Shown here: positions 1 to 64,000 of the stretch, piece after piece
Position numbering within the stretch: the first letter of the stretch is position 1
Layout of the letters: each line of letters begins with the position of its first letter
NCBI GenBank assembly: GCA_947165675.1
Contig: CAMVBJ010000014.1
Span: forward strand, 1 to 64,000
Reading direction: 5' to 3'
DNA: 64,000 bases
From: an uncultured Prevotellaceae bacterium
GTDB taxonomy: Bacteria; Bacteroidota; Bacteroidia; Bacteroidales; Muribaculaceae
The notes under the pieces: model-generated
Database searches by the model: none
Seen by the model: the letters and a program-made list of their open reading frames with translations, nothing else
What the model was told of the DNA's origin: nothing
Translations under genes and position numbers: made by a program

Positions 1-166
1 ACGAGATTTCGCGCAGGCGGCCAATCTCGCGCATGGTGTTAGGCGAATTGTGGGCGTTGATGACATAGATGTCGTTGTCGGCCTTGTTGGTATGGCGCAA
101 CAGGCGCTCAGTGGTGAGCTCCTGCTCAATGAGTTGGACGGGAATGGGTTCAATGATGGGTTCCAT
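1..166 (-). CDS. glsB: GlsB-like N-acyltransferase, N-terminal part
   Basis: Reading leftward from an ATG at 166 gives about 55 codons before the window edge (starting MEPIIEPIPVQLIEQELTTE). The opening and its place directly after the acyltransferase fit GlsB, the GNAT-like enzyme that N-acylates glycine in the first step of glycine-lipid synthesis in Bacteroides. The catalytic region is outside the window, so the call rests on the N-terminus and the pairing with glsA. The gap to glsA is 9 bases, so the two are probably co-transcribed. Confidence 0.6.
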   Translation of the reverse strand, partial: MEPIIEPIPVQLIEQELTTERLLRHTNKADNDIYVINAHNSPNTMREIGRLREIS

Positions 167-175
167 AGGGCATTT

Positions 176-1009
176 CTATCGGTTTACTGGCGTTGGTGCC
201 ATCTGGATTACTATGTCACGCAGTCGTGCGGCTTCCTGCTTGGGCCGTGAGGCATCGAGCGTTGTCCATGGAATGGGCTGACCGATGACGACTTGCAGGG
301 TGCTGCCACACTTCTTGATCATCTCCCGTGGCAGGAAGATGAGTTCAATATTGAACTTGATGCCAAGCTTCTTGCGCCACTTGGCAAAGCGGTAGAAGAA
401 GCGGGAATTCTGAGCGTCAAAAAAGATGGGCACGATGTCGCGCTGGTGATTGACGGCGTGGGCAACGACCGCCTTCTGCCACGGCAGGTCGGCGATTGAG
501 CCGTCGGGCTGCATGCGGGAGCACAAACCAGCCGGGAACGTGATGAACTGGTTCTCGCTCTTGAGGGCCTCCTCGATGTGGGAAGCTGCATTGCGAGACT
601 GCTTGCCATACTTGTTAACGGGCAGGAAGACATCGCGCAAGGGCTCCACGGCCATCAATAGGTCATTGACCAGGAACTTGATGTGGCGATCATAGCGATT
701 GCCTAACAGAGAGATGAGTGCGAGTCCGTCGAGACCGCCCAGGGGATGGTTGGACACGAACATGAAGCGGCCCGCGGGTAGCTTTTCAAGGCCTGTGGCG
801 TTGACGGTGATGTCCATCTCGCTCAGTGCGGCTGTGGCGGCATCGACGCTGTTCTTGCCCGCCATCTGCTTGAGAATTGTGTTGAGCTTGTCCTGACAGA
901 TGGTGCGTTCAAGCCACCGCACAACAAAGCGCGGGATGTACTTGTAGTGCTTCGGGAGCCTCTCCCGTAGCACATTATCGACATCTATTTTCATTGGTTG
1001 ACCGCTCAT
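176..1009 (-). CDS. glsA: GlsA-like lysophospholipid O-acyltransferase
   Basis: PlsC-type acyltransferase of about 277 residues. The acceptor motif NHPLGGLDG (NHx4D form) lies near residue 87 and a substrate motif FPAGLCSR near 155. In Bacteroides GlsA adds the second acyl chain to N-acyl glycine, completing glycine lipids of the envelope. The frame is open to an ATG at 1051, but a promoter -7 element (1046-1039) sits just inside that start, so translation more likely begins at 1009 or 994. It leads a two-gene operon with the glsB-like gene. Confidence 0.75.
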   Translation of the reverse strand: MSGQPMKIDVDNVLRERLPKHYKYIPRFVVRWLERTICQDKLNTILKQMAGKNSVDAATAALSEMDITVNATGLEKLPAGRFMFVSNHPLGGLDGLALISLLGNRYDRHIKFLVNDLLMAVEPLRDVFLPVNKYGKQSRNAASHIEEALKSENQFITFPAGLCSRMQPDGSIADLPWQKAVVAHAVNHQRDIVPIFFDAQNSRFFYRFAKWRKKLGIKFNIELIFLPREMIKKCGSTLQVVIGQPIPWTTLDASRPKQEAARLRDIVIQMAPTPVNR

Positions 1010-1038
1010 GAACTTGTTTTGTGATTGGTTTAAACATA

Positions 1039-1046
1039 CAAAGTTA
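1039..1046 (-). promoter_or_regulatory. Promoter -7 element for glsA-glsB
   Basis: TAACTTTG on the minus strand matches the Bacteroidota -7 consensus TAnnTTTG. Transcription would start near 1032, inside the longest possible glsA frame, which argues for the shorter start. Confidence 0.5.
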
Positions 1047-1173
1047 GACATTTTGCTTTAAAATGAAAAGCCTGAGGCGAAAAATTTGCTCATAACATTG
1101 AAATGTCCTATTTTTGCAGGGCTAAAATGAGGTAAAATAGACCAGTTATATTTTACGTTTTTACGACTTTTTT

Positions 1174-2658
1174 ATGATCGCACGATTGACAATGCCCAAA
1201 CTCCTGTTGCTGCTCATCGAGGTTATCGCCATAGCGATACTCGGTGTCGTCGCGTCCAGTGACTTTGGCTTTGCTAATGGCGTGCGCATCACATTAGCCT
1301 ATCTGGTTGCCTATTTGGTGCCTCGCATCGTGCTGGAGCGTTCACGAGGCAACAGTACCACGGCGGCTGTGATCCTATTCCTGTTGGCAGTCTTCCTGGC
1401 CTTTGTGGGCTATCAATTATTGCTGTTGTGTACTTTCTTTGATGACTATTCGCTGCAACTACCCAACCTGCAAGGAGACCAACGCATGTATTATAAGTGG
1501 GCCCTTCATCACTTTGACGGAAGTGTTGAATCTCAACCTGTTGTTTTCCCGGGTTTCCCGCTGATGATGATTGGGTTATGGAAAGTGTTGGGAGTGAGTG
1601 TCGTTTGGCCTCAGTCGATGAACATCATGTTCACGCTCTTGTCAACGGTCTTGATGGGATTAACGACACGACGTTTATTGGCGGGAAAAGTGAGCTCGTC
1701 CCCCAAGGTGTTAGTTGCTGGCGGTATGCTGCTTACAGGCGTACTGATGTATTATCAGACCATGGGCGTCTGCATTTTGAAAGAAGCATCGACCTATTTA
1801 TCTATCGCTTTAACAGGTTTTGCATTAAGCTCCATGGTGACCATTGACGAGGAACGACATCGGCTGTGGTTGGACCTGTTGTTGTTTGTGCTGGCGTGTT
1901 TACTCATGGGGCTCGTGCGCACGACGTACATGTATTTTCTGTTCGTCGGGGTGATCATTGTGATTCTGCCTCACTGGCGTCGTGACTGGCGTATGGGGCT
2001 TCTCATGTTGCTGGTTGCCGGCGTGTCATTGTTTTTGGGAAATCAGCTTTCAGCCTACTCATTTGACCGTCATGCCGAGATTGTGGGCGGTGGCTGGAAT
2101 ATGCAACGGTTTTATGTGATATCTGAATCACAGCAGTTCTATCATGATTTGCTTAATTACTATTTCCTGTACTCTCCATGGCATAAACTGCTCATGCTGC
2201 CGTTAACGATGACGGTACAGTTTATCATACCGTTACCATGGACTTATTATGATAATCCTACTACGTTGAGTGTCCTTTCAAGAATGACGTATGGATGGTA
2301 TGTAGTTGGAGGCACGGCATTGTTTTATTATCTGTTTCTCTCATGGCGCAGTAAAGACAGATTAAGTATATGGACTTGGTGGCCAGTATTGTGCTACATG
2401 GGAATATCCTATATTATGGCAGGTTCGGTAGCGCGCTATATTGCTCCATTTCAATCATTGTTTGCCCCTGTAGCCGTTTATGTGATCTGTCGTCTGGTCG
2501 AAGGTTACAATAGAAAAGCGTTTATCCTATGGGCAGTAACTTTTGCCCTCTTAGTAACAATAGCTCTGTTGTTCTGTCTGGAAGTCCAGCAGTCAACGAT
2601 TTCTCGAATACTTCACACTCAATCCTTGGTGCACTATATCAAGAGCCTCGGTTGGTGA
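1174..2658 (+). CDS. Polytopic inner-membrane protein, glycosyltransferase-like
   Basis: A 494-residue protein that is almost entirely hydrophobic, with roughly 11-12 membrane segments beginning at residue 8. One longer loop (about residues 90-120, including QGDQRMYYKWALHHFDG) follows the second or third segment. The architecture, with an acidic/aromatic first loop, resembles GT-C fold glycosyltransferases and oligosaccharide polymerases, but I see no diagnostic catalytic motif, so the function is open. It is divergent from glsA and stands alone. Confidence 0.6.
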   Translation: MIARLTMPKLLLLLIEVIAIAILGVVASSDFGFANGVRITLAYLVAYLVPRIVLERSRGNSTTAAVILFLLAVFLAFVGYQLLLLCTFFDDYSLQLPNLQGDQRMYYKWALHHFDGSVESQPVVFPGFPLMMIGLWKVLGVSVVWPQSMNIMFTLLSTVLMGLTTRRLLAGKVSSSPKVLVAGGMLLTGVLMYYQTMGVCILKEASTYLSIALTGFALSSMVTIDEERHRLWLDLLLFVLACLLMGLVRTTYMYFLFVGVIIVILPHWRRDWRMGLLMLLVAGVSLFLGNQLSAYSFDRHAEIVGGGWNMQRFYVISESQQFYHDLLNYYFLYSPWHKLLMLPLTMTVQFIIPLPWTYYDNPTTLSVLSRMTYGWYVVGGTALFYYLFLSWRSKDRLSIWTWWPVLCYMGISYIMAGSVARYIAPFQSLFAPVAVYVICRLVEGYNRKAFILWAVTFALLVTIALLFCLEVQQSTISRILHTQSLVHYIKSLGW

Positions 2659-2805
2659 TGGCTTTTTCTTAGCCTTTTTGTCGGTTGTTTTTGACCCTTG
2701 GTCGGTTGTAAAAGGTTGCTTATCGTTTAGACCCATCAGGGGGTTAAACTTTGGTTGTGGTCCGGGGTCTAAAGGTCAAGAAATAACCATTAAAACTTGA
2801 CGACA

Positions 2806-3483
2806 ATGAAAAAGATGTTACTTCTAAGCCTGCTGTGCATGATACTTGCCTTGCCAGTCATGGCACAACCTGGATACCGATACGGCTACAATCCGCGGGT
2901 GCAGACCGTGGGACGTCATGGCAACGAATATGTCGCATGGCACCGATACTACATTGGACTGCGGGTGGGATTGAATGCCTCTCACGTGAACAGTGACAGT
3001 CACCTGCTTGATGGCAGTGGTGTGAAGAGCGGATTGAACGTCGGGGTGGCTGCCGGCACCCAACTGACCTATAGGGCACCGTTGTTCCTTGAAACCGGCC
3101 TGTATTATACCCAGAAGGGTGGCAAGAGCGGCTCGGGTGCGGACAAGTTCACCTATGACCTGAATTACCTGGAGTTGCCGTTGCTCATCAAGTATAAGCA
3201 CTTCGTCGGTAATCAGACGAGCATCCAGCCCTATGCTGGCGGATATGTGGCGGTGGGAACCGATGGCAACATCAAGAATTACGGATCGCGCACGGCGTTC
3301 AGCTCATTTGATGATGGATACTTCAAGCGCGTCGATGGCGGACTCAAGATTGGTTGCGGAGTGGGTTTCAACATGCTCTATCTGGATGCCAGTTATGACA
3401 TAGGCTTGGCAAACGTGGGGCAGGATCATTTTGACAATACGCATAACGGTTGCTTTACATTGAACGTAGGTGTGAATTTTTGA
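2806..3483 (+). CDS. Outer-membrane beta-barrel protein (PorT/OmpA-barrel type)
   Basis: 225 residues with a clear signal peptide (MKKMLLLSLLCMILALPVMA, cleavage near residue 20). The mature part has alternating glycine/aromatic strands such as GLRVGLNASHV, FLETGLYYTQKG, IQPYAGGYVAVG and LYLDASYDIGLANVG, ending in a strand with terminal Phe (FTLNVGVNF). This is the outer membrane beta-barrel family common in Bacteroidota. ATG 2806 is preferred over an upstream TTG because the signal peptide begins there. Substrate unknown. Confidence 0.8.
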   Translation: MKKMLLLSLLCMILALPVMAQPGYRYGYNPRVQTVGRHGNEYVAWHRYYIGLRVGLNASHVNSDSHLLDGSGVKSGLNVGVAAGTQLTYRAPLFLETGLYYTQKGGKSGSGADKFTYDLNYLELPLLIKYKHFVGNQTSIQPYAGGYVAVGTDGNIKNYGSRTAFSSFDDGYFKRVDGGLKIGCGVGFNMLYLDASYDIGLANVGQDHFDNTHNGCFTLNVGVNF

Positions 3484-3508
3484 GGTTAAAACGTGAATTT
3501 CTGGGTGG

Positions 3509-3545
3509 CACATGCCGCTAAATCACACCGGTGGCATGTGCTTTT
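3509..3545 (+). terminator. Intrinsic terminator after the beta-barrel gene
   Basis: CACATGCC (3509-3516) pairs with GGCATGTG (3533-3540) and is followed by a short T-rich tract. It lies 25 bases past the stop codon. Confidence 0.6.
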
Positions 3546-3646
3546 CACAACCAGAGTATTCCAATAAATTGTCAATAAATACAAGCAATTGACAAATTCT
3601 TATTAAATTTGCACAAATTATCAACAATTCTAAACTCTATTGCGCT

Positions 3647-4171
3647 ATGAAGAAATTATACTACATGCTGCTTCTTGCAGTGATCTCGATAACCGTGGTT
3701 TCTTGTAACGGTTGGGACTCGCCCTATTACGTTGACAGTATTGTGGGCAGTTGGGAGTCCTACTATGGTTGCCAGGGTAACTATGAATATGACATCTTTG
3801 GCCAAGACAGGGTACGTTATGACTTCTATGCCAACAAGACTGGCCGTTATACCTACTATTCCTACTATGGCCTGTCCTATGTGGACTTTGATTGGGAAAC
3901 CTATGGCGACCGCCTGGTTATCGGGTACTATGATGGCGATTCGGACTACCTGTTCTATGGCTACGACCGCAACGGCGACCTGCTTCTCGCACTGGACAGC
4001 CGCTTCTACCAGTACACCGCCTATCGCCCCTCGGGCTACTGGGCACCTGCCAAGGATGCTTCAACGGTAACGGTCAAGGGCGATATGGATAAGAGCATGG
4101 ACAACAAGAGCGTTTCGCGCGCTGTCAAGTCCAAGGACGAACTGAGCGCGAGCGAAGCTAAGGAGAAATAA
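3647..4171 (+). CDS. Lipocalin-like lipoprotein
   Basis: 174 residues with a lipoprotein signal: charged MKK, hydrophobic core, then VVSC with Cys20 as the lipidation site. The mature part is rich in Tyr/Asp, with GSWESYYG near residue 35 and repeated short beta segments (KTGRYTYYSYYG, DRLVIGYYDGDSDYLFYGY), resembling Bacteroidales lipocalin-like domains. The last 40 residues are polar and probably disordered. Envelope location is well supported; the role is unknown. Confidence 0.65.
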   Translation: MKKLYYMLLLAVISITVVSCNGWDSPYYVDSIVGSWESYYGCQGNYEYDIFGQDRVRYDFYANKTGRYTYYSYYGLSYVDFDWETYGDRLVIGYYDGDSDYLFYGYDRNGDLLLALDSRFYQYTAYRPSGYWAPAKDASTVTVKGDMDKSMDNKSVSRAVKSKDELSASEAKEK

Positions 4172-4194
4172 CGAAATATAGACTTATCATGATG

Positions 4195-4232
4195 TGGCCA
4201 GGGCAATGCGTTGTCTTGGCCATTTCTATTTT
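4195..4232. terminator. Bidirectional terminator between convergent genes
   Basis: TGGCCA (4195-4200) and TGGCCA (4217-4222) form an outer stem with GGCAA/TTGTC inside, followed by a T-rich run on the plus strand. It separates the lipoprotein gene from the convergent tatD gene. Confidence 0.55.
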
Positions 4233-4247
4233 TCGGGGAGGGGAGGG

Positions 4248-4886
4248 TTAATGGGACCGGGAGAGGAATGTGGTGGCGTTATGGGTAGCGATGGTCTTGA
4301 CTTGAGCGACAGACAAGTGTAGTGTGCTGGCTATGATGGAAGCGACATCGTTGATCGACGTGGCGCTATCGTCAGTCTCGATGAGCAGACGATCGAGTGG
4401 GGTGGCCTCCAGTGCGGCTGGGTTGAACTGATGGCCGAATGAGAGATAGCATCCCGCCGCAAGCAAAGTGCGAGCCACATGCACGTTGCCCCTGAAGCCA
4501 TGGATGGCCATCGCGACTGTGTCGAGGCCAGCCTTGTGTCGCGAGGTGAGGATGTCCTGAGCCGTTCTCACGCAGTGGACGACTACCGGCTTGTCGAGAA
4601 TGGCTGCAAGCGTCAGGTGGCGTGTGAAGACTTGTGCCTGGACATCACGAGAGGCGCCTCGCAGGGAGTCCATGCCTGTCTCGCCGATGGCGAGTACCTG
4701 GTCATGGCTTGCACAACGTTGCAGCAGGGCGAAATCGTCGTCGGTGAGCTTGTCCACCTCGTGCCACGGGTGGTATCCCAGCGAGTACCACTTGCCCGGC
4801 TGCGGGTCGAACTGCCGCGGATCAACCGAGATGAGTGCACTCGTGGCACCTGTGTCATGAGTATGAAAGTCGATGATGTCCATCAA
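4248..4886 (-). CDS. tatD: TatD family metal-dependent deoxyribonuclease
   Basis: 212 residues, short for TatD (usually about 255). Metal-binding landmarks are present: HTH in DFHTHDTG near the N-terminus, Glu in AIGETGMD, His in VVHCVR and AIHGFRGN, and Asp in LLIETDDS. TatD proteins are TIM-barrel hydrolases with 3'-5' nuclease activity. The start overlaps the yidD stop codon, so the gene ends the rnpA-yidD-tatD operon, an order conserved in Bacteroidales. Confidence 0.85.
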
Positions 4887-5146
4887 GGTACAGGGTCATA
4901 GCCGCTACCGCCCCATGGATTGCATCTAAGGATGCGCCATACGGCCAGATACAGGCCCTTGAAAGGGCCGTGCTTGCGTATCGCCTCGATGGCATACTGG
5001 CTGCATGAGGGGGTGAAGCGGCACGTGGGGGGCTTGAGCGGTGAAATATACTTCTGGTAGAAGCGTATGGGTAAGATAAGTAACCAGCCGATGAAATGGA
5101 ACACCCGCTGAGAGAAATGGCCGATTGTGTCGATGAAACCGTTCAT
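4883..5146 (-). CDS. yidD: Membrane protein insertion efficiency factor YidD
   Basis: 87 residues. The family core is plain: [28 protein letters not shown], then a helix and [14 protein letters not shown]. YidD is a small membrane-bound factor that assists YidC-dependent insertion. The frame extends upstream through rnpA, but the core starts just after ATG 5146, which overlaps the rnpA stop, so translation is coupled. Confidence 0.92.
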
Positions 5147-5559
5147 TTGGGGTCTTCCTGTTGGGGCGGTTGCTGGTTGGCAGCCGCTTGGGCGATGCGG
5201 TTGAGCAAGCTGATCATTTTCTCGTTGATGACCTCGTAGGGGGCTGGAGTAGAGTCCAAGTAAACAAAAGCGATGTCCACGCCCCATCCTGTCTGCCTCA
5301 ATGGCTGGAGCAGCAACTCACGGCGGTTCAGGCGGTAGGCCTCACGCGTGCGGCGGCGCAGCAGGACGCGGTTGACGGCTTTGCGGATGCGTTTCTTGGG
5401 TATGGAGATAAGGAACTGCACGGGATGCCTCTCGTGTTGAGGGCGCAGGCGATAGGCGGCCCGCAGCGGGAAAGCCATGAGTGATTTCCCGTCGCTGAAG
5501 AGCAAGTCAACGGCCTTGCGGCTGCACAGTTTCTCGTCTTTGTTTAACTTGTAGTCCAT
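5143..5559 (-). CDS. rnpA: Ribonuclease P protein component
   Basis: 138 residues with the RNR motif ([20 protein letters not shown], about residues 54-73), which binds RNase P RNA. An opening [17 protein letters not shown] region is typical of the family. It supports tRNA 5' maturation. It heads the operon with yidD and tatD and is separated from hemD by a strong terminator. No rpmH is visible beside it, as is usual in Bacteroidetes. Confidence 0.93.
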
Positions 5560-5576
5560 TCAAGTGGCGAAATTAC

Positions 5577-5608
5577 AAAAAAACGGGGTATGGTGATCAC
5601 CATACCCC
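5577..5608 (-). terminator. Intrinsic terminator of hemD
   Basis: A 24-base perfect palindrome at 5585-5608 (arms GGGGTATGGTGA) is followed on the minus strand by seven T residues. It lies 28 bases past the hemD stop and ends that transcript before rnpA. Confidence 0.85.
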
Positions 5609-5635
5609 ATGAAAATGTGATTTGGATGCTTTTTA

Positions 5636-6385
5636 TCACTCCTCGACGGGTTGCACCTTCTTGAGGTAATGCTCTATAGCGCTTGCCATCGATGGCGTCT
5701 CGGGAGAGATGGTAATATCGACATTCAGTCCAGCTTTGTCGGCAGCTTCAAGGGTGGTGTTACCCATGGCAGCAATAACCACGTTGCGTTCCTTGTAGTC
5801 GGGGAAGTTGGTGGTATAGGACTTGATGCCAGCAGGGCTGAAGAACACTAACATGTCATAGTCAAAAGGCTCGTCGGGCGTGAAGTCGTTGCTCACAGTG
5901 CGGTACATGACGGCCTTGACATATTTCACCTTGTTGTTGTCAAGCACAACGGCCTTGTCGTTGTGCACGTCGCTGACGGGCATGAGGTAGGTCTCCTTGT
6001 TGTGCTTGGCGATGATGGGGATCAATCCCTCCATGAGTCCTGACTCGCTGTAGAAAATCTTGCGCTTGCGGTAAACGACATACTTCTGGAGATAATGAGC
6101 AATGGTCTCGCTGACGCAGAAATATTTTAAAGTATCAGGTACATTGTAGCGCAATTCCTTGCACAAGCGGAAGAAATGATCAATGGCTGTACGTGCAGTC
6201 AAGATAATGGCTGTGTAGTCAGGCACATTAATCTTGGATTGTCTAAATTCCTTGGAAGAAAGGCCTTCCACCTTGATGAAGGGTCGGAATACTATTTCAA
6301 CACCATATTTCTTCTCCAAGTCAAAGTAAGGAGATTTCTCAGACGTCGGTCTTGGTTGTGAAACCAGAATCTTCTTAATGCTCAT
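5636..6385 (-). CDS. hemD: Uroporphyrinogen-III synthase family protein
   Basis: 249 residues from ATG 6385 (MSIKKILVSQP). The two-lobed HemD pattern is visible: LVSQPRP at the start, IILTARTAIDHFF near residue 62, and DMLVFFSPAGIKSY plus VVIAAMGNTTLEAADKAGL in the second half. HemD closes the tetrapyrrole ring to uroporphyrinogen III. In Bacteroidales this protein sits between DUF4271 and rnpA, as here. The frame is open for 28 more codons upstream, but these overlap DUF4271 and carry no family similarity. Confidence 0.85.
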   Translation of the reverse strand: MSIKKILVSQPRPTSEKSPYFDLEKKYGVEIVFRPFIKVEGLSSKEFRQSKINVPDYTAIILTARTAIDHFFRLCKELRYNVPDTLKYFCVSETIAHYLQKYVVYRKRKIFYSESGLMEGLIPIIAKHNKETYLMPVSDVHNDKAVVLDNNKVKYVKAVMYRTVSNDFTPDEPFDYDMLVFFSPAGIKSYTTNFPDYKERNVVIAAMGNTTLEAADKAGLNVDITISPETPSMASAIEHYLKKVQPVEE

Positions 6386-7251
6386 GTAGTTCTGTATACT
6401 TGTAAAATATCTGTAATCCAAATAATTATACCTCCCATAATGACAAGAGGCACTATTTCGACGGCGCAAAGGTACAAAATAAAAAAGAGAATTGATGACA
6501 AATTGCCATAAAAAATTCTTAGTCCCTTGTAAATAAAGATTAATCGGGCTACTATATAAAGTATTGCGGCAATCGTCAATAGCAATTTGCCATGGGCGGG
6601 ATAGAGCATGACCAAAATCAATACGGGCAGCAGCAATAACCCCAGGAAAGACTGTGATGACTTGAAGCCGTCAATCCACAATTTGGATCCAACCTTGTCG
6701 CTGAATGTGTAGCCTAAAATCTTGTACACCAGCCACTGAATGATGTAAAAGCCTGCTGCAAGGCCACAATAGGCAGCCACATGCGGGAACACGTTGGACT
6801 GTAGTGATGTCGCCAACAGGGGCTTTAACAGTTGGACGGCAAAGAAGATGAGGAATCCCTCGGTAATGCAGGTGTTGGCAACAAGTGCCGTGAGGATTTT
6901 GGTCTCATTGACCGTGTGGTCCTCAAACAGGTTTTCGCGCCGGCGGGTCGAGAACATGTAGTGAAAGAAATTCTCGATATACTTGTACCCCGTGTGGTAA
7001 CTCAGTGTCACGGCGAGCAGCCCAGTCAACAGCAATGCCATCGATGGGGTGTCGTGTAACGGTGAATGGGCAAACGGCTGAGCCTGGCCGCGAGGTGGCT
7101 GTTCCATCACGGGCAGGGTATTGATGTCGCCCAATGCCGAATCGCCCGGCTCCGTGACGGGGAAGCCGTCGAGGTACTGTGGCGCATAATAGGCATCCAC
7201 AGTATCGGGGACGTGCAGGGAGGTGTCGGCAGGATGGTTGTTGAGCGGCAT
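6382..7251 (-). CDS. DUF4271 membrane protein
   Basis: About 289 residues; a polar N-terminal 75 residues, then seven or so membrane segments starting at MALLLTGLLAVTLSY and ending VEIVPLVIMGGIIIWITDIL. The family is confined to Bacteroidetes and is always next to hemD; a link to heme synthesis or membrane anchoring is inferred only from that neighbourhood. Its stop overlaps the hemD start. ATG 7251 avoids overlap with the upstream gene; 7275 is possible. Confidence 0.8.
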   Translation of the reverse strand: MPLNNHPADTSLHVPDTVDAYYAPQYLDGFPVTEPGDSALGDINTLPVMEQPPRGQAQPFAHSPLHDTPSMALLLTGLLAVTLSYHTGYKYIENFFHYMFSTRRRENLFEDHTVNETKILTALVANTCITEGFLIFFAVQLLKPLLATSLQSNVFPHVAAYCGLAAGFYIIQWLVYKILGYTFSDKVGSKLWIDGFKSSQSFLGLLLLPVLILVMLYPAHGKLLLTIAAILYIVARLIFIYKGLRIFYGNLSSILFFILYLCAVEIVPLVIMGGIIIWITDILQVYRTT

Positions 7252-7258
7252 GGGATTC

Positions 7259-7843
7259 TTAATACTTGGACTCAAACTCTACAGCCTGGTTGTTCTCTAA
7301 CAGGTTGATGGCCTCTTGAGGTGTCGAGGCCACCCGCCACAGCTGGCTGTGGGACGGTTTCATGAAGCCCTGGTCGATGGCATGTTGCAGCATGTGGAGC
7401 AAGTTATCGTAATAGCCCATGGTGTTCAGGATGATAACAGGTACCTTGACCAGACCTAACTGGCGCCAGGTGAGGGTTTCGAGCAGTTCCTCAAGGGTGC
7501 CCACACCACCAGGCATGGCAATCACGGCGTCGGCCATGTCGCTCATGGTCTGTTTGCGCTGGTGCATGTCGGCCGTGACGATGACGTCAACCAGGCGATG
7601 ATAGCACCAGCCGTTGTCCACCATGAACTTGGGGATGACTCCTGTCACATCGCCACCAGCATCAAGGGCGCCGTCGGTAACGGCTCCCATGAGTCCCACT
7701 GCACCGCCGCCGTTGACACACCTCCAGTTGCCTTGGGCTAACAGTTGGCCCAGTTGGCGTGCCGCTTGCAGGTAGCATGAGTCAATGTTGGCGCTTGAAG
7801 CGCAGAATACACAGACGTTGCCTCTTGCTGCTTCTCGTTTCAT
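7259..7843 (-). CDS. LOG family nucleotide phosphoribohydrolase
   Basis: 194 residues with the family signature PGGVGTLEELLETLTW (about residues 110-125) and the Rossmann opening CVFCASSANID. LOG proteins cleave cytokinin-type nucleoside monophosphates to base and ribose 5-phosphate; bacterial members may act on AMP-like substrates. Expected active-site residues (Arg in HQRKQTM, Glu in TLEE) are present. It probably leads the DUF4271-hemD transcript. Confidence 0.88.
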   Translation of the reverse strand: MKREAARGNVCVFCASSANIDSCYLQAARQLGQLLAQGNWRCVNGGGAVGLMGAVTDGALDAGGDVTGVIPKFMVDNGWCYHRLVDVIVTADMHQRKQTMSDMADAVIAMPGGVGTLEELLETLTWRQLGLVKVPVIILNTMGYYDNLLHMLQHAIDQGFMKPSHSQLWRVASTPQEAINLLENNQAVEFESKY

Positions 7844-7868
7844 GGCTGCAAAGGTAATACTTTTTTCT

Positions 7869-8765
7869 CTACTTGCCGTAGTTGTTGGCCTTGCGGTAAT
7901 GGTTGGGCGAGAGGCCTAAGTGTTTTTTCACATACTTGCCAAAGAAGGAAAGGTTGTCAAAGCCCATCTCGCTGGCCACTTCCTTGATGCTCTTGTCGCT
8001 GAAGAGCAGCATCTGCTTGATGCGGCTGATGACGGCTGTGGCGATGAGTTCACTGGCGGTGTAGTCACTGTGCTTGCGGCACACGCTGGTCAAGTATTTG
8101 GGTGAAACGCAAAGTTCGTCGGCATAGGACTTGACGCTGCGGTTAACGCTCGAGCTGTCGGCAAGCATCAGCATGAAGCGGCGGAAGATGCGGTCGCCCT
8201 GTCGCAGCATGTCCTCCTCTCCGTCCTGGTTGATGTGCTTGTTGATATTGGAGAGCAGGTCGTAGGCAAAGCAGCGGATGATCTCCCTCATCGTCTCGTG
8301 GCCAAAGTTCATTTCCGGGTGATCCATCTTGAACGTGAGCAGGTCATAATACTTGACCATCAGGTCAATGTCATCTTGTCCCATCTCGATAACAGGGTTG
8401 GAGAGGATGTGCATGACAGACTGCATTAAGCTCTTGTTGATAAATGAGAACCCCACGTTGGTGCTGATGCCGCAGACCAGGCAACTGAAGTCGTCGCTGT
8501 GCATGATGTTGTCGATGACCACCTTGCGGTCAACGATGAGCGAGCAGTTCTTCTTCAAGTGAAAGGTCGTGGCGTTGAGGTCTAACGAGAGCGTGCCGTT
8601 AAGCACCATGACATAGGCAATAAAATTGACCTGAAACTTCTTCATCAAGCCAGGGATAGAGGTGATATCATCGGCAAAGATGATCTCGCCATCATTGTAC
8701 TTGAGGTTGTGATAGACTTTAGGCACATCATTCAAGTCAAGCTGTGTGATTCTATTCTGATTCAT
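7869..8765 (-). CDS. AraC family transcriptional regulator
   Basis: 298 residues. The N-terminal 150 residues are a cupin-like sensor (FIAYVMVLNGTLSLDLNATTFHLKKN). The C-terminal 100 residues hold two helix-turn-helix units: VKSYADELCVSPKYLTSVCRKHSDYTA and IKEVASEMGFDNLSFFGKYVKKHLGLSP, the second being the AraC signature. The ligand is unknown. It is the last host gene before the left attachment site. Confidence 0.88.
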   Translation of the reverse strand: MNQNRITQLDLNDVPKVYHNLKYNDGEIIFADDITSIPGLMKKFQVNFIAYVMVLNGTLSLDLNATTFHLKKNCSLIVDRKVVIDNIMHSDDFSCLVCGISTNVGFSFINKSLMQSVMHILSNPVIEMGQDDIDLMVKYYDLLTFKMDHPEMNFGHETMREIIRCFAYDLLSNINKHINQDGEEDMLRQGDRIFRRFMLMLADSSSVNRSVKSYADELCVSPKYLTSVCRKHSDYTASELIATAVISRIKQMLLFSDKSIKEVASEMGFDNLSFFGKYVKKHLGLSPNHYRKANNYGK

Positions 8766-8821
8766 AGTTGTAACGATTAGTATTGTGTAAAGGCAAGTTT
8801 ATGGTGTCATGTTCTGAACTC

Positions 8822-8911
8822 TGTCCCGATTTTGTCCCGGTAATTTTCTAAAAAATGGTCTAACTTGTTGATAATCAATAAGTTAGACCACATAGAGTCG
8901 GGGTGAGAAGA
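8822..8911. other. attL: left attachment site of the prophage
   Basis: Bases 8850-8911 are identical to 59042-59103 (62 of 62). Extending to 8822-8911 versus 59014-59103 gives 87 matches in 90 (differences at 8841, 8848 and 8849). The repeat holds the last 14 bases of tRNA-Pro (8898-8911) and the tRNA terminator hairpin, so this is the displaced tRNA 3' end left by integration. Phage-specific sequence starts at 8912. Confidence 0.9.
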
Positions 8912-8986
8912 ATTGTTTCAACACAGGTGGCGCTTGCTAATTGGTTGATAATCAGCAATGACAAAGGGCCAATATGCGTCCAATTT

Positions 8987-9355
8987 TCACTCATGTTGTC
9001 CCGATAATGTCCCGATTTGAGCAAGCAAAATCTGGATTGTCCGCTCCTTCTCTTCAAGCAGTTCTCGCAGTGTGGCCACCTCTCCAGGCGTCACATTCAG
9101 CTCAGCTTTTGCCTCTCCGATGAAGGCGTTGGCCGAAACTTTCTGGACGTTCACTGCACTTTCCTGTTCAAAGATGTGCGCAGCGGAAAGTCCAATGACT
9201 TTACATACTCGGTCAAGCGATGAACACCTCATGTCCTCCAGCTTGAACATCCGTGTTAAGTAGGTGGGCGTGATGCCTAATTGTTCAGCCACATCCTGCT
9301 TAACAAGATGGTTCTGTTCAATTACCTTTTTGATTTCGTTTCCGATGTGTAACAT
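8987..9355 (-). CDS. Phage repressor, HTH XRE type
   Basis: 122 residues. The N-terminal 65 residues are a Cro/CI-type helix-turn-helix (VKQDVAEQLGITPTYLTRMFKLEDMRCSSLDRVCKVIGLS). Residues 80-122 form a predicted coiled coil (EVATLRELLEEKERTIQILLAQI) in place of a peptidase domain, so release would not be by LexA-type self-cleavage. It is divergent from the early operon and faces paired operators at 9443-9474. Its 3' end contains tandem 9-mers (8997-9016) that resemble integrase arm sites. Confidence 0.8.
   Translation of the reverse strand: MLHIGNEIKKVIEQNHLVKQDVAEQLGITPTYLTRMFKLEDMRCSSLDRVCKVIGLSAAHIFEQESAVNVQKVSANAFIGEAKAELNVTPGEVATLRELLEEKERTIQILLAQIGTLSGQHE
8997..9016 (+). repeat. Tandem TGTCCCGAT 9-mers, candidate integrase arm sites
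   Basis: TGTCCCGAT occurs at 8997-9005 and 9008-9016, 11 bases apart (one helical turn). Similar pairs with the same step lie at 8822/8833 and 59014/59025, beside the attachment cores. They fit arm-type binding sites of the phage integrase; this is inference. Confidence 0.45.
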
Positions 9356-9430
9356 TACCTATAATAGTTAAAAATTGCTAAATCAGTACGATTTACTTAA
9401 TATATTAGTTCGAGTTTCAAAACATATATT

Positions 9431-9474
9431 TACTTTTGTCGCCGTAAATGTACGGAATAAAACGTAAATATACA
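9431..9474 (+). promoter_or_regulatory. Early promoter with two repressor operators
   Basis: The -7 element TACTTTTG lies at 9431-9438. Just downstream are CGTAAATGTACG (9443-9454, a near-palindrome) and CGTAAATATACA (9463-9474), 20 bases apart from start to start. The same paired arrangement recurs at 30969-31000 and 31698-31729. The position over the expected transcription start suggests repression of the early operon. Confidence 0.65.
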
Positions 9475-9479
9475 ACAAT

Positions 9480-9722
9480 ATGACTGAGAAATCAACCGAA
9501 ATCCGTAAAGATTCAGTAGCCCTTCACGACTACCTGCATCAGTTCTCGAGAAATGAGATGGTGGCTCTGGTCGATCGCTTGAGTGAGGGCTGTCTGGTAC
9601 CGCGCTACACTGTGTATAACTGGGCCCGTGGTCTGGCCAGGATTCCCCAACTTTACAAGTGCAAAATTGAGGAAATTCTTGGAGAAAGCATCTTTGATCA
9701 ACTCGTTAATTCAGAAAATTGA
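9480..9722 (+). CDS. Small early regulator, Cro-like
   Basis: 80 residues, first gene of the rightward early operon, opposite the repressor. A helix-turn-helix-like stretch is visible around residues 25-60 (NEMVALVDRLSEGCLVPRYTVYNWARGLARIP), where RYTVYNWARG resembles a recognition helix. By position it should be the Cro-like partner of the repressor. It starts 5 bases past the second operator. One base separates its stop from the next start. Confidence 0.55.
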   Translation: MTEKSTEIRKDSVALHDYLHQFSRNEMVALVDRLSEGCLVPRYTVYNWARGLARIPQLYKCKIEEILGESIFDQLVNSEN

Positions 9723-9723
9723 C

Positions 9724-10281
9724 ATGGAACTGCCATCAAACATAGAGTTTTACACGTTCAATGATGAGGCGTGGATACATCATACCGATGGTACCGCAGA
9801 GAAGTTGACCGAGGACAAGAGCGACCTCATCTGTGCCATCTGCAACATGATTGAGGTTTTTTACCCTGGCGCTGCTGCAGCTCTTGGAAAGGAGTATGAG
9901 CGCTGCATCCCCAACCTGTCCTATTACAGGTTCCGCATCGTGCAGCGGTTCATCAAGTGCAATTTCGGCAACATCGACAAGACGGCAGACATCGATGCGT
10001 TTGGCCGCATACATCTCGAATGCGTGCCATGCCCGTTGCGTGGCGAATGCAAGCTGGAGAATGTGGTGTGTCGTCCCGTGTTTGCCCACCAGCTCAGCGA
10101 TGCCGAAATGCGTGTGCTTCGCCTATGGCACCAGGGACTCAACAAAGATGAGATTGCCGAAGAACTTTATCTGTCGGCTCATACCGTTAACAACCACATC
10201 CGTAATGCCTATATCCGGCTCGGAATCCACAGCAAGGCCGAGTTCGTGAAATATGCCGAAAACCACCATCTATTCCAATGA
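9724..10281 (+). CDS. LuxR-type HTH regulator with cysteine cluster
   Basis: 185 residues from ATG 9724. The C-terminal 60 residues are a LuxR/GerE helix-turn-helix (LSDAEMRVLRLWHQGLNKDEIAEELYLSAHTVNNHIRNAYIRLGI). Before it, CVPCPLRGECKLENVVC has four cysteines spaced like a metal or iron-sulfur site. The N-terminal half shows no known domain. It overlaps the primase start by four bases. A plausible activator of early or late phage genes, with a redox or metal input as inference. Confidence 0.65.
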   Translation: MELPSNIEFYTFNDEAWIHHTDGTAEKLTEDKSDLICAICNMIEVFYPGAAAALGKEYERCIPNLSYYRFRIVQRFIKCNFGNIDKTADIDAFGRIHLECVPCPLRGECKLENVVCRPVFAHQLSDAEMRVLRLWHQGLNKDEIAEELYLSAHTVNNHIRNAYIRLGIHSKAEFVKYAENHHLFQ

Positions 10282-13200
10282 GCGATTTTTATGATGATAA
10301 TACTGTCAGCCTGTTAAAAGCGCAGGCGGACATCAGGACTTGCATCCCTGGTGCCGACCGCTCGAAGGCGACCTCTTACGTGCAGTGCCCAAAGTGCGGT
10401 GCCGAGGGCAAGCATGGCGGCAAGCAAAAAGGGCTTTGTGTCACCCATACGTCGCGAAAGAACATCGCCCACTGCTTCAGCTGCGGTTTCACCTTGAACA
10501 ATGCCCTCGATGCGACGATGTATTACCGGTGCAACGAGGACAGAAGCCGTTACCCGGAGGCCATCAAGATGACCGCCGATGCAGCCGGTATCTTTATTCA
10601 GAGTGAAAATGAGCGCAGGAAGACGGCCACTGTAAAACATGAGAAGGTGGCCGCCAAGAGCTTCTGCCAACAGCAGCTGGAGTCCTCTGGTCTGACCACC
10701 GAGGATGTGATGGTCAAGACGCTGAGCAAGGATGGCAAGATGACCGTCTATGAGCCTGCCATGCGCCGGGGCAGCATCGACGCGTCTGGCACTGTCCATG
10801 AGGGCGACGATGAGATGCTGATCTATTACTATAACCTGGACGGCTCCATGGGGATGTACTCGACCCGTGGAGCGCGTGGTGCCCTCAGACCGTACATCAG
10901 GATCCGCTGGAGCAATCCGTCACTGCACACGCCAGAAGGGAGTACCAGGGAGAATAAATACCAGACTCCGAAGGGCGCACCGACCAGGTTCTACATCCCC
11001 CAGAAGATTCGCGACCTGTACGAGAAGTCGCTGACGATTGAAACGCTGGTGATCCAGGAGGGCGAGAAGAAGGCCGAAAAGGCCTGCAAGCACGGCATTC
11101 CCTCGCTGGCCATCCAGGGCATCTTTAATATCGGCAACAAGGACACGGGACTGCCCCAGGATCTCCAGTATATCATCCAGCGGTGCCACGTGAAGAATGT
11201 GGTACTGCTTTTCGATAGCGACTGGGATCACCTGGGCAAGCTGAATCCTGATGAGGCGATCGACTGGCGTCCGCATCTTTTCTCCCTTGCGGCGGTGAAG
11301 TTTAAAAAGTATGTGGCCTCGCTGCACAATATCGGTGTGAATGTTGACATCTACTTCGGCCACATCAACGACAACGAGCGAGGGGACAAGGGCGTGGATG
11401 ACCTGCTTGTGGGCACGCTCAGGGGCAAGGAGGACGAGCTGGCCAAGGATCTTGACTTCGCCATCCATGCCCATGATGGCATCGGGAAATACTGCTCGAT
11501 ATACAACGTGTCAACCAAGAGCGACCTGCAGATCCGTGACTACTGGCTGCTCAATGAGTATGACAAGTTCTTTGAGAAGTACCATGACCAGCTCGTCCCG
11601 TTGAAGACTTTTAAATTCAACCGATTCCGCTACAAGGTGACTGCCGATGGCAAGATTGAGCTCGCATCCAAGGTTGTTGCCGATAAGGAGTTCTGGTCGG
11701 TGGATGAGGAGAAGATGAAGGTGTCCCTCGATACCTATGAGGCGTTGAGCTTCATCCAGCAGGCGGGGTTCTACCGCATCCACACGGCAGACCTTGAGCC
11801 TGGCATGTACACGTTTGTACATATCGAGGACGGCATAGCCTATCCGTCGAGTGCCGTTCAGATTCGCGAGTTTGTGTGGGCCTACATCCAGATGGCCACC
11901 AAAGACCATCGGGTGAGAAACTACTTCTCGGCCAGGCTGACCGCCGACCTGTCCACCGACAAGCTGGAACGCCTGGACCGTATAGATGACAATTTCGATG
12001 ACTTTCAGCCCTATCAGCAAAAGCTGTTCTTCTCAAACGGGATGCTGACCATCACGCCTCAAGGCATCGACGTGAACAAGGTAATCGCCAGTACAGTGTG
12101 GGAGCACAAGGTGCTCAAGCATAAGTTTGAGCGGGTGGGCATCATCCAATCGGTTGAGAAAGATCCGGCTAATGGTGCCATCTATGTCGTGCCTACTGAG
12201 GCCGGAAAGAATTGCGACATGTACAACTTCCTGCTGTACACGTCCAATTTCTGGCACGAGAAAGGCGGCCCGCAAACTCCACAGGAAAAGGCCGAGTTCT
12301 GGCAGCATGTGATGAACAAAATGACGGCCATCGGCTTCCTGCTGTGCGACTACAAGTACCAGACTGAGCTCAAGGCCGTGATTGCCATGGATGGCGAACT
12401 GAGCGATGTGGGCCAGTCCAACGGTCGCACAGGAAAGTCGCTTATCGGCAAGGCCCTCTCCTATATGATGGAGCAGTCAACCATCGATGGACGTAACACC
12501 AAGAATGATGACGACTTCCTGTTTACCAAGATCACGCTCAGGACGCGCAATGTGTTCCTGGATGACGTGGCCGTGAACTTCAACTTTGAGCGTTTTTACA
12601 TGGCGATCACTGGTGACCTCAATATCAATGTCAAGGGCGGTGGCCGCTTCTCGATCCCCAACGAGAAGTCCCCGAAGTTCTACATCACGACGAACCATGC
12701 CATCAATGGCAGCCAGACCCGCTCCTCCCAGGAGCGCATCATCTATATGTCGTTCTCGAACTACTTCAATGACTCGAGACATCCTATTGACGTGTTCGGC
12801 CACCAGTTCTTTGCCGACTGGGATCACGAGCAGTGGAACTTGTTCTACAACTTCATGGCCGAGTGTGTTTTCCTCTACCTGACATCGATGCAGCAGGGAT
12901 GGGCAAGGCCTGGCCAGGGTGCCATCATGCCGCCCATGCACGACATCATGCTGCGCACACTGCGCCAGCAGATGAGCGAGAGCATCTACCAGTGGGCAGA
13001 GGTCTATTTCGACAAGACCGGCTTCAACATGAACGCCAGGAAACAACGCTCCGAGATGTTCGGGGACTTCAAGAGCCACTTCCCGGACCAGCGGTCGGGA
13101 ATTTCGACCGCCAATTTCAAGACCAAATTGTGCTTCTATTGCCAGTTCAAAGGGTATCATTTCAACCCGTCGAAATTGAACAAGGAGGGCAAGAGCTTCC

Positions 13201-13307
13201 GCAGCTGGATCGCCGACCATCCAGGAGAGAGTTTCATCGGCACGGCAGACAAGAGCGGAGGCATCGAATACTTCTCGATCTATGACACGGAGCACGCTCT
13301 ACAATAA
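10278..13307 (+). CDS. Phage primase-helicase (zinc finger, TOPRIM, SF3/D5-type ATPase)
   Basis: 1009 residues, the main replication protein. Cys37/Cys40 and Cys66/Cys69 form a CHC2-type primase zinc ribbon. A TOPRIM-like domain follows: LVIQEGEKKAEKA near 257 (catalytic Glu) and VVLLFDSDWDH near 310 (DxD). The C-terminal half is a helicase-like ATPase with Walker A GRTGKS near 716 and Walker B RNVFLDDVAVNF near 760. It resembles the P4 alpha/D5 primase-helicase plan. No separate polymerase is visible, so host polymerase must copy the phage. Confidence 0.85.
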   Translation: MSDFYDDNTVSLLKAQADIRTCIPGADRSKATSYVQCPKCGAEGKHGGKQKGLCVTHTSRKNIAHCFSCGFTLNNALDATMYYRCNEDRSRYPEAIKMTADAAGIFIQSENERRKTATVKHEKVAAKSFCQQQLESSGLTTEDVMVKTLSKDGKMTVYEPAMRRGSIDASGTVHEGDDEMLIYYYNLDGSMGMYSTRGARGALRPYIRIRWSNPSLHTPEGSTRENKYQTPKGAPTRFYIPQKIRDLYEKSLTIETLVIQEGEKKAEKACKHGIPSLAIQGIFNIGNKDTGLPQDLQYIIQRCHVKNVVLLFDSDWDHLGKLNPDEAIDWRPHLFSLAAVKFKKYVASLHNIGVNVDIYFGHINDNERGDKGVDDLLVGTLRGKEDELAKDLDFAIHAHDGIGKYCSIYNVSTKSDLQIRDYWLLNEYDKFFEKYHDQLVPLKTFKFNRFRYKVTADGKIELASKVVADKEFWSVDEEKMKVSLDTYEALSFIQQAGFYRIHTADLEPGMYTFVHIEDGIAYPSSAVQIREFVWAYIQMATKDHRVRNYFSARLTADLSTDKLERLDRIDDNFDDFQPYQQKLFFSNGMLTITPQGIDVNKVIASTVWEHKVLKHKFERVGIIQSVEKDPANGAIYVVPTEAGKNCDMYNFLLYTSNFWHEKGGPQTPQEKAEFWQHVMNKMTAIGFLLCDYKYQTELKAVIAMDGELSDVGQSNGRTGKSLIGKALSYMMEQSTIDGRNTKNDDDFLFTKITLRTRNVFLDDVAVNFNFERFYMAITGDLNINVKGGGRFSIPNEKSPKFYITTNHAINGSQTRSSQERIIYMSFSNYFNDSRHPIDVFGHQFFADWDHEQWNLFYNFMAECVFLYLTSMQQGWARPGQGAIMPPMHDIMLRTLRQQMSESIYQWAEVYFDKTGFNMNARKQRSEMFGDFKSHFPDQRSGISTANFKTKLCFYCQFKGYHFNPSKLNKEGKSFRSWIADHPGESFIGTADKSGGIEYFSIYDTEHALQ

Positions 13308-13330
13308 CCATTCTAACAACAATTTTTATC

Positions 13331-13735
13331 ATGAATGTTATGTCAAAATCTATCGATTATCGAACGTATGCAAATTTCGAGGATGTAATGTGCTCGGATT
13401 GCATCAACAAGGGCAGTGGGTGCAACCCGCTTTCGTGTCCTAAAGTCACCAAGAAGTGTAAGCAGATCTGCGACCTGCAAGGCTGCAACCTGCGTATAGG
13501 CAATTTTGTATTCAATCCATTCGGAACAACGGATGATCTTATAGGCCTTCTGCCTAAAGAAATTGGTGTCCAGCCTTGCGTGTCAGTTTTACAGATACGT
13601 TTTGTTGATGGCATGGTTAGGGTTTCATACGGTACGAGTGGAGATCCTGCAGAGAGACATCTCTGTGTGAATGAAGATATCCACAAGGCATTAGAAAATA
13701 TGGTAATACATCTTCAAAAACAGGGTGAGCTATGA
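13331..13735 (+). CDS. Cysteine-rich small phage protein
   Basis: 134 residues. The first 55 hold nine or more cysteines (MCSDCINKGSGCNPLSC, KKCKQICDLQGC), suggesting one or two zinc sites; the rest is beta-rich and ends in a helix. An ATG 12 bases downstream is an alternative start. First gene of an early small-gene operon after the primase; function unknown. Confidence 0.6.
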   Translation: MNVMSKSIDYRTYANFEDVMCSDCINKGSGCNPLSCPKVTKKCKQICDLQGCNLRIGNFVFNPFGTTDDLIGLLPKEIGVQPCVSVLQIRFVDGMVRVSYGTSGDPAERHLCVNEDIHKALENMVIHLQKQGEL

Positions 13736-14118
13736 TAGCATATATCAAAGCTGAGGGAGAGGATAAATGGCAGAAACTTGGTACTATTGAAGGGGACATC
13801 AATGTAGAGGACCCGTTCAACCACTACGAATCGGCACCTGCACAAGAGGTTACTGCCAGTATCTCATTCGAGGCCAAACTGACAAGAGAGGCAAGAAGAA
13901 AGTTGTTCAGGCCCTATCCCAGGCTGCCCAGAAAACTCAAGAAAGATATCAAGTCTTTCAGGAGGTGGCTTGGATTGAGCTACAAAAAATGCAGCCGATT
14001 GGAATTGATTCAGACCTGTTGCATGATATGGGATATGGCCCCAGGCCATGAAGGTGTTATTAACCCTGCCTGGCTCACCAAGGCTGGTTGGACAATAGCG
14101 AAAGGAGGTGAATCATGA
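13732..14118 (+). CDS. Conserved-type small phage protein
   Basis: 128 residues, no recognised domain. The middle is strongly basic (RPYPRLPRKLKKDIKSFRRW) followed by a short helical region (SRLELIQTCCMIWDMAPGH), suggesting nucleic-acid contact. It overlaps its upstream neighbour by ATGA and ends in AKGGES, where the Lys-Gly-Gly codons are the Shine-Dalgarno sequence of the next gene. Confidence 0.55.
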   Translation: MIAYIKAEGEDKWQKLGTIEGDINVEDPFNHYESAPAQEVTASISFEAKLTREARRKLFRPYPRLPRKLKKDIKSFRRWLGLSYKKCSRLELIQTCCMIWDMAPGHEGVINPAWLTKAGWTIAKGGES

Positions 14119-14426
14119 TCATATTCGGTGAATACATGTATTATGGTTTCGGCAGTACAAAGTTAACAGCCCTGCACAACTTCTTCATTAATTTCATCGC
14201 ACTCACATATTGTGGTGAATCCCAGGTAGCTTTTGAAAACATCATAAATACTATAACAAGAAAAATTAAAGAACTTGATAAGCAATTTGGTGGAGCGAAG
14301 CTATACTGTGACATAGATCTTCCAAGAGATGGTTATCCCGGAAGGATTACCATCGATCGAGGTAAATTAAGGCAGCACATTTCATATATACACATTTACC
14401 ATTGTACAAAAAATACATTAGAATAA
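14115..14426 (+). CDS. Small early phage protein
   Basis: 103 residues, no known family. It starts at an ATGA overlap 5 bases after an AAAGGAGGTG motif, much stronger than is usual in Bacteroidota. The region is more AT-rich than its flanks. The predicted fold is mixed alpha/beta. Confidence 0.5.
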   Translation: MIIFGEYMYYGFGSTKLTALHNFFINFIALTYCGESQVAFENIINTITRKIKELDKQFGGAKLYCDIDLPRDGYPGRITIDRGKLRQHISYIHIYHCTKNTLE

Positions 14427-14437
14427 GGAGGTAACAA

Positions 14438-14695
14438 ATGGATAACGAGAAACTTCAACGAGGAAACGAGTTAGCCGAGGCCATTGCGGAAGTCGAAGGT
14501 TTTCTTGAGGCGTTCCCAGCAACGAGCGAGGATAAATATCGATGCCAGATTACAATACAGTACAATGCACTATTCTCAGCAAACGTAATAAAGAAAACGA
14601 TTAATGCGGACCGCTTACCTGATGCGTACCGAAAATTGAAGGCATCGGCTATGGAACAATTAGCACAATACAAAAAAGAATTTGAAGAATTATGA
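14438..14695 (+). CDS. Small early phage protein, helical
   Basis: 85 residues, two or three charged helices (LQRGNELAEAIAEVEGFLEAF; AYRKLKASAMEQLAQYKKEFEEL). A TAAGGAGGTAA motif lies 7-16 bases upstream of ATG 14438. Overlaps the next gene by four bases. Confidence 0.5.
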   Translation: MDNEKLQRGNELAEAIAEVEGFLEAFPATSEDKYRCQITIQYNALFSANVIKKTINADRLPDAYRKLKASAMEQLAQYKKEFEEL

Positions 14696-14937
14696 AAGAT
14701 ATAAAACTCGTTGTCACGGTTAAGTATCTCGTCGAAGTTGCACAGACAGTCAGCGATGAGGTTTTTGAGTCGCTGAAATACATGTCAAAAGACTTTGGCC
14801 CTGTAGAGGAGATCGATCGTGCAAAATTTGATGTAGGAGCTAAATTTCTTTGCGAAAATATCAGCGAAAGAGATCGTTGTTACCGGGCTTACGAAATTGA
14901 CACCCTAGAAGAAATCAAAGACGATGGCCAAGACTGA
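14692..14937 (+). CDS. Small early phage protein
   Basis: 81 residues, no known domain; opens with a beta strand (DIKLVVTVKYLVEVAQTV) and continues with acidic helices. Translationally coupled at both ends by overlaps. Confidence 0.5.
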   Translation: MKDIKLVVTVKYLVEVAQTVSDEVFESLKYMSKDFGPVEEIDRAKFDVGAKFLCENISERDRCYRAYEIDTLEEIKDDGQD

Positions 14938-15067
14938 ACCCACACCCGAGGAACTGCGGCATAAAGCGCTGCGTGATGAACTCGAGGCATACCGGGCAGA
15001 ACATGAGAAGCCCTGGTACTTGAAGAAACAGACAAATATCCATAACGAACAAGATAAATATGACTAA
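14924..15067 (+). CDS. 47-residue early phage protein
   Basis: ATG 14924 opens a 47-codon frame (MAKTEPTPEELRHKALRDEL...) that overlaps both neighbours by 14 and 8 bases, as expected in this tightly packed operon. Highly charged and helical. Confidence 0.45.
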   Translation: MAKTEPTPEELRHKALRDELEAYRAEHEKPWYLKKQTNIHNEQDKYD

Positions 15068-15293
15068 GCAGAAAAAATTCCATTTTGTCATACAGGGCAA
15101 TGACGTGTATGAAGAACTGCCGACCACAAGAGCAGCCATCTTTAGTGCGGTGAACCTGTCAGAAGTTGTTCACGTCAAACTCTACCGTGTCCTTGATGAC
15201 GCTGCCGACCAGCTGCTGTTCGACAGCAACAAGTGCAAGGACAGGACTATAGACGGCATCCTCAAGTGGGCCGAGAAAGGAGGCCGCCCATGA
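15060..15293 (+). CDS. Small early phage protein
   Basis: 77 residues. The N-terminal beta strands (KKFHFVIQGNDVYEELP) and acidic middle match no family I know. It ends WAEKGGRP; the Lys-Gly-Gly codons AAAGGAGGC form the ribosome-binding site of the next gene, whose ATG overlaps this stop. Confidence 0.5.
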   Translation: MTKQKKFHFVIQGNDVYEELPTTRAAIFSAVNLSEVVHVKLYRVLDDAADQLLFDSNKCKDRTIDGILKWAEKGGRP

Positions 15294-15529
15294 CAGACGA
15301 TATACTTGACAAGGCTCTCGAGCTGAAAAAGCGAATCAAGGAAAGCGACGAGTTCCTGTCGGTCGTCGAACTCATGGACCCCACCGATCCGCGAGCTACA
15401 GTAACGGTAACCACTCCCAAAAGCAGTGCCTCGTTTCCAGTGTACCGCTACCCATCAGTAGTTATTGCGTTGCGCGCCGCGATGAAAGAAGAATGGCAAT
15501 CGTTAAACCAAAAATACAGTAAATTATGA
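15290..15529 (+). CDS. Small early phage protein
   Basis: 79 residues from ATG 15290 (MTDDILDKALELKKRIKESD), helical at both ends with a threonine-rich centre. Coupled by ATGA overlaps to its neighbours. Longer upstream frame rejected because of the strong Shine-Dalgarno motif placed for 15290. Confidence 0.5.
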   Translation: MTDDILDKALELKKRIKESDEFLSVVELMDPTDPRATVTVTTPKSSASFPVYRYPSVVIALRAAMKEEWQSLNQKYSKL

Positions 15530-15783
15530 GTACCTTATTGATCGCCTACCTGGTAGGCTGTGTAATTGTCCTCCTGATATGGGTGTGGCTCATCATCCAT
15601 ACCCACACACAAGAGGAAATCGACCTTGGCGAGCTGCTGCTGATGCTGGCATTGACCCTGGCCTCCTGGGCAGGCTTGATTGTGGCACTGGTCGCCATCC
15701 TGCAAGACCTGAAGGTCATGAAAGTTGTTGTTTTCCGTATCAAGAAAAGGGAAAAACATGAACCAGAAGGGCCCGAGGTTTGA
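15526..15783 (+). CDS. Small two-helix membrane protein
   Basis: 85 residues with two membrane segments (LLIAYLVGCVIVLLIWVWLII and LLLMLALTLASWAGLIVALVAIL) and a basic cytoplasmic tail (FRIKKREKHEPEGPEV). It resembles holins in topology, but it sits in the early operon away from the lysis genes, so superinfection exclusion or a replication anchor are equally possible. Confidence 0.5.
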   Translation: MSTLLIAYLVGCVIVLLIWVWLIIHTHTQEEIDLGELLLMLALTLASWAGLIVALVAILQDLKVMKVVVFRIKKREKHEPEGPEV

Positions 15784-15901
15784 AGATCTGCCTCTCGAGA
15801 TGCAGAAGCGGGTGCGCAAGCAGATCACCGATATGGTCGCCGAGCGTCCCGTGAAAGTCAGAATGCCGTATTACTTCAAACAGAAAGGAGGTGTTAAATA
15901 G
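15758..15901 (+). CDS. 47-residue early phage protein
   Basis: ATG 15758 opens a 47-codon basic frame (MNQKGPRFEDLPLEMQKRVR...) that overlaps the membrane-protein gene by 26 bases. Near its end KQKGGVK encodes another AAAGGAGGTG motif, but no gene start follows, so the motif here may be a relic or serve a lost gene. Confidence 0.4.
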   Translation: MNQKGPRFEDLPLEMQKRVRKQITDMVAERPVKVRMPYYFKQKGGVK

Positions 15902-16483
15902 GTAAACAATGTGGTAGGGAGACAGGCTTTATATAGTAACTTTAAAACAAAAGTATGTTAACCGTTTAGTTTCTAAGGAAAGCATCCAACCCCAGAAATG
16001 GGGGTGTATAAAAACAACCTGGGCGGTTCGATTCCGCCCCTCCCTGCTTAGTAAATTTCTTTCATTTTCATATACATTCAAATCACGAGGACAGGCCTGC
16101 AGGGATGCACGCCGTCCAGACATCACCCGGCCCGGGAAGGGCGTAAAACAAACAATAAGTATTGATTTTTTCTTCATGAGATTTAGATTTAAGTGTTAAT
16201 AAATTAGTCAATTAGAAAGATGAATTAGTTACTGGGGCCGGCTGCAGGGATGCACCTGGCTATTTCGTGATCCAGCATAGCCTAGAAATGGGGGCCCGCC
16301 AAGCACCCTAACGCTCATCGGTGTTCTTTGTCCGCTTGGTCATCTTGAACACCCTCGCCTGGCGGCGAGCGGAGAAACCGACAACACACCACGCCTGCCG
16401 CCATGAAGTTACCGTCGCCTGCCCTGTCTTTTCGCAGCCCTGGGCCCGTGCGTAAATTCGTGGAAAACTTAATCATTAGAGTT
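15902..16483 (+). other. 582-base non-coding stretch before the fibre genes
   Basis: I see no convincing gene. It contains the tRNA-like element at 15914-16047 and two hairpins with the same core, TGCA-GGGA-TGCA, at about 16090-16118 and 16235-16260. The motif AGAAATGGGGG occurs near 15997 and 16284. Confidence 0.5.
15914..16047 (+). ncRNA. tRNA-like RNA element with canonical T-arm
   Basis: GTAGGGAG (15914-15921) pairs with CTCCCTGC (16040-16047) like an acceptor stem. Directly before the 3' strand is a textbook T-arm: GGCGG, loop TTCGATT, CCGCC (16022-16038). Between them lie about 100 bases rather than the usual 40, with a CCCC/GGGG hairpin near 15991-16004 but no normal D-arm or anticodon arm that I can find. 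It could be a degenerate phage tRNA, a tRNA with an insertion, or a tRNA mimic. Confidence 0.4.
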
Positions 16484-17407
16484 ATGGACGTTAGCAACAT
16501 CACAAGACAGATCTCAGCACTCAGGGCACAGATAGCACCTAACAGTATTACACCAGAGAGCTTGGGCTCGATCCTGCAATCCATCACCAACCTCATCAGT
16601 TCGCTCAGCAACATCGATACAGGTACAGAGACTAACCTGATTTCCCGTGTTGAGGCGCTGGAGGGAGATATGCAGACGGCGATGGGCAAGGCGACAGCGG
16701 CGGCTACAACAGCCGGAAACATGCTCATCGACACCTTCGCCCTGGGAGAGGACAATGTGACCATCACCGTGCAGCAGCATGGCTATTCTGCCATGACGCT
16801 GACACTGGTTCCTGCCACCACATCAAAAGCCGGCATCATGTCGGCTGAAGACAAGGACCACCTGGACAAGGCCTACCAGAGAACCATGGCGTCGTTATCC
16901 TGCTCGAGCACCGAAACACAGGTCAAGCTCAACTACAAACGTCACAATGACCAGGTCACCACCGTGATCCTGGAGGGTGCCTCCTCATCGGCTGCCGGTC
17001 TGATGACCGCCGCCGACAAAGTGAAGCTCGACTCGTTGGGCACGGAGTATGAAACGATCCAGCAGGTGCAGCAGCAAGTGTTATCCATCGCAGACGGGTT
17101 CGCACCGCTGAACATGAGCAAGATTCACATCATCCCCATCTTTGAGGGATTCATGATGCTCGACTCAATGGGACAGAATCTTGACACCGTGGACGGAGCT
17201 ACTTATGATTTCACAGGGGCTCAAGACAAATGCTGGTATAACCCTTCCACTAAGAAGATCATGTATTGGTGGAGCAATGCCGTCGGTGCATCACGATACG
17301 AACCCTCCTACTTCCCTGGCATATTCTTCAACAAGGTGACGGGGCGCTGTTACCGTTGGAATAACACCATGCAGGAGATGCAGGAATGGCTTACTAACCT
17401 CATGTAA
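16484..17407 (+). CDS. Tail fibre / receptor-binding module protein
   Basis: 307 residues from ATG 16484. The first 90 residues are helical and coiled-coil-like (ALRAQIAPNSITPESLGSILQSITNLISSL). Residues 90-210 hold two copies of a fibre-type repeat (TSKAGIMSAEDKDHLDKA and SSAAGLMTAADKVKLDSL), a motif of phage neck and tail fibres. The C-terminal 90 residues are aromatic-rich (KCWYNPSTKKIMYWWSNA, GRCYRWNNTMQEMQEW), likely a binding tip. First of four fibre genes. Confidence 0.65.
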   Translation: MDVSNITRQISALRAQIAPNSITPESLGSILQSITNLISSLSNIDTGTETNLISRVEALEGDMQTAMGKATAAATTAGNMLIDTFALGEDNVTITVQQHGYSAMTLTLVPATTSKAGIMSAEDKDHLDKAYQRTMASLSCSSTETQVKLNYKRHNDQVTTVILEGASSSAAGLMTAADKVKLDSLGTEYETIQQVQQQVLSIADGFAPLNMSKIHIIPIFEGFMMLDSMGQNLDTVDGATYDFTGAQDKCWYNPSTKKIMYWWSNAVGASRYEPSYFPGIFFNKVTGRCYRWNNTMQEMQEWLTNLM

Positions 17408-17421
17408 TCACTGATACATAT

Positions 17422-18123
17422 ATGTTAACGAGAATTCCACATGTACAGGGCAACGAGCTTAGGCTTGGCATTCCCCTGCAGATCGAAACCGTAACCTTAG
17501 AAAATGGCGAGCAAAAGGTTACCTATTCCAATTTTATACCAAACCCATCCTACCCAGTTACCGTAGTGCTCTCCAACGGTATCGCGTGCATTGAAATCGA
17601 AGCCGTGATGGAAGGCAATGTGGCGGTGGCTGTTGAGCCCGGCACAATTACGGAGGGAAAATACAGCTTGACAGTTCTTTGCCGCGATGATCAGGGCAGA
17701 CGGATGCGGCACAAGAGGCGTGCAGCGGTTGAAGTATATGACGTTACCTCTGATGCCGGTCTCCCTGAAGGTATCGAATTTAACTCTGAGGCCCACATCC
17801 TGGACGCTGCCATGTTCATTTTCGCCAAAGGCGACAAGGGCGACGGCATCGCCGGAATATCTGTTGTCGAAAGCGACGAGGATGATGGCTACAATGTCAT
17901 CACCATCACACTCACCACAGGCGAGGAGGTCACGTTCCACGTCAAGAACGGCTCGAAGGGCTACGGCATATCACCCGAGACGCAGCAGGCTATCCTTGAA
18001 GGCCTGGAGCGCATCAAGGGACTGCCTGTGCACAGGTTCCTGTCTGAGAGCGAATATGAGGCACTGGTCAATGCGGACCAGGTTGACCCCGACACGATTT
18101 ACCTGACCTACGAGGACGAGTGA
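17422..18123 (+). CDS. Fibre-associated protein with collagen-like and tail-tip motifs
   Basis: 233 residues. An N-terminal beta-sandwich-like region (about 1-110) precedes a short collagen-like stretch (AKGDKGDGIAGI). The tail ends in FLSESEYEALVNADQVDPDTIYLTYED, a motif repeatedly found at the ends of phage fibre and baseplate proteins. Fourteen bases downstream of the preceding fibre gene and one base before the next small gene. Probably a baseplate-to-fibre adaptor. Confidence 0.6.
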   Translation: MLTRIPHVQGNELRLGIPLQIETVTLENGEQKVTYSNFIPNPSYPVTVVLSNGIACIEIEAVMEGNVAVAVEPGTITEGKYSLTVLCRDDQGRRMRHKRRAAVEVYDVTSDAGLPEGIEFNSEAHILDAAMFIFAKGDKGDGIAGISVVESDEDDGYNVITITLTTGEEVTFHVKNGSKGYGISPETQQAILEGLERIKGLPVHRFLSESEYEALVNADQVDPDTIYLTYEDE

Positions 18124-18124
18124 C

Positions 18125-18286
18125 ATGGAGTACAAGCAAGGAAAAGAGACAACTGGCATCTTTTGGCACCGCACGGAAATCACGGCGAAGTACAAAGGGC
18201 TTCGCCTGGTGTGGCAGAAGCTGAAGAGCATGGGTGCCTGGTTCCACGACCGTGGCTGGTTCCATGACCGTGGCTGGATTAGTTAA
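18125..18286 (+). CDS. 53-residue protein with a duplicated hexapeptide
   Basis: ATG 18125 to TAA 18286. The C-terminus carries two copies of WFHDRG, from an 18-base tandem repeat at 18239-18256 and 18257-18274 with one mismatch. The basic middle (HRTEITAKYKGLRLVWQKLKS) suggests a structural linker. Position between fibre genes supports a virion or assembly role. Confidence 0.45.
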   Translation: MEYKQGKETTGIFWHRTEITAKYKGLRLVWQKLKSMGAWFHDRGWFHDRGWIS

Positions 18287-18308
18287 TCACATAAATCAAT
18301 ATACAAAC

Positions 18309-21300
18309 ATGGCAAAAGAGATAATCATCCAAGGCACTAACCTGCTGGAGTCCCTGGCCGATGCCTGGGGCGGCGTCAATAACACCGGAGCTGACATAAC
18401 CCCTTACTCTGAAAGGGGTGCAACCACTGTCGTTCCCGATGGCTACAAATGGGGCATGAACTTCGCCGAGGTGGAGCGCTTCATCAAGTCCCAGTTCGGC
18501 GACAAGGTCGGCCATTTCGTGATGGAGAACATCAACGGCGTCAACTACCTGCTCGGCTTCGACTCCATCGAGACGTACCAGGCATGGAGCGCTGACAACT
18601 CCGACCCCGACAACCAGCCTATCGTGACCGCCGAGATGGAGACACACGAACGCTACATCGCCCGTGTGGCATCATCGAGCGATCCCGCTGACGAGGTGGT
18701 GACCAACCAGTCCTCGTTCAACGTGGGCATACGTTTCACGGCGCTTCAGTATGAGGGTGGCGAATACGTCAACTCGGGCCTTTCGGGTATCCTCACCTTC
18801 CTCCGCTCGGTGGATGACGGCGTGACCTTCAATGAGGTGGGCAAGGTGAACATCGTCAGCCGTGACGAGAACTCGTCATCGTTCGACCAGATAGACATAG
18901 GCCCCTACCTGCGTGACGGCTACAAGAACATCATCGCGGTGGTGGCCTCCTTCAATGCCGGCGGCGCTACCTACACGTCCCGCCGTGTCCCTGTGGCGAC
19001 GGTGACCTACACATCCCTGTCGCTTGAGTGCATGAGCGACTGGTACAACGCCATCCAGTCCTCCGATATCGTTGACAACGGCCTGCGCCTGTCCTACAAG
19101 GGCTCGTATGCGGTGAACGCCGTGCTGCACATCACGGTAACTGGAAGCCGACAGGACATGGTGACCACCCACCTGCTGGAGGCTGGCACGAGCGGCACCC
19201 AGCAGCAGTTCGCGCTGTTCGACTCCCAGGGGCTCTACGGCCTCAAGACACACGGTGTGCGCAAAGTCACCGCATGGCTCTCTTGCGATGACGGCATGGG
19301 CGGCACGCTCGAAGGCAACAGGCTTGAGAACCGCTTCATGGTCATCGACGCCGACACGGCTGGCGCCAATGCTGACAAGCCCTACCTGATGATCCAGGAT
19401 GTCGTCAACTCGGTAGAGAACTTTGTCCAGACGAAGATCATGGGCTATGCGGTCTATAACCCCGCAGGCAATGAAGCCGTGCCCCTGTCGATTGCCGTCA
19501 CCGATGAGGCCGACGAATACCCTGCAGGCGAATACGAGACCTGGTTCAGCACCCAGCAGAACGCCGTGCCCGGCATGGACTATGACCTGGTGACCTCCAT
19601 TGACATCGAGGATGACGGCAGCACGCCGTTCTTCCGTGCCTACCTTCGCATCTTCAGCGGTGATGACAATATCCTGCAGCGAAGCCTTGGCGGCGCATAC
19701 TGGGCCATCACGGTTGACAACAGCAACTCGTTCAGCCCGAAGGCGGGCGCCTCGTTTATCCTCAACCCGAAGGCCCGCAACAACGATGAGCCGAACCCCG
19801 AGAGCATCATCAACGCTCGCTCTGGAGCTGAGGTGCAGAGCACGTGGACGGGATTCGGCGGCGGCGCTTTCGACAGATGGATCAAGGCTGAGGACGGGTT
19901 CCGTGTGCTGCGTGTGCTTGCAGGACAGCGCCTGAATATCCAATACAACCCCTTCGCCCAATTCGTCAGTGCTCCCAACTCGTCGATGACGCTGGAATTT
20001 GACTTGAAGGTGCGCAACGTGACCAATGAGGACACACCCATCATCGCCATCGGCGAGACCGTGGCAGGAGACAAGCGTGGACTTTTCATCAAACCCATCT
20101 CGGGCAACCTGTTCACAAAGAACGAACCCAATGACAGTGAGACGAACTTCCGCTGGCAGGAAGGCGTGCGCACCCACATCGTGGTCAATATCCACAACGC
20201 GGTGCAGACTGATGTGCGTGGCGACGGCCTCGTGACCGATGACTACTATGCCGAGCAGGGCAGCCCGTCAACGACAAGGATGTTCGCCCGAGTGTTCATC
20301 AATGGCGACATCGAGCGAGAGCTGCTGCTTGCCGGCACCGATGCCGACGAGTTCTGCACGGCGCTGATGTCCAACGGAGGCATCACCATCGGGCAGGACG
20401 GAGCGGACATCGACATCTACTCTATCCGTTGCTATGAGCGCCAGTACCTGGACGCCCAGGACATTGTGCGCAACTATGTCGCCTCGCTGCCCACAGCTGC
20501 CGAGAAGCTGAAAACCCGTGCCGAAAACGACATCATGCGCAACGGCCGTGTCGATGTGGAACGTGTCAAGGCTCTGGGCAAGCGTGTGCTTATCCTTCAC
20601 GGCAAGGAACCCTATAAAATGGACACGTCGGCCAGCGGCAACTGGTGGGAAATCTTCCAGTATGACGGTGACGGCAACCTCATCCCCGAACTGTCGGGAA
20701 CCATCTGCAAGGCTACCGGCATCAGCGAGGTGAAGCGCCAGGGATCGACGGCCAACACCTACTACTATTCCAACCTGCAGACCAAGGTGGATGATGCCAA
20801 CGGCACCATCGATGTCCCTGTCTCGGACATCCACGAGAGCATGACTGTCGGTGAGCCTTACGAGAAGAACGGCGTGATGGTGGTTGACATCTACGGCGGC
20901 AACCTCGGCAAGTCCGACCCCTGGGCTCAGGAGCCTAAGCAGTACCCGTACAATGACGGCGTGGTCACCGTGCCTGACGGATGGGTGGACGGCAACGGCA
21001 AGTACCGTGGCAAGGGATTCATGATCACCGAGGGCACACCGCTGGCGCTGAAGCTCGTGCTCAAAATCAACTATGCGTCATCGATGCAGAGCCATGTGGT
21101 TGGCGGCACACGCCTGTTCAATGACCTGCACCGTGCCATCGTGGGCGACAACGAGATGCAGCAGGTGGTGTCAACCGCACGCGTATCTAAGTACACCGAG
21201 CCGGTGTTCTTCTTTACCCAGCTCGACGAGAACAGCGACGTGGTGTTCCGTGGCATGGGCAACTTCGGTGCGGGAAAGATGGACAAGCCTACATGGGGAT

Positions 21301-24300
21301 ATGTCAAGAGCAAACACCCGATGTTTGCCATGGTGGAGGGTGCCGACAACGACCTTGCCTTGACTGACTTCCGTGTGCCGTTCATCACCGACCCCGAATG
21401 TGACGAGTGCGCCGTGTATGACCCTGAAGAGGAGGGCTGGATCTACAACGGCCTGCAGTGCCTCGACTTTGATGGAGGCAAGACAGACGATGACGGCTAC
21501 CCTGTGCAGGCGCTCATTGACCGCATTGCCGAGACATGGAACTGGGTATATCTGCACTCACCGAACATCAAGGTGTACAACGGCTCGTTCGAGTCGTTCA
21601 TGCAGTCCGACAAGGCCGCTGACCATACGAGCAAATACTGGTGCACCAGGGGCGCTGAGGCGTTCCGTCTCAAACGTTTCAACGAAACGGGCGACGGCAC
21701 CTGGGTGGATGCCGGTCTGTGGAATAACGGTTCTTACGGGGTCATCGACCTCCGTACCGACCCTGTCACCAAGCCCGCATACGACATCTATTCCGACCCG
21801 TCGGCGCAGATGTCACTGTCGGAACTGAACGAGCTGTTCAAGGCCAAAATCGTGGCTGATGCTAAGAAATACATCGGGCGCTACTTCAAGGTGGACTCGC
21901 TGAAGTTCCACTATGCCTTCGTGAACCACTTCATGGCGGGCACGGACAACTGTAGCAAAAACACCTACTTCGTGCTCATGCCGGTGGCCACTCCCGTGAC
22001 CATTGACGGCGTGACTGAGAACTGCTACCTGTGGGAACTGCACCAGGACGACGTGGACACCATCCTGATCACCGACAACAACGGACGCTCTACCAAGCCT
22101 TACTACATCGACCGTATGCACCCCTATTCGGATGACAATCCTGGAGAGAGCTGCTACATGGGTGGTCACAACCAGCTGTTCAACCTGTGCGAGGAGATGT
22201 GGGAAGGCGACGGCGACAACTCGAAGATCGCCGAGATGCTGCGCCGCATCTTCACCGCCATGGTGGGCCTTGTCAGCGATGCCGACGTCATCGACGGCTA
22301 CAGCAAGACGGTGTTGGGCTGCATGGAGAAGTACATGCTGTACAGCCAGCATTACTTCCCGCAGATGGCTTACAACGAGCAGGCCCGAATCCGCTACGAG
22401 TTCCCCGCCACGCTGGGTTACATTTCGTCGGGCAAAGGCGAGCGCCATATCCCGCCCATCACCCAGTCGATGGGCTCGCAGCTGCAGGCTGAGACGCAGT
22501 TCATCAAGCGCCGGCTCGTCTACATGGCCAGCTATGCCGCATGGGGTGAGTTCAGTGGTGACAACAACTACCGGAGCGGCGTCGCCGAGACGTCTGCCAC
22601 GTTCGGTTTCGAGCCTACGGCCCTGCCTAACGGCCAGACGATGGATTACGGGTTTGACTTAACTCCTCACATGTACATCTACCCGAGCGGTGCGCTTGGT
22701 CAGACAGCCGTCTGCCCGCGTCACCGTGTGGCTCCCGGCGAGACCTGGCGCCTGCGTATCGGTCGCCCTGGCACTGGCGATACTGGCGTGTCGCTGTTCG
22801 CCATCAACTTCTACCGCAAGATAGGCAACGTGGGTGACATGTCCGTCAATCCTAACAACAGTGCCACGGCCAATGGTAACCGCCTCACTGAATTTGTCGC
22901 CGAGCCTACCACACAATACGAGGTTGACGGCAGGACGGTGGGCGCCTACAGGCCCAACCGCATCAACGTCACGGCGCTGCTGCTCCGCACCGTCAGCCTG
23001 CACGGCAGCGGTATCGGCGGACAGCTCGACCTGCGCTCACAGGCGAGACTGGAAGAGATCGACCTTGGTGGCACTTACATCATCAATGTGCAGCTGCCCC
23101 AGACCAAGCGCCTGACCGACCTGGTGCTGCCTAACTCGCTGGCGACACTCGCCATCGATGGGCAGCCGAACCTTGAAAACGTCTCATTTGACAGTCCGAG
23201 CGGTTATAGTCTCGAGACCATCCGCATCCTCGGGAACACCAACCTTGCGGACTTCACACGCTCGCTGGTGCTCACTGTGCTCGATGAGGGCGGGTTGAAT
23301 ACGCTTACCCTCGACAATGTGGACTGGACGGGCGAGAATGCGATACCTGCCGCTTCTTTCTCACAGCTGCTTGAAGTGCCCAACGTGAACATCGAGGGCA
23401 CCATAGAGGTGACTGGAGAGGTGACGGCGGCCATGGCGTTGCGCCTTGTCAGCAAGTTCCCGTGGCTGTACGATGAGGACTCCCCGCTGACGGTGACCTA
23501 TTCGGAGGTGCCGTTGTCAAGCGCCGCCATCAAATGCTCGGATTACGGCGTCAACGGTGATTACCTGGGCGAAGAAGGTGACTACCAGCTCGGCATTGTG
23601 CCGACGCCCTCATCGGCCAACAACATCCACAAAGTCGTGTGGTCGCTGTCGATGGGTTCCTCGGCAGGTGCGGCAAGCATCAACCAGGACGGCGTGCTGC
23701 ATGTGGAATCCCTGAACACGACGAACCAGAACAAGATCACCGTCACTGCCACCATCACCACCTCGACGGGAACTGTGACGGCCACGAGGTCGATTGCGCT
23801 GTACGCCCATGAGGCCGCCATCGGTGACCTGGTGTTCTCGGATGGCTCATACAGCAACACCATCCTTGCGGGCAAGTCGCCTGTGGCTGCGTGCTTCTAC
23901 ATCGATCCGGACAATCCGAACAACAGGCTTGCCGTGGCGCTGCAGGACTTGTCGCAAGGGCCGTGGGGACTGTACAACAACAATCAGATGACAGACAGCA
24001 ACAACGGTATTCCCAACGTGAAGCTGGACATCGAGGCAAGCGACACCTCAGACGCCGCGAAATACCGTTGCTACAATGTCGCAGCACTGCCGAACTACCC
24101 GCAGCCAGGTATACAAGGTACTATTACCGCCTCGAACTACACTGATGCGAACGAGCCAGACGGCTTCAAGAAGTTCACGCCGCTCAATCAGGCTCTCGCG
24201 GACATCGGCTTCATCACGCTCGAGAACCAGGTGGGCAGGTATGCCGCAGGCGAAACCATCTCTGCGGGCCAGTTCAACACGCAGGTGATTCTGCTGCATC

Positions 24301-24806
24301 GCAATATGGTGCTTGAGGGCGTGACCATCCAAGGGTTCAACCGCTACTCGTACTACCCGTTCAATGTGGTCAGCGGAACGCCTGAGATGACACAGCTGCA
24401 GACCGCCATCAATGCCATCGTGGCTGCCAAGGGTAACCTCTACAGGCAGTTCTTCTGGCCTGCTGCCAGCCAGTGCGATGCCTACGAACCGACGGTGCGC
24501 ACCGACCTCGGCGAAGTGCTGGACGACAAGTTCAAGGCGCACAACTGGGCGCTGCCGAGCGCGGGCGAACTCGGACGCATCTACTATTGGGACAAGATTG
24601 ACCAGACAGGAAAGTTCAACCTTGCTAAATCGGTTGACGGCCGATTTGCGACAATGATTGCCCAATACTACTGGTCGAGCACGGAGCACGGCGGTCCCAA
24701 TGACATTCATTCGTCCTGGGCTGTCCGGGGTTCGGATGGTTGGGTCAACCTCAACTACGGTAAGTTCTACACCGGTAATCAGGTGCGTGCGGTGGTCGCG
24801 TTTTAA
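18309..24806 (+). CDS. Giant receptor-binding protein diversified by the retroelement
   Basis: 2165 residues from ATG 18309. From N to C: a beta-rich region; a concanavalin/LamG-like domain (about 545-750); a long middle part; a leucine-rich-like stretch (about 1580-1660, LEEIDLGGTYI, LTDLVLPNSLATLAI); an Ig/BIG-like domain (about 1740-1840); and a C-type-lectin-like end (DUF1566/FGE type). The last 33 residues contain the variable repeat (24706-24799), within WAVRGSDGWVNLNYGKFYTG. It should sit at the tail tip and bind the host surface. The frame upstream to 18234 overlaps another gene and is rejected. Confidence 0.85.
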   Translation: MAKEIIIQGTNLLESLADAWGGVNNTGADITPYSERGATTVVPDGYKWGMNFAEVERFIKSQFGDKVGHFVMENINGVNYLLGFDSIETYQAWSADNSDPDNQPIVTAEMETHERYIARVASSSDPADEVVTNQSSFNVGIRFTALQYEGGEYVNSGLSGILTFLRSVDDGVTFNEVGKVNIVSRDENSSSFDQIDIGPYLRDGYKNIIAVVASFNAGGATYTSRRVPVATVTYTSLSLECMSDWYNAIQSSDIVDNGLRLSYKGSYAVNAVLHITVTGSRQDMVTTHLLEAGTSGTQQQFALFDSQGLYGLKTHGVRKVTAWLSCDDGMGGTLEGNRLENRFMVIDADTAGANADKPYLMIQDVVNSVENFVQTKIMGYAVYNPAGNEAVPLSIAVTDEADEYPAGEYETWFSTQQNAVPGMDYDLVTSIDIEDDGSTPFFRAYLRIFSGDDNILQRSLGGAYWAITVDNSNSFSPKAGASFILNPKARNNDEPNPESIINARSGAEVQSTWTGFGGGAFDRWIKAEDGFRVLRVLAGQRLNIQYNPFAQFVSAPNSSMTLEFDLKVRNVTNEDTPIIAIGETVAGDKRGLFIKPISGNLFTKNEPNDSETNFRWQEGVRTHIVVNIHNAVQTDVRGDGLVTDDYYAEQGSPSTTRMFARVFINGDIERELLLAGTDADEFCTALMSNGGITIGQDGADIDIYSIRCYERQYLDAQDIVRNYVASLPTAAEKLKTRAENDIMRNGRVDVERVKALGKRVLILHGKEPYKMDTSASGNWWEIFQYDGDGNLIPELSGTICKATGISEVKRQGSTANTYYYSNLQTKVDDANGTIDVPVSDIHESMTVGEPYEKNGVMVVDIYGGNLGKSDPWAQEPKQYPYNDGVVTVPDGWVDGNGKYRGKGFMITEGTPLALKLVLKINYASSMQSHVVGGTRLFNDLHRAIVGDNEMQQVVSTARVSKYTEPVFFFTQLDENSDVVFRGMGNFGAGKMDKPTWGYVKSKHPMFAMVEGADNDLALTDFRVPFITDPECDECAVYDPEEEGWIYNGLQCLDFDGGKTDDDGYPVQALIDRIAETWNWVYLHSPNIKVYNGSFESFMQSDKAADHTSKYWCTRGAEAFRLKRFNETGDGTWVDAGLWNNGSYGVIDLRTDPVTKPAYDIYSDPSAQMSLSELNELFKAKIVADAKKYIGRYFKVDSLKFHYAFVNHFMAGTDNCSKNTYFVLMPVATPVTIDGVTENCYLWELHQDDVDTILITDNNGRSTKPYYIDRMHPYSDDNPGESCYMGGHNQLFNLCEEMWEGDGDNSKIAEMLRRIFTAMVGLVSDADVIDGYSKTVLGCMEKYMLYSQHYFPQMAYNEQARIRYEFPATLGYISSGKGERHIPPITQSMGSQLQAETQFIKRRLVYMASYAAWGEFSGDNNYRSGVAETSATFGFEPTALPNGQTMDYGFDLTPHMYIYPSGALGQTAVCPRHRVAPGETWRLRIGRPGTGDTGVSLFAINFYRKIGNVGDMSVNPNNSATANGNRLTEFVAEPTTQYEVDGRTVGAYRPNRINVTALLLRTVSLHGSGIGGQLDLRSQARLEEIDLGGTYIINVQLPQTKRLTDLVLPNSLATLAIDGQPNLENVSFDSPSGYSLETIRILGNTNLADFTRSLVLTVLDEGGLNTLTLDNVDWTGENAIPAASFSQLLEVPNVNIEGTIEVTGEVTAAMALRLVSKFPWLYDEDSPLTVTYSEVPLSSAAIKCSDYGVNGDYLGEEGDYQLGIVPTPSSANNIHKVVWSLSMGSSAGAASINQDGVLHVESLNTTNQNKITVTATITTSTGTVTATRSIALYAHEAAIGDLVFSDGSYSNTILAGKSPVAACFYIDPDNPNNRLAVALQDLSQGPWGLYNNNQMTDSNNGIPNVKLDIEASDTSDAAKYRCYNVAALPNYPQPGIQGTITASNYTDANEPDGFKKFTPLNQALADIGFITLENQVGRYAAGETISAGQFNTQVILLHRNMVLEGVTIQGFNRYSYYPFNVVSGTPEMTQLQTAINAIVAAKGNLYRQFFWPAASQCDAYEPTVRTDLGEVLDDKFKAHNWALPSAGELGRIYYWDKIDQTGKFNLAKSVDGRFATMIAQYYWSSTEHGGPNDIHSSWAVRGSDGWVNLNYGKFYTGNQVRAVVAF
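24706..24799 (+). repeat. DGR variable repeat (VR)
   Basis: 94 bases at the end of the giant fibre gene, aligned with the 91-base template at 25445-25535. All six substitutions fall on template adenines: 25467 A to G, 25489 A to C, 25490 A to T, 25495 and 25496 A to G, 25504 A to T. No other base differs. VR has one extra codon (TAC, 24756-24758). The shared end GCGTGCGGTGGTCGC acts as the GC-rich end that marks the target. Confidence 0.92.
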
Positions 24807-24812
24807 GATTAA

Positions 24813-24838
24813 GGCTGGGGACTTTGACGTCCCCAGCC
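24813..24838 (+). promoter_or_regulatory. Hairpin just downstream of VR
   Basis: GGCTGGGGAC (24813-24822) pairs perfectly with GTCCCCAGCC (24829-24838) around a 6-base loop, 13 bases past VR. No T-run follows, so a terminator is unlikely. In the Bordetella phage DGR a hairpin at the same place increases retrohoming; the same role is inferred. Confidence 0.7.
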
Positions 24839-24876
24839 ATCACCGCGCAGCGGTTCGATTTTTTTGGGATTTTTAC

Positions 24877-24884
24877 TACCTTTG
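24877..24884 (+). promoter_or_regulatory. Promoter -7 element for the Avd-TR-RT unit
   Basis: TACCTTTG ends 4 bases before ATG 24889. With Bacteroidota spacing the transcript would start at or within the start codon, giving a leaderless mRNA and expression separate from the fibre gene. Confidence 0.6.
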
Positions 24885-24888
24885 CGGC

Positions 24889-25329
24889 ATGAAACCGAAT
24901 CAGGCATCTATCTATCGGGATATCGAGCGGCTGCTGGAATGGTCTATTCCGGTGGTCGAACGGTTGCCTCGTTCCCTGCCGTACAAGGAGCTTGGCGGGC
25001 TGCTGATCCGCGACCTCAAGGAGGCGCTGGATTTTGTCGTGCTCGCATTCCAGGCTGATGGCACGCTGGAACGTGTGGAGTGCATCAACGCCGTGATCAT
25101 GCGAATGACATCGGTGAAAACGTCGTACCGGGTCATGAACCGCGTGCGCCGTGATGCCATCTCACACGGACAGTACGCCCAGGCGCTTGACATGTTGAAC
25201 GTCATCGCTGACCAGGCTGGAAAATGGCTGAAGAAGAACAGGTCGGTACTCGCTGAAAAGAGAAAACTGGAGTCGCACGGTGACCCTGTGCAGCTGTCTC
25301 TGTTCAGCGATGAAGACCTGAAGCGGTGA
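24889..25329 (+). CDS. avd: DGR accessory variability determinant (Avd-like)
   Basis: 146 residues, all helical and basic (LIRDLKEALDFVVLAFQ, VKTSYRVMNRVRRDAISHGQYAQALDMLNVIADQAGKWLKKNR). This is the four-helix-bundle Avd family, which forms a barrel-shaped pentamer that binds the reverse transcriptase and the template RNA. Its position between VR and TR is the standard order. ATG 24889 is chosen because the family similarity starts there and a promoter lies directly upstream. Confidence 0.85.
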   Translation: MKPNQASIYRDIERLLEWSIPVVERLPRSLPYKELGGLLIRDLKEALDFVVLAFQADGTLERVECINAVIMRMTSVKTSYRVMNRVRRDAISHGQYAQALDMLNVIADQAGKWLKKNRSVLAEKRKLESHGDPVQLSLFSDEDLKR

Positions 25330-25356
25330 ACGACAATCATAGCGATTACGGTTACT

Positions 25357-26868
25357 ATGGTTCATCCCCTCATATCAAACGGGCGTGGCACTGTAACGCA
25401 AGTTATAGTTAGTAAGCGAGTAGTCCACGCATCATTGCACGATGTTCATTCGTCCTGGGCTGTCCGAGGTTCGGATGGTTGGGTCAACAACAACAATAAG
25501 TTCAACACCGGTAATCAGGTGCGTGCGGTGGTCGCTCTTGACATCGAGGAGAAAGAGGGATGGATAGATGCCTATTTTGATTGCATTAGGAATAAGCTCA
25601 GGGCGAAACAATGCAACGAGTACCGCATAGACTATGAAGAAGACCTTTGGAAACTGGTATGGGAGGTCCACAGCCGGACTTATCGGCCGAGCGAGGCGTT
25701 CTGCTTTATCGTCACCCGCCCGAAAAGACGTGAGATTTTCGCTGCAGCCTTCCGTGACCGTATCGTCCAGCATTGGATCATGCTCCGTCTTGAGCCGCTA
25801 ATTGAGCGCAGGTTCAGATTGCAGGGGGATGTCTCGTTCAACAGCCGTAAAGGGTATGGATGCCTTCGCGCCATTCAGGTGGCACGAATGCACATCGAGC
25901 GCATAAGCGAACGGTACACGAAAGAGGCATGGGTGGCGAAGGTCGATATCAGCGGATTCTTCATGAGCATCGATAAGGATGTCATGCTCGAGAGGCTTTT
26001 ACCGTTCATCAGGTCGGAATACCAGGGCAAAGACATCGATACGCTGTTGTGGCTTACCGAGGTGACGATACGCCACCTGCCGCAAGAACAGTGCGAAAGG
26101 CGCTCTCCGTTGTCCATGTGGAAAGGTCTGCCTGCCAGCAAGAGCCTGTTCGACATGCCGCCCAACAAGGGCCTGCCTATCGGCAACATCACCTCGCAGC
26201 AGCTGTCCAACTTCTACATGTCCTTCTTCGATGACTTTATGCGTGAGCAATGTGAGTTCAGTAATGCCGCTTTTGTCCGCTTCGTGGATGACGTGCTGAT
26301 TGTTGCCAGAGATAAGCGCTTCATCCTTGAACTGAGGGTAAAGGCCCAGCAGTGGTTGAAGAAGCACCTGAAGCTGAGGCTCCATCCTGACAAGTTCTAC
26401 CTCCAGGAAGCCCGCAAGGGCGTGGCGTTTGTCGGCAGCGTGATCAAGCCTGGCCGGACATATACGTCGAACCGTACCATGGGCAACATGGCCCTGTGCG
26501 TCCGGAATACGGACAGGCTGTGCAGGCGCATCGTAGAAGAAGGCGCAACGCTTGAATCGCTGAGGGAACTGAGGCACCTGGTGCAAAGCCTCAACTCCTA
26601 TATGGGCTATTGTGTCCACAACTACACCTACAACCGCCGTAAGGAAATCTTCAGCGGTGCCCGCTACTTCTGGAAATGCTGCAATATCCAGCAGCGTTTA
26701 TCGGTTGTCAAGGTGAAGAAAAAGTACAATTATGAATTATTCCTAATCAAAACAGACCAATTACAACATGAAGCAGAAATCAGCAACCTTGCCCCCCTTG
26801 GTAAGCGTGAGAAGAGACGCGGGGCAAAACATCTTCACCGTGGCGTTCAACGTAAACGAAACGGCTGA
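25357..26868 (+). CDS. DGR reverse transcriptase
   Basis: 503 residues in the longest frame. RT motifs in order: DVSFNSRKGYG near 160, KVDISGFFMSID near 193 (motif A), LPIGNITSQ near 278 (motif 4, with the DGR-type SQ ending), FVRFVDDVLIVAR near 307 (catalytic DD), and a thumb. It makes adenine-mutagenised cDNA from TR. There is no ATG between 25357 and the RT domain, so either TR (25445-25535) is translated as residues 30-60 or a GTG at 25519 or 25528 is used. The 3' end overlaps the next gene by 101 bases. Confidence 0.92.
   Translation: MVHPLISNGRGTVTQVIVSKRVVHASLHDVHSSWAVRGSDGWVNNNNKFNTGNQVRAVVALDIEEKEGWIDAYFDCIRNKLRAKQCNEYRIDYEEDLWKLVWEVHSRTYRPSEAFCFIVTRPKRREIFAAAFRDRIVQHWIMLRLEPLIERRFRLQGDVSFNSRKGYGCLRAIQVARMHIERISERYTKEAWVAKVDISGFFMSIDKDVMLERLLPFIRSEYQGKDIDTLLWLTEVTIRHLPQEQCERRSPLSMWKGLPASKSLFDMPPNKGLPIGNITSQQLSNFYMSFFDDFMREQCEFSNAAFVRFVDDVLIVARDKRFILELRVKAQQWLKKHLKLRLHPDKFYLQEARKGVAFVGSVIKPGRTYTSNRTMGNMALCVRNTDRLCRRIVEEGATLESLRELRHLVQSLNSYMGYCVHNYTYNRRKEIFSGARYFWKCCNIQQRLSVVKVKKKYNYELFLIKTDQLQHEAEISNLAPLGKREKRRGAKHLHRGVQRKRNG
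25445..25535 (+). repeat. DGR template repeat (TR)
   Basis: 91 bases with 19 adenines, many in AAC/AAT codons (25486-25497), the usual design that lets adenine mutagenesis sample many amino acids without making stops. It is in frame with the reverse transcriptase. Relative to VR it lacks one codon inside an AAC run, consistent with loss of one repeat unit. Confidence 0.92.
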
Positions 26869-27589
26869 AGGGTATGAATTTGAAACGGCGGAACTCCCGC
26901 CTGGTGTGTGGCGCCGTGACCTGATCATCTCGGCAATCATCCGGGCCAAATACAGCGCGGATGACATGGAGGCCATCGCCATGAATGTGCTGGCCGACAT
27001 CACCAGCAAGGATGCCCGCAACGAGCACAGGGCGATGCAGCAGTGGCGCATGAAGGCGAAAGAGTGGGCGCGTGAGCTAATGCAGTGGGCACAGGAAAAC
27101 GGCATGGCTGAGGCTGAGACGCAGCCCGACCCTGCCCCTGCAGATCCTGACGAGACCATCGAGGGAGCCGATGGCATCGATACGCTGTCTGCGGCCGTGA
27201 TCCTGGCAAAGGATGACGCGGAAACCCTCGAGGACGAGAAAGCCATGGAAGTGCCGGAACTGTTCCCACTATGGGCTGACCAGATCGGCAAGCAGCTGAA
27301 GGCTGGCGAGCGATACACCTACCGACGCCGCCTCTACAAGGTGCTCCAGGATCACACTGCACAGGCAGATTGGTCGCCGGACGTGGCAGCATCGCTGTTT
27401 ACCGAGGTAGCCGCATCGCCTGAACAGGGCACGCACGACAATCCGATACCGTACAACGGGAATATGGAGCTGGTGGAGGGACTGTATTACTCCCAGGACG
27501 GCGCGACATACCTCTGCACACGGTCGACGGGCGTGCCGGTTTACAATGCGCTTCGCGACCTGGTTAACCTCTACGTGGTCGTGGCATGA
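26768..27589 (+). CDS. Fibre accessory protein with carbohydrate-binding-like C-terminus
   Basis: 273 residues. N-terminal 80 residues mixed alpha/beta, a basic helical stretch and an acidic Pro/Asp/Glu linker (110-150). The C-terminal 90 residues resemble small chitin-binding (CBM5/12) modules: GERYTYRRRLYKVLQDHTAQADWSP followed by YNGNMELVEGLYYSQDGATYLCTRSTGVPV. Such modules are frequent on phage fibres. It overlaps the RT gene by 101 bases, so it is co-transcribed with the retroelement. Possibly a fibre cap or chaperone. Confidence 0.55.
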   Translation: MKQKSATLPPLVSVRRDAGQNIFTVAFNVNETAEGYEFETAELPPGVWRRDLIISAIIRAKYSADDMEAIAMNVLADITSKDARNEHRAMQQWRMKAKEWARELMQWAQENGMAEAETQPDPAPADPDETIEGADGIDTLSAAVILAKDDAETLEDEKAMEVPELFPLWADQIGKQLKAGERYTYRRRLYKVLQDHTAQADWSPDVAASLFTEVAASPEQGTHDNPIPYNGNMELVEGLYYSQDGATYLCTRSTGVPVYNALRDLVNLYVVVA

Positions 27590-27657
27590 TTCTTGCCAGT
27601 GTGCAAAGAATTGGAAAGAACAATGTGACATAATTTTTTTGTTAAAAATTGCTTTGG

Positions 27658-27691
27658 CGGTGGCTGCTCGGGAGGGTGGCCATCGTTTTTC
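27658..27691 (+). terminator. Terminator with conserved loop, copy A
   Basis: CGGTGGCT pairs with GGCCATCG (27658-27665 with 27678-27685) and is followed by five T. A twin lies at 44765-44803 with the same loop (GCTCGGGAGGGT) but different, still pairing stem bases. It ends the fibre/DGR transcript. Confidence 0.7.
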
Positions 27692-27930
27692 TTGGAAACG
27701 CCGCTCGCGCGCGGGAAGCCCCCATCACACGTCCCAACGAATTAAGTTCGCCCCGGGCGGGGCTCACGGAATAAGGTATTTTTTCATTGTTGACTCATCA
27801 CTCTCGGCTGCTGCCATTTCGCCGAACCGTTCGCGTGAATTGCGGGGGATAGGAAGCCATGACTTTTTGTTTTTAATGATCAATGGAGCGCTTGGTCTTA
27901 ACCTCGCTCCTAACTTTTTACACCGCGAAG
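27692..27930 (+). other. Non-coding stretch between terminator A and structured leader A
   Basis: No gene seen. GC-rich at 27700-27770 with short palindromes (CCCCGGGCGGGG), then AT-rich. It probably holds the promoter for the leader, but I cannot fix a -7 element. Confidence 0.35.
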
Positions 27931-28041
27931 GTAGTGCGGCACGCGGCCAGCAAGGGTGAAATGCACTCCAGGGAAAAATCTCCAGCCCCTGACGGGGTAG
28001 TATTTTTCCCTTCCGCCCTTGCCTTAGCCGCTAACACCGCA
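27931..28041 (+). ncRNA. Structured 5' leader, copy A
   Basis: Nested stems fold the whole stretch into one long hairpin: TGCGG/CCGCA (27935, 28037), GCGGC/GCCGC (27943, 28027), CAAGGGTG/CGCCCTTG (27951, 28014), GGGAAAAAT/ATTTTTCCC (27971, 28002), CCCC/GGGG (27986, 27994). A second copy lies at 44904-45013. Each ends 77-78 bases before the ATG of a small gene. I cannot name an RNA family; a cis-regulatory leader is the best reading. Confidence 0.6.
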
Positions 28042-28117
28042 TACTTCGCTTGCAGTGTAAAAAGGTTATACGCGAGAACAAGACCAATGATTATTAATTT
28101 TTAAAAACAAAAAAGTT

Positions 28118-28567
28118 ATGGCAACATCTATCAACAATTCAGTGAACAATTCGTCGGCAGCTGCCGAGAGTAATGAGAGTAAAAAGGGTTTCCGCTCCTC
28201 CAATCCCAATAATTTGGATTTGATACTGGCGAGCGAGAAGCAGGTCAAGAGCGGGGCCATGATGTGGCGAGTGTACCGCAAAGCAGCCGACGGCACCGAG
28301 TCCAAGCCCTTCTATTTCGCAAATGCCCTCAAGGCCCTGCGCTATGCCTACATCCTCAAGAAGACACAAGGCGGATTTATCCCCGCTGCCATCTACGACA
28401 AACTCAAAGCAGCCATCGAGGCCATGAGCGAGGACGAGAGGAAAGAAGCAGCCAAGCCGAGCAGGAAGCCAGCCACCGCACAACAAGAGGCAGCACCCGC
28501 ACCCGCCGAGGAGCCCAAGCCCAAGAAAAAGCGCAGCACTAAGCGCACCAAAAAAGAGGCTGCATAA
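28118..28567 (+). CDS. Small basic-tailed protein behind structured leader A
   Basis: 149 residues. The N-terminus is Ser/Asn-rich and contains KKGFRSSNPNN; a compact middle (GAMMWRVYRKAADGTESKPFYFANALKALRYAYILKK) precedes an Ala/Pro/Lys tail (PKPKKKRSTKRTKKEAA) like histone-type DNA-binding tails. The gene behind leader B has a similar start (KKGYRSCELNN). Function unknown; the basic tail suggests nucleic-acid binding. Confidence 0.55.
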   Translation: MATSINNSVNNSSAAAESNESKKGFRSSNPNNLDLILASEKQVKSGAMMWRVYRKAADGTESKPFYFANALKALRYAYILKKTQGGFIPAAIYDKLKAAIEAMSEDERKEAAKPSRKPATAQQEAAPAPAEEPKPKKKRSTKRTKKEAA

Positions 28568-28730
28568 TTGACAGTCACACGCCAGAGCTCAGGCGCCAGA
28601 CAGACAGTCGGGCGCCTGGACCGGCATGTCCCGGGGAGACCGGCGCCGCCGTGCCACGCTGAGCGTAGCACGGCGGCAGGGCGTTCGCGCTGTCTTTTCC
28701 TCAAGGCCCAAAGCATGGTAATTTCGCTAT

Positions 28731-29009
28731 ATGAATAAGCTGACGACAGAAATTAAGCTCAATATCCAGCTCGGCATAGCGATCGTGCTGGTGGCCGCCG
28801 GGCTCGTGCTGCTGTTCTGCGGCTTCTGGATCGATCCGCAAGGCGAGATCCACAACTCGGTACTGGTGGCCTTCGGCGAATGTTGCACGTTCGCCGGATC
28901 ACTCGTCGGGGTAGATTACCACTACCGGTTCAAGACCTACGAGGACCGCCGCCACCACCATCAACCTCCCTATAATCCCGATAACGATGAAACACTTCAC
29001 GATGAATGA
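28731..29009 (+). CDS. Putative holin
   Basis: 92 residues with two membrane segments (LGIAIVLVAAGLVLLFCGFWI, 13-34; VLVAFGECCTFAGSLVGV, 44-62) and a polar His/Pro-rich tail. It directly precedes the endolysin gene, overlapping it by 23 bases, which is the main reason for calling it a holin. Confidence 0.65.
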   Translation: MNKLTTEIKLNIQLGIAIVLVAAGLVLLFCGFWIDPQGEIHNSVLVAFGECCTFAGSLVGVDYHYRFKTYEDRRHHHQPPYNPDNDETLHDE

Positions 29010-29391
29010 GATGACCCGCTCGGCCACGGCCAGGCGCAAGGGCATCAACAACAACCCGTCTCCGCAAGTCGCCCAGAGCATCACTGCCCTGGTCGAGAAG
29101 ATCCTGGACCCGCTGCGCGAAGCATGGGGCCAGCCCATCATTGTATCGTCCGGCTATCGATGCCCCAAGCTCAATAAACTTGTCGGCGGTGCCGCCAACA
29201 GCCAGCACATGCTGGGCGAAGCGGCAGACATCCACACGGTGAGCGATAAGCCTGAAGACAACCGTCGGCTGTTCCAGCTGATCCAGAGGCTTAACCTGCC
29301 CTATGACCAGCTCATCGATGAGTATGGCTACAACTGGATCCACGTGTCCTACGGCCCGCGCAATCGCCATAGAATTCTTCACCTCAAATAG
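28987..29391 (+). CDS. Endolysin, peptidase M15 family
   Basis: 134 residues. The zinc site of M15 D-Ala-D-Ala type peptidases is complete: SQHMLGEAADIH (about 71-82, His and Asp ligands) and WIHVSYG near 115 (second His), with the substrate motif SSGYRCPKLN near 53. It cuts peptide cross-links of peptidoglycan. There is no signal peptide, so release depends on the preceding holin. Confidence 0.85.
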   Translation: MKHFTMNEMTRSATARRKGINNNPSPQVAQSITALVEKILDPLREAWGQPIIVSSGYRCPKLNKLVGGAANSQHMLGEAADIHTVSDKPEDNRRLFQLIQRLNLPYDQLIDEYGYNWIHVSYGPRNRHRILHLK

Positions 29392-29399
29392 ATATCGCT

Positions 29400-29975
29400 A
29401 TGAATGACCGCTACAAATCCTGTTTCATGAGTATCGTCTTCATCCTCCTGATGGTAGTCGTGCTGCTCATCTTGTCCATGTCGTTTTCCTCCTGCCACAC
29501 GCAGAAGCAAACGAATCAGTCGGCAACCGCATCGGCCATGGCCGCTACGGTTGCCTCCCAGGATCTCGCCTCTGCCTCGCGGCAGAAGCTCGACCGCTCG
29601 TTATCACTCCAGCTCGACGACCTGGAGATCTTGTTCCCCGTTCCAGGCGCTGACGGTCGTTTCGCCCAGGGCGAAATGACGGACAGCGTGGAAGGGCTGG
29701 CGTGGCAGGAAGCCCCCTCGATGCTTGGCGACCTCCGGGCGCCTGCGCGTCTCAGGGCAAGGAAAGCGACAATCACGGCAGCTGCAGCACAGGAGCATGA
29801 AGACGTCAAAACAGCTCATCTCGAGGACTCGACAATCCGGCAAGAGGCCGTACATAATACGATGGAGAAGTCGGTGGCCACCACCGCGGTCGCCAAACCA
29901 GTGCCCCCCTGGGCGCTCATCATCATCCTGGCTGTGGCAGCTCTGGTCATAGCATCACGCATCGGTAAGCGCTGA
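29400..29975 (+). CDS. Possible one-piece spanin
   Basis: 191 residues. An N-terminal hydrophobic segment ends in SFSSC, a lipobox-like site for lipidation (Cys32). The centre is a long charged helical region with predicted coiled coil (120-155), and the C-terminus is a membrane segment (WALIIILAVAALVIASRIGKR). An outer-membrane lipoprotein end joined to an inner-membrane helix is the plan of unimolecular spanins such as T1 gp11. It is third in the lysis cassette. Confidence 0.55.
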   Translation: MNDRYKSCFMSIVFILLMVVVLLILSMSFSSCHTQKQTNQSATASAMAATVASQDLASASRQKLDRSLSLQLDDLEILFPVPGADGRFAQGEMTDSVEGLAWQEAPSMLGDLRAPARLRARKATITAAAAQEHEDVKTAHLEDSTIRQEAVHNTMEKSVATTAVAKPVPPWALIIILAVAALVIASRIGKR

Positions 29976-31053
29976 CGATGCAAAGAGACCGCTCGCTGCG
30001 CTCTCGGTCTCCTTGCATCTGTACGCTTAGCACAATAGCATAAAAGTATCAGCCCATAGTTTTAAAGTTAATGTTCGGACTGCCCGGCGCTGTGCATGAT
30101 CACAGCATCGGGCAGTCTCGTTAAGCGGTAGGCTCACAGGCCAGGTCGAGACCGCCGGGGGCGGGCTCTTCCCTGACTCTGCTCGCGATTGTCTGGATGG
30201 TGATCCGCCAGGCCATGATGATTGCGTGATGCCCAGTACACTCCGCGCTCTCGCTATTACGCAGAGGGCTCGGCTCGCTGTTCCCACCGCAACCCAGACG
30301 TGCCCGGCACAAGTCACAGGGTACAGGCTACGTTCCTCCACTTGTACGCTGTGACTTGCGCCCGACACTTGCTTCTGGGTAGCGGTGACGCTCACTCTCG
30401 CCCACTGCTGCATGGCGAGGACGCTACGTTACCTGGTCTCACTCCATCATCATCGCCCGGCGCATGGTGACGGCCCCATGGCATGGAGATGCCATTGCGG
30501 CACCCAGCCACGGCTCGGTGCCTCGATGCCCAAGACCAGGGCAGGCCCTCGTCTTGGACGGGTGAGGTGACGGACTCACGCACACCCTGATGCGCCCGAC
30601 TCTGGCGCGCCCGGCGCATCACCGCGCATCGGCTCGCTCGGCCTCGCTCACCTGCACAATTTTAACACCCGTTCACATATTCCGCTATCGACAAAGGGAG
30701 AGTCGCAGACACGCAGCGCAGGGCGGGCGGGGGGTCTTCCGACGGAATCAAGGGGAATTTTCCCCTTGATAATCCCCTATTCGGCCTGTTTTACAGCCCT
30801 TTGAATTTTCGTGAGCTGAAAGACAACGAAAATTAACGAAACGTGCCGCCGTTTCATCACGGTTCCAGCGCCGAAAACGCTGGCTTTTTGCTCACCTCAT
30901 CAATGAGGCGAGCAGGATCCGCAACCTGGCAGAAAATTAACATTCGTTAGTGGCCAGGTTGCAGAAAACGTAAATATACGTCTTATAACGTACATTTACC
31001 ACGGAATTTACTACCTTTGCAGGCAGTAACTAATTCATTAAAACAATATCAAT
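29976..31053. other. 1.1-kb non-coding region rich in hairpins
   Basis: No gene is supported. Hairpins: 29977-30018 (GAGACCG/CGGTCTC); 30079-30115 (ACTGCCCG/CGGGCAGT with inner GCTGTG/CACAGC); a long imperfect one, 30285-30325 with 30343-30387 (CAAGTCACAG/CTGTGACTTG, CACCGC/GCGGTG); 30530-30557 (CCAAGAC/GTCTTGG with AGGGC/GCCCT); 30589-30620 (GATGCGCC/GGCGCATC); and ATCAAGGGGAA/TTCCCCTTGAT near 30748-30771. Origin, packaging site or non-coding RNA are possible. Confidence 0.5.
30969..31019 (+). promoter_or_regulatory. Promoter of the lipoprotein gene with paired operators
   Basis: CGTAAATATACG (30969-30980) and CGTACATTTACC (30989-31000) are 20 bases apart, like the pair at 9443/9463. The -7 element TACCTTTG lies at 31012-31019. 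Here the pair covers the -33 region, so binding could repress or activate. Confidence 0.65.
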
Positions 31054-31482
31054 ATGAAAAAATCATTATTCATGATTGTGGCCATGGTGGCAATGCTGAT
31101 GATGAGCAGCTGTTCGCCCTTGACGTTCGAGCAGAATGCCGGTTACATTGATTATTCAGCATTTCCTGGTATTTTCATCACAGAGTCGAACTCTGTCAGC
31201 TTCGAGTATCAACCCATTGGCTCCCTCTATGCTGAGGAAATATCAGGACAGTACCAGGTTGTAAAGAAGAAAGTCGGCAATAACGAAATCTATGGAGATG
31301 AATATGCGGTTGTTGAAGGCAAATATAGATATGCTGACCCGCAATCTGCTCTCGCTTACGCTGTCCAAAAAGTGAAGCAGATGGGAGGCAATGGCATCAT
31401 CAATCTCAAAATCAATTCGGCCAAGTCAGAGGACAAGCGACGCATGTATTACGTCACTGGCATGGTGATCAAGCGCAATTAA
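31054..31482 (+). CDS. Prophage-encoded lipoprotein (cargo gene)
   Basis: 142 residues with a lipoprotein signal (MKKSLFMIVAMVAMLMMSSC, Cys20). The mature part, ending in ALAYAVQKVKQMGGNGIINLKINS and VTGMVIKRN, resembles the YbjQ/heavy-metal-binding-like fold of small secreted proteins. It has its own promoter and terminator, is less GC-rich than neighbours, and lies outside the operons, the pattern of a lysogenic cargo gene. Surface change or phage exclusion are possible roles. Confidence 0.65.
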   Translation: MKKSLFMIVAMVAMLMMSSCSPLTFEQNAGYIDYSAFPGIFITESNSVSFEYQPIGSLYAEEISGQYQVVKKKVGNNEIYGDEYAVVEGKYRYADPQSALAYAVQKVKQMGGNGIINLKINSAKSEDKRRMYYVTGMVIKRN

Positions 31483-31577
31483 GCAGATTCCAACCTACTT
31501 AATAGATGGTTTTTTAGATAATTAGGGGAAATCGTGAGAAAATTTCCTCTAAGCGGTGCATGTTTTGACGTAGTTTT

Positions 31578-31622
31578 CACGTAAATCTCACGGAAAATCT
31601 CACGGAAATCTCACGGAAAACG
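31578..31622 (+). repeat. Four tandem 11-12 base repeats
   Basis: CACGTAAATCT, CACGGAAAATCT, CACGGAAATCT and CACGGAAAACG follow each other without gaps, one per helical turn. This is iteron-like and lies in the untranslated end of the lipoprotein transcript, next to an AT-rich stretch. Confidence 0.6.
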
Positions 31623-31630
31623 CGGAGAAA

Positions 31631-31655
31631 ATGGGGGAGTCTCCCCCATTTTTTT
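31631..31655 (+). terminator. Terminator of the lipoprotein transcript
   Basis: ATGGGGGAG/CTCCCCCAT stem at 31631-31649 with a one-base loop centre, followed by a run of T. Confidence 0.85.
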
Positions 31656-31697
31656 ATGTTATAAAACATATTTCGGCAATTTTTTGCCAAAATATAA

Positions 31698-31729
31698 CGT
31701 ACATTTACGTTTTATGACGTACATTTGCA
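31698..31729 (+). promoter_or_regulatory. Promoter and paired operators of the second small-gene operon
   Basis: CGTACATTTACG (31698-31709) and CGTACATTTGCA (31718-31729) are again 20 bases apart. The second box contains TACATTTG (31720-31727), a -7 element, so a bound repressor would block the promoter. Transcription should begin near 31733-31736. Confidence 0.65.
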
Positions 31730-31731
31730 GC

Positions 31732-31941
31732 GCTTACCTACAACGATGTTAGTCATCGCCGCCTGAGCGTCGGTTATCCGCTCGAAATCAGTCGGGCTTT
31801 TTTTATGCCCGCATCAGCCGATAGAAAGGCTGCCTTTCCGCTACATAAATGGCGCTCCCTCGGAGATGACACTTGTTGTAGGTAAGCACGGAACAGGCAG
31901 CCGTTTTTTATTCTGCCTATTGCTTACCTACAACAAGTGTT
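31732..31941 (+). promoter_or_regulatory. Structured 5' leader with competing hairpins
   Basis: The 19-base arm at 31868-31886 pairs perfectly with 31921-31939, just before ATG 31942, with AGGCAG/CTGCCT inside. The 13 bases GCTTACCTACAAC of the 3' arm also occur at 31732-31744, the expected RNA 5' end, so the middle segment (31874-31886) can pair with either. Other hairpins lie between (CGGGC/GCCCG, GAAAGG/CCTTTC). Confidence 0.6.
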
Positions 31942-32208
31942 ATGAACACAACGTATCAAATCAACCGAGAGAGTGCGCCCATGGAGGCGCTGGCCACAGC
32001 AGCGGCCAAGGCGCTGCTGACGTTTGCAAAAATTGCAATTTCCTCATCAGTCAATACGCTGCTGGCCCTGGTGGCCGTGATGCAGCTTTTCGCCTGGATC
32101 CTCAGCGAGGGCCAGGTCGGCAACCCTGCCCCCTGGTGCATCGCCTGGGTGCTCCACTTCGCGCTCATCAGCGCCATCGACATCAAGAAAGGAGGTGCCG
32201 AGTTATGA
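31942..32208 (+). CDS. Small membrane protein
   Basis: 88 residues with two hydrophobic segments (LLTFAKIAISSSVNTLLALVAVMQLFAWIL and WCIAWVLHFALISAI). Its ATG lies 2 bases beyond a 19-bp hairpin, so its translation may be controlled. It ends IKKGGAEL, where Lys-Gly-Gly codons form the AAAGGAGGTG site of the next gene. Function unknown. Confidence 0.55.
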   Translation: MNTTYQINRESAPMEALATAAAKALLTFAKIAISSSVNTLLALVAVMQLFAWILSEGQVGNPAPWCIAWVLHFALISAIDIKKGGAEL

Positions 32209-32738
32209 TCGAGACTGCAAGACAACGCCGTGCCCAACAAGTGGAAGCCAAGTATGCTGCAGACCTTCGCCGCCTGCGCCAAGCCAAGGAAGACGAGCTG
32301 GCCCAGGTGGATGAGCGACACAAGATCATCAAGAACTCCTATCGCATGGAGCGCATCAGCATCAAGGAAGACTACAGCCTGCGCCGTCTTAACCTCAAGA
32401 CCCAGATTGAACGCCTGAAGGACCAACGTGGCAACCTGCGCCACGCCTTGAGCATTCAGAATGACAGCATCGACCCAAGCGACAGCGCCATGCTCGAGGA
32501 TCTTACCTCTAAAATCGAAGGCTTGCATAAGCAGGTCATCGGGCTGGAGCGCCAGCTGATGTCCGCATTGAATGATGCTGAGGCGGCCTTCGACAACCGG
32601 TGCAAGGACAATCAGGAGGAACGCCGGGCCATCAACAAGCATTATATCAGTGAGGCCGAGAAACTGCATGAGGCCTACCTGCAGCATGTCGAGCAGAACC
32701 GCCAGGAGCGGGAAGCGGAGGAAGGAGGTGCCCAATGA
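32205..32738 (+). CDS. Coiled-coil small-operon protein
   Basis: 177 residues from ATG 32205, nearly all charged heptad-like helix (QVEAKYAADLRRLRQAKEDELAQVDERHK; LTSKIEGLHKQVIGLERQLMSALNDAEAAF). The open frame extends back to 31866 but crosses the leader hairpin and the upstream gene. It overlaps the membrane-protein gene by four bases; both could form one membrane-tethered unit (inference). Ends in EEGGAQ, another Shine-Dalgarno-coding tail. Confidence 0.55.
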   Translation: MIETARQRRAQQVEAKYAADLRRLRQAKEDELAQVDERHKIIKNSYRMERISIKEDYSLRRLNLKTQIERLKDQRGNLRHALSIQNDSIDPSDSAMLEDLTSKIEGLHKQVIGLERQLMSALNDAEAAFDNRCKDNQEERRAINKHYISEAEKLHEAYLQHVEQNRQEREAEEGGAQ

Positions 32739-33121
32739 AGACCTATATCTGCACTGAGGTAGTGACCTACAATGCCTCGAACAAGAAGGGCAACGAAGCA
32801 GCCACCTTCGCCCTGCAGCTGAAGCATCGCCTCATCAAGGGCAAGCGCCCCGTCTTTGACCTGCTCAGGGCAATCGAAGACCATTGCCGGTTTCTGGACC
32901 ACAAATACCCCAATACCCGCAAACTCGAAGTCGAGTTCCACCGCACGACAATCAATAACGAGCAGAGCGTGATCTATATCTACAGCGGTGATAAGACCAA
33001 GATGACCGGCCAGCCCAAGGCTGCCGTTATCCACTTGGCGGTTCTCGCTGGTGAGGTTGACATGGACAAGTCCCAGCCCGGAACCATCGCGTTTGAGCCG
33101 GAGGAAGGAGGTGACCAATGA
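32735..33121 (+). CDS. Small-operon protein
   Basis: 128 residues, mixed alpha/beta, no family recognised (FALQLKHRLIKGKRPVFDLLRAIEDH, LEVEFHRTTINNEQSVIYIYSG). Starts at an ATGA overlap behind GGAAGGAGGTG and ends EEGGDQ with the same motif serving the next gene. Confidence 0.5.
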   Translation: MKTYICTEVVTYNASNKKGNEAATFALQLKHRLIKGKRPVFDLLRAIEDHCRFLDHKYPNTRKLEVEFHRTTINNEQSVIYIYSGDKTKMTGQPKAAVIHLAVLAGEVDMDKSQPGTIAFEPEEGGDQ

Positions 33122-33411
33122 AGCGATTCCGATTTATGGTTGGCTCCAGCGTGCTCCACGAAATGGACGGTGATTATCCGGACGCCCGTCGTTCCGGCAA
33201 TGAGATGGCCGACCGAGTGGGCAATGTCCAGCTCCTGGTCCTGCATAAGGATATCAACCCGCAATGGATTAGCATGGGCGTTTTCCATGGGAATATGAGT
33301 TATACCAATCGATGGGGCAAGCCGTGCCGTATCAGCGCGGACTACTCCACAGTGCACCGTCTCGATAAAAAAGATCAGAGCGATGGAACCGGCAAAGCTG
33401 ACCTTGGATGA
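33118..33411 (+). CDS. Small-operon protein, paralogue of the gene at 34932
   Basis: 97 residues. The pattern GVFHGN....N.WG....IS.DY (about 53-77) matches GTFMGN....NWDG..W.IN.DY in the protein at 34932-35222, so the two are probably paralogues. Fold and role unknown. The end overlaps the recombinase gene by 29 bases. Confidence 0.5.
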   Translation: MKRFRFMVGSSVLHEMDGDYPDARRSGNEMADRVGNVQLLVLHKDINPQWISMGVFHGNMSYTNRWGKPCRISADYSTVHRLDKKDQSDGTGKADLG

Positions 33412-34339
33412 CGTTTTTGTGGAGTGGGTGCATACGAAGGCATATTTTGTCAAGGAGTCCACGTTGGCTGCCTATTGCTTGAACTACAAAAATCACTTGA
33501 AACCTGCTTTCGGCAACGTAAGCGGTGCCATTGAAGAAAGCGAGGTGCAGAATTTTGTCCTGGACAAGCTTCGCAGCGGAATGTCACGAAAAACAGTTTC
33601 AGACGTGATGATCATCCTCAAAATGGTGTACAGGTTTGGCGTGAAGCTCCATGCCTTTGAGGCGCGTGATTGGGAAATCAAATGGCCGACTCTTAACAAC
33701 GAGGAAGGCGTCAATTTGCCTGTCATGGATGTGGGTGACCAGCGTCGCTTGATGGCTTATCTTCGTGAGAACTTTTCTGCTCAGAACTTCGGCTTGCTGC
33801 TGGTGCTTTCGACGGGTATGCGCATCGGTGAGATCAGCGCGCTGCAGTTCCAGGACATAGATCTGGATAATAAGTGCGTTCTCGTGCGCAAGACGATTGA
33901 GCGTATATATGTGCCAGTTGATCCAGACATGCCTTATGGCCGAATGAAAACAAAGATTGTTGTCAGTTCTCCGAAGACCTTCTCGAGTCGTCGGGCCATA
34001 CCGTTGACCAAAGAACTATTGGAGTACGCCAAGCATTTCAAGAAGTTATTCCCAGGCCATTATTACGTGACATCATGCTCCGATAGTCCCATCGAGCCCC
34101 GGACTTACCGCAATGTGCAGAAAAGGGTGTTTAAGCAACTAGGAATCCCGCCTATGAAGTTCCATGGTCTGCGCCACAGCTTCGCCACGCGTTGCATCGA
34201 GTCGGGTTGCGACTACAAGACGATCAGCACAATACTTGGTCATACTAAGATAGGCACGACATTAGATCTCTATGTGCATCCGTCGGATGAGAATAAACTT
34301 GATGCCATCAATAAGATGATGAAAAAGCAAAAGCTATGA
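33383..34339 (+). CDS. Second tyrosine recombinase
   Basis: 318 residues with the full catalytic set: Arg in TGMRIGEISALQF, Lys in VVSSPKTFSSRR, HGLRHSFATR, LGHTKIGTT and the nucleophile Tyr in LDLYVHPS. The N-terminal 90 residues are a SAM-like core-binding domain. It is not near either attachment site; the likely integrase is at 57752. It may resolve multimers, invert DNA or control excision. A NUMOD4-like gene follows at once. Confidence 0.85.
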   Translation: MEPAKLTLDDVFVEWVHTKAYFVKESTLAAYCLNYKNHLKPAFGNVSGAIEESEVQNFVLDKLRSGMSRKTVSDVMIILKMVYRFGVKLHAFEARDWEIKWPTLNNEEGVNLPVMDVGDQRRLMAYLRENFSAQNFGLLLVLSTGMRIGEISALQFQDIDLDNKCVLVRKTIERIYVPVDPDMPYGRMKTKIVVSSPKTFSSRRAIPLTKELLEYAKHFKKLFPGHYYVTSCSDSPIEPRTYRNVQKRVFKQLGIPPMKFHGLRHSFATRCIESGCDYKTISTILGHTKIGTTLDLYVHPSDENKLDAINKMMKKQKL

Positions 34340-34935
34340 CACAGTGGTATCAAGTTCCTAATCATCCCAATTATTACGTAAACGACCAGTACCAGGTGAA
34401 GAGGGTGCTCCCAAATGGCGATGAGTCGTTAATCAATGGGTTGAATCTTAGGATAAACGGTGAAAAATACCGGGTGCTACCCAAGAGGCTGTATCTTCTC
34501 GCCAGGGCTGGGATTGACCCTTTTTCTGCCAAAGGGAAAGGCTTTGATGTGGTGGAGATTGACGGTCAACTGAAATGGATAGAACACCGTGACCGCATGA
34601 AAATTCAGGCAGATCGGCAGTTGGCAAACAATACGGGGCGTTTCACCGCCCTTGACTGGGAGCTGCTAACCCGATGGAGCCAGGCAGGCTATCAGGCTGT
34701 GCAAGGCGATTCGGGCCCGCTGTTTGAAGTACTCAACTCGATCAGGGGTGACCTTAACAAACTCCTGATCAGCTATCGCTGCCATAGTTCGCTATTGCGC
34801 AGTGAAATCATTTCTGAGGTGTTTACACAATACGCCGAAAGAGTTATACATGGCCGTGTTCGCAGTATCGGCATTGAAGTACTTGCGAAGATGTGCAAAC
34901 AAATTTTCTTTAACATAAAAAAAACTAGAATATGA
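34336..34935 (+). CDS. NUMOD4-like protein
   Basis: 199 residues. The N-terminus (QWYQVPNHPNYYVNDQYQVKRVLPNG) resembles NUMOD4 motifs that accompany homing endonucleases, but no HNH or GIY-YIG catalytic motif follows. The C-terminal half is helical and basic. Probably DNA binding. Overlaps the recombinase stop, suggesting they work together. Confidence 0.45.
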   Translation: MTQWYQVPNHPNYYVNDQYQVKRVLPNGDESLINGLNLRINGEKYRVLPKRLYLLARAGIDPFSAKGKGFDVVEIDGQLKWIEHRDRMKIQADRQLANNTGRFTALDWELLTRWSQAGYQAVQGDSGPLFEVLNSIRGDLNKLLISYRCHSSLLRSEIISEVFTQYAERVIHGRVRSIGIEVLAKMCKQIFFNIKKTRI

Positions 34936-35222
34936 ACAACAACAAGAAGCATCATTTCCAGCTGCTCAACGGCCGAAAAGTGGTCATTGACCAGGAATGC
35001 ACATTCGAGGATATCCGGCGCATGGGCGACACCATGGCCACCAGCCAGAACCACCGCCTGCAGGTGCAGGCCTATAATGATGCCATCAAGAAATGGGACT
35101 ACCTGGGAACCTTCATGGGTAACCGCCAGTTCCAGAACTGGGACGGCGACCGTTGGACCATCAACAGTGACTACCGGGGCATGACCCGAATGACAGCGAG
35201 AAAGGGGGTGGCCAGCGTATGA
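34932..35222 (+). CDS. Small-operon protein, paralogue of the gene at 33118
   Basis: 96 residues with the shared pattern GTFMGN..FQNWDG..W.IN.DYRG near 57-82. Overlaps both neighbours by four bases. Its end carries GAAAGGGGGTG, a ribosome-binding motif for the next gene. Function unknown. Confidence 0.5.
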   Translation: MNNNKKHHFQLLNGRKVVIDQECTFEDIRRMGDTMATSQNHRLQVQAYNDAIKKWDYLGTFMGNRQFQNWDGDRWTINSDYRGMTRMTARKGVASV

Positions 35223-35503
35223 ACGAGGATGGTATCAAGACCAGGACAACACGCTTCGAGGGGCGTGGCCACATCGATGTGACGATTGAGAGCATCCGTG
35301 ACCTGGAGGATCACACCGTGCCTGAGGCCTGCCGCATCCATATCGAGTGGCGCGACCAGGACAACGGCTTCAAGACGCCGGACGACACGATCTGGCTGGA
35401 CGACATGAGCGACATCGATGTGCTGTATGACGCCATCGGTGCATATATCGAGATGCGCCAGGAGAACCAGCGCCGGAAAGGAGGTGACCATGTTACCGAC
35501 TGA
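35219..35503 (+). CDS. Small acidic small-operon protein
   Basis: 94 residues, beta strands then an acidic helix (IWLDDMSDIDVLYDAIGAYIEMRQEN). Overlaps the next gene by 14 bases; the tail RKGGDH encodes AAAGGAGGTG 4 bases before ATG 35490. Function unknown. Confidence 0.5.
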   Translation: MNEDGIKTRTTRFEGRGHIDVTIESIRDLEDHTVPEACRIHIEWRDQDNGFKTPDDTIWLDDMSDIDVLYDAIGAYIEMRQENQRRKGGDHVTD

Positions 35504-35744
35504 TCAGGATGCTTACGGGCCGCTGGTGGCCGTGCTGAGTGCTTACCTCATGCAGTTTGAGCCGGTGGAGGAAGCAGGCGAAGGTGTCATGCTCAAGACG
35601 ACAGAGCAGATCGAGAGCGAGATCCAGGATATGATCGAGCCTCTCGAGGGCCAGGTGGCCAAGCTCATGCTCGATGCCGGCTTCAAGGTCATATACGCGC
35701 CTGGCGGCCGCCACGGATGGGCGATGCGTTACAGGCGAGAGTAA
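35490..35744 (+). CDS. Small-operon protein, last gene
   Basis: 84 residues from ATG 35490, helical and acidic (EEAGEGVMLKTTEQIESEIQDMIEPLEGQVAKLMLDAGFKVIYAPGG). The Shine-Dalgarno motif sets this start rather than the upstream ATG at 35418. Followed by a strong terminator. Confidence 0.5.
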   Translation: MLPTDQDAYGPLVAVLSAYLMQFEPVEEAGEGVMLKTTEQIESEIQDMIEPLEGQVAKLMLDAGFKVIYAPGGRHGWAMRYRRE

Positions 35745-35773
35745 CTTAACGAGACAACATTTTTTGATGACAG

Positions 35774-35807
35774 GGGGCCTTGCGTCGTGAGACGCGGGGC
35801 CCCTTTT
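35774..35807 (+). terminator. Terminator of the second small-gene operon
   Basis: Stem GGGGCCTTGCGTC/GACGCGGGGCCCC (two G-T wobbles) with a GTGA tetraloop (GNRA type), followed by TTTT. It lies 30 bases past the last stop. Confidence 0.85.
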
Positions 35808-36399
35808 CTCGTGGCCACCGGCCCCGCAACCCCGGACCCCCACCATACCATGTATAACAGAGTACAGGTGTGCGCCTGTACCAGAACCGACCCACGGCAG
35901 AGGGGGCGCGGGGGAGACCGCCGCACGCCGACCCCGCCTCTTGACAAACAGGAGATTGTTGGTGTATTACCATATCAATAAAAACCCGGGGAAAATTGCC
36001 GAAACTCGGCAAATCTTCTTCAATTTCTTTTTTTTATTTTTATTCAATAATAAGTAAGAAAAAAAGTACAAAAGTACGGAGGTGGGCAAAGTTGCCGAAA
36101 ATCAGCAAGTTAAGACCGTACTTTTTTGGACTTTTCAAGAGTGCAGGTTTGTACGTACAGTACAAGAGTACGGGACCAAAAAAGAGTGCGGAAAAAGTAC
36201 GGCAGTTAAAGCACTGACGCACAACGAAATAAGGTGAAAAAATCGGGGTGCCCGTACTTTTGTACAACTTTTTTCCAAAGTTTCAGCCCACCCGTGAGCG
36301 AAACAAAAATGTAAAGTCACTTACTTTTTTTATTCAAGTTATTGCCCGAAAATAATAAGAAAATAGTATCTTTGTGTCATGTAACTCAAACAATTAGCT
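35808..36399 (+). promoter_or_regulatory. Late control region with five GTAC boxes and a promoter
   Basis: No gene is supported. Boxes: GTACAAAAGTACGG 36066-36079; inverted CCGTACTTTTTTGGAC 36116-36131; GTACAAGAGTACGG 36160-36173; GTGCGGAAAAAGTACGG 36186-36202; exact inverted copy of the first at 36252-36265. TTGCCGA/TCGGCAA hairpin at 35996-36012. The -7 element TATCTTTG is at 36367-36374, 25 bases before the first late ATG. Likely where late genes are switched on. Confidence 0.6.
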
Positions 36400-36870
36400 A
36401 TGCTTATCTACCTCACGCTCCCGAAATACCTCACCGAGTGGGTGCTGCACGACTGGGCCGATTCCCAGGGTGTGGTGCGCTTTCCACGTGGCAGCGCCGA
36501 GAACGATGTCCTGGAGATGATGCTGGACAAGCTGGGCGAGGATGAGAAGCCTGCCATGCGCAAGGAGGGCCAGGTGGCCATCGCCGTGCCTGAGTTCAAG
36601 AGCAAGCCTGCACCCTACTGGTGTGTGCTCAGCCAGGACGCCCAGGACACGCTCAAGCACGTGATCATGGTGCGCTTCCGCGTGCAGCTCTGGGATGACC
36701 TGTACCGCGTGGAGAAGCTGTCGCTGCCCATCATCAACTCGATCTATGACTGGATGACACGTCACGGCATCGAGCACGAGGAGAAATCCTGGGAAGCCAT
36801 CAGGCAGATGTTCTTTCGCCAGCGTAAAGCCTACCGAAAGGGCCACAAGCCCTCAAAACGCCAGATTTAA
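36400..36870 (+). CDS. First late gene, unknown function
   Basis: 156 residues, no known domain. Begins LIYLTLPKYLTEWVLHDWADSQGVVRFPRGSAENDVLEMMLDKL and ends in a basic helix (WEAIRQMFFRQRKAYRKGHKPSKRQI) suited to DNA binding. As first gene of the head operon it may be a DNA-packaging or regulatory factor. Confidence 0.5.
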   Translation: MLIYLTLPKYLTEWVLHDWADSQGVVRFPRGSAENDVLEMMLDKLGEDEKPAMRKEGQVAIAVPEFKSKPAPYWCVLSQDAQDTLKHVIMVRFRVQLWDDLYRVEKLSLPIINSIYDWMTRHGIEHEEKSWEAIRQMFFRQRKAYRKGHKPSKRQI

Positions 36871-36968
36871 CAGACTTTAACGAGGATTTCAAAATGCGAA
36901 ACTAACAAAGTGTAACAAACCTCAACTAAGCGTACAAACACTAACAAACCATAACTAAGAACAGGAAT

Positions 36969-37391
36969 ATGCAACAAGACTACTACAACTTGCCGGGCAT
37001 CATCGATGTGCGGTACCTCAACCCGGGTGACGTTCCTGCCCAGATCATGAGCTCCTACATCGCCGGAATCCCCGTGTCGGTGCTCGTCGATGGCACGCAG
37101 ATGTCATTGAATGGACCTGCCTCTTGCCAGGCGGTTGAGGAACATAGCAATAACGGGCGTGTCGAGAAAGCCACCCTCACCTTCATGACCGGCGACGACG
37201 TGCCGACAGCCGGGATGCTGTGGATGTTCCAGCAGGCCGGCGGCGAGTGGTTCCTGCTCGGACGACGCGAGCAGCCTTACCCCACCGTGAAGGTGCAGCA
37301 CTCCAGCGGCGAGCCCGGGGGCGACCGTGCCATCAAGACGGTGACGGTGGAATTTCAGTGCTTTAAAGCCCTGATTCCGCTTGAGAAATAG
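36969..37391 (+). CDS. Virion-associated protein of unknown role
   Basis: 140 residues, beta-rich (IAGIPVSVLVDGTQMSLNG, RVEKATLTFMTGDDVP, GGEWFLLGRREQPYPTVKVQHSSG). The composition and place just before the prohead protease suggest a small head or tail protein. No family recognised. Confidence 0.5.
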   Translation: MQQDYYNLPGIIDVRYLNPGDVPAQIMSSYIAGIPVSVLVDGTQMSLNGPASCQAVEEHSNNGRVEKATLTFMTGDDVPTAGMLWMFQQAGGEWFLLGRREQPYPTVKVQHSSGEPGGDRAIKTVTVEFQCFKALIPLEK

Positions 37392-37462
37392 GGCTTTTAG
37401 GGCTTTTAGAGTCTTTTCCCCAGCCTGATATCATGGTTAATTTTGTGGAAAACCGTGATATT

Positions 37463-38551
37463 ATGGCAAAGAGAAAATCATACCATCTGTATCTGAAGGG
37501 TTATGTCGGAGGCTGGAACTTCGACAGCAACTACGTCGATTATATCCTGGAAAAATACAAGGACGAGGATGTGCACGTGCTCATCAACTCGCTTGGCGGC
37601 AGTGTGGCCACTGCCCTGAGCGTGAGTGCTGCTTTCGCTCGCCACGGCAATGTCTATGTCCACTACGAGGGCATGAATGCCAGCGCGGCCACTATCGCCT
37701 CGCTGGGTGCCAAGAGCGTCACCATCGACCGCAATGCGATGTACCTGGTGCACAAGTGCAGCCAGTTCATGCTCGTTTGGGACCAGATGAACGCTGATCA
37801 GCTCGACCAGTTCATCCAGGAGTGCGAGAAGACCAAGAAAGACCTCAACAAGATAGACCTGAACATCGCCAAGGGTTATGCCGCGCGATGCAAGAAGGAT
37901 CAGGCCGACCTGCTCGCCTTGATGAAGGAGGGTGGATGGCTCACCGCTGAGGAAGCCCTGGACTGGGGCTTCGTGAACGAGGTGACGGATCTGCCCGAGG
38001 ACGAGAAGCCGGTAATGACGGCTGAAGTGATGGACTTCCTGGCCGCTGAGGGCATCCCCGTGCCCAACGTGCCCATGGAGGAAGAAGACAATGAGCGTGG
38101 CCCTGTCGCCCGACTGAAGGAGTTCTTGAGGGGACTTTACCCGAACCTGAGTGAAACAACAAATCAAGTATTAAGCACAATGAAGAAGAAGGTATTTTCT
38201 TTCATCGCCGCCGTGCTGGCACTCGCCACGTTTGAGTGTGAGGAGGGCGGCAGCGCCTCTCTGACCGATGAGCAGCTGGGCAAGCTGGACAGCCACATCA
38301 AGGACTTGCAGGGCAAGCTCGATGAGGCCAACCAGAACGTGGCCAGCCGTGACCAGGAGATTCAGGCGCTCAAGGCCCAGATCGAGGCCAAGGATGCTGA
38401 GATCGCCGAGCTGGGCAAGAAGCCCGCCGACGACTCGAAGCAGGTGAACAACGAGGGTGGCGATTCCACCGGAACAGAAACCAACGAGATGACTGACTTC
38501 TGCCGCGAGGTGGCAGAGGCTCAGAAGATGCTCGACCAAATCAAGAAGTAA
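37463..38551 (+). CDS. ClpP-type prohead protease fused to scaffold
   Basis: 362 residues from ATG 37463. The first 190 residues are an S14 ClpP-like protease: INSLGGSVATAL, nucleophile Ser in EGMNASAATIASLGA, and His in AMYLVHKCSQ. The last 120 are a coiled-coil scaffold (DSHIKDLQGKLDEANQNVASRDQEIQALKAQIEAKDAEIAEL). Capsid protease-scaffold fusions are known in tailed phages. An internal ATG at 38180 could give a scaffold-only product. The capsid gene starts 2 bases later. Confidence 0.8.
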   Translation: MAKRKSYHLYLKGYVGGWNFDSNYVDYILEKYKDEDVHVLINSLGGSVATALSVSAAFARHGNVYVHYEGMNASAATIASLGAKSVTIDRNAMYLVHKCSQFMLVWDQMNADQLDQFIQECEKTKKDLNKIDLNIAKGYAARCKKDQADLLALMKEGGWLTAEEALDWGFVNEVTDLPEDEKPVMTAEVMDFLAAEGIPVPNVPMEEEDNERGPVARLKEFLRGLYPNLSETTNQVLSTMKKKVFSFIAAVLALATFECEEGGSASLTDEQLGKLDSHIKDLQGKLDEANQNVASRDQEIQALKAQIEAKDAEIAELGKKPADDSKQVNNEGGDSTGTETNEMTDFCREVAEAQKMLDQIKK

Positions 38552-38553
38552 TT

Positions 38554-39588
38554 ATGGCCGTTAATCATCTTATTCAGATCCTCCCCGATGAGCAGGGGTG
38601 GAAGGATGCCGCCAAGAAGTGGCATCGCGAACTGCTGAAGATGCCGGTGCTCTCGATGAGCGACAGCATGAAGTTCCTCACTCCGATGCCCGGCTGCCTC
38701 ACGAACCAGTTCCTGGGCGGCGTGAGCACGGAGGCCCAGTTCTATCCCTACGCACCCAACAAGCGCGGTGAGGGCTCGACCGACATCACCTTCCGTGAGC
38801 TCCCCATCCACTTCAACACCATGAACCAGGACTTTGAGCCCAACGCTTTCGCCCAGACCCTTCTCGGCGAGAACGCTGCCGTTCTGGGCCAGGGCCAGGC
38901 CAAGAGCCAGATGGCAAAGCTCATCCTCTCGCAGGTGATGGCCATTGCTGGTGAGCACCTGGAGCTCGCCCTTGCCGATGCCGAGTACGACGCCAACGGT
39001 GACACCTCCATGGATATGTTTGATGGCTTCATCACCATCATCAAGGCCGAGATGGCTGCCGCCACCCCCGGCATCAGCGTCGCCAAGAAGAACCTTATCG
39101 AGGTGTCTGAGACCATCGACGAGACCAACGTGGTCGAGCTGATGAAGTACCTGGAGTTCGGCCTGGACGTTCGCCTGCGCAAGCAGCAGCGTCTCTGCTA
39201 CTGTGACCCTGCTCTGGTTGACCTCTACAACGAGGGCTACCAGCTGACCCATCCCTCACTGCCCTACAACACGCAGTACAACCAGCCCTACATCGAGGGC
39301 GCTAACCGCCGCATGACCTTTGCTCCTCTGCCCGCCCTGGCCGGCAGCGAGTACATGATCATCACACCGAAGATGAACATGGTTGTCGGCTTCGACAACA
39401 TGAGCGATCTGGAACGCCTGGAAGTGCTGCGCATGGACGTGGACACCTTCACCCTGGCTGCCAAGATGTTCTTCGGTGTGCAGCTTCGCACGCTGGACTA
39501 CCGCTTCCTGAAGGTGGTAAAGCTGAGCTCGCCTATCGAGCTGATGAGCTCCTTCAATGTTCCTGAAACTCCCGGTAACGGCGGTTAA
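38554..39588 (+). CDS. Major capsid protein
   Basis: 344 residues. Position directly after the protease-scaffold, the length, and a helical central stretch followed by beta-rich domains (ISVAKKNLIEVSETIDETNVVELMKYLEFGL, GSEYMIITPKMNMVVGFDNMSDLERLEVLRMDVDTFTLAAKMFFGVQ) fit an HK97-fold capsid protein as found in Bacteroidales phages. Strong codon bias toward C-ending codons suggests high expression. Confidence 0.75.
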   Translation: MAVNHLIQILPDEQGWKDAAKKWHRELLKMPVLSMSDSMKFLTPMPGCLTNQFLGGVSTEAQFYPYAPNKRGEGSTDITFRELPIHFNTMNQDFEPNAFAQTLLGENAAVLGQGQAKSQMAKLILSQVMAIAGEHLELALADAEYDANGDTSMDMFDGFITIIKAEMAAATPGISVAKKNLIEVSETIDETNVVELMKYLEFGLDVRLRKQQRLCYCDPALVDLYNEGYQLTHPSLPYNTQYNQPYIEGANRRMTFAPLPALAGSEYMIITPKMNMVVGFDNMSDLERLEVLRMDVDTFTLAAKMFFGVQLRTLDYRFLKVVKLSSPIELMSSFNVPETPGNGG

Positions 39589-39622
39589 TCGCATGTTGAA
39601 CCTTTAATTGCACATCAATATT

Positions 39623-40231
39623 ATGGCAAGAGAATGTACAACCGCGCTGCAGAAGTCGCTCGCATGGTGTGACGGTATGCCCCAGTACCCAGGCATCCGT
39701 CGCCGTGCATACTACTGCAATAAGAACCTGATCGCGAAGTGGCCCACGCTGCCCCGTGACGCCATGGGACGCCCCACTTCGGCCAAGTACACCGGCAGTT
39801 TCGAGCTGGTGGAGGGTGCCAAGTTCCAGTATGTGGACATCAACCCCGACAAGTCTCAGCTCACCAGCGAGCCCCAGGGCGAGGCTCCCAGCCAGACCCA
39901 GCTCAACAAGCTCGTGCTCATGCACAACGGCGTGGATGAGGAGGCTACCGGCGCTGCTGGCTACGTAAACAACTCCGACAACGTGTACATCGTTGAGGAT
40001 ATGGCCGGCAATTTCCGTGTTGTCGGCAATGACAAGTGGCCCACCAAGTCCACGGTCAACCAGGACAGCGGACAGGGCACGTCGCCCGCCGGCACGACGA
40101 TCAACGTCGAAGTGACCGACGAGCTGGCCGCTCCCTTCTATGAGGGCGTAGTCGAGACCGAGGATGGCGATGTCTATTCGTCGGTGGTTGCTGCCGCCCG
40201 GACTCCCGGTGGTGGTGGCACTGGCAACTAA
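39623..40231 (+). CDS. Structural protein, possible tail tube or head decoration
   Basis: 202 residues from ATG 39623. Beta-rich (AKYTGSFELVEGAKFQYVDINPDKSQLTSEPQGE, SDNVYIVEDMAGNFRVVGNDKWPTK) with a glycine-rich end (TPGGGGTGN). Its place after the capsid gene and strong codon bias indicate an abundant virion protein. Not assigned to a family. Confidence 0.55.
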   Translation: MARECTTALQKSLAWCDGMPQYPGIRRRAYYCNKNLIAKWPTLPRDAMGRPTSAKYTGSFELVEGAKFQYVDINPDKSQLTSEPQGEAPSQTQLNKLVLMHNGVDEEATGAAGYVNNSDNVYIVEDMAGNFRVVGNDKWPTKSTVNQDSGQGTSPAGTTINVEVTDELAAPFYEGVVETEDGDVYSSVVAAARTPGGGGTGN

Positions 40232-40244
40232 GATCTAAACAGGT

Positions 40245-40874
40245 ATGGAGAGTTTCGCCGATGGGCTCTTGACGGATGTGCCGGAATCTGCGGGACTCTC
40301 CGACCTTTTGAATGATCTCGAACCGCCGAAGCCTAAAGACCTGTTCGCTCCAGTGAAGCGACAGGCCTGGGATAAGTCCAACGAGGCACGCTGTGACTTC
40401 TCCTACAGGCTGAGGCTCACGCGCCGGAGTGATGTCAGCTTCATCTCCATCTGGCAGAAGACGGTCTATGGGCGCACCTTGACCGACATCAAGGGCGACC
40501 CTGCCATGGTGGAGTTCTGCGCCAAGAGCATCGTCCCTGTCATCCGTGAGACCATCGGCGCCCATCTTGACAAGGGCGGTTGGTGCATCTGCACATCACC
40601 CAAGCGCAGGCACAAGGCCAGGAACTTCGCATCGCTCATCAGTGAGCGCATCGCTGAGTGCCTGGCTATTCCTTTTTATGAGGATGTGGCCTTTTGCCAC
40701 TCTCGCCAGCGGGTGAACGCCGTGTTTGAGCTGAACGTGCTGCCGAAGGAGCCCAACATCATCGTGTTTGACGACTTCGTGACGACCGGTCAGACATTGG
40801 CGGCCATGAAAAGGCTGCTCACCCAATACGACAAGAATTTAATGTTTTTCACGTGTATCAACAACAAATTATGA
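40245..40874 (+). CDS. Phosphoribosyltransferase-domain protein
   Basis: 209 residues. The PRPP-binding signature of type I phosphoribosyltransferases is clear: IIVFDDFVTTGQTLAAM (about 172-188). Before it, GWCICTSPKRRHKARNFASLISERIAECLAIPFYEDV is the usual ComF-like upstream part. In this position, among head genes, a nucleotide-salvage enzyme is unusual; it might modify nucleotides or a host factor. Overlaps the next gene by four bases. Confidence 0.75.
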   Translation: MESFADGLLTDVPESAGLSDLLNDLEPPKPKDLFAPVKRQAWDKSNEARCDFSYRLRLTRRSDVSFISIWQKTVYGRTLTDIKGDPAMVEFCAKSIVPVIRETIGAHLDKGGWCICTSPKRRHKARNFASLISERIAECLAIPFYEDVAFCHSRQRVNAVFELNVLPKEPNIIVFDDFVTTGQTLAAMKRLLTQYDKNLMFFTCINNKL

Positions 40875-41656
40875 CACCAGATCCGAAATTGACCCGCCGC
40901 ATCCAGAATTGGCTGGAGACGCCGGAAAAAAAACGTAGCATCATGGAGGGCGCCACGCTGCTCCTGAAGATGAACAACAACAAGGTCCTTTATCGCAACA
41001 TCCTCATGTTCCCCAACAAGTACATGAAGGTGCTGGAACAGGAACTGCAGAAGCGCCTGAACTACCGCCTGCAGCAGCACACCCATGAGGAGGTGGAGAC
41101 TATGCGCGAGGAGGTGAAGAAGATCGAGCAGCGCCGCTTCTTGCTCCAGGAGGAAAACCCCGCCAAGGAGTTCAAGGCCGGTAAGCGCGAGGATCACGAC
41201 CTGCTGCCTGAGGAGATCCAGGCGGCCTACGCCGATAACCTGGGCATCATGCAGCGCATGAGGATGCTCCATGGTAAGCTCGTGCTCCTGGAGGAGCAGG
41301 CCGAGAAGAGCAATACGGTCTGCAAGGACAGTGACCGCTATCCCTTCCTGAAGGAGCTCATCGAACTGGACAAGCAGTATCACGAGAACTGGCAGAAGTA
41401 TGACGGCTACAACCTGGAGAAAGGTACCGTCGAGCAGAACCTGGACGCCCGTGCCGCCAGCCGTCGTGCCGCCAACTTCATCAACCTGCAGAAAGGCCGT
41501 TACCGCAACAACCCGACGGATGAGCTGAAGAAGCAGCTGGCTGACAACTATGCGCTGGTCGTCAACCCAACTGAGAAGATGACCGCCGAGCTGATTGAGC
41601 TGGGTGTCATCAGCGGACCCGAAGCTCCGGCTGAGGAGAAAGCACCCGAGCAATAA
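40871..41656 (+). CDS. Helical late protein of unknown role
   Basis: 261 residues from ATG 40871, almost fully helical with coiled coil (MKVLEQELQKRLNYRLQQHTHEEVETMREEVKKIEQRRFLLQ). C-terminus acidic (APAEEKAPEQ). Coupled to the PRTase gene and ends one base before the next start. Candidate head or packaging factor; no family recognised. Confidence 0.5.
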   Translation: MTPDPKLTRRIQNWLETPEKKRSIMEGATLLLKMNNNKVLYRNILMFPNKYMKVLEQELQKRLNYRLQQHTHEEVETMREEVKKIEQRRFLLQEENPAKEFKAGKREDHDLLPEEIQAAYADNLGIMQRMRMLHGKLVLLEEQAEKSNTVCKDSDRYPFLKELIELDKQYHENWQKYDGYNLEKGTVEQNLDARAASRRAANFINLQKGRYRNNPTDELKKQLADNYALVVNPTEKMTAELIELGVISGPEAPAEEKAPEQ

Positions 41657-42178
41657 ATGAAGCGCGGTGCCAACATCGAGCAATGGTTAAAGCCGCTTGC
41701 AGAGGCAGAGAATCAGGCCTACCTGACCAACGCCCTGCAAGTGGCTGACGTGCTCGAATGGATTCTTGACCAGCTGGGTATATGCTCAGTCTGGCAAACG
41801 TCGTTCTCCATCTCCGAGGAGTTCCTCAGAAGGCTCTACTTCATCCAGCGCGGGGGACAGATCAAGGAGTTTAACCTGGTGCTCGACCTCAAGGCGACGA
41901 ACAAGACCATCGCCCTGTGGCCGTTCATCTGCCAGGTGATTAACAAGACTTATCTGGCCGACAACCACAGCAAGATCCTGCTGGTGGAGAGTGTCAAGGG
42001 TGAGGTGGTGACTGTGATCACCAGCCAAAACCTGACCCGTGGCAACAGGGCCGAGAGCGCGTTTATCTCGACGGATCTGCAGATCTTCAGAACCGTCAAG
42101 TCCCAAATCGATGACATGATTAAAAATCACAGCGTACCACTCAATGACCTTTACAGAAGAAGAACTGGAGCAGATTGA
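41657..42178 (+). CDS. Phospholipase D-like protein, single motif
   Basis: 173 residues. HSKILLVESVKGEVVTVITSQNLTRGNRAESAFIS (about 103-137) has the HxK(x)4D-like box and the following TSQNLT..N.AES of the PLD superfamily (nucleases and lipases), although Glu replaces the usual Asp. Only one motif is present, so a dimer would be needed. A role in DNA processing or attack on host membranes is inference. Overlaps the next gene by 35 bases. Confidence 0.55.
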   Translation: MKRGANIEQWLKPLAEAENQAYLTNALQVADVLEWILDQLGICSVWQTSFSISEEFLRRLYFIQRGGQIKEFNLVLDLKATNKTIALWPFICQVINKTYLADNHSKILLVESVKGEVVTVITSQNLTRGNRAESAFISTDLQIFRTVKSQIDDMIKNHSVPLNDLYRRRTGAD

Positions 42179-42419
42179 ACAGATGGCATCGCTCTATCTG
42201 TCAGTGACCGACATCGCCACCATCCTCAATGTTCGGCCCGAGGAGCTGCGCCGCGAGATCCGCACGGCGGACAGCCCGGCGGGCAAAGCCTACCTCAAGG
42301 GCAAGACAATGCGCAAGGTGCAGCTGCGCAAGCAGGAAATCCAGCTGGCACAGGTGGGCTCGCCTCTCGCCCTGGAGAATGCCCGGCTGGCGCTCATCGA
42401 TATGGAAGATGACGAATAA
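42144..42419 (+). CDS. Small HTH protein upstream of terminase
   Basis: 91 residues with a helix-turn-helix (SLYLSVTDIATILNVRPEELRREIRT, 14-39), a basic helix (GKTMRKVQLRKQEIQ) and acidic end. HTH proteins at this place often recognise packaging sites. Two candidates for small terminase exist here: this gene and the next. Confidence 0.6.
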   Translation: MTFTEEELEQIEQMASLYLSVTDIATILNVRPEELRREIRTADSPAGKAYLKGKTMRKVQLRKQEIQLAQVGSPLALENARLALIDMEDDE

Positions 42420-42503
42420 GTCAATTGAATGACAGTGGAGGAAATTAATTTCCTTCACAGCAAATTAACAAACTTACAAGCTATCCTTACAAGCTAACCT
42501 TAC

Positions 42504-43136
42504 ATGCCGCTGCCGAAAATTATAGATGTCTGCAAGGTGGATCTGTTCACCCAGGAGTCGGAGCTTCAGTCCCGCTATGATGCGATCACTGTAGCCCGGC
42601 TGCTGCGCATACGTGACGAATACCAGTGGGTGCTGGCCAATCCTGACCTGGCCGACCGCCTGTTTGTGGACGAGTTCACGGGGCGCTACGGGCTGAGCGA
42701 CGGAGCCATCTATGCCGACCTGGGTATCATTAAGCAGCTGCTCCCGGCATTGTCGAGTTCCAGCCGTGACTTCCATCGGTGGAAGGCCAACCAGATGCTG
42801 CTCGAGACCTATGCCATGGCAAAGAAGCGCAAGGACACGAAAACCATGGAAAGGGCAGCCTCCAGCTATGCTAAATACAACCGTGTTGACCTGGAGGATG
42901 AACAGGTGATGCCCTATGACCAGATTGTGATACAACCCTTCACGGCGACCAATGACCCGAGTGTGCTGGGCATCACGCCCATCCCGGACATCGACAAGCG
43001 CATCAAGGAGATGACTGAGAAATACCGCCGTGAGACGCTGGACATCGAGGATGTCCAATATGAAGAAGCCGACCTGGAGGAAAACGAACTCTTTGGCCCT
43101 GATAGCGATGAAACAACCGAATCCCATATACTTTAA
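42504..43136 (+). CDS. Putative terminase small subunit
   Basis: 210 residues, N-terminal helical DNA-binding-like region (TGRYGLSDGAIYADLGIIKQLLPALSSSSRDFHRWKANQMLLETYAMAKKRKDTKTMERAASSYAKY) and an acidic C-terminal tail. It overlaps the large terminase gene by 29 bases. The position and helical make-up support the call; sequence alone is not decisive. Confidence 0.6.
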   Translation: MPLPKIIDVCKVDLFTQESELQSRYDAITVARLLRIRDEYQWVLANPDLADRLFVDEFTGRYGLSDGAIYADLGIIKQLLPALSSSSRDFHRWKANQMLLETYAMAKKRKDTKTMERAASSYAKYNRVDLEDEQVMPYDQIVIQPFTATNDPSVLGITPIPDIDKRIKEMTEKYRRETLDIEDVQYEEADLEENELFGPDSDETTESHIL

Positions 43137-44739
43137 CAAACCACAGCGGTTGACGCAGCTCATCGGCGCGAACACCACTGTTATTGTGGCTGGACGACGC
43201 ACTGGTAAGACAGACTCGATAGCTGCGCCCTTCGTGCTGCGCAACATGCAGCGCATGAAAGGCAGCACCGGGGGTATCGTGGTGCCCACGTTCCGGCACG
43301 GCCTCACCAACACCATCCCTGGGCTGCTGACGGCATGGAAGCGGTGGGGACTGATTGAGGGAGTCCACTATGTTGTAGGCAAAAAGCCGCCCAAGTCGTT
43401 CGGCTCTCCCATCATCGACCCGAAGTATTACGAGCATGTCATCAGCTTCTACAATGGCTCGGTGGCCATCATCCTCTCGCAGGACAGGCCAGGTGCAGCA
43501 AACTCCTTGACGCTCTCCTGGGTGTTGGTGGATGAGGCAAAATTTATCAATTATGATAAATTGAAGGATGAAGTGTTTCCGGCTAACGGCGGCATCAAGT
43601 CCCACTTCGGCAAGCACAGCTTCAATCACGCCGTGATGATCCTGAGCGATATGCCACAGACGCAGAAGGGCTCCTGGTTCCTCCACTATCGGGAGAAGAT
43701 GGATGTGGAGCTCATCGAGACGATCAAGGGCACGATCTACGAGATATGGCGCATCAAGCAGCGCATCCGCAACATGAAGGCCGAAGGCAAGCCGGTACCT
43801 GGTTACCTGCAGGGAAAACTCAGGCTGCTTGACCGTGACCTGAACCGTATGCGCTCAGTGGCCGTGTACTACAAGGAATACTCCAGCATCGAGAACCTGC
43901 AGCTGCTTGGTGAGAACTACATCAAGCAGATGAAGCGTGACCTCACGCCGTTGACATTCCAAACATCGATACTGTGCCAGCGCATCGGCATCGCCAAGGA
44001 CGGCTTTTACTCGAGCATGCGAGAACGTCACAAATACAACGCGAGCGATTTTGAGTACCTGGACAGTCTGGGATGGCATCCCGACCCGTCGGCCCTCGAT
44101 AGCCGGGCTGACCGTGATGTGGATCCTGACGCGCCCATCTGCATCGGCATGGACTACAATGCCAACATCAACTGGATTGTGGCCGCCCAGCCTCGTAAAG
44201 ACAAACTTCTTGTCATTAAATCGTTTTATGTCAAGTATGAGCGGAAATTGCCGGAGCTGATTGCCGACTTCTGCGACTACTACAAGTTCCACCGGGAGAA
44301 AACGGTGGTGTTCTACTACGACGCTACTGCCCTGGGCTCGAACTATGCGGTCAATGAGCAGGATTTCCAGTGGGTCATCCAGCATGAGTTTGAGGTGAGA
44401 GGATGGCAGGTCATCAGCATCTATCTGGGCAATCCCATGCGGCACGATGAGAAATACCTGCTCATCAACCGGGGCTTCTCGGGGAAGAACAGGCTCATGC
44501 CTTACTTCAACCGCCAGAACAATGATGACCTCATCCTGGCCATCCAGACGGCGGGCGTTGAACGAGGGCGCAACGGCTTCCGTAAGAACAAGTCCGGCGA
44601 GAAGCTGGAGGAAAATGAGGAGAACCTGCTGGAGCACCGCACCGACGGCACGGATGCTTTTGACACGGTGTATATCGGCTGTGAGAAGTTCCCGCAACAG
44701 TTCTCTACCACTAACTACTCGATCATTGGTGTTAGATAG
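43108..44739 (+). CDS. Terminase large subunit
   Basis: 543 residues from ATG 43108. ATPase: Walker A VAGRRTGKT (27-35), Walker B LSWVLVDEAKF near 134-144. RNase H-like nuclease: IGMDYNAN near 347, FYYDATALGSN near 402, DGTDAFDTVY near 512, giving the acidic metal site. It drives DNA packaging and cuts genomes from concatemers. Unusually it lies 4.5 kb downstream of the capsid gene, with portal later still. Confidence 0.9.
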   Translation: MKQPNPIYFNKPQRLTQLIGANTTVIVAGRRTGKTDSIAAPFVLRNMQRMKGSTGGIVVPTFRHGLTNTIPGLLTAWKRWGLIEGVHYVVGKKPPKSFGSPIIDPKYYEHVISFYNGSVAIILSQDRPGAANSLTLSWVLVDEAKFINYDKLKDEVFPANGGIKSHFGKHSFNHAVMILSDMPQTQKGSWFLHYREKMDVELIETIKGTIYEIWRIKQRIRNMKAEGKPVPGYLQGKLRLLDRDLNRMRSVAVYYKEYSSIENLQLLGENYIKQMKRDLTPLTFQTSILCQRIGIAKDGFYSSMRERHKYNASDFEYLDSLGWHPDPSALDSRADRDVDPDAPICIGMDYNANINWIVAAQPRKDKLLVIKSFYVKYERKLPELIADFCDYYKFHREKTVVFYYDATALGSNYAVNEQDFQWVIQHEFEVRGWQVISIYLGNPMRHDEKYLLINRGFSGKNRLMPYFNRQNNDDLILAIQTAGVERGRNGFRKNKSGEKLEENEENLLEHRTDGTDAFDTVYIGCEKFPQQFSTTNYSIIGVR

Positions 44740-44764
44740 ATTTTGTACATTGTAATGGTAATGG

Positions 44765-44803
44765 CGGTGATTGCTCGGGAGGGTAGTCACCGTTTTTTTT
44801 TTT
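44765..44803 (+). terminator. Terminator with conserved loop, copy B
   Basis: CGGTGATT pairs with AGTCACCG (44765-44772, 44785-44792) and a T-run follows. The loop is the same as in copy A at 27658, with compensating stem changes. Ends the packaging transcript. Confidence 0.75.
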
Positions 44804-44903
44804 GCTCTGCCGGGCGGCTTGCCATTGATGGGACGATGGAGATGCTGCCACTCCTTGTTTTGTTAATGATTGACAACTGTCGCTACCTTTTTCTGATGCA
44901 AAG

Positions 44904-45013
44904 GTAGTGCGGCACGCGGCCTGCAAGGGTAAAATGCACTCCAGGGAAAAATCTCCAGCCCCTGGCGGGGTAGTATTTTCCCCTTACGCCCTTGCCTTAG
45001 CCGCTAACACCGC
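44904..45013 (+). ncRNA. Structured 5' leader, copy B
   Basis: About 85 percent identical to copy A, with the same nested stems: TGCGG/CCGC (44908, 45010), GCGGC/GCCGC, CAAGGGT/GCCCTTG, GGGAAAA/TTTTCCC, CCCC/GGGG. Changes keep or only slightly trim pairing. It ends 78 bases before the ATG of a small gene, as copy A does. The bases before it (44804-44903) show no gene. Confidence 0.6.
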
Positions 45014-45090
45014 CTACTGATTTGGCATCGTAAAAAGGTTATACGCGACAGCGTGATCAATGATTATTAACAATTAAAAAACAAGAAGTT

Positions 45091-45345
45091 ATGACAGCAA
45101 TTTTTAACACATCGTCCCTTAACTCAATGGCTGGCGCCGCCCGCCAGACGGGTAAAAAAGGTTACCGCTCTTGCGAGCTCAATAATTACATGGTCGAGGT
45201 GGTGGACTTCGACAACGAGGTGAACACCTACGAGGTGGATGCCCGCAGCGAGCAGGAGGCGAGCGAAATGGCCGAGTCGCTGGCTGAGGCTGATGGCATG
45301 ATTGCCAGCTACTGCAACGTGTACCGCTACATCGATAGTTTTTAA
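45091..45345 (+). CDS. Small protein behind structured leader B
   Basis: 84 residues. The start (TSSLNSMAGAARQTGKKGYRSCELNN) parallels the protein behind leader A (KKGFRSSNPNN). The remainder is acidic (DFDNEVNTYEVDARSEQEASEMAESLAEADG), unlike the basic tail of the other. A small regulatory or adapter protein is possible; function unknown. Confidence 0.5.
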   Translation: MTAIFNTSSLNSMAGAARQTGKKGYRSCELNNYMVEVVDFDNEVNTYEVDARSEQEASEMAESLAEADGMIASYCNVYRYIDSF

Positions 45346-45401
45346 TTTCCCATATATCCATTTTTAGAGGTTGCGCACGACACGGATTTAGTGCTACTAC
45401 T

Positions 45402-46388
45402 ATGTTTAACGATTTAGATTTAGGCGCAATGACCGCCCAGACCCTTAACATTGTCCCCGTGATGGAGCAGGCAGCCGCCCTCGTTCCCGCCGTAGAACTC
45501 CATGAGGATGACCGCTTTCTCGACTTCGAGAAAAACAAGGTGCAGCCGCTATCGCTGGAGCAGCTGAAGCGCACCCTTAGGGAGCATGATGCCGAGAAAG
45601 GCGATGCCATCCACGGCATCACCCACGTTGACCTCATCGATGGGGTCATGGACATCTGCCGTAGCTACAACTATGCGCCCGAGATTTATGACATGTTCGC
45701 CACCAACAACCGGGACAAAATGACCCCAGGCGTGAGCGTTTACCCCGAACTTGAGGCGCAATATGGCCCCAAGGCAGTAGAGGCGCACACCATCCGCCGC
45801 CTGTTCGTCAATATCCGACTGAGGGACTTCGACACCGAGGAACTGACAACTAACATCGCTGTGAGCTACACGCAGCGAGGCCTGCAAATTGGCATAGGCC
45901 GTAACGTGATGGTCTGCCACAATCAGTGCATGCTCGGTGGCGATAGGTATGTAGCCGACTTCTCGATGGCCGACCATAAGGGCACCCACAAGACCCCTGC
46001 CGACATGCTGGCCACCGTGCGCCAGTGGATGCGTGACCTCCGCAACATCATCGCCGAAGATGATGAAATGATTGAGCGCATGAGGCGCGCCATCCTCACC
46101 CCCGCCCAGGTGCTGCTCGTTATCGGGATGCTCACGGCTGCACGGGTGCAGGCCGACACGAACCACAAGGACATCAAGGTTAATAACGTCTATCCCCTCA
46201 ACCAGGCGCAGATCTCCAAGTTTACGGAGGCGCTGCTGATTCGCCAACACCATAACGGCCGCCTCTCCGCTTGGGACATGTACAACGCAGCTACCGACCT
46301 CTACAAGCCGCAGACCGCCGAGCAGACGATGATACTGCCCCAAAATATGGCTTTTGTCAATTTCCTACGCGCTAACAATGTGATTTGA
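45402..46388 (+). CDS. DUF932-like protein
   Basis: 328 residues. The core TQRGLQIGIGRNVMVCHNQCMLGGDRYVADFSMADHKGTHKTPADMLATVRQW (about 163-215) resembles the DUF932/phage-plasmid-like family; members occur on phages and conjugative elements in Bacteroidales, and the family has been linked to gene transfer and DNA repair only by context. It lies between two structural modules, behind leader B, and has its own terminator. Confidence 0.55.
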   Translation: MFNDLDLGAMTAQTLNIVPVMEQAAALVPAVELHEDDRFLDFEKNKVQPLSLEQLKRTLREHDAEKGDAIHGITHVDLIDGVMDICRSYNYAPEIYDMFATNNRDKMTPGVSVYPELEAQYGPKAVEAHTIRRLFVNIRLRDFDTEELTTNIAVSYTQRGLQIGIGRNVMVCHNQCMLGGDRYVADFSMADHKGTHKTPADMLATVRQWMRDLRNIIAEDDEMIERMRRAILTPAQVLLVIGMLTAARVQADTNHKDIKVNNVYPLNQAQISKFTEALLIRQHHNGRLSAWDMYNAATDLYKPQTAEQTMILPQNMAFVNFLRANNVI

Positions 46389-46458
46389 TAGGCGACAGAC
46401 CCATGGCGGTGCCCTCGCGGGTGCCGCCTTTGAGGTCTGGGGGAAACCTACGCGAAAA

Positions 46459-46491
46459 AATCGGGCTCCCTGCAGGGAGACCCGATTTTTT
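46459..46491 (+). terminator. Terminator of the leader-B operon
   Basis: AATCGGG...CCCGATT stem with inner CTCCC/GGGAG (46459-46486) and a T-run. Separates the DUF932-like gene from the tail operon. Confidence 0.85.
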
Positions 46492-46520
46492 CTGTCTTTT
46501 CGTGGAAAAGAGGGAGGAAA

Positions 46521-46528
46521 TATCTTTG
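46521..46528 (+). promoter_or_regulatory. Promoter -7 element of the portal-tail operon
   Basis: TATCTTTG ends 4 bases before ATG 46533, the same geometry as at the Avd gene. The mRNA would be leaderless or nearly so. Confidence 0.55.
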
Positions 46529-46532
46529 TAGT

Positions 46533-47609
46533 ATGGCAACAACACTACAAAATGACCTGCAGGCGTTCTACTTCTCGTCTCAGCTGCCCGATTTGAGGTG
46601 GCAGACGGACGAGGAAGCGCTTACTGTGTGTCTCTACTGCCCAACTGATGGTGTCGGCTACATACTGGAGCTGACATTGACCGCTGTAGGTGGTTATGTC
46701 GATCTGCTGGAGGTGCGCGATGCGGTGGAGCGCAAGATGCGCTACCTGAACAAAGACCAGATCTACCTGCAAGTGCAATGGAAAGAGCCTAGCGCAAGGA
46801 TCTACAATATATCTGGCGGATGTAATGTATATTACTGCACTCAGAATATCGTGGGCAGCTGCAGCGCGTGGCTCGACTCGCATTTCCTCACAACGCTGAA
46901 AAGTAAGCCCCTGCCGTCTGGAGAAGCTGTGGAAAGACTCTATTTCTACGCTCCTCGTGCCATGGACGTGACACCTCATGTTTCTGTCACCTGCAGAATG
47001 TCAGACGATACCGTCCGCACGCTGACGGTCAGCTTCTTCGGAGCCACATCGGCAAGTGCGAGCGTCAAGGCAAATCTGTCCTGGACACTGCCTCGTATGC
47101 TCGCTGCCGCCCAGGATGTGGATGAGAATGCCGTGGAGGTACTGGCCGTTGCTATCCAGGCGGGCAGTAGGGTGATGACCTACTACAAGCCGGCATTGCA
47201 GCCTAACCTGGCCATCGCATTCCTCAACTGCTTCGGCTTGACCGAAATTGCTTGGCTGAACTGCGTGACGACTAAGAAGACGAAAGACGGCCGCAAGATC
47301 GCCCATGTGGGGCATCGTGCCGTCGCCTATGACCTGGTGCCTCAGGTCACTTATGAGACCGAAACCTGCCCGCTGCCGCTGGAGATTGCCGACTGGCTCT
47401 CTCAGCTGATCATCGCCCCGCTGGCATGGCTGGGCGACGGCACGGCGATCGTGATCACTGACGGCGATGCCTCCATCAGCGATGACGCCGCCGTGCTGAA
47501 CTCGGTGAAGTTCACCTGGCAAAGGGACGACTCGCGCGATCTCATGAACATCGACAATGTGGATATCGATATCTTCGTCAAACCTCCTTACAGCTATCAA
47601 TTCGACTAA
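46533..47609 (+). CDS. Virion protein of unknown function
   Basis: 358 residues, beta-rich, with repeated sandwich-like strands (YILELTLTAVGGYVDLLEV; LYFYAPRAMDVTPHVSVTCRM; TLTVSFFGATSASASVK). Opens the portal-tail operon behind its own promoter. The fold suggests a tail or fibre component; no family is recognised. Confidence 0.5.
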   Translation: MATTLQNDLQAFYFSSQLPDLRWQTDEEALTVCLYCPTDGVGYILELTLTAVGGYVDLLEVRDAVERKMRYLNKDQIYLQVQWKEPSARIYNISGGCNVYYCTQNIVGSCSAWLDSHFLTTLKSKPLPSGEAVERLYFYAPRAMDVTPHVSVTCRMSDDTVRTLTVSFFGATSASASVKANLSWTLPRMLAAAQDVDENAVEVLAVAIQAGSRVMTYYKPALQPNLAIAFLNCFGLTEIAWLNCVTTKKTKDGRKIAHVGHRAVAYDLVPQVTYETETCPLPLEIADWLSQLIIAPLAWLGDGTAIVITDGDASISDDAAVLNSVKFTWQRDDSRDLMNIDNVDIDIFVKPPYSYQFD

Positions 47610-47610
47610 T

Positions 47611-47844
47611 ATGGCACAGTCTATCCATATATCCACCGCAAGAAAAATGCTGGAGTCGCCGGATCCTGTGGATTTGGAGTTCTGGACGAAAAACGGCCAG
47701 CTCATAGCGCTGAAGGACTGCGTTGCTCTGCGCTACGATTTTCGTGCCGGCACCCACAATATCAAGGTGCTCTCCAGCCGACAGATCCGCACCGTCCGCG
47801 ATGTATGCCTGTATAAAATTAACGACATGACAATATTCTTATGA
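47611..47844 (+). CDS. Small virion-operon protein
   Basis: 77 residues from ATG 47611. Beta-rich (PVDLEFWTKNGQLIALKDCVALRYDFRAGTHNIKVLSSRQIRTVRD). Overlaps the portal gene by four bases; the longer frame starting at 47557 overlaps its upstream neighbour. Function unknown. Confidence 0.5.
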   Translation: MAQSIHISTARKMLESPDPVDLEFWTKNGQLIALKDCVALRYDFRAGTHNIKVLSSRQIRTVRDVCLYKINDMTIFL

Positions 47845-49190
47845 GCAAAGAAAAAGGTTACGAAAGATTCATGGTGCCGAGCGTGGAGATCATTCCTGGG
47901 ATCGATGCCAAGGCCGCTTTCCTGTCTGTGGACAGCGCAAGCGTGTTCCGTGAGCAGGACATCGATGCCGTGAAGCTCGGCGATAGGGACTACTTCATGC
48001 CCTGGGGTGCCGACAATGATATGCCGTACCGCATCATGGAGCTCATCGAGAGCGATGAGACTGTTTCCACCTGCCTGATGTGGAATGCCCAGATGTGCTA
48101 TGGCTCCGGTCTGCAGTACAACACCGACGGCGCAAGCAAAAAGGTGACCGACGATGTGGAGGAATGGACGCTCGAGAACTCGCTGCCGTCCTACTTCCTG
48201 GGAGTGGCGCAGGACATGAAGCACTGGGGCTTCGCCATCAGCGTGATTATCCTCAGCAAAGACCGCAAGCGCATCTCCCGGCTGATCCGTAAGGAGGCGT
48301 GCTACTGCCGCTTCTCGAGGGCCGACGAGAAAACAGGCGTGATCGAGAAGGTCTATTACGCTCCTTGGCGCGAAGAGGTGACGCTGAAGGACGTGGAGAT
48401 CATTCCTCTGCTGAACGAGCAGAACCCTTGGGGCGACCTCCAGGAGCGCATGGCCGACTCGAAAAACAAGGACGTGAAATTCGCTGTGGTGACGCGAATG
48501 CCGTGCAGCGACCACACCTATTACCCGATTCCTTACTGGGCAGCCCTGTTCAAGTCGAACTGGTACGACATCAAGCGTCTCATCGCCCTGGCCAAGAAGT
48601 CCAAGATCCAGAACTCTTCACCCATCCGCTACCTCGTAGAAATCTCTGACAAATACTTTGAACGCCTGTTCCGGCAGGAGGGTATCACCGACCCGGACGA
48701 GCGCCGCAAGCGTGTGGTAAAAGCCAAGCAGGAAATCCTGGACTTCCTCAGCGGTACCGAAAACTCGGGAAAGACCTGGTTTGCCAACTTCTACGTGTCG
48801 CCCGACGGCAAGGAAAACCACGAGGTGATGATTACCCGTGTAGATGACAAGAAGGAGGGCGGCGACTGGGAAAGCGACATCCAGGAGTCGGTCAACATGA
48901 TCTGCTTCACCTTCCAGGTCCACTCTAACCTGGTGGGTTCCGTGCCGGGCAAGTCGCAGATGAACAACTCGGGCAGCGACAAGCGCGAGCTCTACACCAT
49001 CGCTCAGGCCCTGCAGAAGCCCTACCATGACCTGATGTTCCTGGTGCACCGCATCATCATCAAGTTCAACGGCTGGAAGGGTGTCAAGCCCGAAGTGCCG
49101 TTCATCCAGCTCACGACCCTCGATGAGGGCGTGGACGCTAAACAGGTTAAACCGTCAAACAAGAAAAACGATGAAGATAGTAACGAGTAA
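47841..49190 (+). CDS. Portal protein (probable)
   Basis: 449 residues. The order of a beta-rich N-terminus, WGADNDMPYRIMELIESDETVSTCLMWNAQMCYGSGLQY, a clip/stem-like central part (YPIPYWAALFKSNWYDIKRLIALAKKSKIQN) and a helical crown region fits portal proteins of Bacteroidales phages. It sits between terminase and connector genes. The overall length suits the portal family. Confidence 0.7.
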   Translation: MSKEKGYERFMVPSVEIIPGIDAKAAFLSVDSASVFREQDIDAVKLGDRDYFMPWGADNDMPYRIMELIESDETVSTCLMWNAQMCYGSGLQYNTDGASKKVTDDVEEWTLENSLPSYFLGVAQDMKHWGFAISVIILSKDRKRISRLIRKEACYCRFSRADEKTGVIEKVYYAPWREEVTLKDVEIIPLLNEQNPWGDLQERMADSKNKDVKFAVVTRMPCSDHTYYPIPYWAALFKSNWYDIKRLIALAKKSKIQNSSPIRYLVEISDKYFERLFRQEGITDPDERRKRVVKAKQEILDFLSGTENSGKTWFANFYVSPDGKENHEVMITRVDDKKEGGDWESDIQESVNMICFTFQVHSNLVGSVPGKSQMNNSGSDKRELYTIAQALQKPYHDLMFLVHRIIIKFNGWKGVKPEVPFIQLTTLDEGVDAKQVKPSNKKNDEDSNE

Positions 49191-50013
49191 CGAGATTCTG
49201 ATGGCGATGGTGCCCAATGTGGTGACCACCGTGGAAGGGGAGAAGCCGCTGTTTGAGAAGGTGGCCCTCCAGCTCGAATTGTCGGAAGCGTGGGCACGTG
49301 ACTCGTTCACGGGTCAGACGGTGCTCGACGAGATAGCCGATGAGCCTTCTTCTGACGGATGGAGATATCTGGCATCATTGATCGTGTGCGACGCGCTGCG
49401 TCGTGCCATCCCTTCACTGGACATTGTGCTTACGCCTAACGGCTTCGGCATCGTGTCCAACTCTAATGTGGCTCCTGCATCCAAGGAGCGCATCGAGAGG
49501 CTTATCACACAGATGGCGTCACAGCGCGACCACTTCATCAATATGCTGCTGGCTGACCTAGGGCTGCGTGAATCGTGGCAGGACAGCGAGCAGTTCAGTT
49601 GGTTCACGGCATCGCTGCTCCAGTCGCCCAAGGCGTGCGTGACGGCTGTGTATGACCGCCAGCGGGAGGGGCAGCAGTGGGACCAGTTCCTGCAGTTGCG
49701 CTCGAGGGCTGTCACGATTGAGGATGCTATCGCCGAGAAATGGATCAGCTACGAGGTCATGGCACAGCTTCGCTATGAGCTGGCCATCGTGAACAATGCG
49801 ACCGTCCACCAGGTGGCGCTGAAGGTGCGTGCCTGCGTGCTCAGCGAGCTTCGTGGTAATACCCGTAACCACTGGGACCTTGACCGCATAGTGAACTATA
49901 TCCGCAAAAACGCTGACATCTTCCCCGACTGGGCGACCAGCGACACGGCGAAGCTCTACAACGATCCGACAGTGTTCAAGAATAAGAAAAACTCATCCGG
50001 CTATTTCTTCTGA
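49171..50013 (+). CDS. DUF6712-like head completion protein
   Basis: 280 residues from ATG 49171 (MKIVTSNEILMAMVPNVVTTVEGEKPLFEKVALQLELSEAW). The opening and repeated alpha-helical units resemble DUF6712 proteins encoded after the portal in Bacteroidetes phages. Overlaps the portal gene by 20 bases. Probable head-to-tail connector or completion protein. Confidence 0.55.
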   Translation: MKIVTSNEILMAMVPNVVTTVEGEKPLFEKVALQLELSEAWARDSFTGQTVLDEIADEPSSDGWRYLASLIVCDALRRAIPSLDIVLTPNGFGIVSNSNVAPASKERIERLITQMASQRDHFINMLLADLGLRESWQDSEQFSWFTASLLQSPKACVTAVYDRQREGQQWDQFLQLRSRAVTIEDAIAEKWISYEVMAQLRYELAIVNNATVHQVALKVRACVLSELRGNTRNHWDLDRIVNYIRKNADIFPDWATSDTAKLYNDPTVFKNKKNSSGYFF

Positions 50014-50015
50014 TC

Positions 50016-50780
50016 ATGGAACCGAACAAAGTCACCATCAATATCACGCTGCCGAAGTCGTGGGCAGAACTGTCCAACGAGCAGCTGTACTACGTGTTCG
50101 ACCTGATTGGCGACTCGCTGAGCGGGTCACAGATCCGGGCTTACTGCTTCTTCCGCTGGAGCGGTCTGGGAGTCGTGTGCCGATATGGTGACGGCTACAT
50201 CCTGCGCAAGAACCGCCTGGAGTGTTACGTCACCGGGGATATTGTGGCCGGCGCGATGCGCTCGCTCATGTACCTGGAGAGTATGCCGGAGCGTCCTGTG
50301 CGCATCGGCAAAATCAGAAAGCACTATGCGTATGAGGCCGAGCTGGACGACGTGCCGTTTGAAAAATACCTGTACGTCGAGAATCTGTACCAGGGCTATC
50401 TCCGCACGCAGAACCATCAGCTGCTGCAGGAGATGGGACAGATCCTTTACGACTGCGAGGGTGTGCACTTCAACCAGGCCGAGAAATTGAACGTGTTCTA
50501 CTGGTGGACATCGCTGAAGGACTACTTCAGCCAGCTTTTCCCCAACTTCTTTGTGCCAGCTGGAACTCCGAGTGACGGGAATCTTCTGGGCAATCCCAAG
50601 CCTATCGGGCAACAGCTGCGCGAGGCGATGAATGCCCAGATACGTGCGCTGACCAAGGGCGACATCACCAAGGAGAAGGAAGTGATGGCCCTGCCCACCC
50701 CAAGGGCACTGACTGAACTTGACGCACTGGCTAAGGAGGCCGAAGAAATCAGACGTAAGTATGGCAACAGATCTAAATAA
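50016..50780 (+). CDS. Helical virion-assembly protein
   Basis: 254 residues. N-terminal 50 residues read like a chaperone (INITLPKSWAELSNEQLYYVFDLIGDSLSGSQIRAYCFFRWSG); the C-terminus is helical and charged (ALTELDALAKEAEEIRRKYG). The place resembles tail assembly chaperones, though no frameshift site is evident. Overlaps the next gene by 20 bases. Confidence 0.5.
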   Translation: MEPNKVTINITLPKSWAELSNEQLYYVFDLIGDSLSGSQIRAYCFFRWSGLGVVCRYGDGYILRKNRLECYVTGDIVAGAMRSLMYLESMPERPVRIGKIRKHYAYEAELDDVPFEKYLYVENLYQGYLRTQNHQLLQEMGQILYDCEGVHFNQAEKLNVFYWWTSLKDYFSQLFPNFFVPAGTPSDGNLLGNPKPIGQQLREAMNAQIRALTKGDITKEKEVMALPTPRALTELDALAKEAEEIRRKYGNRSK

Positions 50781-51267
50781 GAATTACAGCTGGGACGCTA
50801 TACCGTTCTTCCGTGACCTGCACGCCAGGAACAAACTGGTCCAGGAAAAGGGCTACAAGTTCGCTGTCGTGAGCGGTCTGTCAGGACTGGAGGAGTATAT
50901 CGAGCAGGCTCAGACGGCTACGGCTGCCGTGTGCGTGAGCGATGTTTCCACCGGATTCACGGAAATGAACAACACGCCGCACACCAGGCGCGTCAAGACG
51001 GTGTTCCTGATGAAACGCCATGCCTTGAACGACATGGCCGCCCGTGAGCGCTGCATGGATGAAATGCGCGAGATCTTCCGGCAGTTCATGACGGTGCTTT
51101 TCAAGCAAAAGACCCGCATCGAGCAGGGCATCCTCTACCTGGATCCCAGGGTGCAGTTCACAGAGATTGAACAATACTTCGCCATGGGATGCGCCTGCGC
51201 GTTCTTCAACATTTCCTACGATGTCTATACTAACCTGGTTTATCGACCTGAAGAATGGCTGGAGTAA
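50761..51267 (+). CDS. Tail terminator-like or connector protein
   Basis: 168 residues from ATG 50761, mixed alpha/beta (GYKFAVVSGLSGLEEYIEQAQ, RRVKTVFLMKRHALNDMAARERCMDEMREIFRQFMTVLF). Its position between connector genes fits a tail-completion protein. Overlaps the next by 13 bases. Not assigned to a family. Confidence 0.5.
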   Translation: MATDLNKNYSWDAIPFFRDLHARNKLVQEKGYKFAVVSGLSGLEEYIEQAQTATAAVCVSDVSTGFTEMNNTPHTRRVKTVFLMKRHALNDMAARERCMDEMREIFRQFMTVLFKQKTRIEQGILYLDPRVQFTEIEQYFAMGCACAFFNISYDVYTNLVYRPEEWLE

Positions 51268-51707
51268 GCGAGGCACAATCGTTAGAAGAACGCCGTAAAT
51301 ATGTCCGGGCGTTTTACCTGACCATGCTCGACATCTGGCGAGAGCAGGTGACTTTGCTGGGCGTGATTGATACTGGCATGCTGCTGGGCTCTATCAGGGA
51401 GAGCCATTTCGATGCTCCGGGAGATTTCAAGTCGGCCAACTATGAGTGGCTGTTCAATGAATACGGCTTGTGGCAGAATTATGGCACAGGCCGAGAGGTT
51501 TACAGGGGTAATCCTGGTGATATTGGCAGGGCGAAAGTCCGTGAGGCCCGCCCATGGATGTCGAAAAAGTTCTACTCATCGCTGATGAACATCAAGGAGT
51601 TCATGGCCGACAACCTGGGCAGGGAGTTCCTGGGCATCTTCAGCGAGGCCCTGGACTATGACAAACTGCGTAAAAACTCTAACTTTTACAAAACTCATCC
51701 TATCTAA
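51255..51707 (+). CDS. HK97 gp10-like neck protein
   Basis: 150 residues. WLFNEYGLWQNYGTGREVYRGNPGD and REARPWMSKKFYSSL resemble the gp10/Neck1-type connector family (GTG.. and RPW.. motifs). It lies immediately before the tape measure gene, where neck proteins are expected. Confidence 0.6.
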   Translation: MAGVSEAQSLEERRKYVRAFYLTMLDIWREQVTLLGVIDTGMLLGSIRESHFDAPGDFKSANYEWLFNEYGLWQNYGTGREVYRGNPGDIGRAKVREARPWMSKKFYSSLMNIKEFMADNLGREFLGIFSEALDYDKLRKNSNFYKTHPI

Positions 51708-51710
51708 GAT

Positions 51711-54700
51711 ATGAGCGACTACACAACTAAAGCGACTGCGGTGCTGGCTGTCAATGGCGACCAGGCCAAGTCAGAAATCCCGAAGCTAAAGAAGCTGATT
51801 GTTGACCTCCAGGTAGCAGTGAACAATGCTGCCAAGGAGGGCAATAAACCGCTTCTGAAGAATCTGAAGAAGGAACTGAAGGATGCCCGCAAACAGCTCA
51901 AGGACTTCGAGAGTGCTGCCCATGCGGCGGACTACGTGATGCGCACCCTTGACAAGGCGACACCCAAACAGCTGAGTGCCGCCCTGCGCCAGCTGAAGAA
52001 GGAGCTGAACGACATCGAGAGGGGGTCCAAGGCCTGGGATGAGCAGGTCAGGAAAATCAAGCGCGTGCAGACGGAGCTCGACCGGGTAAACAAGCAGATG
52101 AAGGGAAATGAGACCTTGTGGACTCGTTTCAGCAAGACTATGTTCCAGTGGGGTAACGCCCTGATGGTGGCCGCCGGTGCCATGACTGGCCTGGTCATGT
52201 CTGGTCGCCGTGCGGTGGAGGCATTTGCCGAAATGGACCAGGAGATGGCCAACGTCCGGAAATTTACTGGCATGGCTGCCGAACAGGTGGAAGCTCTCAA
52301 CGAGGAGTTCAAGCAGATGGACACCCGCTCATCCCGCCAGCAGCTGAACAAACTGGCTCAAGAGGCTGGCCGCTTGGGTATGCAGTCCCAGGAGGATGTG
52401 ATGGGGTTCGTCCGTGCCGCCGACCAGATCAACGTCGCCTTGGATGAGCTGGGTGATGGCGCAACGCTCACCCTGTCCAAACTGACAGACGTTTTCGGTG
52501 ACCGTGAACGTCTGGGCGTTGAACAATCGCTGCTGGCTGTCGGCTCTGTGATCAACGAATTGTCTCAGAACTCGACGGCATCAGCTTCCTATCTGGCAGA
52601 GTTCGCCTCCCGTATGGGTGGCGTGGGTGCCCAGGCGAACATGACGACTCAGCAGATCATGGGATTCGGAGCTGTCCTCGATGCCAACATGCAGAAGGTG
52701 GAGGCATCATCCACGGCCTTGTCACAGGTCATTGTCCGGCTGTACCGTGAGCCCGCCAAATATGCGAAGGTGGCCGGGCTTGACGTGAAGGAGTTCACCG
52801 ACCTGATGAAGAACGATGCCAACGCCGCCCTGATCATGTTCCTGGAGACACTGAACAAGGCTGGAGGCATGGATGTGCTCTCACCCATGTTCAAGGATAT
52901 GGGCGAGAACGGATCCCGCGCTATCGCTGCACTGTCAACGCTGGCCAAACATATCGATGAGGTCAAGAGCCAGCAGGAAGTGGCCAACAGGGCATTTGCC
53001 GAAGGTACGTCGGTAACGAAGGAGTTCAACGTGCAGAACAATACGGTACAGGCACAACTGGATAAGGCCAAGAAACAGTTCCATGAAATGGCTGTTGAGC
53101 TGGGCGAGAAACTGATGCCAGTGATGCGCTATGCCATCACGGGCTCCAGTGCGATGATGAAGGCACTTTCGACCATTGTGTCGTTTGTCGTCGAATATAA
53201 AAAATCGCTAATCACATTAACAGCAGCCATAGTCGCCTACACAGTAGCAGTTAAGGCTTCTGTGATTTGGACAAAATTGGTTGCCGCTGCCCAAGTAGTT
53301 GCCAAAGTCGCTACGGTGGCTTGGACCGCCGTTACTCAACTGGCGGCAGCGGCTATGGCTTTGTTGCAGGGTAATCTTAAGAAGGCGGCTATGGAAATGC
53401 GCATCTTTGCCGCTGTGATCCATGCCAGCCCAATCGGTATCTTGGTCGCCGGTATCACAGCAGCCGTCGTTGCCCTTGTCGCTTTTACCCGTAGGACAAA
53501 TGATGCCGCTAAAGCCCAAAAGGCGCTGAACGACATCAAGAAGGAGGCTGCTAAAAGGATGGTCGAAGAAAAACAGAGGATCGACACTCTTATGGCAGCA
53601 GCCAACAATATGAATCTTACCTATGCTGAGCAAAAGAAGGCTGTCGATGAACTGAACAAAACGATTCCTGGCTTCAATGGCAATATCGATGCTTCTACCC
53701 GTGCGTTTACCTATAGCGAGGCGGCTCTGAGGAAATACAACAATGAGCTGATGAGGCTCTACGAAATCCAAGGAGCCAAGGATAAGTTGGCCGAGCTGGG
53801 TAAACAAAAGGCAGACTTGCTCATCAAGAAACAGGAGACTCAGGATGCCATCAATCGTGAAATGGCAAACGTACCGTCAACCAGGCCTCAGACGTCTCAA
53901 GGTAATGCCGTGCCTGGTGGTGTCGGGGCAGCTGTCGGCCACAGTTCGATGTTGGCTAATCTGCGGTGGAATTTGAGTTCTATCGAAGATGACCTTAAAT
54001 CGGTAGATGCGATGATGAAAGCCATCTTCAATTCTTATGGTACCGACTTGCAGAGGCAGGCACTGTCAACTCCTGGTGTCGCTGAAAGTAACATATCTGG
54101 TACAGGCTATTCTGGTGGCGGCGGTTCTGGCTCCGGTTCTGGAGGAAGCTCCGCTAAAACTGACAAGTTCGCTGCCGAAAAGTCTTGGCGTGAGCGCGAA
54201 ATAGCCCTCAATAAGATTGCCTGGCTAACTGGAGAAAAGGACTATGAGGAGTACACCAACCGAATGCTGGAGATTGAATCTCAGTATCATGCGAAACGCC
54301 TCCAGCATGAAGATCTCGAGGGGAATGAGCAGGTCACAATTCAGGCCGAATACCTTGAGGCCCGAAAGAAGCAGCAAGAGCAGTTCGACAAGTGGACCAT
54401 CGAGGAGGAGAACCAGGCTTATGAGGACTTGAAGCGGGAAATCCAGGACGACTACCTGCAGAAGCGCATCACCACTGAGACCTACAACATGGAGCTGGAG
54501 AATATCGAGATGGCCCACATGCGCGCGCTTACCTATATCACTCGTGAAGGTACCGACGAACGCAAGAAGGCTGAAGACGAGTATCGGGCTAGATTGGTGT
54601 CTGACCAGCAGAAGCGGCAGAAGGAATATGAGGCTGCCGTCAAGAAGCACCAGGAGGAACTGACGCGCATCTACGACACCTACTACCTGAGCGACAAGGA

Positions 54701-55766
54701 GCAGAAAGACCGCCGATATGCTGAAGCCAAGGCGCTCATCGAGGAGGTCTATAAGCAGGAGCTCGCCAAAGCCGGTGAAAACGAGGGCAAGAAGGCCGAG
54801 ATCAAAAAACGCCATGCGGAAGCCCTTAAAAAACTCTATGAGGAAATCTATGGCGAGACTGAAAAACAGGCACAGTCCCTGGAGGACTGGATAGGCAAGT
54901 TCCTGGATAAAGTGTTTGGACAGGGTACCTGGGAGAAATACGGCGATATGCTCAAGTCGATGTTCGCCTCCATGTCCTCAATGTTTGACGGCCTGAACAA
55001 AATGGCTGAGGCCGACAGCGAATTGCGCCTGGCACGGCTGGAGAAATACTACGAGCGTGAGATCTCGATGGCTGAAGGCAATGCCTATAAGGTGAAACAG
55101 ATCGAGCGCAAGAAGCAGAAAGAGGAAGCAAAGCTGAAGGCTGAGGCATCCAAGCGCCAGTTTGCCCAGCAGGTGATATCGGCTGTGGCTGAAACGGCTC
55201 TCGCTGCCATCAATGCCTATGCTTCTGCCTCTAAAGTAAGCTGGCTGTTGGGACCTATCGCTGCTGCCATGGCAGTAGCCGCCGGCGGCATCCAGATTGC
55301 GGCCATCAAAAAGCAACAGGCGGCATCCCTGGCTCAAGGCTACTCACAAGGTGGCTTCACTCCTGATGGGCGACCTGACCAGCCTGTAGGTGTGGTTCAT
55401 GCCGGCGAGTGGGTGGCCAGCCAGAAATTGCTGAAGAACCCGCAGACGCGTGCAGCCATCGATGCGCTTGATTATGCACAGCGCAACAACACCATTGGTC
55501 GTATATCGGCGGCTGACGTGTCCCGCTCTATCACCGCTCCGTCTATCATCGCCGGTGCTGCAGGGGATGGTACCATGCAGCGCACCATGGAGGCGATGGT
55601 GGCTGTGATGGCTCGCTACGGGGACACGATGAGCCGACTGGGCGAACGCCTCGATGAGCCGTTCGTGACGGTGAACACGGTGGAGGGAGACATGGGCATC
55701 AAGAAAGCCCAGGACGACTACCAGAAGATGATCAATAACACTTTGCCTAAAAACAAGAGAAAATGA
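51711..55766 (+). CDS. Tail tape measure protein
   Basis: 1351 residues. A TP901-type core is visible at about 165-480 (FAEMDQEMANVRKFTGMAAEQVEALNEEFKQMDTRSSRQQLNKLAQEAGRLG). Hydrophobic segments lie near 490-590 (ITLTAAIVAYTVAV, IGILVAGITAAVVALVAF) and 1160-1200. Long coiled coils fill 860-1100. The length sets the tail at about 200 nm by the usual 1.5 Angstrom per residue rule. A noncontractile tail is likely, since no sheath gene is seen. Confidence 0.88.
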   Translation: MSDYTTKATAVLAVNGDQAKSEIPKLKKLIVDLQVAVNNAAKEGNKPLLKNLKKELKDARKQLKDFESAAHAADYVMRTLDKATPKQLSAALRQLKKELNDIERGSKAWDEQVRKIKRVQTELDRVNKQMKGNETLWTRFSKTMFQWGNALMVAAGAMTGLVMSGRRAVEAFAEMDQEMANVRKFTGMAAEQVEALNEEFKQMDTRSSRQQLNKLAQEAGRLGMQSQEDVMGFVRAADQINVALDELGDGATLTLSKLTDVFGDRERLGVEQSLLAVGSVINELSQNSTASASYLAEFASRMGGVGAQANMTTQQIMGFGAVLDANMQKVEASSTALSQVIVRLYREPAKYAKVAGLDVKEFTDLMKNDANAALIMFLETLNKAGGMDVLSPMFKDMGENGSRAIAALSTLAKHIDEVKSQQEVANRAFAEGTSVTKEFNVQNNTVQAQLDKAKKQFHEMAVELGEKLMPVMRYAITGSSAMMKALSTIVSFVVEYKKSLITLTAAIVAYTVAVKASVIWTKLVAAAQVVAKVATVAWTAVTQLAAAAMALLQGNLKKAAMEMRIFAAVIHASPIGILVAGITAAVVALVAFTRRTNDAAKAQKALNDIKKEAAKRMVEEKQRIDTLMAAANNMNLTYAEQKKAVDELNKTIPGFNGNIDASTRAFTYSEAALRKYNNELMRLYEIQGAKDKLAELGKQKADLLIKKQETQDAINREMANVPSTRPQTSQGNAVPGGVGAAVGHSSMLANLRWNLSSIEDDLKSVDAMMKAIFNSYGTDLQRQALSTPGVAESNISGTGYSGGGGSGSGSGGSSAKTDKFAAEKSWREREIALNKIAWLTGEKDYEEYTNRMLEIESQYHAKRLQHEDLEGNEQVTIQAEYLEARKKQQEQFDKWTIEEENQAYEDLKREIQDDYLQKRITTETYNMELENIEMAHMRALTYITREGTDERKKAEDEYRARLVSDQQKRQKEYEAAVKKHQEELTRIYDTYYLSDKEQKDRRYAEAKALIEEVYKQELAKAGENEGKKAEIKKRHAEALKKLYEEIYGETEKQAQSLEDWIGKFLDKVFGQGTWEKYGDMLKSMFASMSSMFDGLNKMAEADSELRLARLEKYYEREISMAEGNAYKVKQIERKKQKEEAKLKAEASKRQFAQQVISAVAETALAAINAYASASKVSWLLGPIAAAMAVAAGGIQIAAIKKQQAASLAQGYSQGGFTPDGRPDQPVGVVHAGEWVASQKLLKNPQTRAAIDALDYAQRNNTIGRISAADVSRSITAPSIIAGAAGDGTMQRTMEAMVAVMARYGDTMSRLGERLDEPFVTVNTVEGDMGIKKAQDDYQKMINNTLPKNKRK

Positions 55767-57760
55767 TACTGCTGATAGACCATAAGCCTGCGGCCATCAA
55801 GGACGGCTCGAGCTTTGACTATACATCCGATAACAGGATGTTCGCTGACCGTGACGACTACACGATGAGCATTGAGCTGCCGCTGGACTGCCCCGAGAAT
55901 GCAGCTATCTTCGGGAATATCCACCGTAAGGAGGCCGATATTAACAACCTCTATTTCGATGCTGAGATCATCGCCGACGACTTTCACAAATCGGGTGCCG
56001 CTGTGCTCGTCTCAATTACTGAGTCTATGGCCAAGGTGCAGTTCATCGCCGGGCGTTCGTTCCAGAACTTCTACCCGGCCTTCGATAACATCTACATCGA
56101 TGAGTTGGAGCTGGGGGCTATACCCTACTGGATTCCAGACAACCATGCGGACACGCATGGCGGAAGCAACAACAGGAACGACAGGCCAAATACCCGCCCT
56201 GGCGCTTCCGGCAGGGGCAGGGTTGAGCCTGGCGAGCAGGAGGAGTCGATTACAAAAACCACCAGCGAAGCATGGGGCACTGGAGACATCATCGCCTTGC
56301 CGTGGGTGAACGCTTCCAGCGGCAACATCCAGAACCGTGCCGATTACCTGTCTGGTCAATGGGTCTGGCATGTTCGGCAGGATGATGACGACGATACCGA
56401 AATTGTGCGCCGTCTCTCCTGCCAGATCCGTGTCTATACTCTGGTGGAGAAGATCTGCACGGCTCTTGGCTATACCTTTGATGGAGAAGCATGGCAAAGC
56501 AGTGATTGGTACTGCCTCTACTCGTTCAACTCATTGCCTGGTGCATGGGGCGCACGCTGCTGGGAGGACACACTGCCTCACTGGTCGGTCAACGAACTGT
56601 TTAACCATCTCGAGAGGCTTATGCTTTGCGAGTTTGACATCAACCATAAGGATAAGACTATAGCATTTTCTTGGAGTCAAGAAAATGGTGCTAATGCGGG
56701 CACAATAGTCATCGATAAGGTAGTTGATGAGTTCACGGCTTCGGTCTCCAAAGATGATGACAGCCAGTACCGGGGCAAACGAAACATCGGCTATGCGGAC
56801 GCAGGACATAATATGTCGAACATCTACAACTGTGACTGGTACTTCCGCAAAGGCAAGGTGTACATGAAAGAATACGAAACCCTTCAGGAGATTATTACAT
56901 GGCTAAACACCCGGCCTGCTGAATGGTTCCGAGGGGAGGCATGGAGCTTCATCTTCCATGCCATTGATGTCGATAACTACTTCATCCTATACGTTACTGG
57001 ACGCTATCTGACGGACGCCGCTCAAGCCGACGCTGTCGACCAGTACAGCGACAGTTACAGGCTGCTCCCGTTGAATGCGTTTGGCGCACGCATTTTTGAT
57101 GAGGAAAACTGGGAAGAGCAAGAGGATATCGAAATCGTCCCTGCATGGATCGACGAGACAGATCATGGCTGGCTGCCGTTCTTCGATGCCGGGGAATTGG
57201 ACAACGAGGCTACGTCGGGTGAGCAATACAAGAAGATCTTCCATGGCTGGACTCCAGCAACCGATCAAGGCACTGTCGAACCCGACCAGATTCTACAGTC
57301 CACAAGGTTTCTCAGCATCAAGAACGGAGACAAAGACGACCATTCGAGCTATTCGACCCTGCAGGTGGGTTTCTGGTATGGGGCAAGCATGTATTATTAC
57401 GGGAATGGACAGCTGCCTCATCCGTTCCTGGATGAGTATGACACCATCACGGATGCCAACTATTTTGGAAGCCCTTATAATGTGCTCTACCAAACATATT
57501 ACGTCCAACAGAGCTGGAGAAACGGGAGCCTGAGGCTGAACAGCGACAAGTACGGCCAGGGCAAGCAACTGCTACAAACCGTCGATATCGATAACAAGAA
57601 AAAGTATGAGTTTTCCTTCCTGATGGAAGGGATGCCGGATGTCCGGGCAACGTATATCATCAGGGGAAAGAAGTACCTCTGCAGCTCCATCAAGACGGAA
57701 ATCACGCAACAGGGCTTGAGCCGACTGAAGAAGGGCACCTTCTGGAGGATATTAGAGTGA
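55763..57760 (+). CDS. Tail tip / distal tail protein
   Basis: 665 residues, following the tape measure gene with a four-base overlap. Beta-rich N-terminus (MILLIDHKPAAIKDGSSFDYTSDNRMFADRDDYTMSIELPLD), a low-complexity Asn/Gly/Arg linker near 130-160, and many aromatic residues in the rest. This is the common post-tape-measure tail protein of Bacteroidales siphophages. Its end overlaps the integrase gene, which runs the other way, by nine bases. Confidence 0.6.
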   Translation: MILLIDHKPAAIKDGSSFDYTSDNRMFADRDDYTMSIELPLDCPENAAIFGNIHRKEADINNLYFDAEIIADDFHKSGAAVLVSITESMAKVQFIAGRSFQNFYPAFDNIYIDELELGAIPYWIPDNHADTHGGSNNRNDRPNTRPGASGRGRVEPGEQEESITKTTSEAWGTGDIIALPWVNASSGNIQNRADYLSGQWVWHVRQDDDDDTEIVRRLSCQIRVYTLVEKICTALGYTFDGEAWQSSDWYCLYSFNSLPGAWGARCWEDTLPHWSVNELFNHLERLMLCEFDINHKDKTIAFSWSQENGANAGTIVIDKVVDEFTASVSKDDDSQYRGKRNIGYADAGHNMSNIYNCDWYFRKGKVYMKEYETLQEIITWLNTRPAEWFRGEAWSFIFHAIDVDNYFILYVTGRYLTDAAQADAVDQYSDSYRLLPLNAFGARIFDEENWEEQEDIEIVPAWIDETDHGWLPFFDAGELDNEATSGEQYKKIFHGWTPATDQGTVEPDQILQSTRFLSIKNGDKDDHSSYSTLQVGFWYGASMYYYGNGQLPHPFLDEYDTITDANYFGSPYNVLYQTYYVQQSWRNGSLRLNSDKYGQGKQLLQTVDIDNKKKYEFSFLMEGMPDVRATYIIRGKKYLCSSIKTEITQQGLSRLKKGTFWRILE

Positions 57761-58957
57761 GCCTTCCCAGGACAGCACCTGCTCGTTGGCTCTCTGCAGG
57801 TGCCGCGTGTAAACCTCGGTGACTGCCAAAGAGCTGTGCCTTGCCTGGTCTCTCACCGCAATGCTGGTGATGTTCCTGTCCAACATCTCAGTGATTCCGG
57901 TGTCCTTCAGGCTGTAGAACTGCCATTCGGGGCGGAGGCTCAAGGCACGTCTCACCACCGCCCAATGGTGTCGGAATATGACAGGATCCACCTGGTGCTC
58001 GCCCGGCTTGAGGTCAACGGAAAAAAGAAAGTCTTGGCCGGCGGCATGGAATGTGCCCAGGTCGATAGCATGAGCCATTACCTTATTGGGGACGGTAACC
58101 ACCATGGTCTCCCGATTCTTGGCTGCGTCGGCAGGGATCGTGATGGTCCCTGCCTTGATGTTGAACCAGCCCACTCTTAACCTGGTCATCTCTACCGGCC
58201 TTATGAAACAGTTATACAGCAGTTGGCAGGCCAGCAGGAAATAAGGATCATTCTGCTTCAAGTAGGCTGATATCTGTTTGACAACATTCGTGGGGATGAC
58301 TTGGCGCTTCTTGCGCAGGTGCTTACGGTCGATGAACGGGATGCCGTCTGTCGGCCGAATTGTTAGATAAGACTTATCAACTGCCCATCCGCAGAAGTTC
58401 CCCAGCCATGACAAGTAATTATTCCTGGTCTGACCGCCGTTATCTCGATCGATGAAGATGTAGTCCAGGAACTCGACGATATAAGCTCTGTCAAGCTGAT
58501 ATATATAATATATGGGGTGCTCCTTCACATAGCTCCTCAGATTTTTCATGTAGGATTTGTAGCCGACATAGGTCTCCTTGCGGTAGTTCCCGGAGCTGTA
58601 CATCTTATCGATGTAACGCTCATAGGACTCGCATACATCGTCGAAAAGGTGAAGCTCGCCGATGTCCTGAGCTATCCATGGATTCCAACCGCGCTGCAGC
58701 TGGGTTGTTAGTCTGCCTATAACCTCACGGGCATAGGCCCTGCGCCGGCCAATGGATTTTATTCTGTTTACCTTGATTTTCTTGCGCCTGAGTTTCCCTT
58801 GGGCGGGGTCGAAGCAATAAAACTCAATGTACCATTCAGTTCCTTCCCTTAGTACCGGTAAGGTAAATTGCTTTACATAATCGATGCTCCCGTGCTTGAA
58901 CGGAAGTACAGAGGGTTTAATTGATTTGTGTGGAGTCAACATTTTTTTTGATGACAT
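57752..58957 (-). CDS. int: Phage integrase (tyrosine recombinase)
   Basis: 401 residues from ATG 58957. Catalytic Arg is in NCFIRPVEMTRLRVG; box II reads FYSLKDTGITEML, where the usual HxLR is replaced by a Lys-Asp-Thr-Gly form known in Bacteroidetes integrases; ARHSSLAVTEVYTRH holds the last His/Arg-type box and nucleophile Tyr. It abuts attR, as expected of the enzyme responsible for integration at tRNA-Pro. A TTG at 59035 would extend it into the attachment repeat. Confidence 0.85.
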   Translation of the reverse strand: MSSKKMLTPHKSIKPSVLPFKHGSIDYVKQFTLPVLREGTEWYIEFYCFDPAQGKLRRKKIKVNRIKSIGRRRAYAREVIGRLTTQLQRGWNPWIAQDIGELHLFDDVCESYERYIDKMYSSGNYRKETYVGYKSYMKNLRSYVKEHPIYYIYQLDRAYIVEFLDYIFIDRDNGGQTRNNYLSWLGNFCGWAVDKSYLTIRPTDGIPFIDRKHLRKKRQVIPTNVVKQISAYLKQNDPYFLLACQLLYNCFIRPVEMTRLRVGWFNIKAGTITIPADAAKNRETMVVTVPNKVMAHAIDLGTFHAAGQDFLFSVDLKPGEHQVDPVIFRHHWAVVRRALSLRPEWQFYSLKDTGITEMLDRNITSIAVRDQARHSSLAVTEVYTRHLQRANEQVLSWEGSL

Positions 58958-59013
58958 TTCTTGCGAAACGCCACCTATGTTGATAAAAGGGCCAATAAAA
59001 GGGCGAATTGATT

Positions 59014-59103
59014 TGTCCCGATTTTGTCCCGGCAATTTTTGAAAAAATGGTCTAACTTGTTGATAATCAATAAGTTAGACCACATAGAGTCGGGGTGAGA
59101 AGA
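59014..59103. other. attR: right attachment site
   Basis: Matches attL over 90 bases with three mismatches; bases 59042-59103 are identical to 8850-8911. It includes the 3' 14 bases of tRNA-Pro and its terminator. Two TGTCCCG 9-mers at 59014 and 59025 lie on the phage side, and a matching pair on the host side of attL. Confidence 0.9.
59042..59082 (-). terminator. Terminator of tRNA-Pro
   Basis: TGGTCTAACTT (59048-59058) pairs with AAGTTAGACCA (59072-59082), and six T follow on the minus strand (59047-59042). The hairpin is inside the attachment core, so integration keeps it intact. Confidence 0.8.
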
Positions 59104-59163
59104 CTCGAACTTCCGGCCTCCACGTCCCGAACGTGGCGCGCTAACCAACTGTGCTACACCCCG
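59090..59163 (-). tRNA. tRNA-Pro(CGG), phage integration target
   Basis: 74 bases without encoded CCA: acceptor CGGGGTG/CACCCCG with discriminator A; D-arm GCAC...GCGC; anticodon stem CCACG/CGTGG with loop TTCGGGA (anticodon CGG); T-arm GGAAG, TTCGAGT, CTTCT. The 3' 14 bases lie in the attachment repeat, so the gene is restored after integration. Confidence 0.95.
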
Positions 59164-59229
59164 AATCTCTTTTAGCGGTGCAAAATTACTGCTATTTTTT
59201 GAATCTAAGCAATAATTCACTGATTTTTT

Positions 59230-62055
59230 TTAATGGGCGTCAAGCCAGTTGGTGGCGGCGCCGTGGCTGGCGGTCAACTTCACCTTGCCCTGATAGACGC
59301 CCTCCATCTCCTCGATGACGATGCGCTGCACGCGGTCGAGCTCGCTGGGCAGGACGTCAAAGTTGAGTTCGTCATGCACTTGCAGGATCATCCTTGACTG
59401 GATGCCCTCGTCCTGGAAGCGCTGGTAGATGCGCACCATGGCGAGCTTGATGACATCGGCGGCGGTGCCCTGGATGGGTGCATTGATGGCATTGCGCTCA
59501 CTGAAGCCTCTCACCACGGCGTTGCGGGAGTTGATGTCGGGCAACATGCGGCGGCGGCCATACAGGGTGGTGACGTATCCTTTTTCACGGGCCTGGGCTA
59601 TGGAGCGGTCAATGTAGTCGCGCACTTGGGGAAATGTCGCATAGTAGCCGTCGATGAGCATCTTGGCCTCATCCCGCGGGATGTTCAATCGTTGTGCCAG
59701 GCCAAAGGCGCTGATGCCGTACAGGATGCCAAAGTTGGCCGTTTTGGCCTTGCGGCGCTCGTCACCAGTAACTTGTTCCAAGGGTTTATGGTAGATGCGC
59801 GCTGCTGTGATGGCATGGATGTCATGACCGTGGGCAAAGGCATCGAGCATCGTCTGGTCATGGCTCAAGTCGGCGACCAGGCGCAATTCAATCTGCGAGT
59901 AGTCGGCGCTGAAGAACACGTTTCCGTCGGCGGGGATAAAGGCGCGGCGGATTTCCTTGCCCTCATCGTTGCGCACCGGGATGTTCTGCAGGTTGGGATT
60001 GGTCGATGACAGGCGGCCGGTAGCGGTGACCGTCTGGTTGTAGGTCGTGTGGATGCGGCCCGTGGCGGGGTTGATCAGGGCAGGCAAGGCGTTGACGTAG
60101 GTCGATAGGAGCTTGCGGATGCCCCTCAGTTCAAGGATCTTGTCGATGAGTGGATGGCGGTCCCGCAGTTTCAAGAGGATGTCCTCGGTGGTGCTGTACT
60201 GGCCCGTCTTGGTTTTCTTGGCTTTGGGGTCTATCTTGAGATGGTCGAACAGTACCTCGCCCACCTGGGCAGGAGAAGCCGTGTTGAAAGGCACGCCAGC
60301 CAACTGGTGACATTCGGTTTCCAGTCGGTTCATTTGCTCGGTCAGGGCGATGGAGTAGTCATGAAGTGCCTTGACGTCGATGCGCGCACCAGCCAACTCC
60401 ATGCTTGCAAGCACCTTGACCAGAGGCAACTCGATGTCGGTCAACAGTTTTTCCAATCCTTGCTCATGGAGTGCCGTGTTGAGCACGTCGGGCAGTTGCA
60501 GGGTGAGGTCGGCTGCCTCACAGGCCCAGCGTGAGAGCGCCTCGGGGGCTACCTGTGAGGGCTTGAGTTGGTTGCGTCCCTTGGGGCCTAAGACGCTTTC
60601 GGGGGTGATGGCGGTGTAATGGAGCAGTTCGTAGGCCATCTCGGCAATGGAGTGTCCGCGCTCGGGCTGGAGCAGGTAGTGAGCCACGGCCGTGTCATAG
60701 TAGGGTGCCGTGAAGCGGATACCGTGCTGGTCGAGGGCAACCATCGTGCGCTTGATATCACTGCTCACGATGCAAGCCTTGCCGTCGAACAGTGGCGCTA
60801 TGGCCTTGAGCATCTCCTGCTTGCCGTCGCACCTGATAAATGATGCCTCATGCTGCTTGCCGCACAGGGCGATGCCGATAATCTTGAGCTGCATGGCGTT
60901 GCTGCCCGTGCCCAGCAGGCTGATGGCCACGCGTGGCATGTCCATGAGCTCGCTGACGAGGGTAGCGGCCTGGGTGGGTGAGGTGATCAACTGGTAGTTG
61001 TGACTGACCTGGTCGATGGAGGTGTAAACGGGTACAGAGGGGGAGTCGTCTTCAAGGTCGAACAGCGAGAGCTGCTTGCCTGGCGTGCCCGATGGGGGCG
61101 TGGCAGGCTTGCTCTGGCCGGCGGGGGCTTTGTCGCTCGTTGGCTGCTCCTGGGCAGTGACGTTGTCAAGGCCGACGTTGGCCTCACCGCCATCGATCAG
61201 CCGCTGTGTGAGGGTGCGGAATTCCAGCTCGGCAAATACCTGGCGCAGGGCGTCCATATCGACGGGCTTGCGGCTCAGGGTGTCGGCATCGAGGGTAATG
61301 GGGACGTCGGTAATGATGGTGGCGAGCCACTTGGACATGCGTATCTGTTCGGCGTTATCCTCGACACGCTGTTTCTGGGCTCCCTTGAGTTCGCTGGTGT
61401 GCTCCAGCAGGTTCTCGATGGAGCCGTATTGCTGGATGAGTTTCTCGGCGGTCTTGGGTCCCACACCAGGGCAGCCGGGGATGTTGTCGGCTGAGTCTCC
61501 CATGAGACCCAGGATGTCGATCAGCTGGGTGGGAGACTGGATGCCATACTTGGCGTTGACCTCATCGACACCCTCGATGATGTTCTTGCCAGGGTTAAAG
61601 ACCTTGATGTTAGGGGTCACCAATTGGCCGAAGTCCTTGTCACCGGTGACCATATAGGTGAAGAATCCCTGCTGCTCGGCCAGGTGGGATAGGGTGCCGA
61701 TCACATCATCGGCCTCATAGCCCTCGACCTCGTAGATGGGGATGCGGTAGGCCTGGAGGATGCGCTTGATGTAGGGGACGGCCTGGAGGATGCCCTCGGG
61801 GGTCTTCTCACGGTTGGCCTTGTAGGGTTCGTAGCTCTTGTGGCGGAAGGTGTTGCCACCAGGAGGGTCAAAGCACACCGCGATGTGGGTGGGGTGCTCG
61901 CGCTTGAGCAAGTCTTGCAGGGTGTTGACAAAACCGAACACGGCCGACGTGTCGATACCGGTCGAAGTGACGCGTGGGCTACGCACCATGGCATAGAAGG
62001 CCCTAAAGATGAGAGCATAGGCGTCAAGAAGCAGCAGTTTCTTATTAGGTTCCAT
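59230..62055 (-). CDS. polA: DNA polymerase I
   Basis: 941 residues. 5'-3' exonuclease domain (1-300; LLLDAYALIFRAFYAMVRSPR, VEGYEADDVIGTL, TGDKDFGQLV). Polymerase motifs: A FFSADYSQIELRLVADLSHD, B KTANFGILYG, C QVHDELNFDV. The 3'-5' exonuclease region is present, but the DxE metal motif reads AISLLGTG, so proofreading is probably lost. It fills gaps in repair and removes RNA primers. Host gene flanking the tRNA. Confidence 0.93.
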   Translation of the reverse strand: MEPNKKLLLLDAYALIFRAFYAMVRSPRVTSTGIDTSAVFGFVNTLQDLLKREHPTHIAVCFDPPGGNTFRHKSYEPYKANREKTPEGILQAVPYIKRILQAYRIPIYEVEGYEADDVIGTLSHLAEQQGFFTYMVTGDKDFGQLVTPNIKVFNPGKNIIEGVDEVNAKYGIQSPTQLIDILGLMGDSADNIPGCPGVGPKTAEKLIQQYGSIENLLEHTSELKGAQKQRVEDNAEQIRMSKWLATIITDVPITLDADTLSRKPVDMDALRQVFAELEFRTLTQRLIDGGEANVGLDNVTAQEQPTSDKAPAGQSKPATPPSGTPGKQLSLFDLEDDSPSVPVYTSIDQVSHNYQLITSPTQAATLVSELMDMPRVAISLLGTGSNAMQLKIIGIALCGKQHEASFIRCDGKQEMLKAIAPLFDGKACIVSSDIKRTMVALDQHGIRFTAPYYDTAVAHYLLQPERGHSIAEMAYELLHYTAITPESVLGPKGRNQLKPSQVAPEALSRWACEAADLTLQLPDVLNTALHEQGLEKLLTDIELPLVKVLASMELAGARIDVKALHDYSIALTEQMNRLETECHQLAGVPFNTASPAQVGEVLFDHLKIDPKAKKTKTGQYSTTEDILLKLRDRHPLIDKILELRGIRKLLSTYVNALPALINPATGRIHTTYNQTVTATGRLSSTNPNLQNIPVRNDEGKEIRRAFIPADGNVFFSADYSQIELRLVADLSHDQTMLDAFAHGHDIHAITAARIYHKPLEQVTGDERRKAKTANFGILYGISAFGLAQRLNIPRDEAKMLIDGYYATFPQVRDYIDRSIAQAREKGYVTTLYGRRRMLPDINSRNAVVRGFSERNAINAPIQGTAADVIKLAMVRIYQRFQDEGIQSRMILQVHDELNFDVLPSELDRVQRIVIEEMEGVYQGKVKLTASHGAATNWLDAH

Positions 62056-62170
62056 AATATATAGACGGTTTTAAGGGGCTAAAGATAGTAATTTTTTGGT
62101 GTTTTAGGTATTTCGGGGCGTAAAAAACATTTTTACTCTTAAAAATGGTGGCGTTCCCAGGAATTATTGC

Positions 62171-62178
62171 TAACTTTG
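62171..62178 (+). promoter_or_regulatory. Promoter -7 element of the polyprenyl synthase gene
   Basis: TAACTTTG lies 6 bases before ATG 62185, so the transcript should have a leader of only a few bases. Confidence 0.5.
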
Positions 62179-62184
62179 CAGACT

Positions 62185-63162
62185 ATGGCAATATCGCTCA
62201 CATATATTCAAGAACAACTGATGACCGAATTGGCGGCGATGAACGACATCATCGTCACCACCTTGACAAGTAATAGTGAACTCACTAACAACATTGTGAC
62301 CTCTTATCTCCAGAATAAGGGCAAGATGTTGCGCCCCATTGTTACGCTGCTGAGTGCAAAGTTCTTTGGTGGCATCAACGAGAAGGCGCTGCAAGGTGCT
62401 GCTGCCCTGGAGATGCTGCACAACGCGTCGCTCATCCACGACGACGTGATTGATGAGGCCACCGAGCGCCGTGGCTTGCCCACGATCAATAATGTATGGA
62501 GCAACCACGTGGCAGTGCTGGTGGGTGACTTCTTTGTCACGGGTGCCCTGCGCTGTGGCGTCGCTACCGGCGACGGCCGCATCCTGAGCGCCCTTGCCGA
62601 CATGGGTCGTGACTTGTCGTTAGGCGAGATTGACCAGGTGGATATTGCCCGTAACCACAACATCGACGAGGCCACCTATATGGATATCATCCGTGCCAAG
62701 ACGGCTTCGCTGTTTGAGTGCTGTGCCGCTGTGGGTGGCTTTGCCAACGATGCTCCCATCACCTCGATTGACGAGTTGCGTCGGTACACGCGCCTGTTGG
62801 GCATCTGCTTCCAGATCAAGGATGACACCTTCGACTACTACAATGACCCTATCATTGGCAAGCCCACAGGCAATGACTTGAGGGAGGGCAAGATCACCTT
62901 GCCGCTCATCTATGCGTTGAACCGTACCGACATGCCCGAGCACGACGAGATGTTGGCTCTGGTGAACAAGGAAACGCTCACGGGTGACGACATCGACCGC
63001 TTGATCGATTTTGCCAAGCGTGCTGGTGGCATCGACTATGCCTACGAGAAGATGGAGCGCTTGCGTGACGAGGCCAACGACATCTTGTCACCGTACTCCC
63101 CCGACGAGACGATAGAGCAATTCCGCGAGATTTTTGACTATGTGATCGAGCGGAAGTTGTAG
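62185..63162 (+). CDS. Polyprenyl diphosphate synthase
   Basis: 325 residues from ATG 62185. First Asp-rich motif LIHDDVIDEATERRG near 82 and second DDTFDYYND near 212, with GKMLRP near 44 (isopentenyl diphosphate site). All-trans chain elongation for menaquinone side chains is likely (IspB/HepT type). Chain length is not read off with confidence. The host region is normal in codon use. Confidence 0.9.
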   Translation: MAISLTYIQEQLMTELAAMNDIIVTTLTSNSELTNNIVTSYLQNKGKMLRPIVTLLSAKFFGGINEKALQGAAALEMLHNASLIHDDVIDEATERRGLPTINNVWSNHVAVLVGDFFVTGALRCGVATGDGRILSALADMGRDLSLGEIDQVDIARNHNIDEATYMDIIRAKTASLFECCAAVGGFANDAPITSIDELRRYTRLLGICFQIKDDTFDYYNDPIIGKPTGNDLREGKITLPLIYALNRTDMPEHDEMLALVNKETLTGDDIDRLIDFAKRAGGIDYAYEKMERLRDEANDILSPYSPDETIEQFREIFDYVIERKL

Positions 63163-63285
63163 GTTATAGGCTGTAGGTGTTAGGCTATAGGCTGTAGGCT
63201 GTAGGTGGCATCCGCTTTCCTAAACCAACGCCCAACACCCTATAACCTATAGCCTATAACCTATAGCCTAAAAACTAAAAACCTA
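63163..63285. repeat. Degenerate TAGGCTATAGG repeats forming an inverted repeat
   Basis: The plus strand has repeats of GTTATAGGCTGTAGG-like units (63163-63206), and the complementary CCTATAACCTATAG units at 63238-63283. They could fold as one long imperfect hairpin. Such intergenic repeats are common in Bacteroidales. Confidence 0.55.
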
Positions 63286-63891
63286 ATGTTAGAGGCTTAT
63301 CTGATAGCAGGGCGAGTAGAGGCGGGCTGTGACGAGGCAGGCCGCGGATGCCTTGCGGGACCAGTGACGGCGGCAGCTGTGATTCTGCCTCCCGATTTCC
63401 ACAACGACTTGATCAACGACAGCAAGCAGCTGACCGAGCGCCAGCGCGAACGCCTGCGCCCCATTATCGAGCGTGAGGCGGTGGCATGGGCGGTGGCGAT
63501 GGTGTCTCCCCAGGAGATTGACCGCATCAACATCCTGCGCGCCTCGATCATGGCGATGCACCGTGCGCTGGACCAGTTGGCGGTGCGGCCCGAGGGCATT
63601 CTCGTGGATGGCAACCGTTTTTTCCCCTATCACGACATTCCTCACACTACCATCATCAAGGGCGACGGCAAGATGCTGAGCATTGCTGCCGCGTCAATAC
63701 TTGCCAAGACGCACCGCGACGAGCTGATGCGTCGATTGGATGAAGAGTATCCCCAGTACGGCTGGGCGCGCAACAAGGGCTATCCCACGCCCGACCACCG
63801 CGCCGCCATTGCGCGGCATGGCGTCAGCCCCTATCACCGTCGCACGTTCCAACTGTTGCCACAACCCACTCTCTTTGACTCAATAGATTGA
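63286..63891 (+). CDS. rnhB: Ribonuclease HII
   Basis: 201 residues. [15 protein letters not shown] (16-30) carries the Asp-Glu active pair; further acidic residues are in [14 protein letters not shown] and LVDGNRFF, and [18 protein letters not shown] matches the family. It removes ribonucleotides from RNA-DNA hybrids. Start at 63286 is the first ATG after the repeat block. Confidence 0.92.
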
Positions 63892-63900
63892 TTCCCGGGC

Positions 63901-64000
63901 CCGTCAGGGTCGTCGTGAGCCGTGGCTGTGTCACGGCTGTTGCTGCTGTTGTTGTGTAGTGGCGGCCGTCAGGGTCGTCGTGAGCCGTGGCTGTGTCACG
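63901..64000. repeat. 35-base direct repeat at window end
   Basis: 63901-63935 and 63966-64000 are identical over 35 bases, 65 apart; each contains the hairpin CGTGA...TCACG with inner GCC/GGC. A run of TG/CTG triplets lies between. It continues past the window. Confidence 0.7.

Follow-up and report, generated by a model that had tools for sequence, protein, structure and literature searches.

What marks the limit of the template that a retroelement copies, and what does the copying alter in the protein that it diversifies? Both questions are raised by a stretch of 64,000 nucleotides of an uncultured Bacteroidales bacterium (the window), where a diversity-generating retroelement (DGR) lies beside the 3' end of a very large gene.

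The retroelement, its prophage and its target

The window holds a prophage of about 50 kb (8850..59103) integrated at a tRNA-Pro gene. Exact 60-mers are common to 8850-8911 and 59042-59103, which defines an att repeat of about 62 nt overlapping the 3' end of the tRNA gene (59089-59163). A tyrosine integrase gene (57752..59035, minus strand; PF00589, E 1.7e-8) lies beside this repeat, and the prophage encodes an endolysin, a head protease, the terminase large subunit, a portal protein (E 1.2e-5) and a tape measure protein. A second integrase-family gene is found mid-prophage (33383-34339; phrog_1, E 2.4e-50).

The core of the DGR is a variable repeat (VR; 24706..24799, plus strand) that aligns with a template repeat (TR; 25445..25535, plus strand). 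An earlier note on this DNA had counted six differences between the two. The alignment gives five substitutions (TR positions 25467, 25492, 25495, 25496 and 25504) and, in addition, a 3-nt insertion in the VR that the note did not have (24749..24751, plus strand). The note was correct that the substitutions are all at template adenines: the TR has 19 adenines in 91 nt, and five of five would fall on them by chance with p ~4e-4. The insertion lies in the AAC tract of the TR (25486-25497), its exact placement within the tract being ambiguous. Assuming that the template codon absent here was AAC, the extra VR codon represents two further adenine-derived changes. When the TR was searched against the whole genome, the two matches at E 0.001 or better were the TR itself and the VR in the window. 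Relatives tell the same story. Four that have an identical TR (G003, G088, G419 and G420) carry four different VRs, with 6, 8, 9 and 9 differences, and 32/32 of these are at template adenines. The outcomes that the note had named as counting against its reading, VRs that are all identical and changes at other template bases, were both looked for in these four relatives and neither was seen.

The genes expected of a DGR are beside the repeats, as the note had proposed. An Avd-like accessory gene (24889..25329, plus strand) matches the PHROG family 'Avd protein of DGR' (E 2.1e-9) and, with E 4.1e-6 and 27 bits, falls below the cut-off of 80 for NCBIfam DivGenRetAVD. The reverse transcriptase (RT) gene (25519..26868, plus strand; RVT_1, E 2.3e-16) is the one RT of DGR kind in a search of the whole genome. 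Its motif 4 reads IGNITSQ, and the SQ in this motif of DGR RTs is the subject of a section heading in one study (PMC3521204). A 10-bp hairpin directly follows the stop codon of the target gene (24813..24838, plus strand; -22.9 kcal/mol, z -6.8). It is placed like the hairpin after the IMH in known DGRs, and hairpins after the VR could also be folded in two relatives. The gene after the RT (26768-27589) travels with the cassette in relatives and has a sub-threshold match to the carbohydrate-binding family CBM_5_12.

That the window DGR is complete, as claimed earlier, and has been used recently is well supported by the sequence. It is very improbable that the element has decayed and is intact only in appearance. 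One relative, G076, does have a break in the target frame before the VR, but in the window the RT, Avd and target frames are all open and every VR substitution is at an adenine.

Five virus contigs encode close relatives of the RT (65-73% identity), as do four genomes of the same genus. The VR adjoins the cassette in L007 and G076, as it does in the window. The same Avd-TR-RT cassette is found in six other elements (G015, G003, G088, G414/G415, G419 and G420), where a distance of 28-31 kb separates VR and TR. In G415, G015, G088 and G003 this VR ends a homologous target. Both backbones that were examined by protein families, G415 and G088, contain a phage transposase (phrog_310), and we read them as Mu-like. 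The cassette therefore seems to be common to different phage types, an integrase-bearing prophage in the window and Mu-like backbones elsewhere. Two side observations concern individual relatives. The TR of L006/L008 (G414:C1, G415:C1 20994-21096) has changes from A to other bases relative to the L005 TR, and these are common to its own VR, a pattern that would fit replacement of the TR by a mutagenised copy. In L028 (from G076) the frame break is upstream and leaves the VR domain out of frame, possibly through an assembly error.

The target gene (18309..24806, plus strand) encodes 2165 aa from its ATG, or 2190 aa from a GTG at 18234, and matches a family of unknown function (phrog_24896, E 6.5e-65). 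The predicted model of its middle (approximately 20982..22550, plus strand) matches the fold of CotH-like kinases. A Foldseek search with the kinase model gave no match at E 0.001, and a profile search of PDB sequences with the segment gave no CotH. Residues D338, N343, D372, D373 and D375 (segment numbering) are invariant in 25/25 members and are candidate catalytic residues, a D-x4-N pattern being characteristic of CotH kinases. The C-terminus (24528..24794, plus strand) has a weak match to Lcl_C and C-type lectins, and the VR lies here, at the 3' end of the gene. The predicted C-terminal fold is weakly lectin-like (best Foldseek E 0.19).

Is this a giant fibre, as the note had it? The description is incomplete, as the middle of the protein models as a CotH-like kinase and its end has the weak lectin match. 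Gene order downstream of the tape measure gene, in a relative of the Mu-like kind, supports a place in the tail or virion, and the target is probably such a part. Its length, which the note set against that of the much smaller Mtd, is not unusual: 36/250 DGR targets found have at least 1800 aa, in a set (VR on the plus strand, open frame >600 nt) that is no random sample because it was drawn from RT relatives. All 36 are related to the window protein, near-duplicate contigs being counted.

A structured RNA ahead of the template repeat

Where does the RT begin? The open frame starts at 25357, upstream of the TR, but this is probably not the real start. The true start is probably a GTG at 25519 or 25528, within the 3' end of the TR. 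In seven sequences the leader between Avd and TR has variable sites at 9/35, 16/34 and 13/34 of the three codon positions, and the RT core of the same sequences at 15/53, 13/53 and 45/54. The Avd-TR stretch is strongly conserved, yet its variation is unlike that of coding sequence. The conserved RT core begins about 10 nt past the TR in the window, and the gap is tens of nt in some wider relatives.

What the leader does contain is a structured RNA element (25376..25432, plus strand), 12 nt before the TR. It consists of a closing stem, P1 (25383-25388/25425-25430), and a hairpin, P2 (25390-25397/25402-25409). A model of the element, R1, scores it at 52.4 bits (E 6.9e-9), which is not an independent score as the window sequence is one of the 21 training rows. 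Folded alone, the window copy is of modest stability (z -2.3; 7/200 shuffles fold as well). However, relatives retain P1 and P2 despite changes in sequence. In the training rows 93.2% of paired cells can pair, versus 67.1% in shuffles; P1 pairing is biased here because many rows were picked by exact P1 complementarity, and P2 was not used in the picking. The 76 matches outside the training loci (68 distinct rows, some equal or nearly equal to training rows, in an alignment fitted to the structure) give 93.9% versus 62.9% when shuffled and 22-42% when slid. In the same matches 222 cells are changed on both sides, versus 57 in shuffles. Counted as pairs with a change on both sides, the figure is 13 versus 11.4, and 77/500 shuffles reached it.

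How widespread is the element? At E up to 0.01, R1 matches 42/88, 58/80, 20/60 and 0/57 sources in four groups that contain near-duplicate contigs. The 165/285 sources with no match at this threshold include all 57 of one distant RT lineage, which served as the negative control. Among 397 genomes of the family, stricter filters left 10 matches, each upstream of a DGR RT, and 6/16 of the RT-bearing genomes were unmatched. The cultured Bacteroides phages F2 and F4 match at 38.5 bits each and BS-TP1 weakly (19.9 bits, E 0.0067); Burkholderia phage Magia does not match R1. A search of the window with Rfam 15 at gathering thresholds found the tRNA only, and a permissive search of 24600-26000 found one match, below the cut-off and on the opposite strand (24812-24897). 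No description of the element was found among the papers listed by searches of the open-licence literature on DGRs and RNA structure, supplements aside. As judged by these searches, the element recurs in many related retroelements and is absent from Rfam 15.

Over the 91 loci for which the TR is known, those used in training among them, the element stops a median of 5 nt short of the TR (5-95% range -12 to 14.5 nt). Its distance to the RT core varies between 93 and 251 nt. The tight spacing to the TR and the broad spacing to the RT core argue against a leader that controls translation of the RT, or of the whole cassette, and has no template function. Nevertheless, such a leader is the main rival to a template-end or docking role. 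All 119 placed matches are upstream of the RT and on the same strand (119/125 were placed, leaving out L028, L031, L193, L195, L196 (minus strand) and L035), and the probable RT start is just downstream of the element, within the TR. Because the RT follows so closely on the TR, position alone cannot separate the two roles, and we regard the leader as unlikely. What if the TR is itself translated, as the N-terminal part of an RT that starts at the ATG at 25357? In the nine closest loci, some of them near-duplicates, the TR is indeed in frame with the RT with no intervening stop. However, a start codon within the TR would explain the shared frame equally, the leader of the seven sequences shows no third-position excess of the kind seen in the RT core, and the RT frame of L013 passes through the TR in a different reading frame. 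Translation of the TR is the more improbable of the two alternatives.

Repeat length on AAC tracts

The extra VR codon is shared by the window, L007, L010 and G076. Among the window and its close relatives the VR is longer than the TR in four (window, L007, G076 and G414) and of equal length in five (G015, G003, G088, G419 and G420). For a wider view, 339 TR/VR pairs (at least 4 mismatches, 80% at A, 50 nt) were obtained from 268/353 loci, 85 loci being without a pair and loci that repeat the same region being dropped. Seven remote pairs brought this to 346 rows and 308 unique pairs; eleven gaps that are not multiples of three (-7, -4, -1, +2, +5) were excluded. Where the AAC/AAT tract has four codons or more, 18 VRs are longer than the TR, 1 is shorter and 96 are of equal length (sign test 7.6e-5; 14 to 1 when counted by TR cluster, p 0.001). 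One of the 18, L102, has its insertion outside the tract, which leaves 17 to 1 in or at the tract. At tracts of three codons the counts are 4 longer, 2 shorter and 119 equal, and at two or less they are 2, 2 and 64. The skew is thus seen at long tracts only. In simulations the aligner recovered +3 and -3 changes about equally (95.1% and 95.5%; 114 pairs of the first data set, aligner only, BLAST seeding excluded). BS-TP1, from outside the 308 pairs, also has a VR with +3 in its AAC tract.

Is the codon gained during copying? Loci with the same TR core and different VR lengths suggest that length can change at this step: L009 is +3 and L011 is 0, L173 is +3 and L164, L172 and L343 are 0, and single VRs of -3 occur on shared TRs in L310 and L277. 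However, all four shared-TR groups with differing VR lengths have 3-unit tracts, where the skew is not significant, and for longer tracts their support for change during copying is indirect. Perhaps the TR contracted by replication slippage after homing instead. Related TRs do vary from 4 to 6 AAC units. The TR core of L129 is also that of L130, its tract has 4 units, and the VR is +3 in each, a pattern that does not discriminate between the two possibilities. The two same-core groups that hold both VR lengths speak against contraction, again on 3-unit tracts, and its chance seems to us somewhat short of even. The same can be said of selection for longer loops acting on symmetric slippage. Only surviving VRs are visible in the data, six aligned targets have natural loops of 4 to 7 codons, and the shorter VRs of L310 and L277, on 3-unit tracts, show that losses occur too. 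Multiple-of-three indels in AAC repeats have been put down to template slippage before (Wu 2018, as quoted in PMC12875486). The direction of the bias, towards gain, may be new.

Proposed mechanism and known systems

These observations can be assembled into one scheme. A transcript that carries the RNA element and the TR would be bound by the RT and Avd, and the RT would copy the TR with errors at adenines. P1/P2 lies where copying would end, so it may mark the template's 5' boundary, either by stopping reverse transcription or by docking the complex. The cDNA would then replace the VR and alter a loop of the lectin-like domain, and where the AAC tract has four or more codons the VR would tend to gain one, so that loop length varies too. 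The domain that is diversified forms the end of a giant protein, probably part of the tail or virion, which also has a CotH-like kinase domain, so the DGR would retarget binding by the phage and perhaps by the kinase. It is likely that the window contains a DGR of the Bacteroidales-type RT clade, in an integrated prophage, that works in this way. The sequence itself shows an adenine-only TR/VR pair, the Avd-like gene, an RT of DGR type, the hairpin that follows the VR and a conserved structured RNA just before the TR. A broader proposal is much more tentative and, taken whole, rather doubtful. It holds that in a large DGR clade, in elements where the TR is followed by hardly any spacer or none, P1/P2 defines where reverse transcription ends or serves as a dock for RT-Avd, and that the RT adds whole codons on AAC tracts and so diversifies loop length as well as sequence. 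If true, directional insertion of codons would let DGRs search loop length besides sequence. What appears to be novel is the clade-conserved RNA on the template side, absent from Rfam 15, together with the length bias.

The main mechanistic model of DGRs is that of phage BPP-1, with Mtd as its target. The window shares with it the order Avd, TR, RT, the adenine-specific VR changes, the VR at the 3' end of the target gene and the hairpin after the VR. Mtd is several times shorter than the window target. According to a recent report (PMC12875486), RT-Avd of BPP-1 is recruited by a structured spacer that separates TR and RT and also primes cDNA synthesis, and reverse transcription terminates at a motif in the 3' end of avd, on the 5' side of the TR. 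In the window, the RT core follows about 10 nt after the TR, which leaves hardly any room for a comparable non-coding spacer, and the conserved RNA lies on the other side, ahead of the TR. Overlap of the TR with the 5' end of the annotated RT frame is also a feature of DGR group 3 in the scheme of Schillinger 2012 (PMC3521204), although the codon-position data from the window suggest a late RT start codon.

Closer to the window are the Bacteroides phages F1, F2 and F4 (Bacuni, B. uniformis), with RTs that are 36-38% identical, an Avd gene and, in F2 and F4, the same RNA element. They differ in having smaller, fimbrial-tip-like targets, with one VR near the RT and one far from it (PMC8143477). 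Between F1 and F4 there are 24 SNPs, of which 18 fall in a VR, and the two phages have different hosts (PMC8143477). By analogy with these two phages, a change of host range through the window target, as the note had proposed, is plausible.

The pairing of a CotH kinase with a hypervariable C-type lectin is described in another report as occasional in phage genomes and unstudied (PMC8008677). The window target probably has the same pairing, and adds to it a fold match and the invariant residues of the 25 members. What would a kinase gain from a diversified binding tip? A practical model may be at hand in BS-TP1 (L421), a cultured phage of B. salyersiae. Its 2187-aa DGR target, annotated as hypothetical only, is 25% identical to the window target over 798 columns (3' part only), and it has a four-helix-bundle gene, an RT and the RNA element. 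It differs in being a 111.7-kb phage with an RT that is 37.5% identical. A structured RNA on the 5' side of the TR, found across a wide clade that includes cultured phages, offers a concrete place to test how the template is defined.
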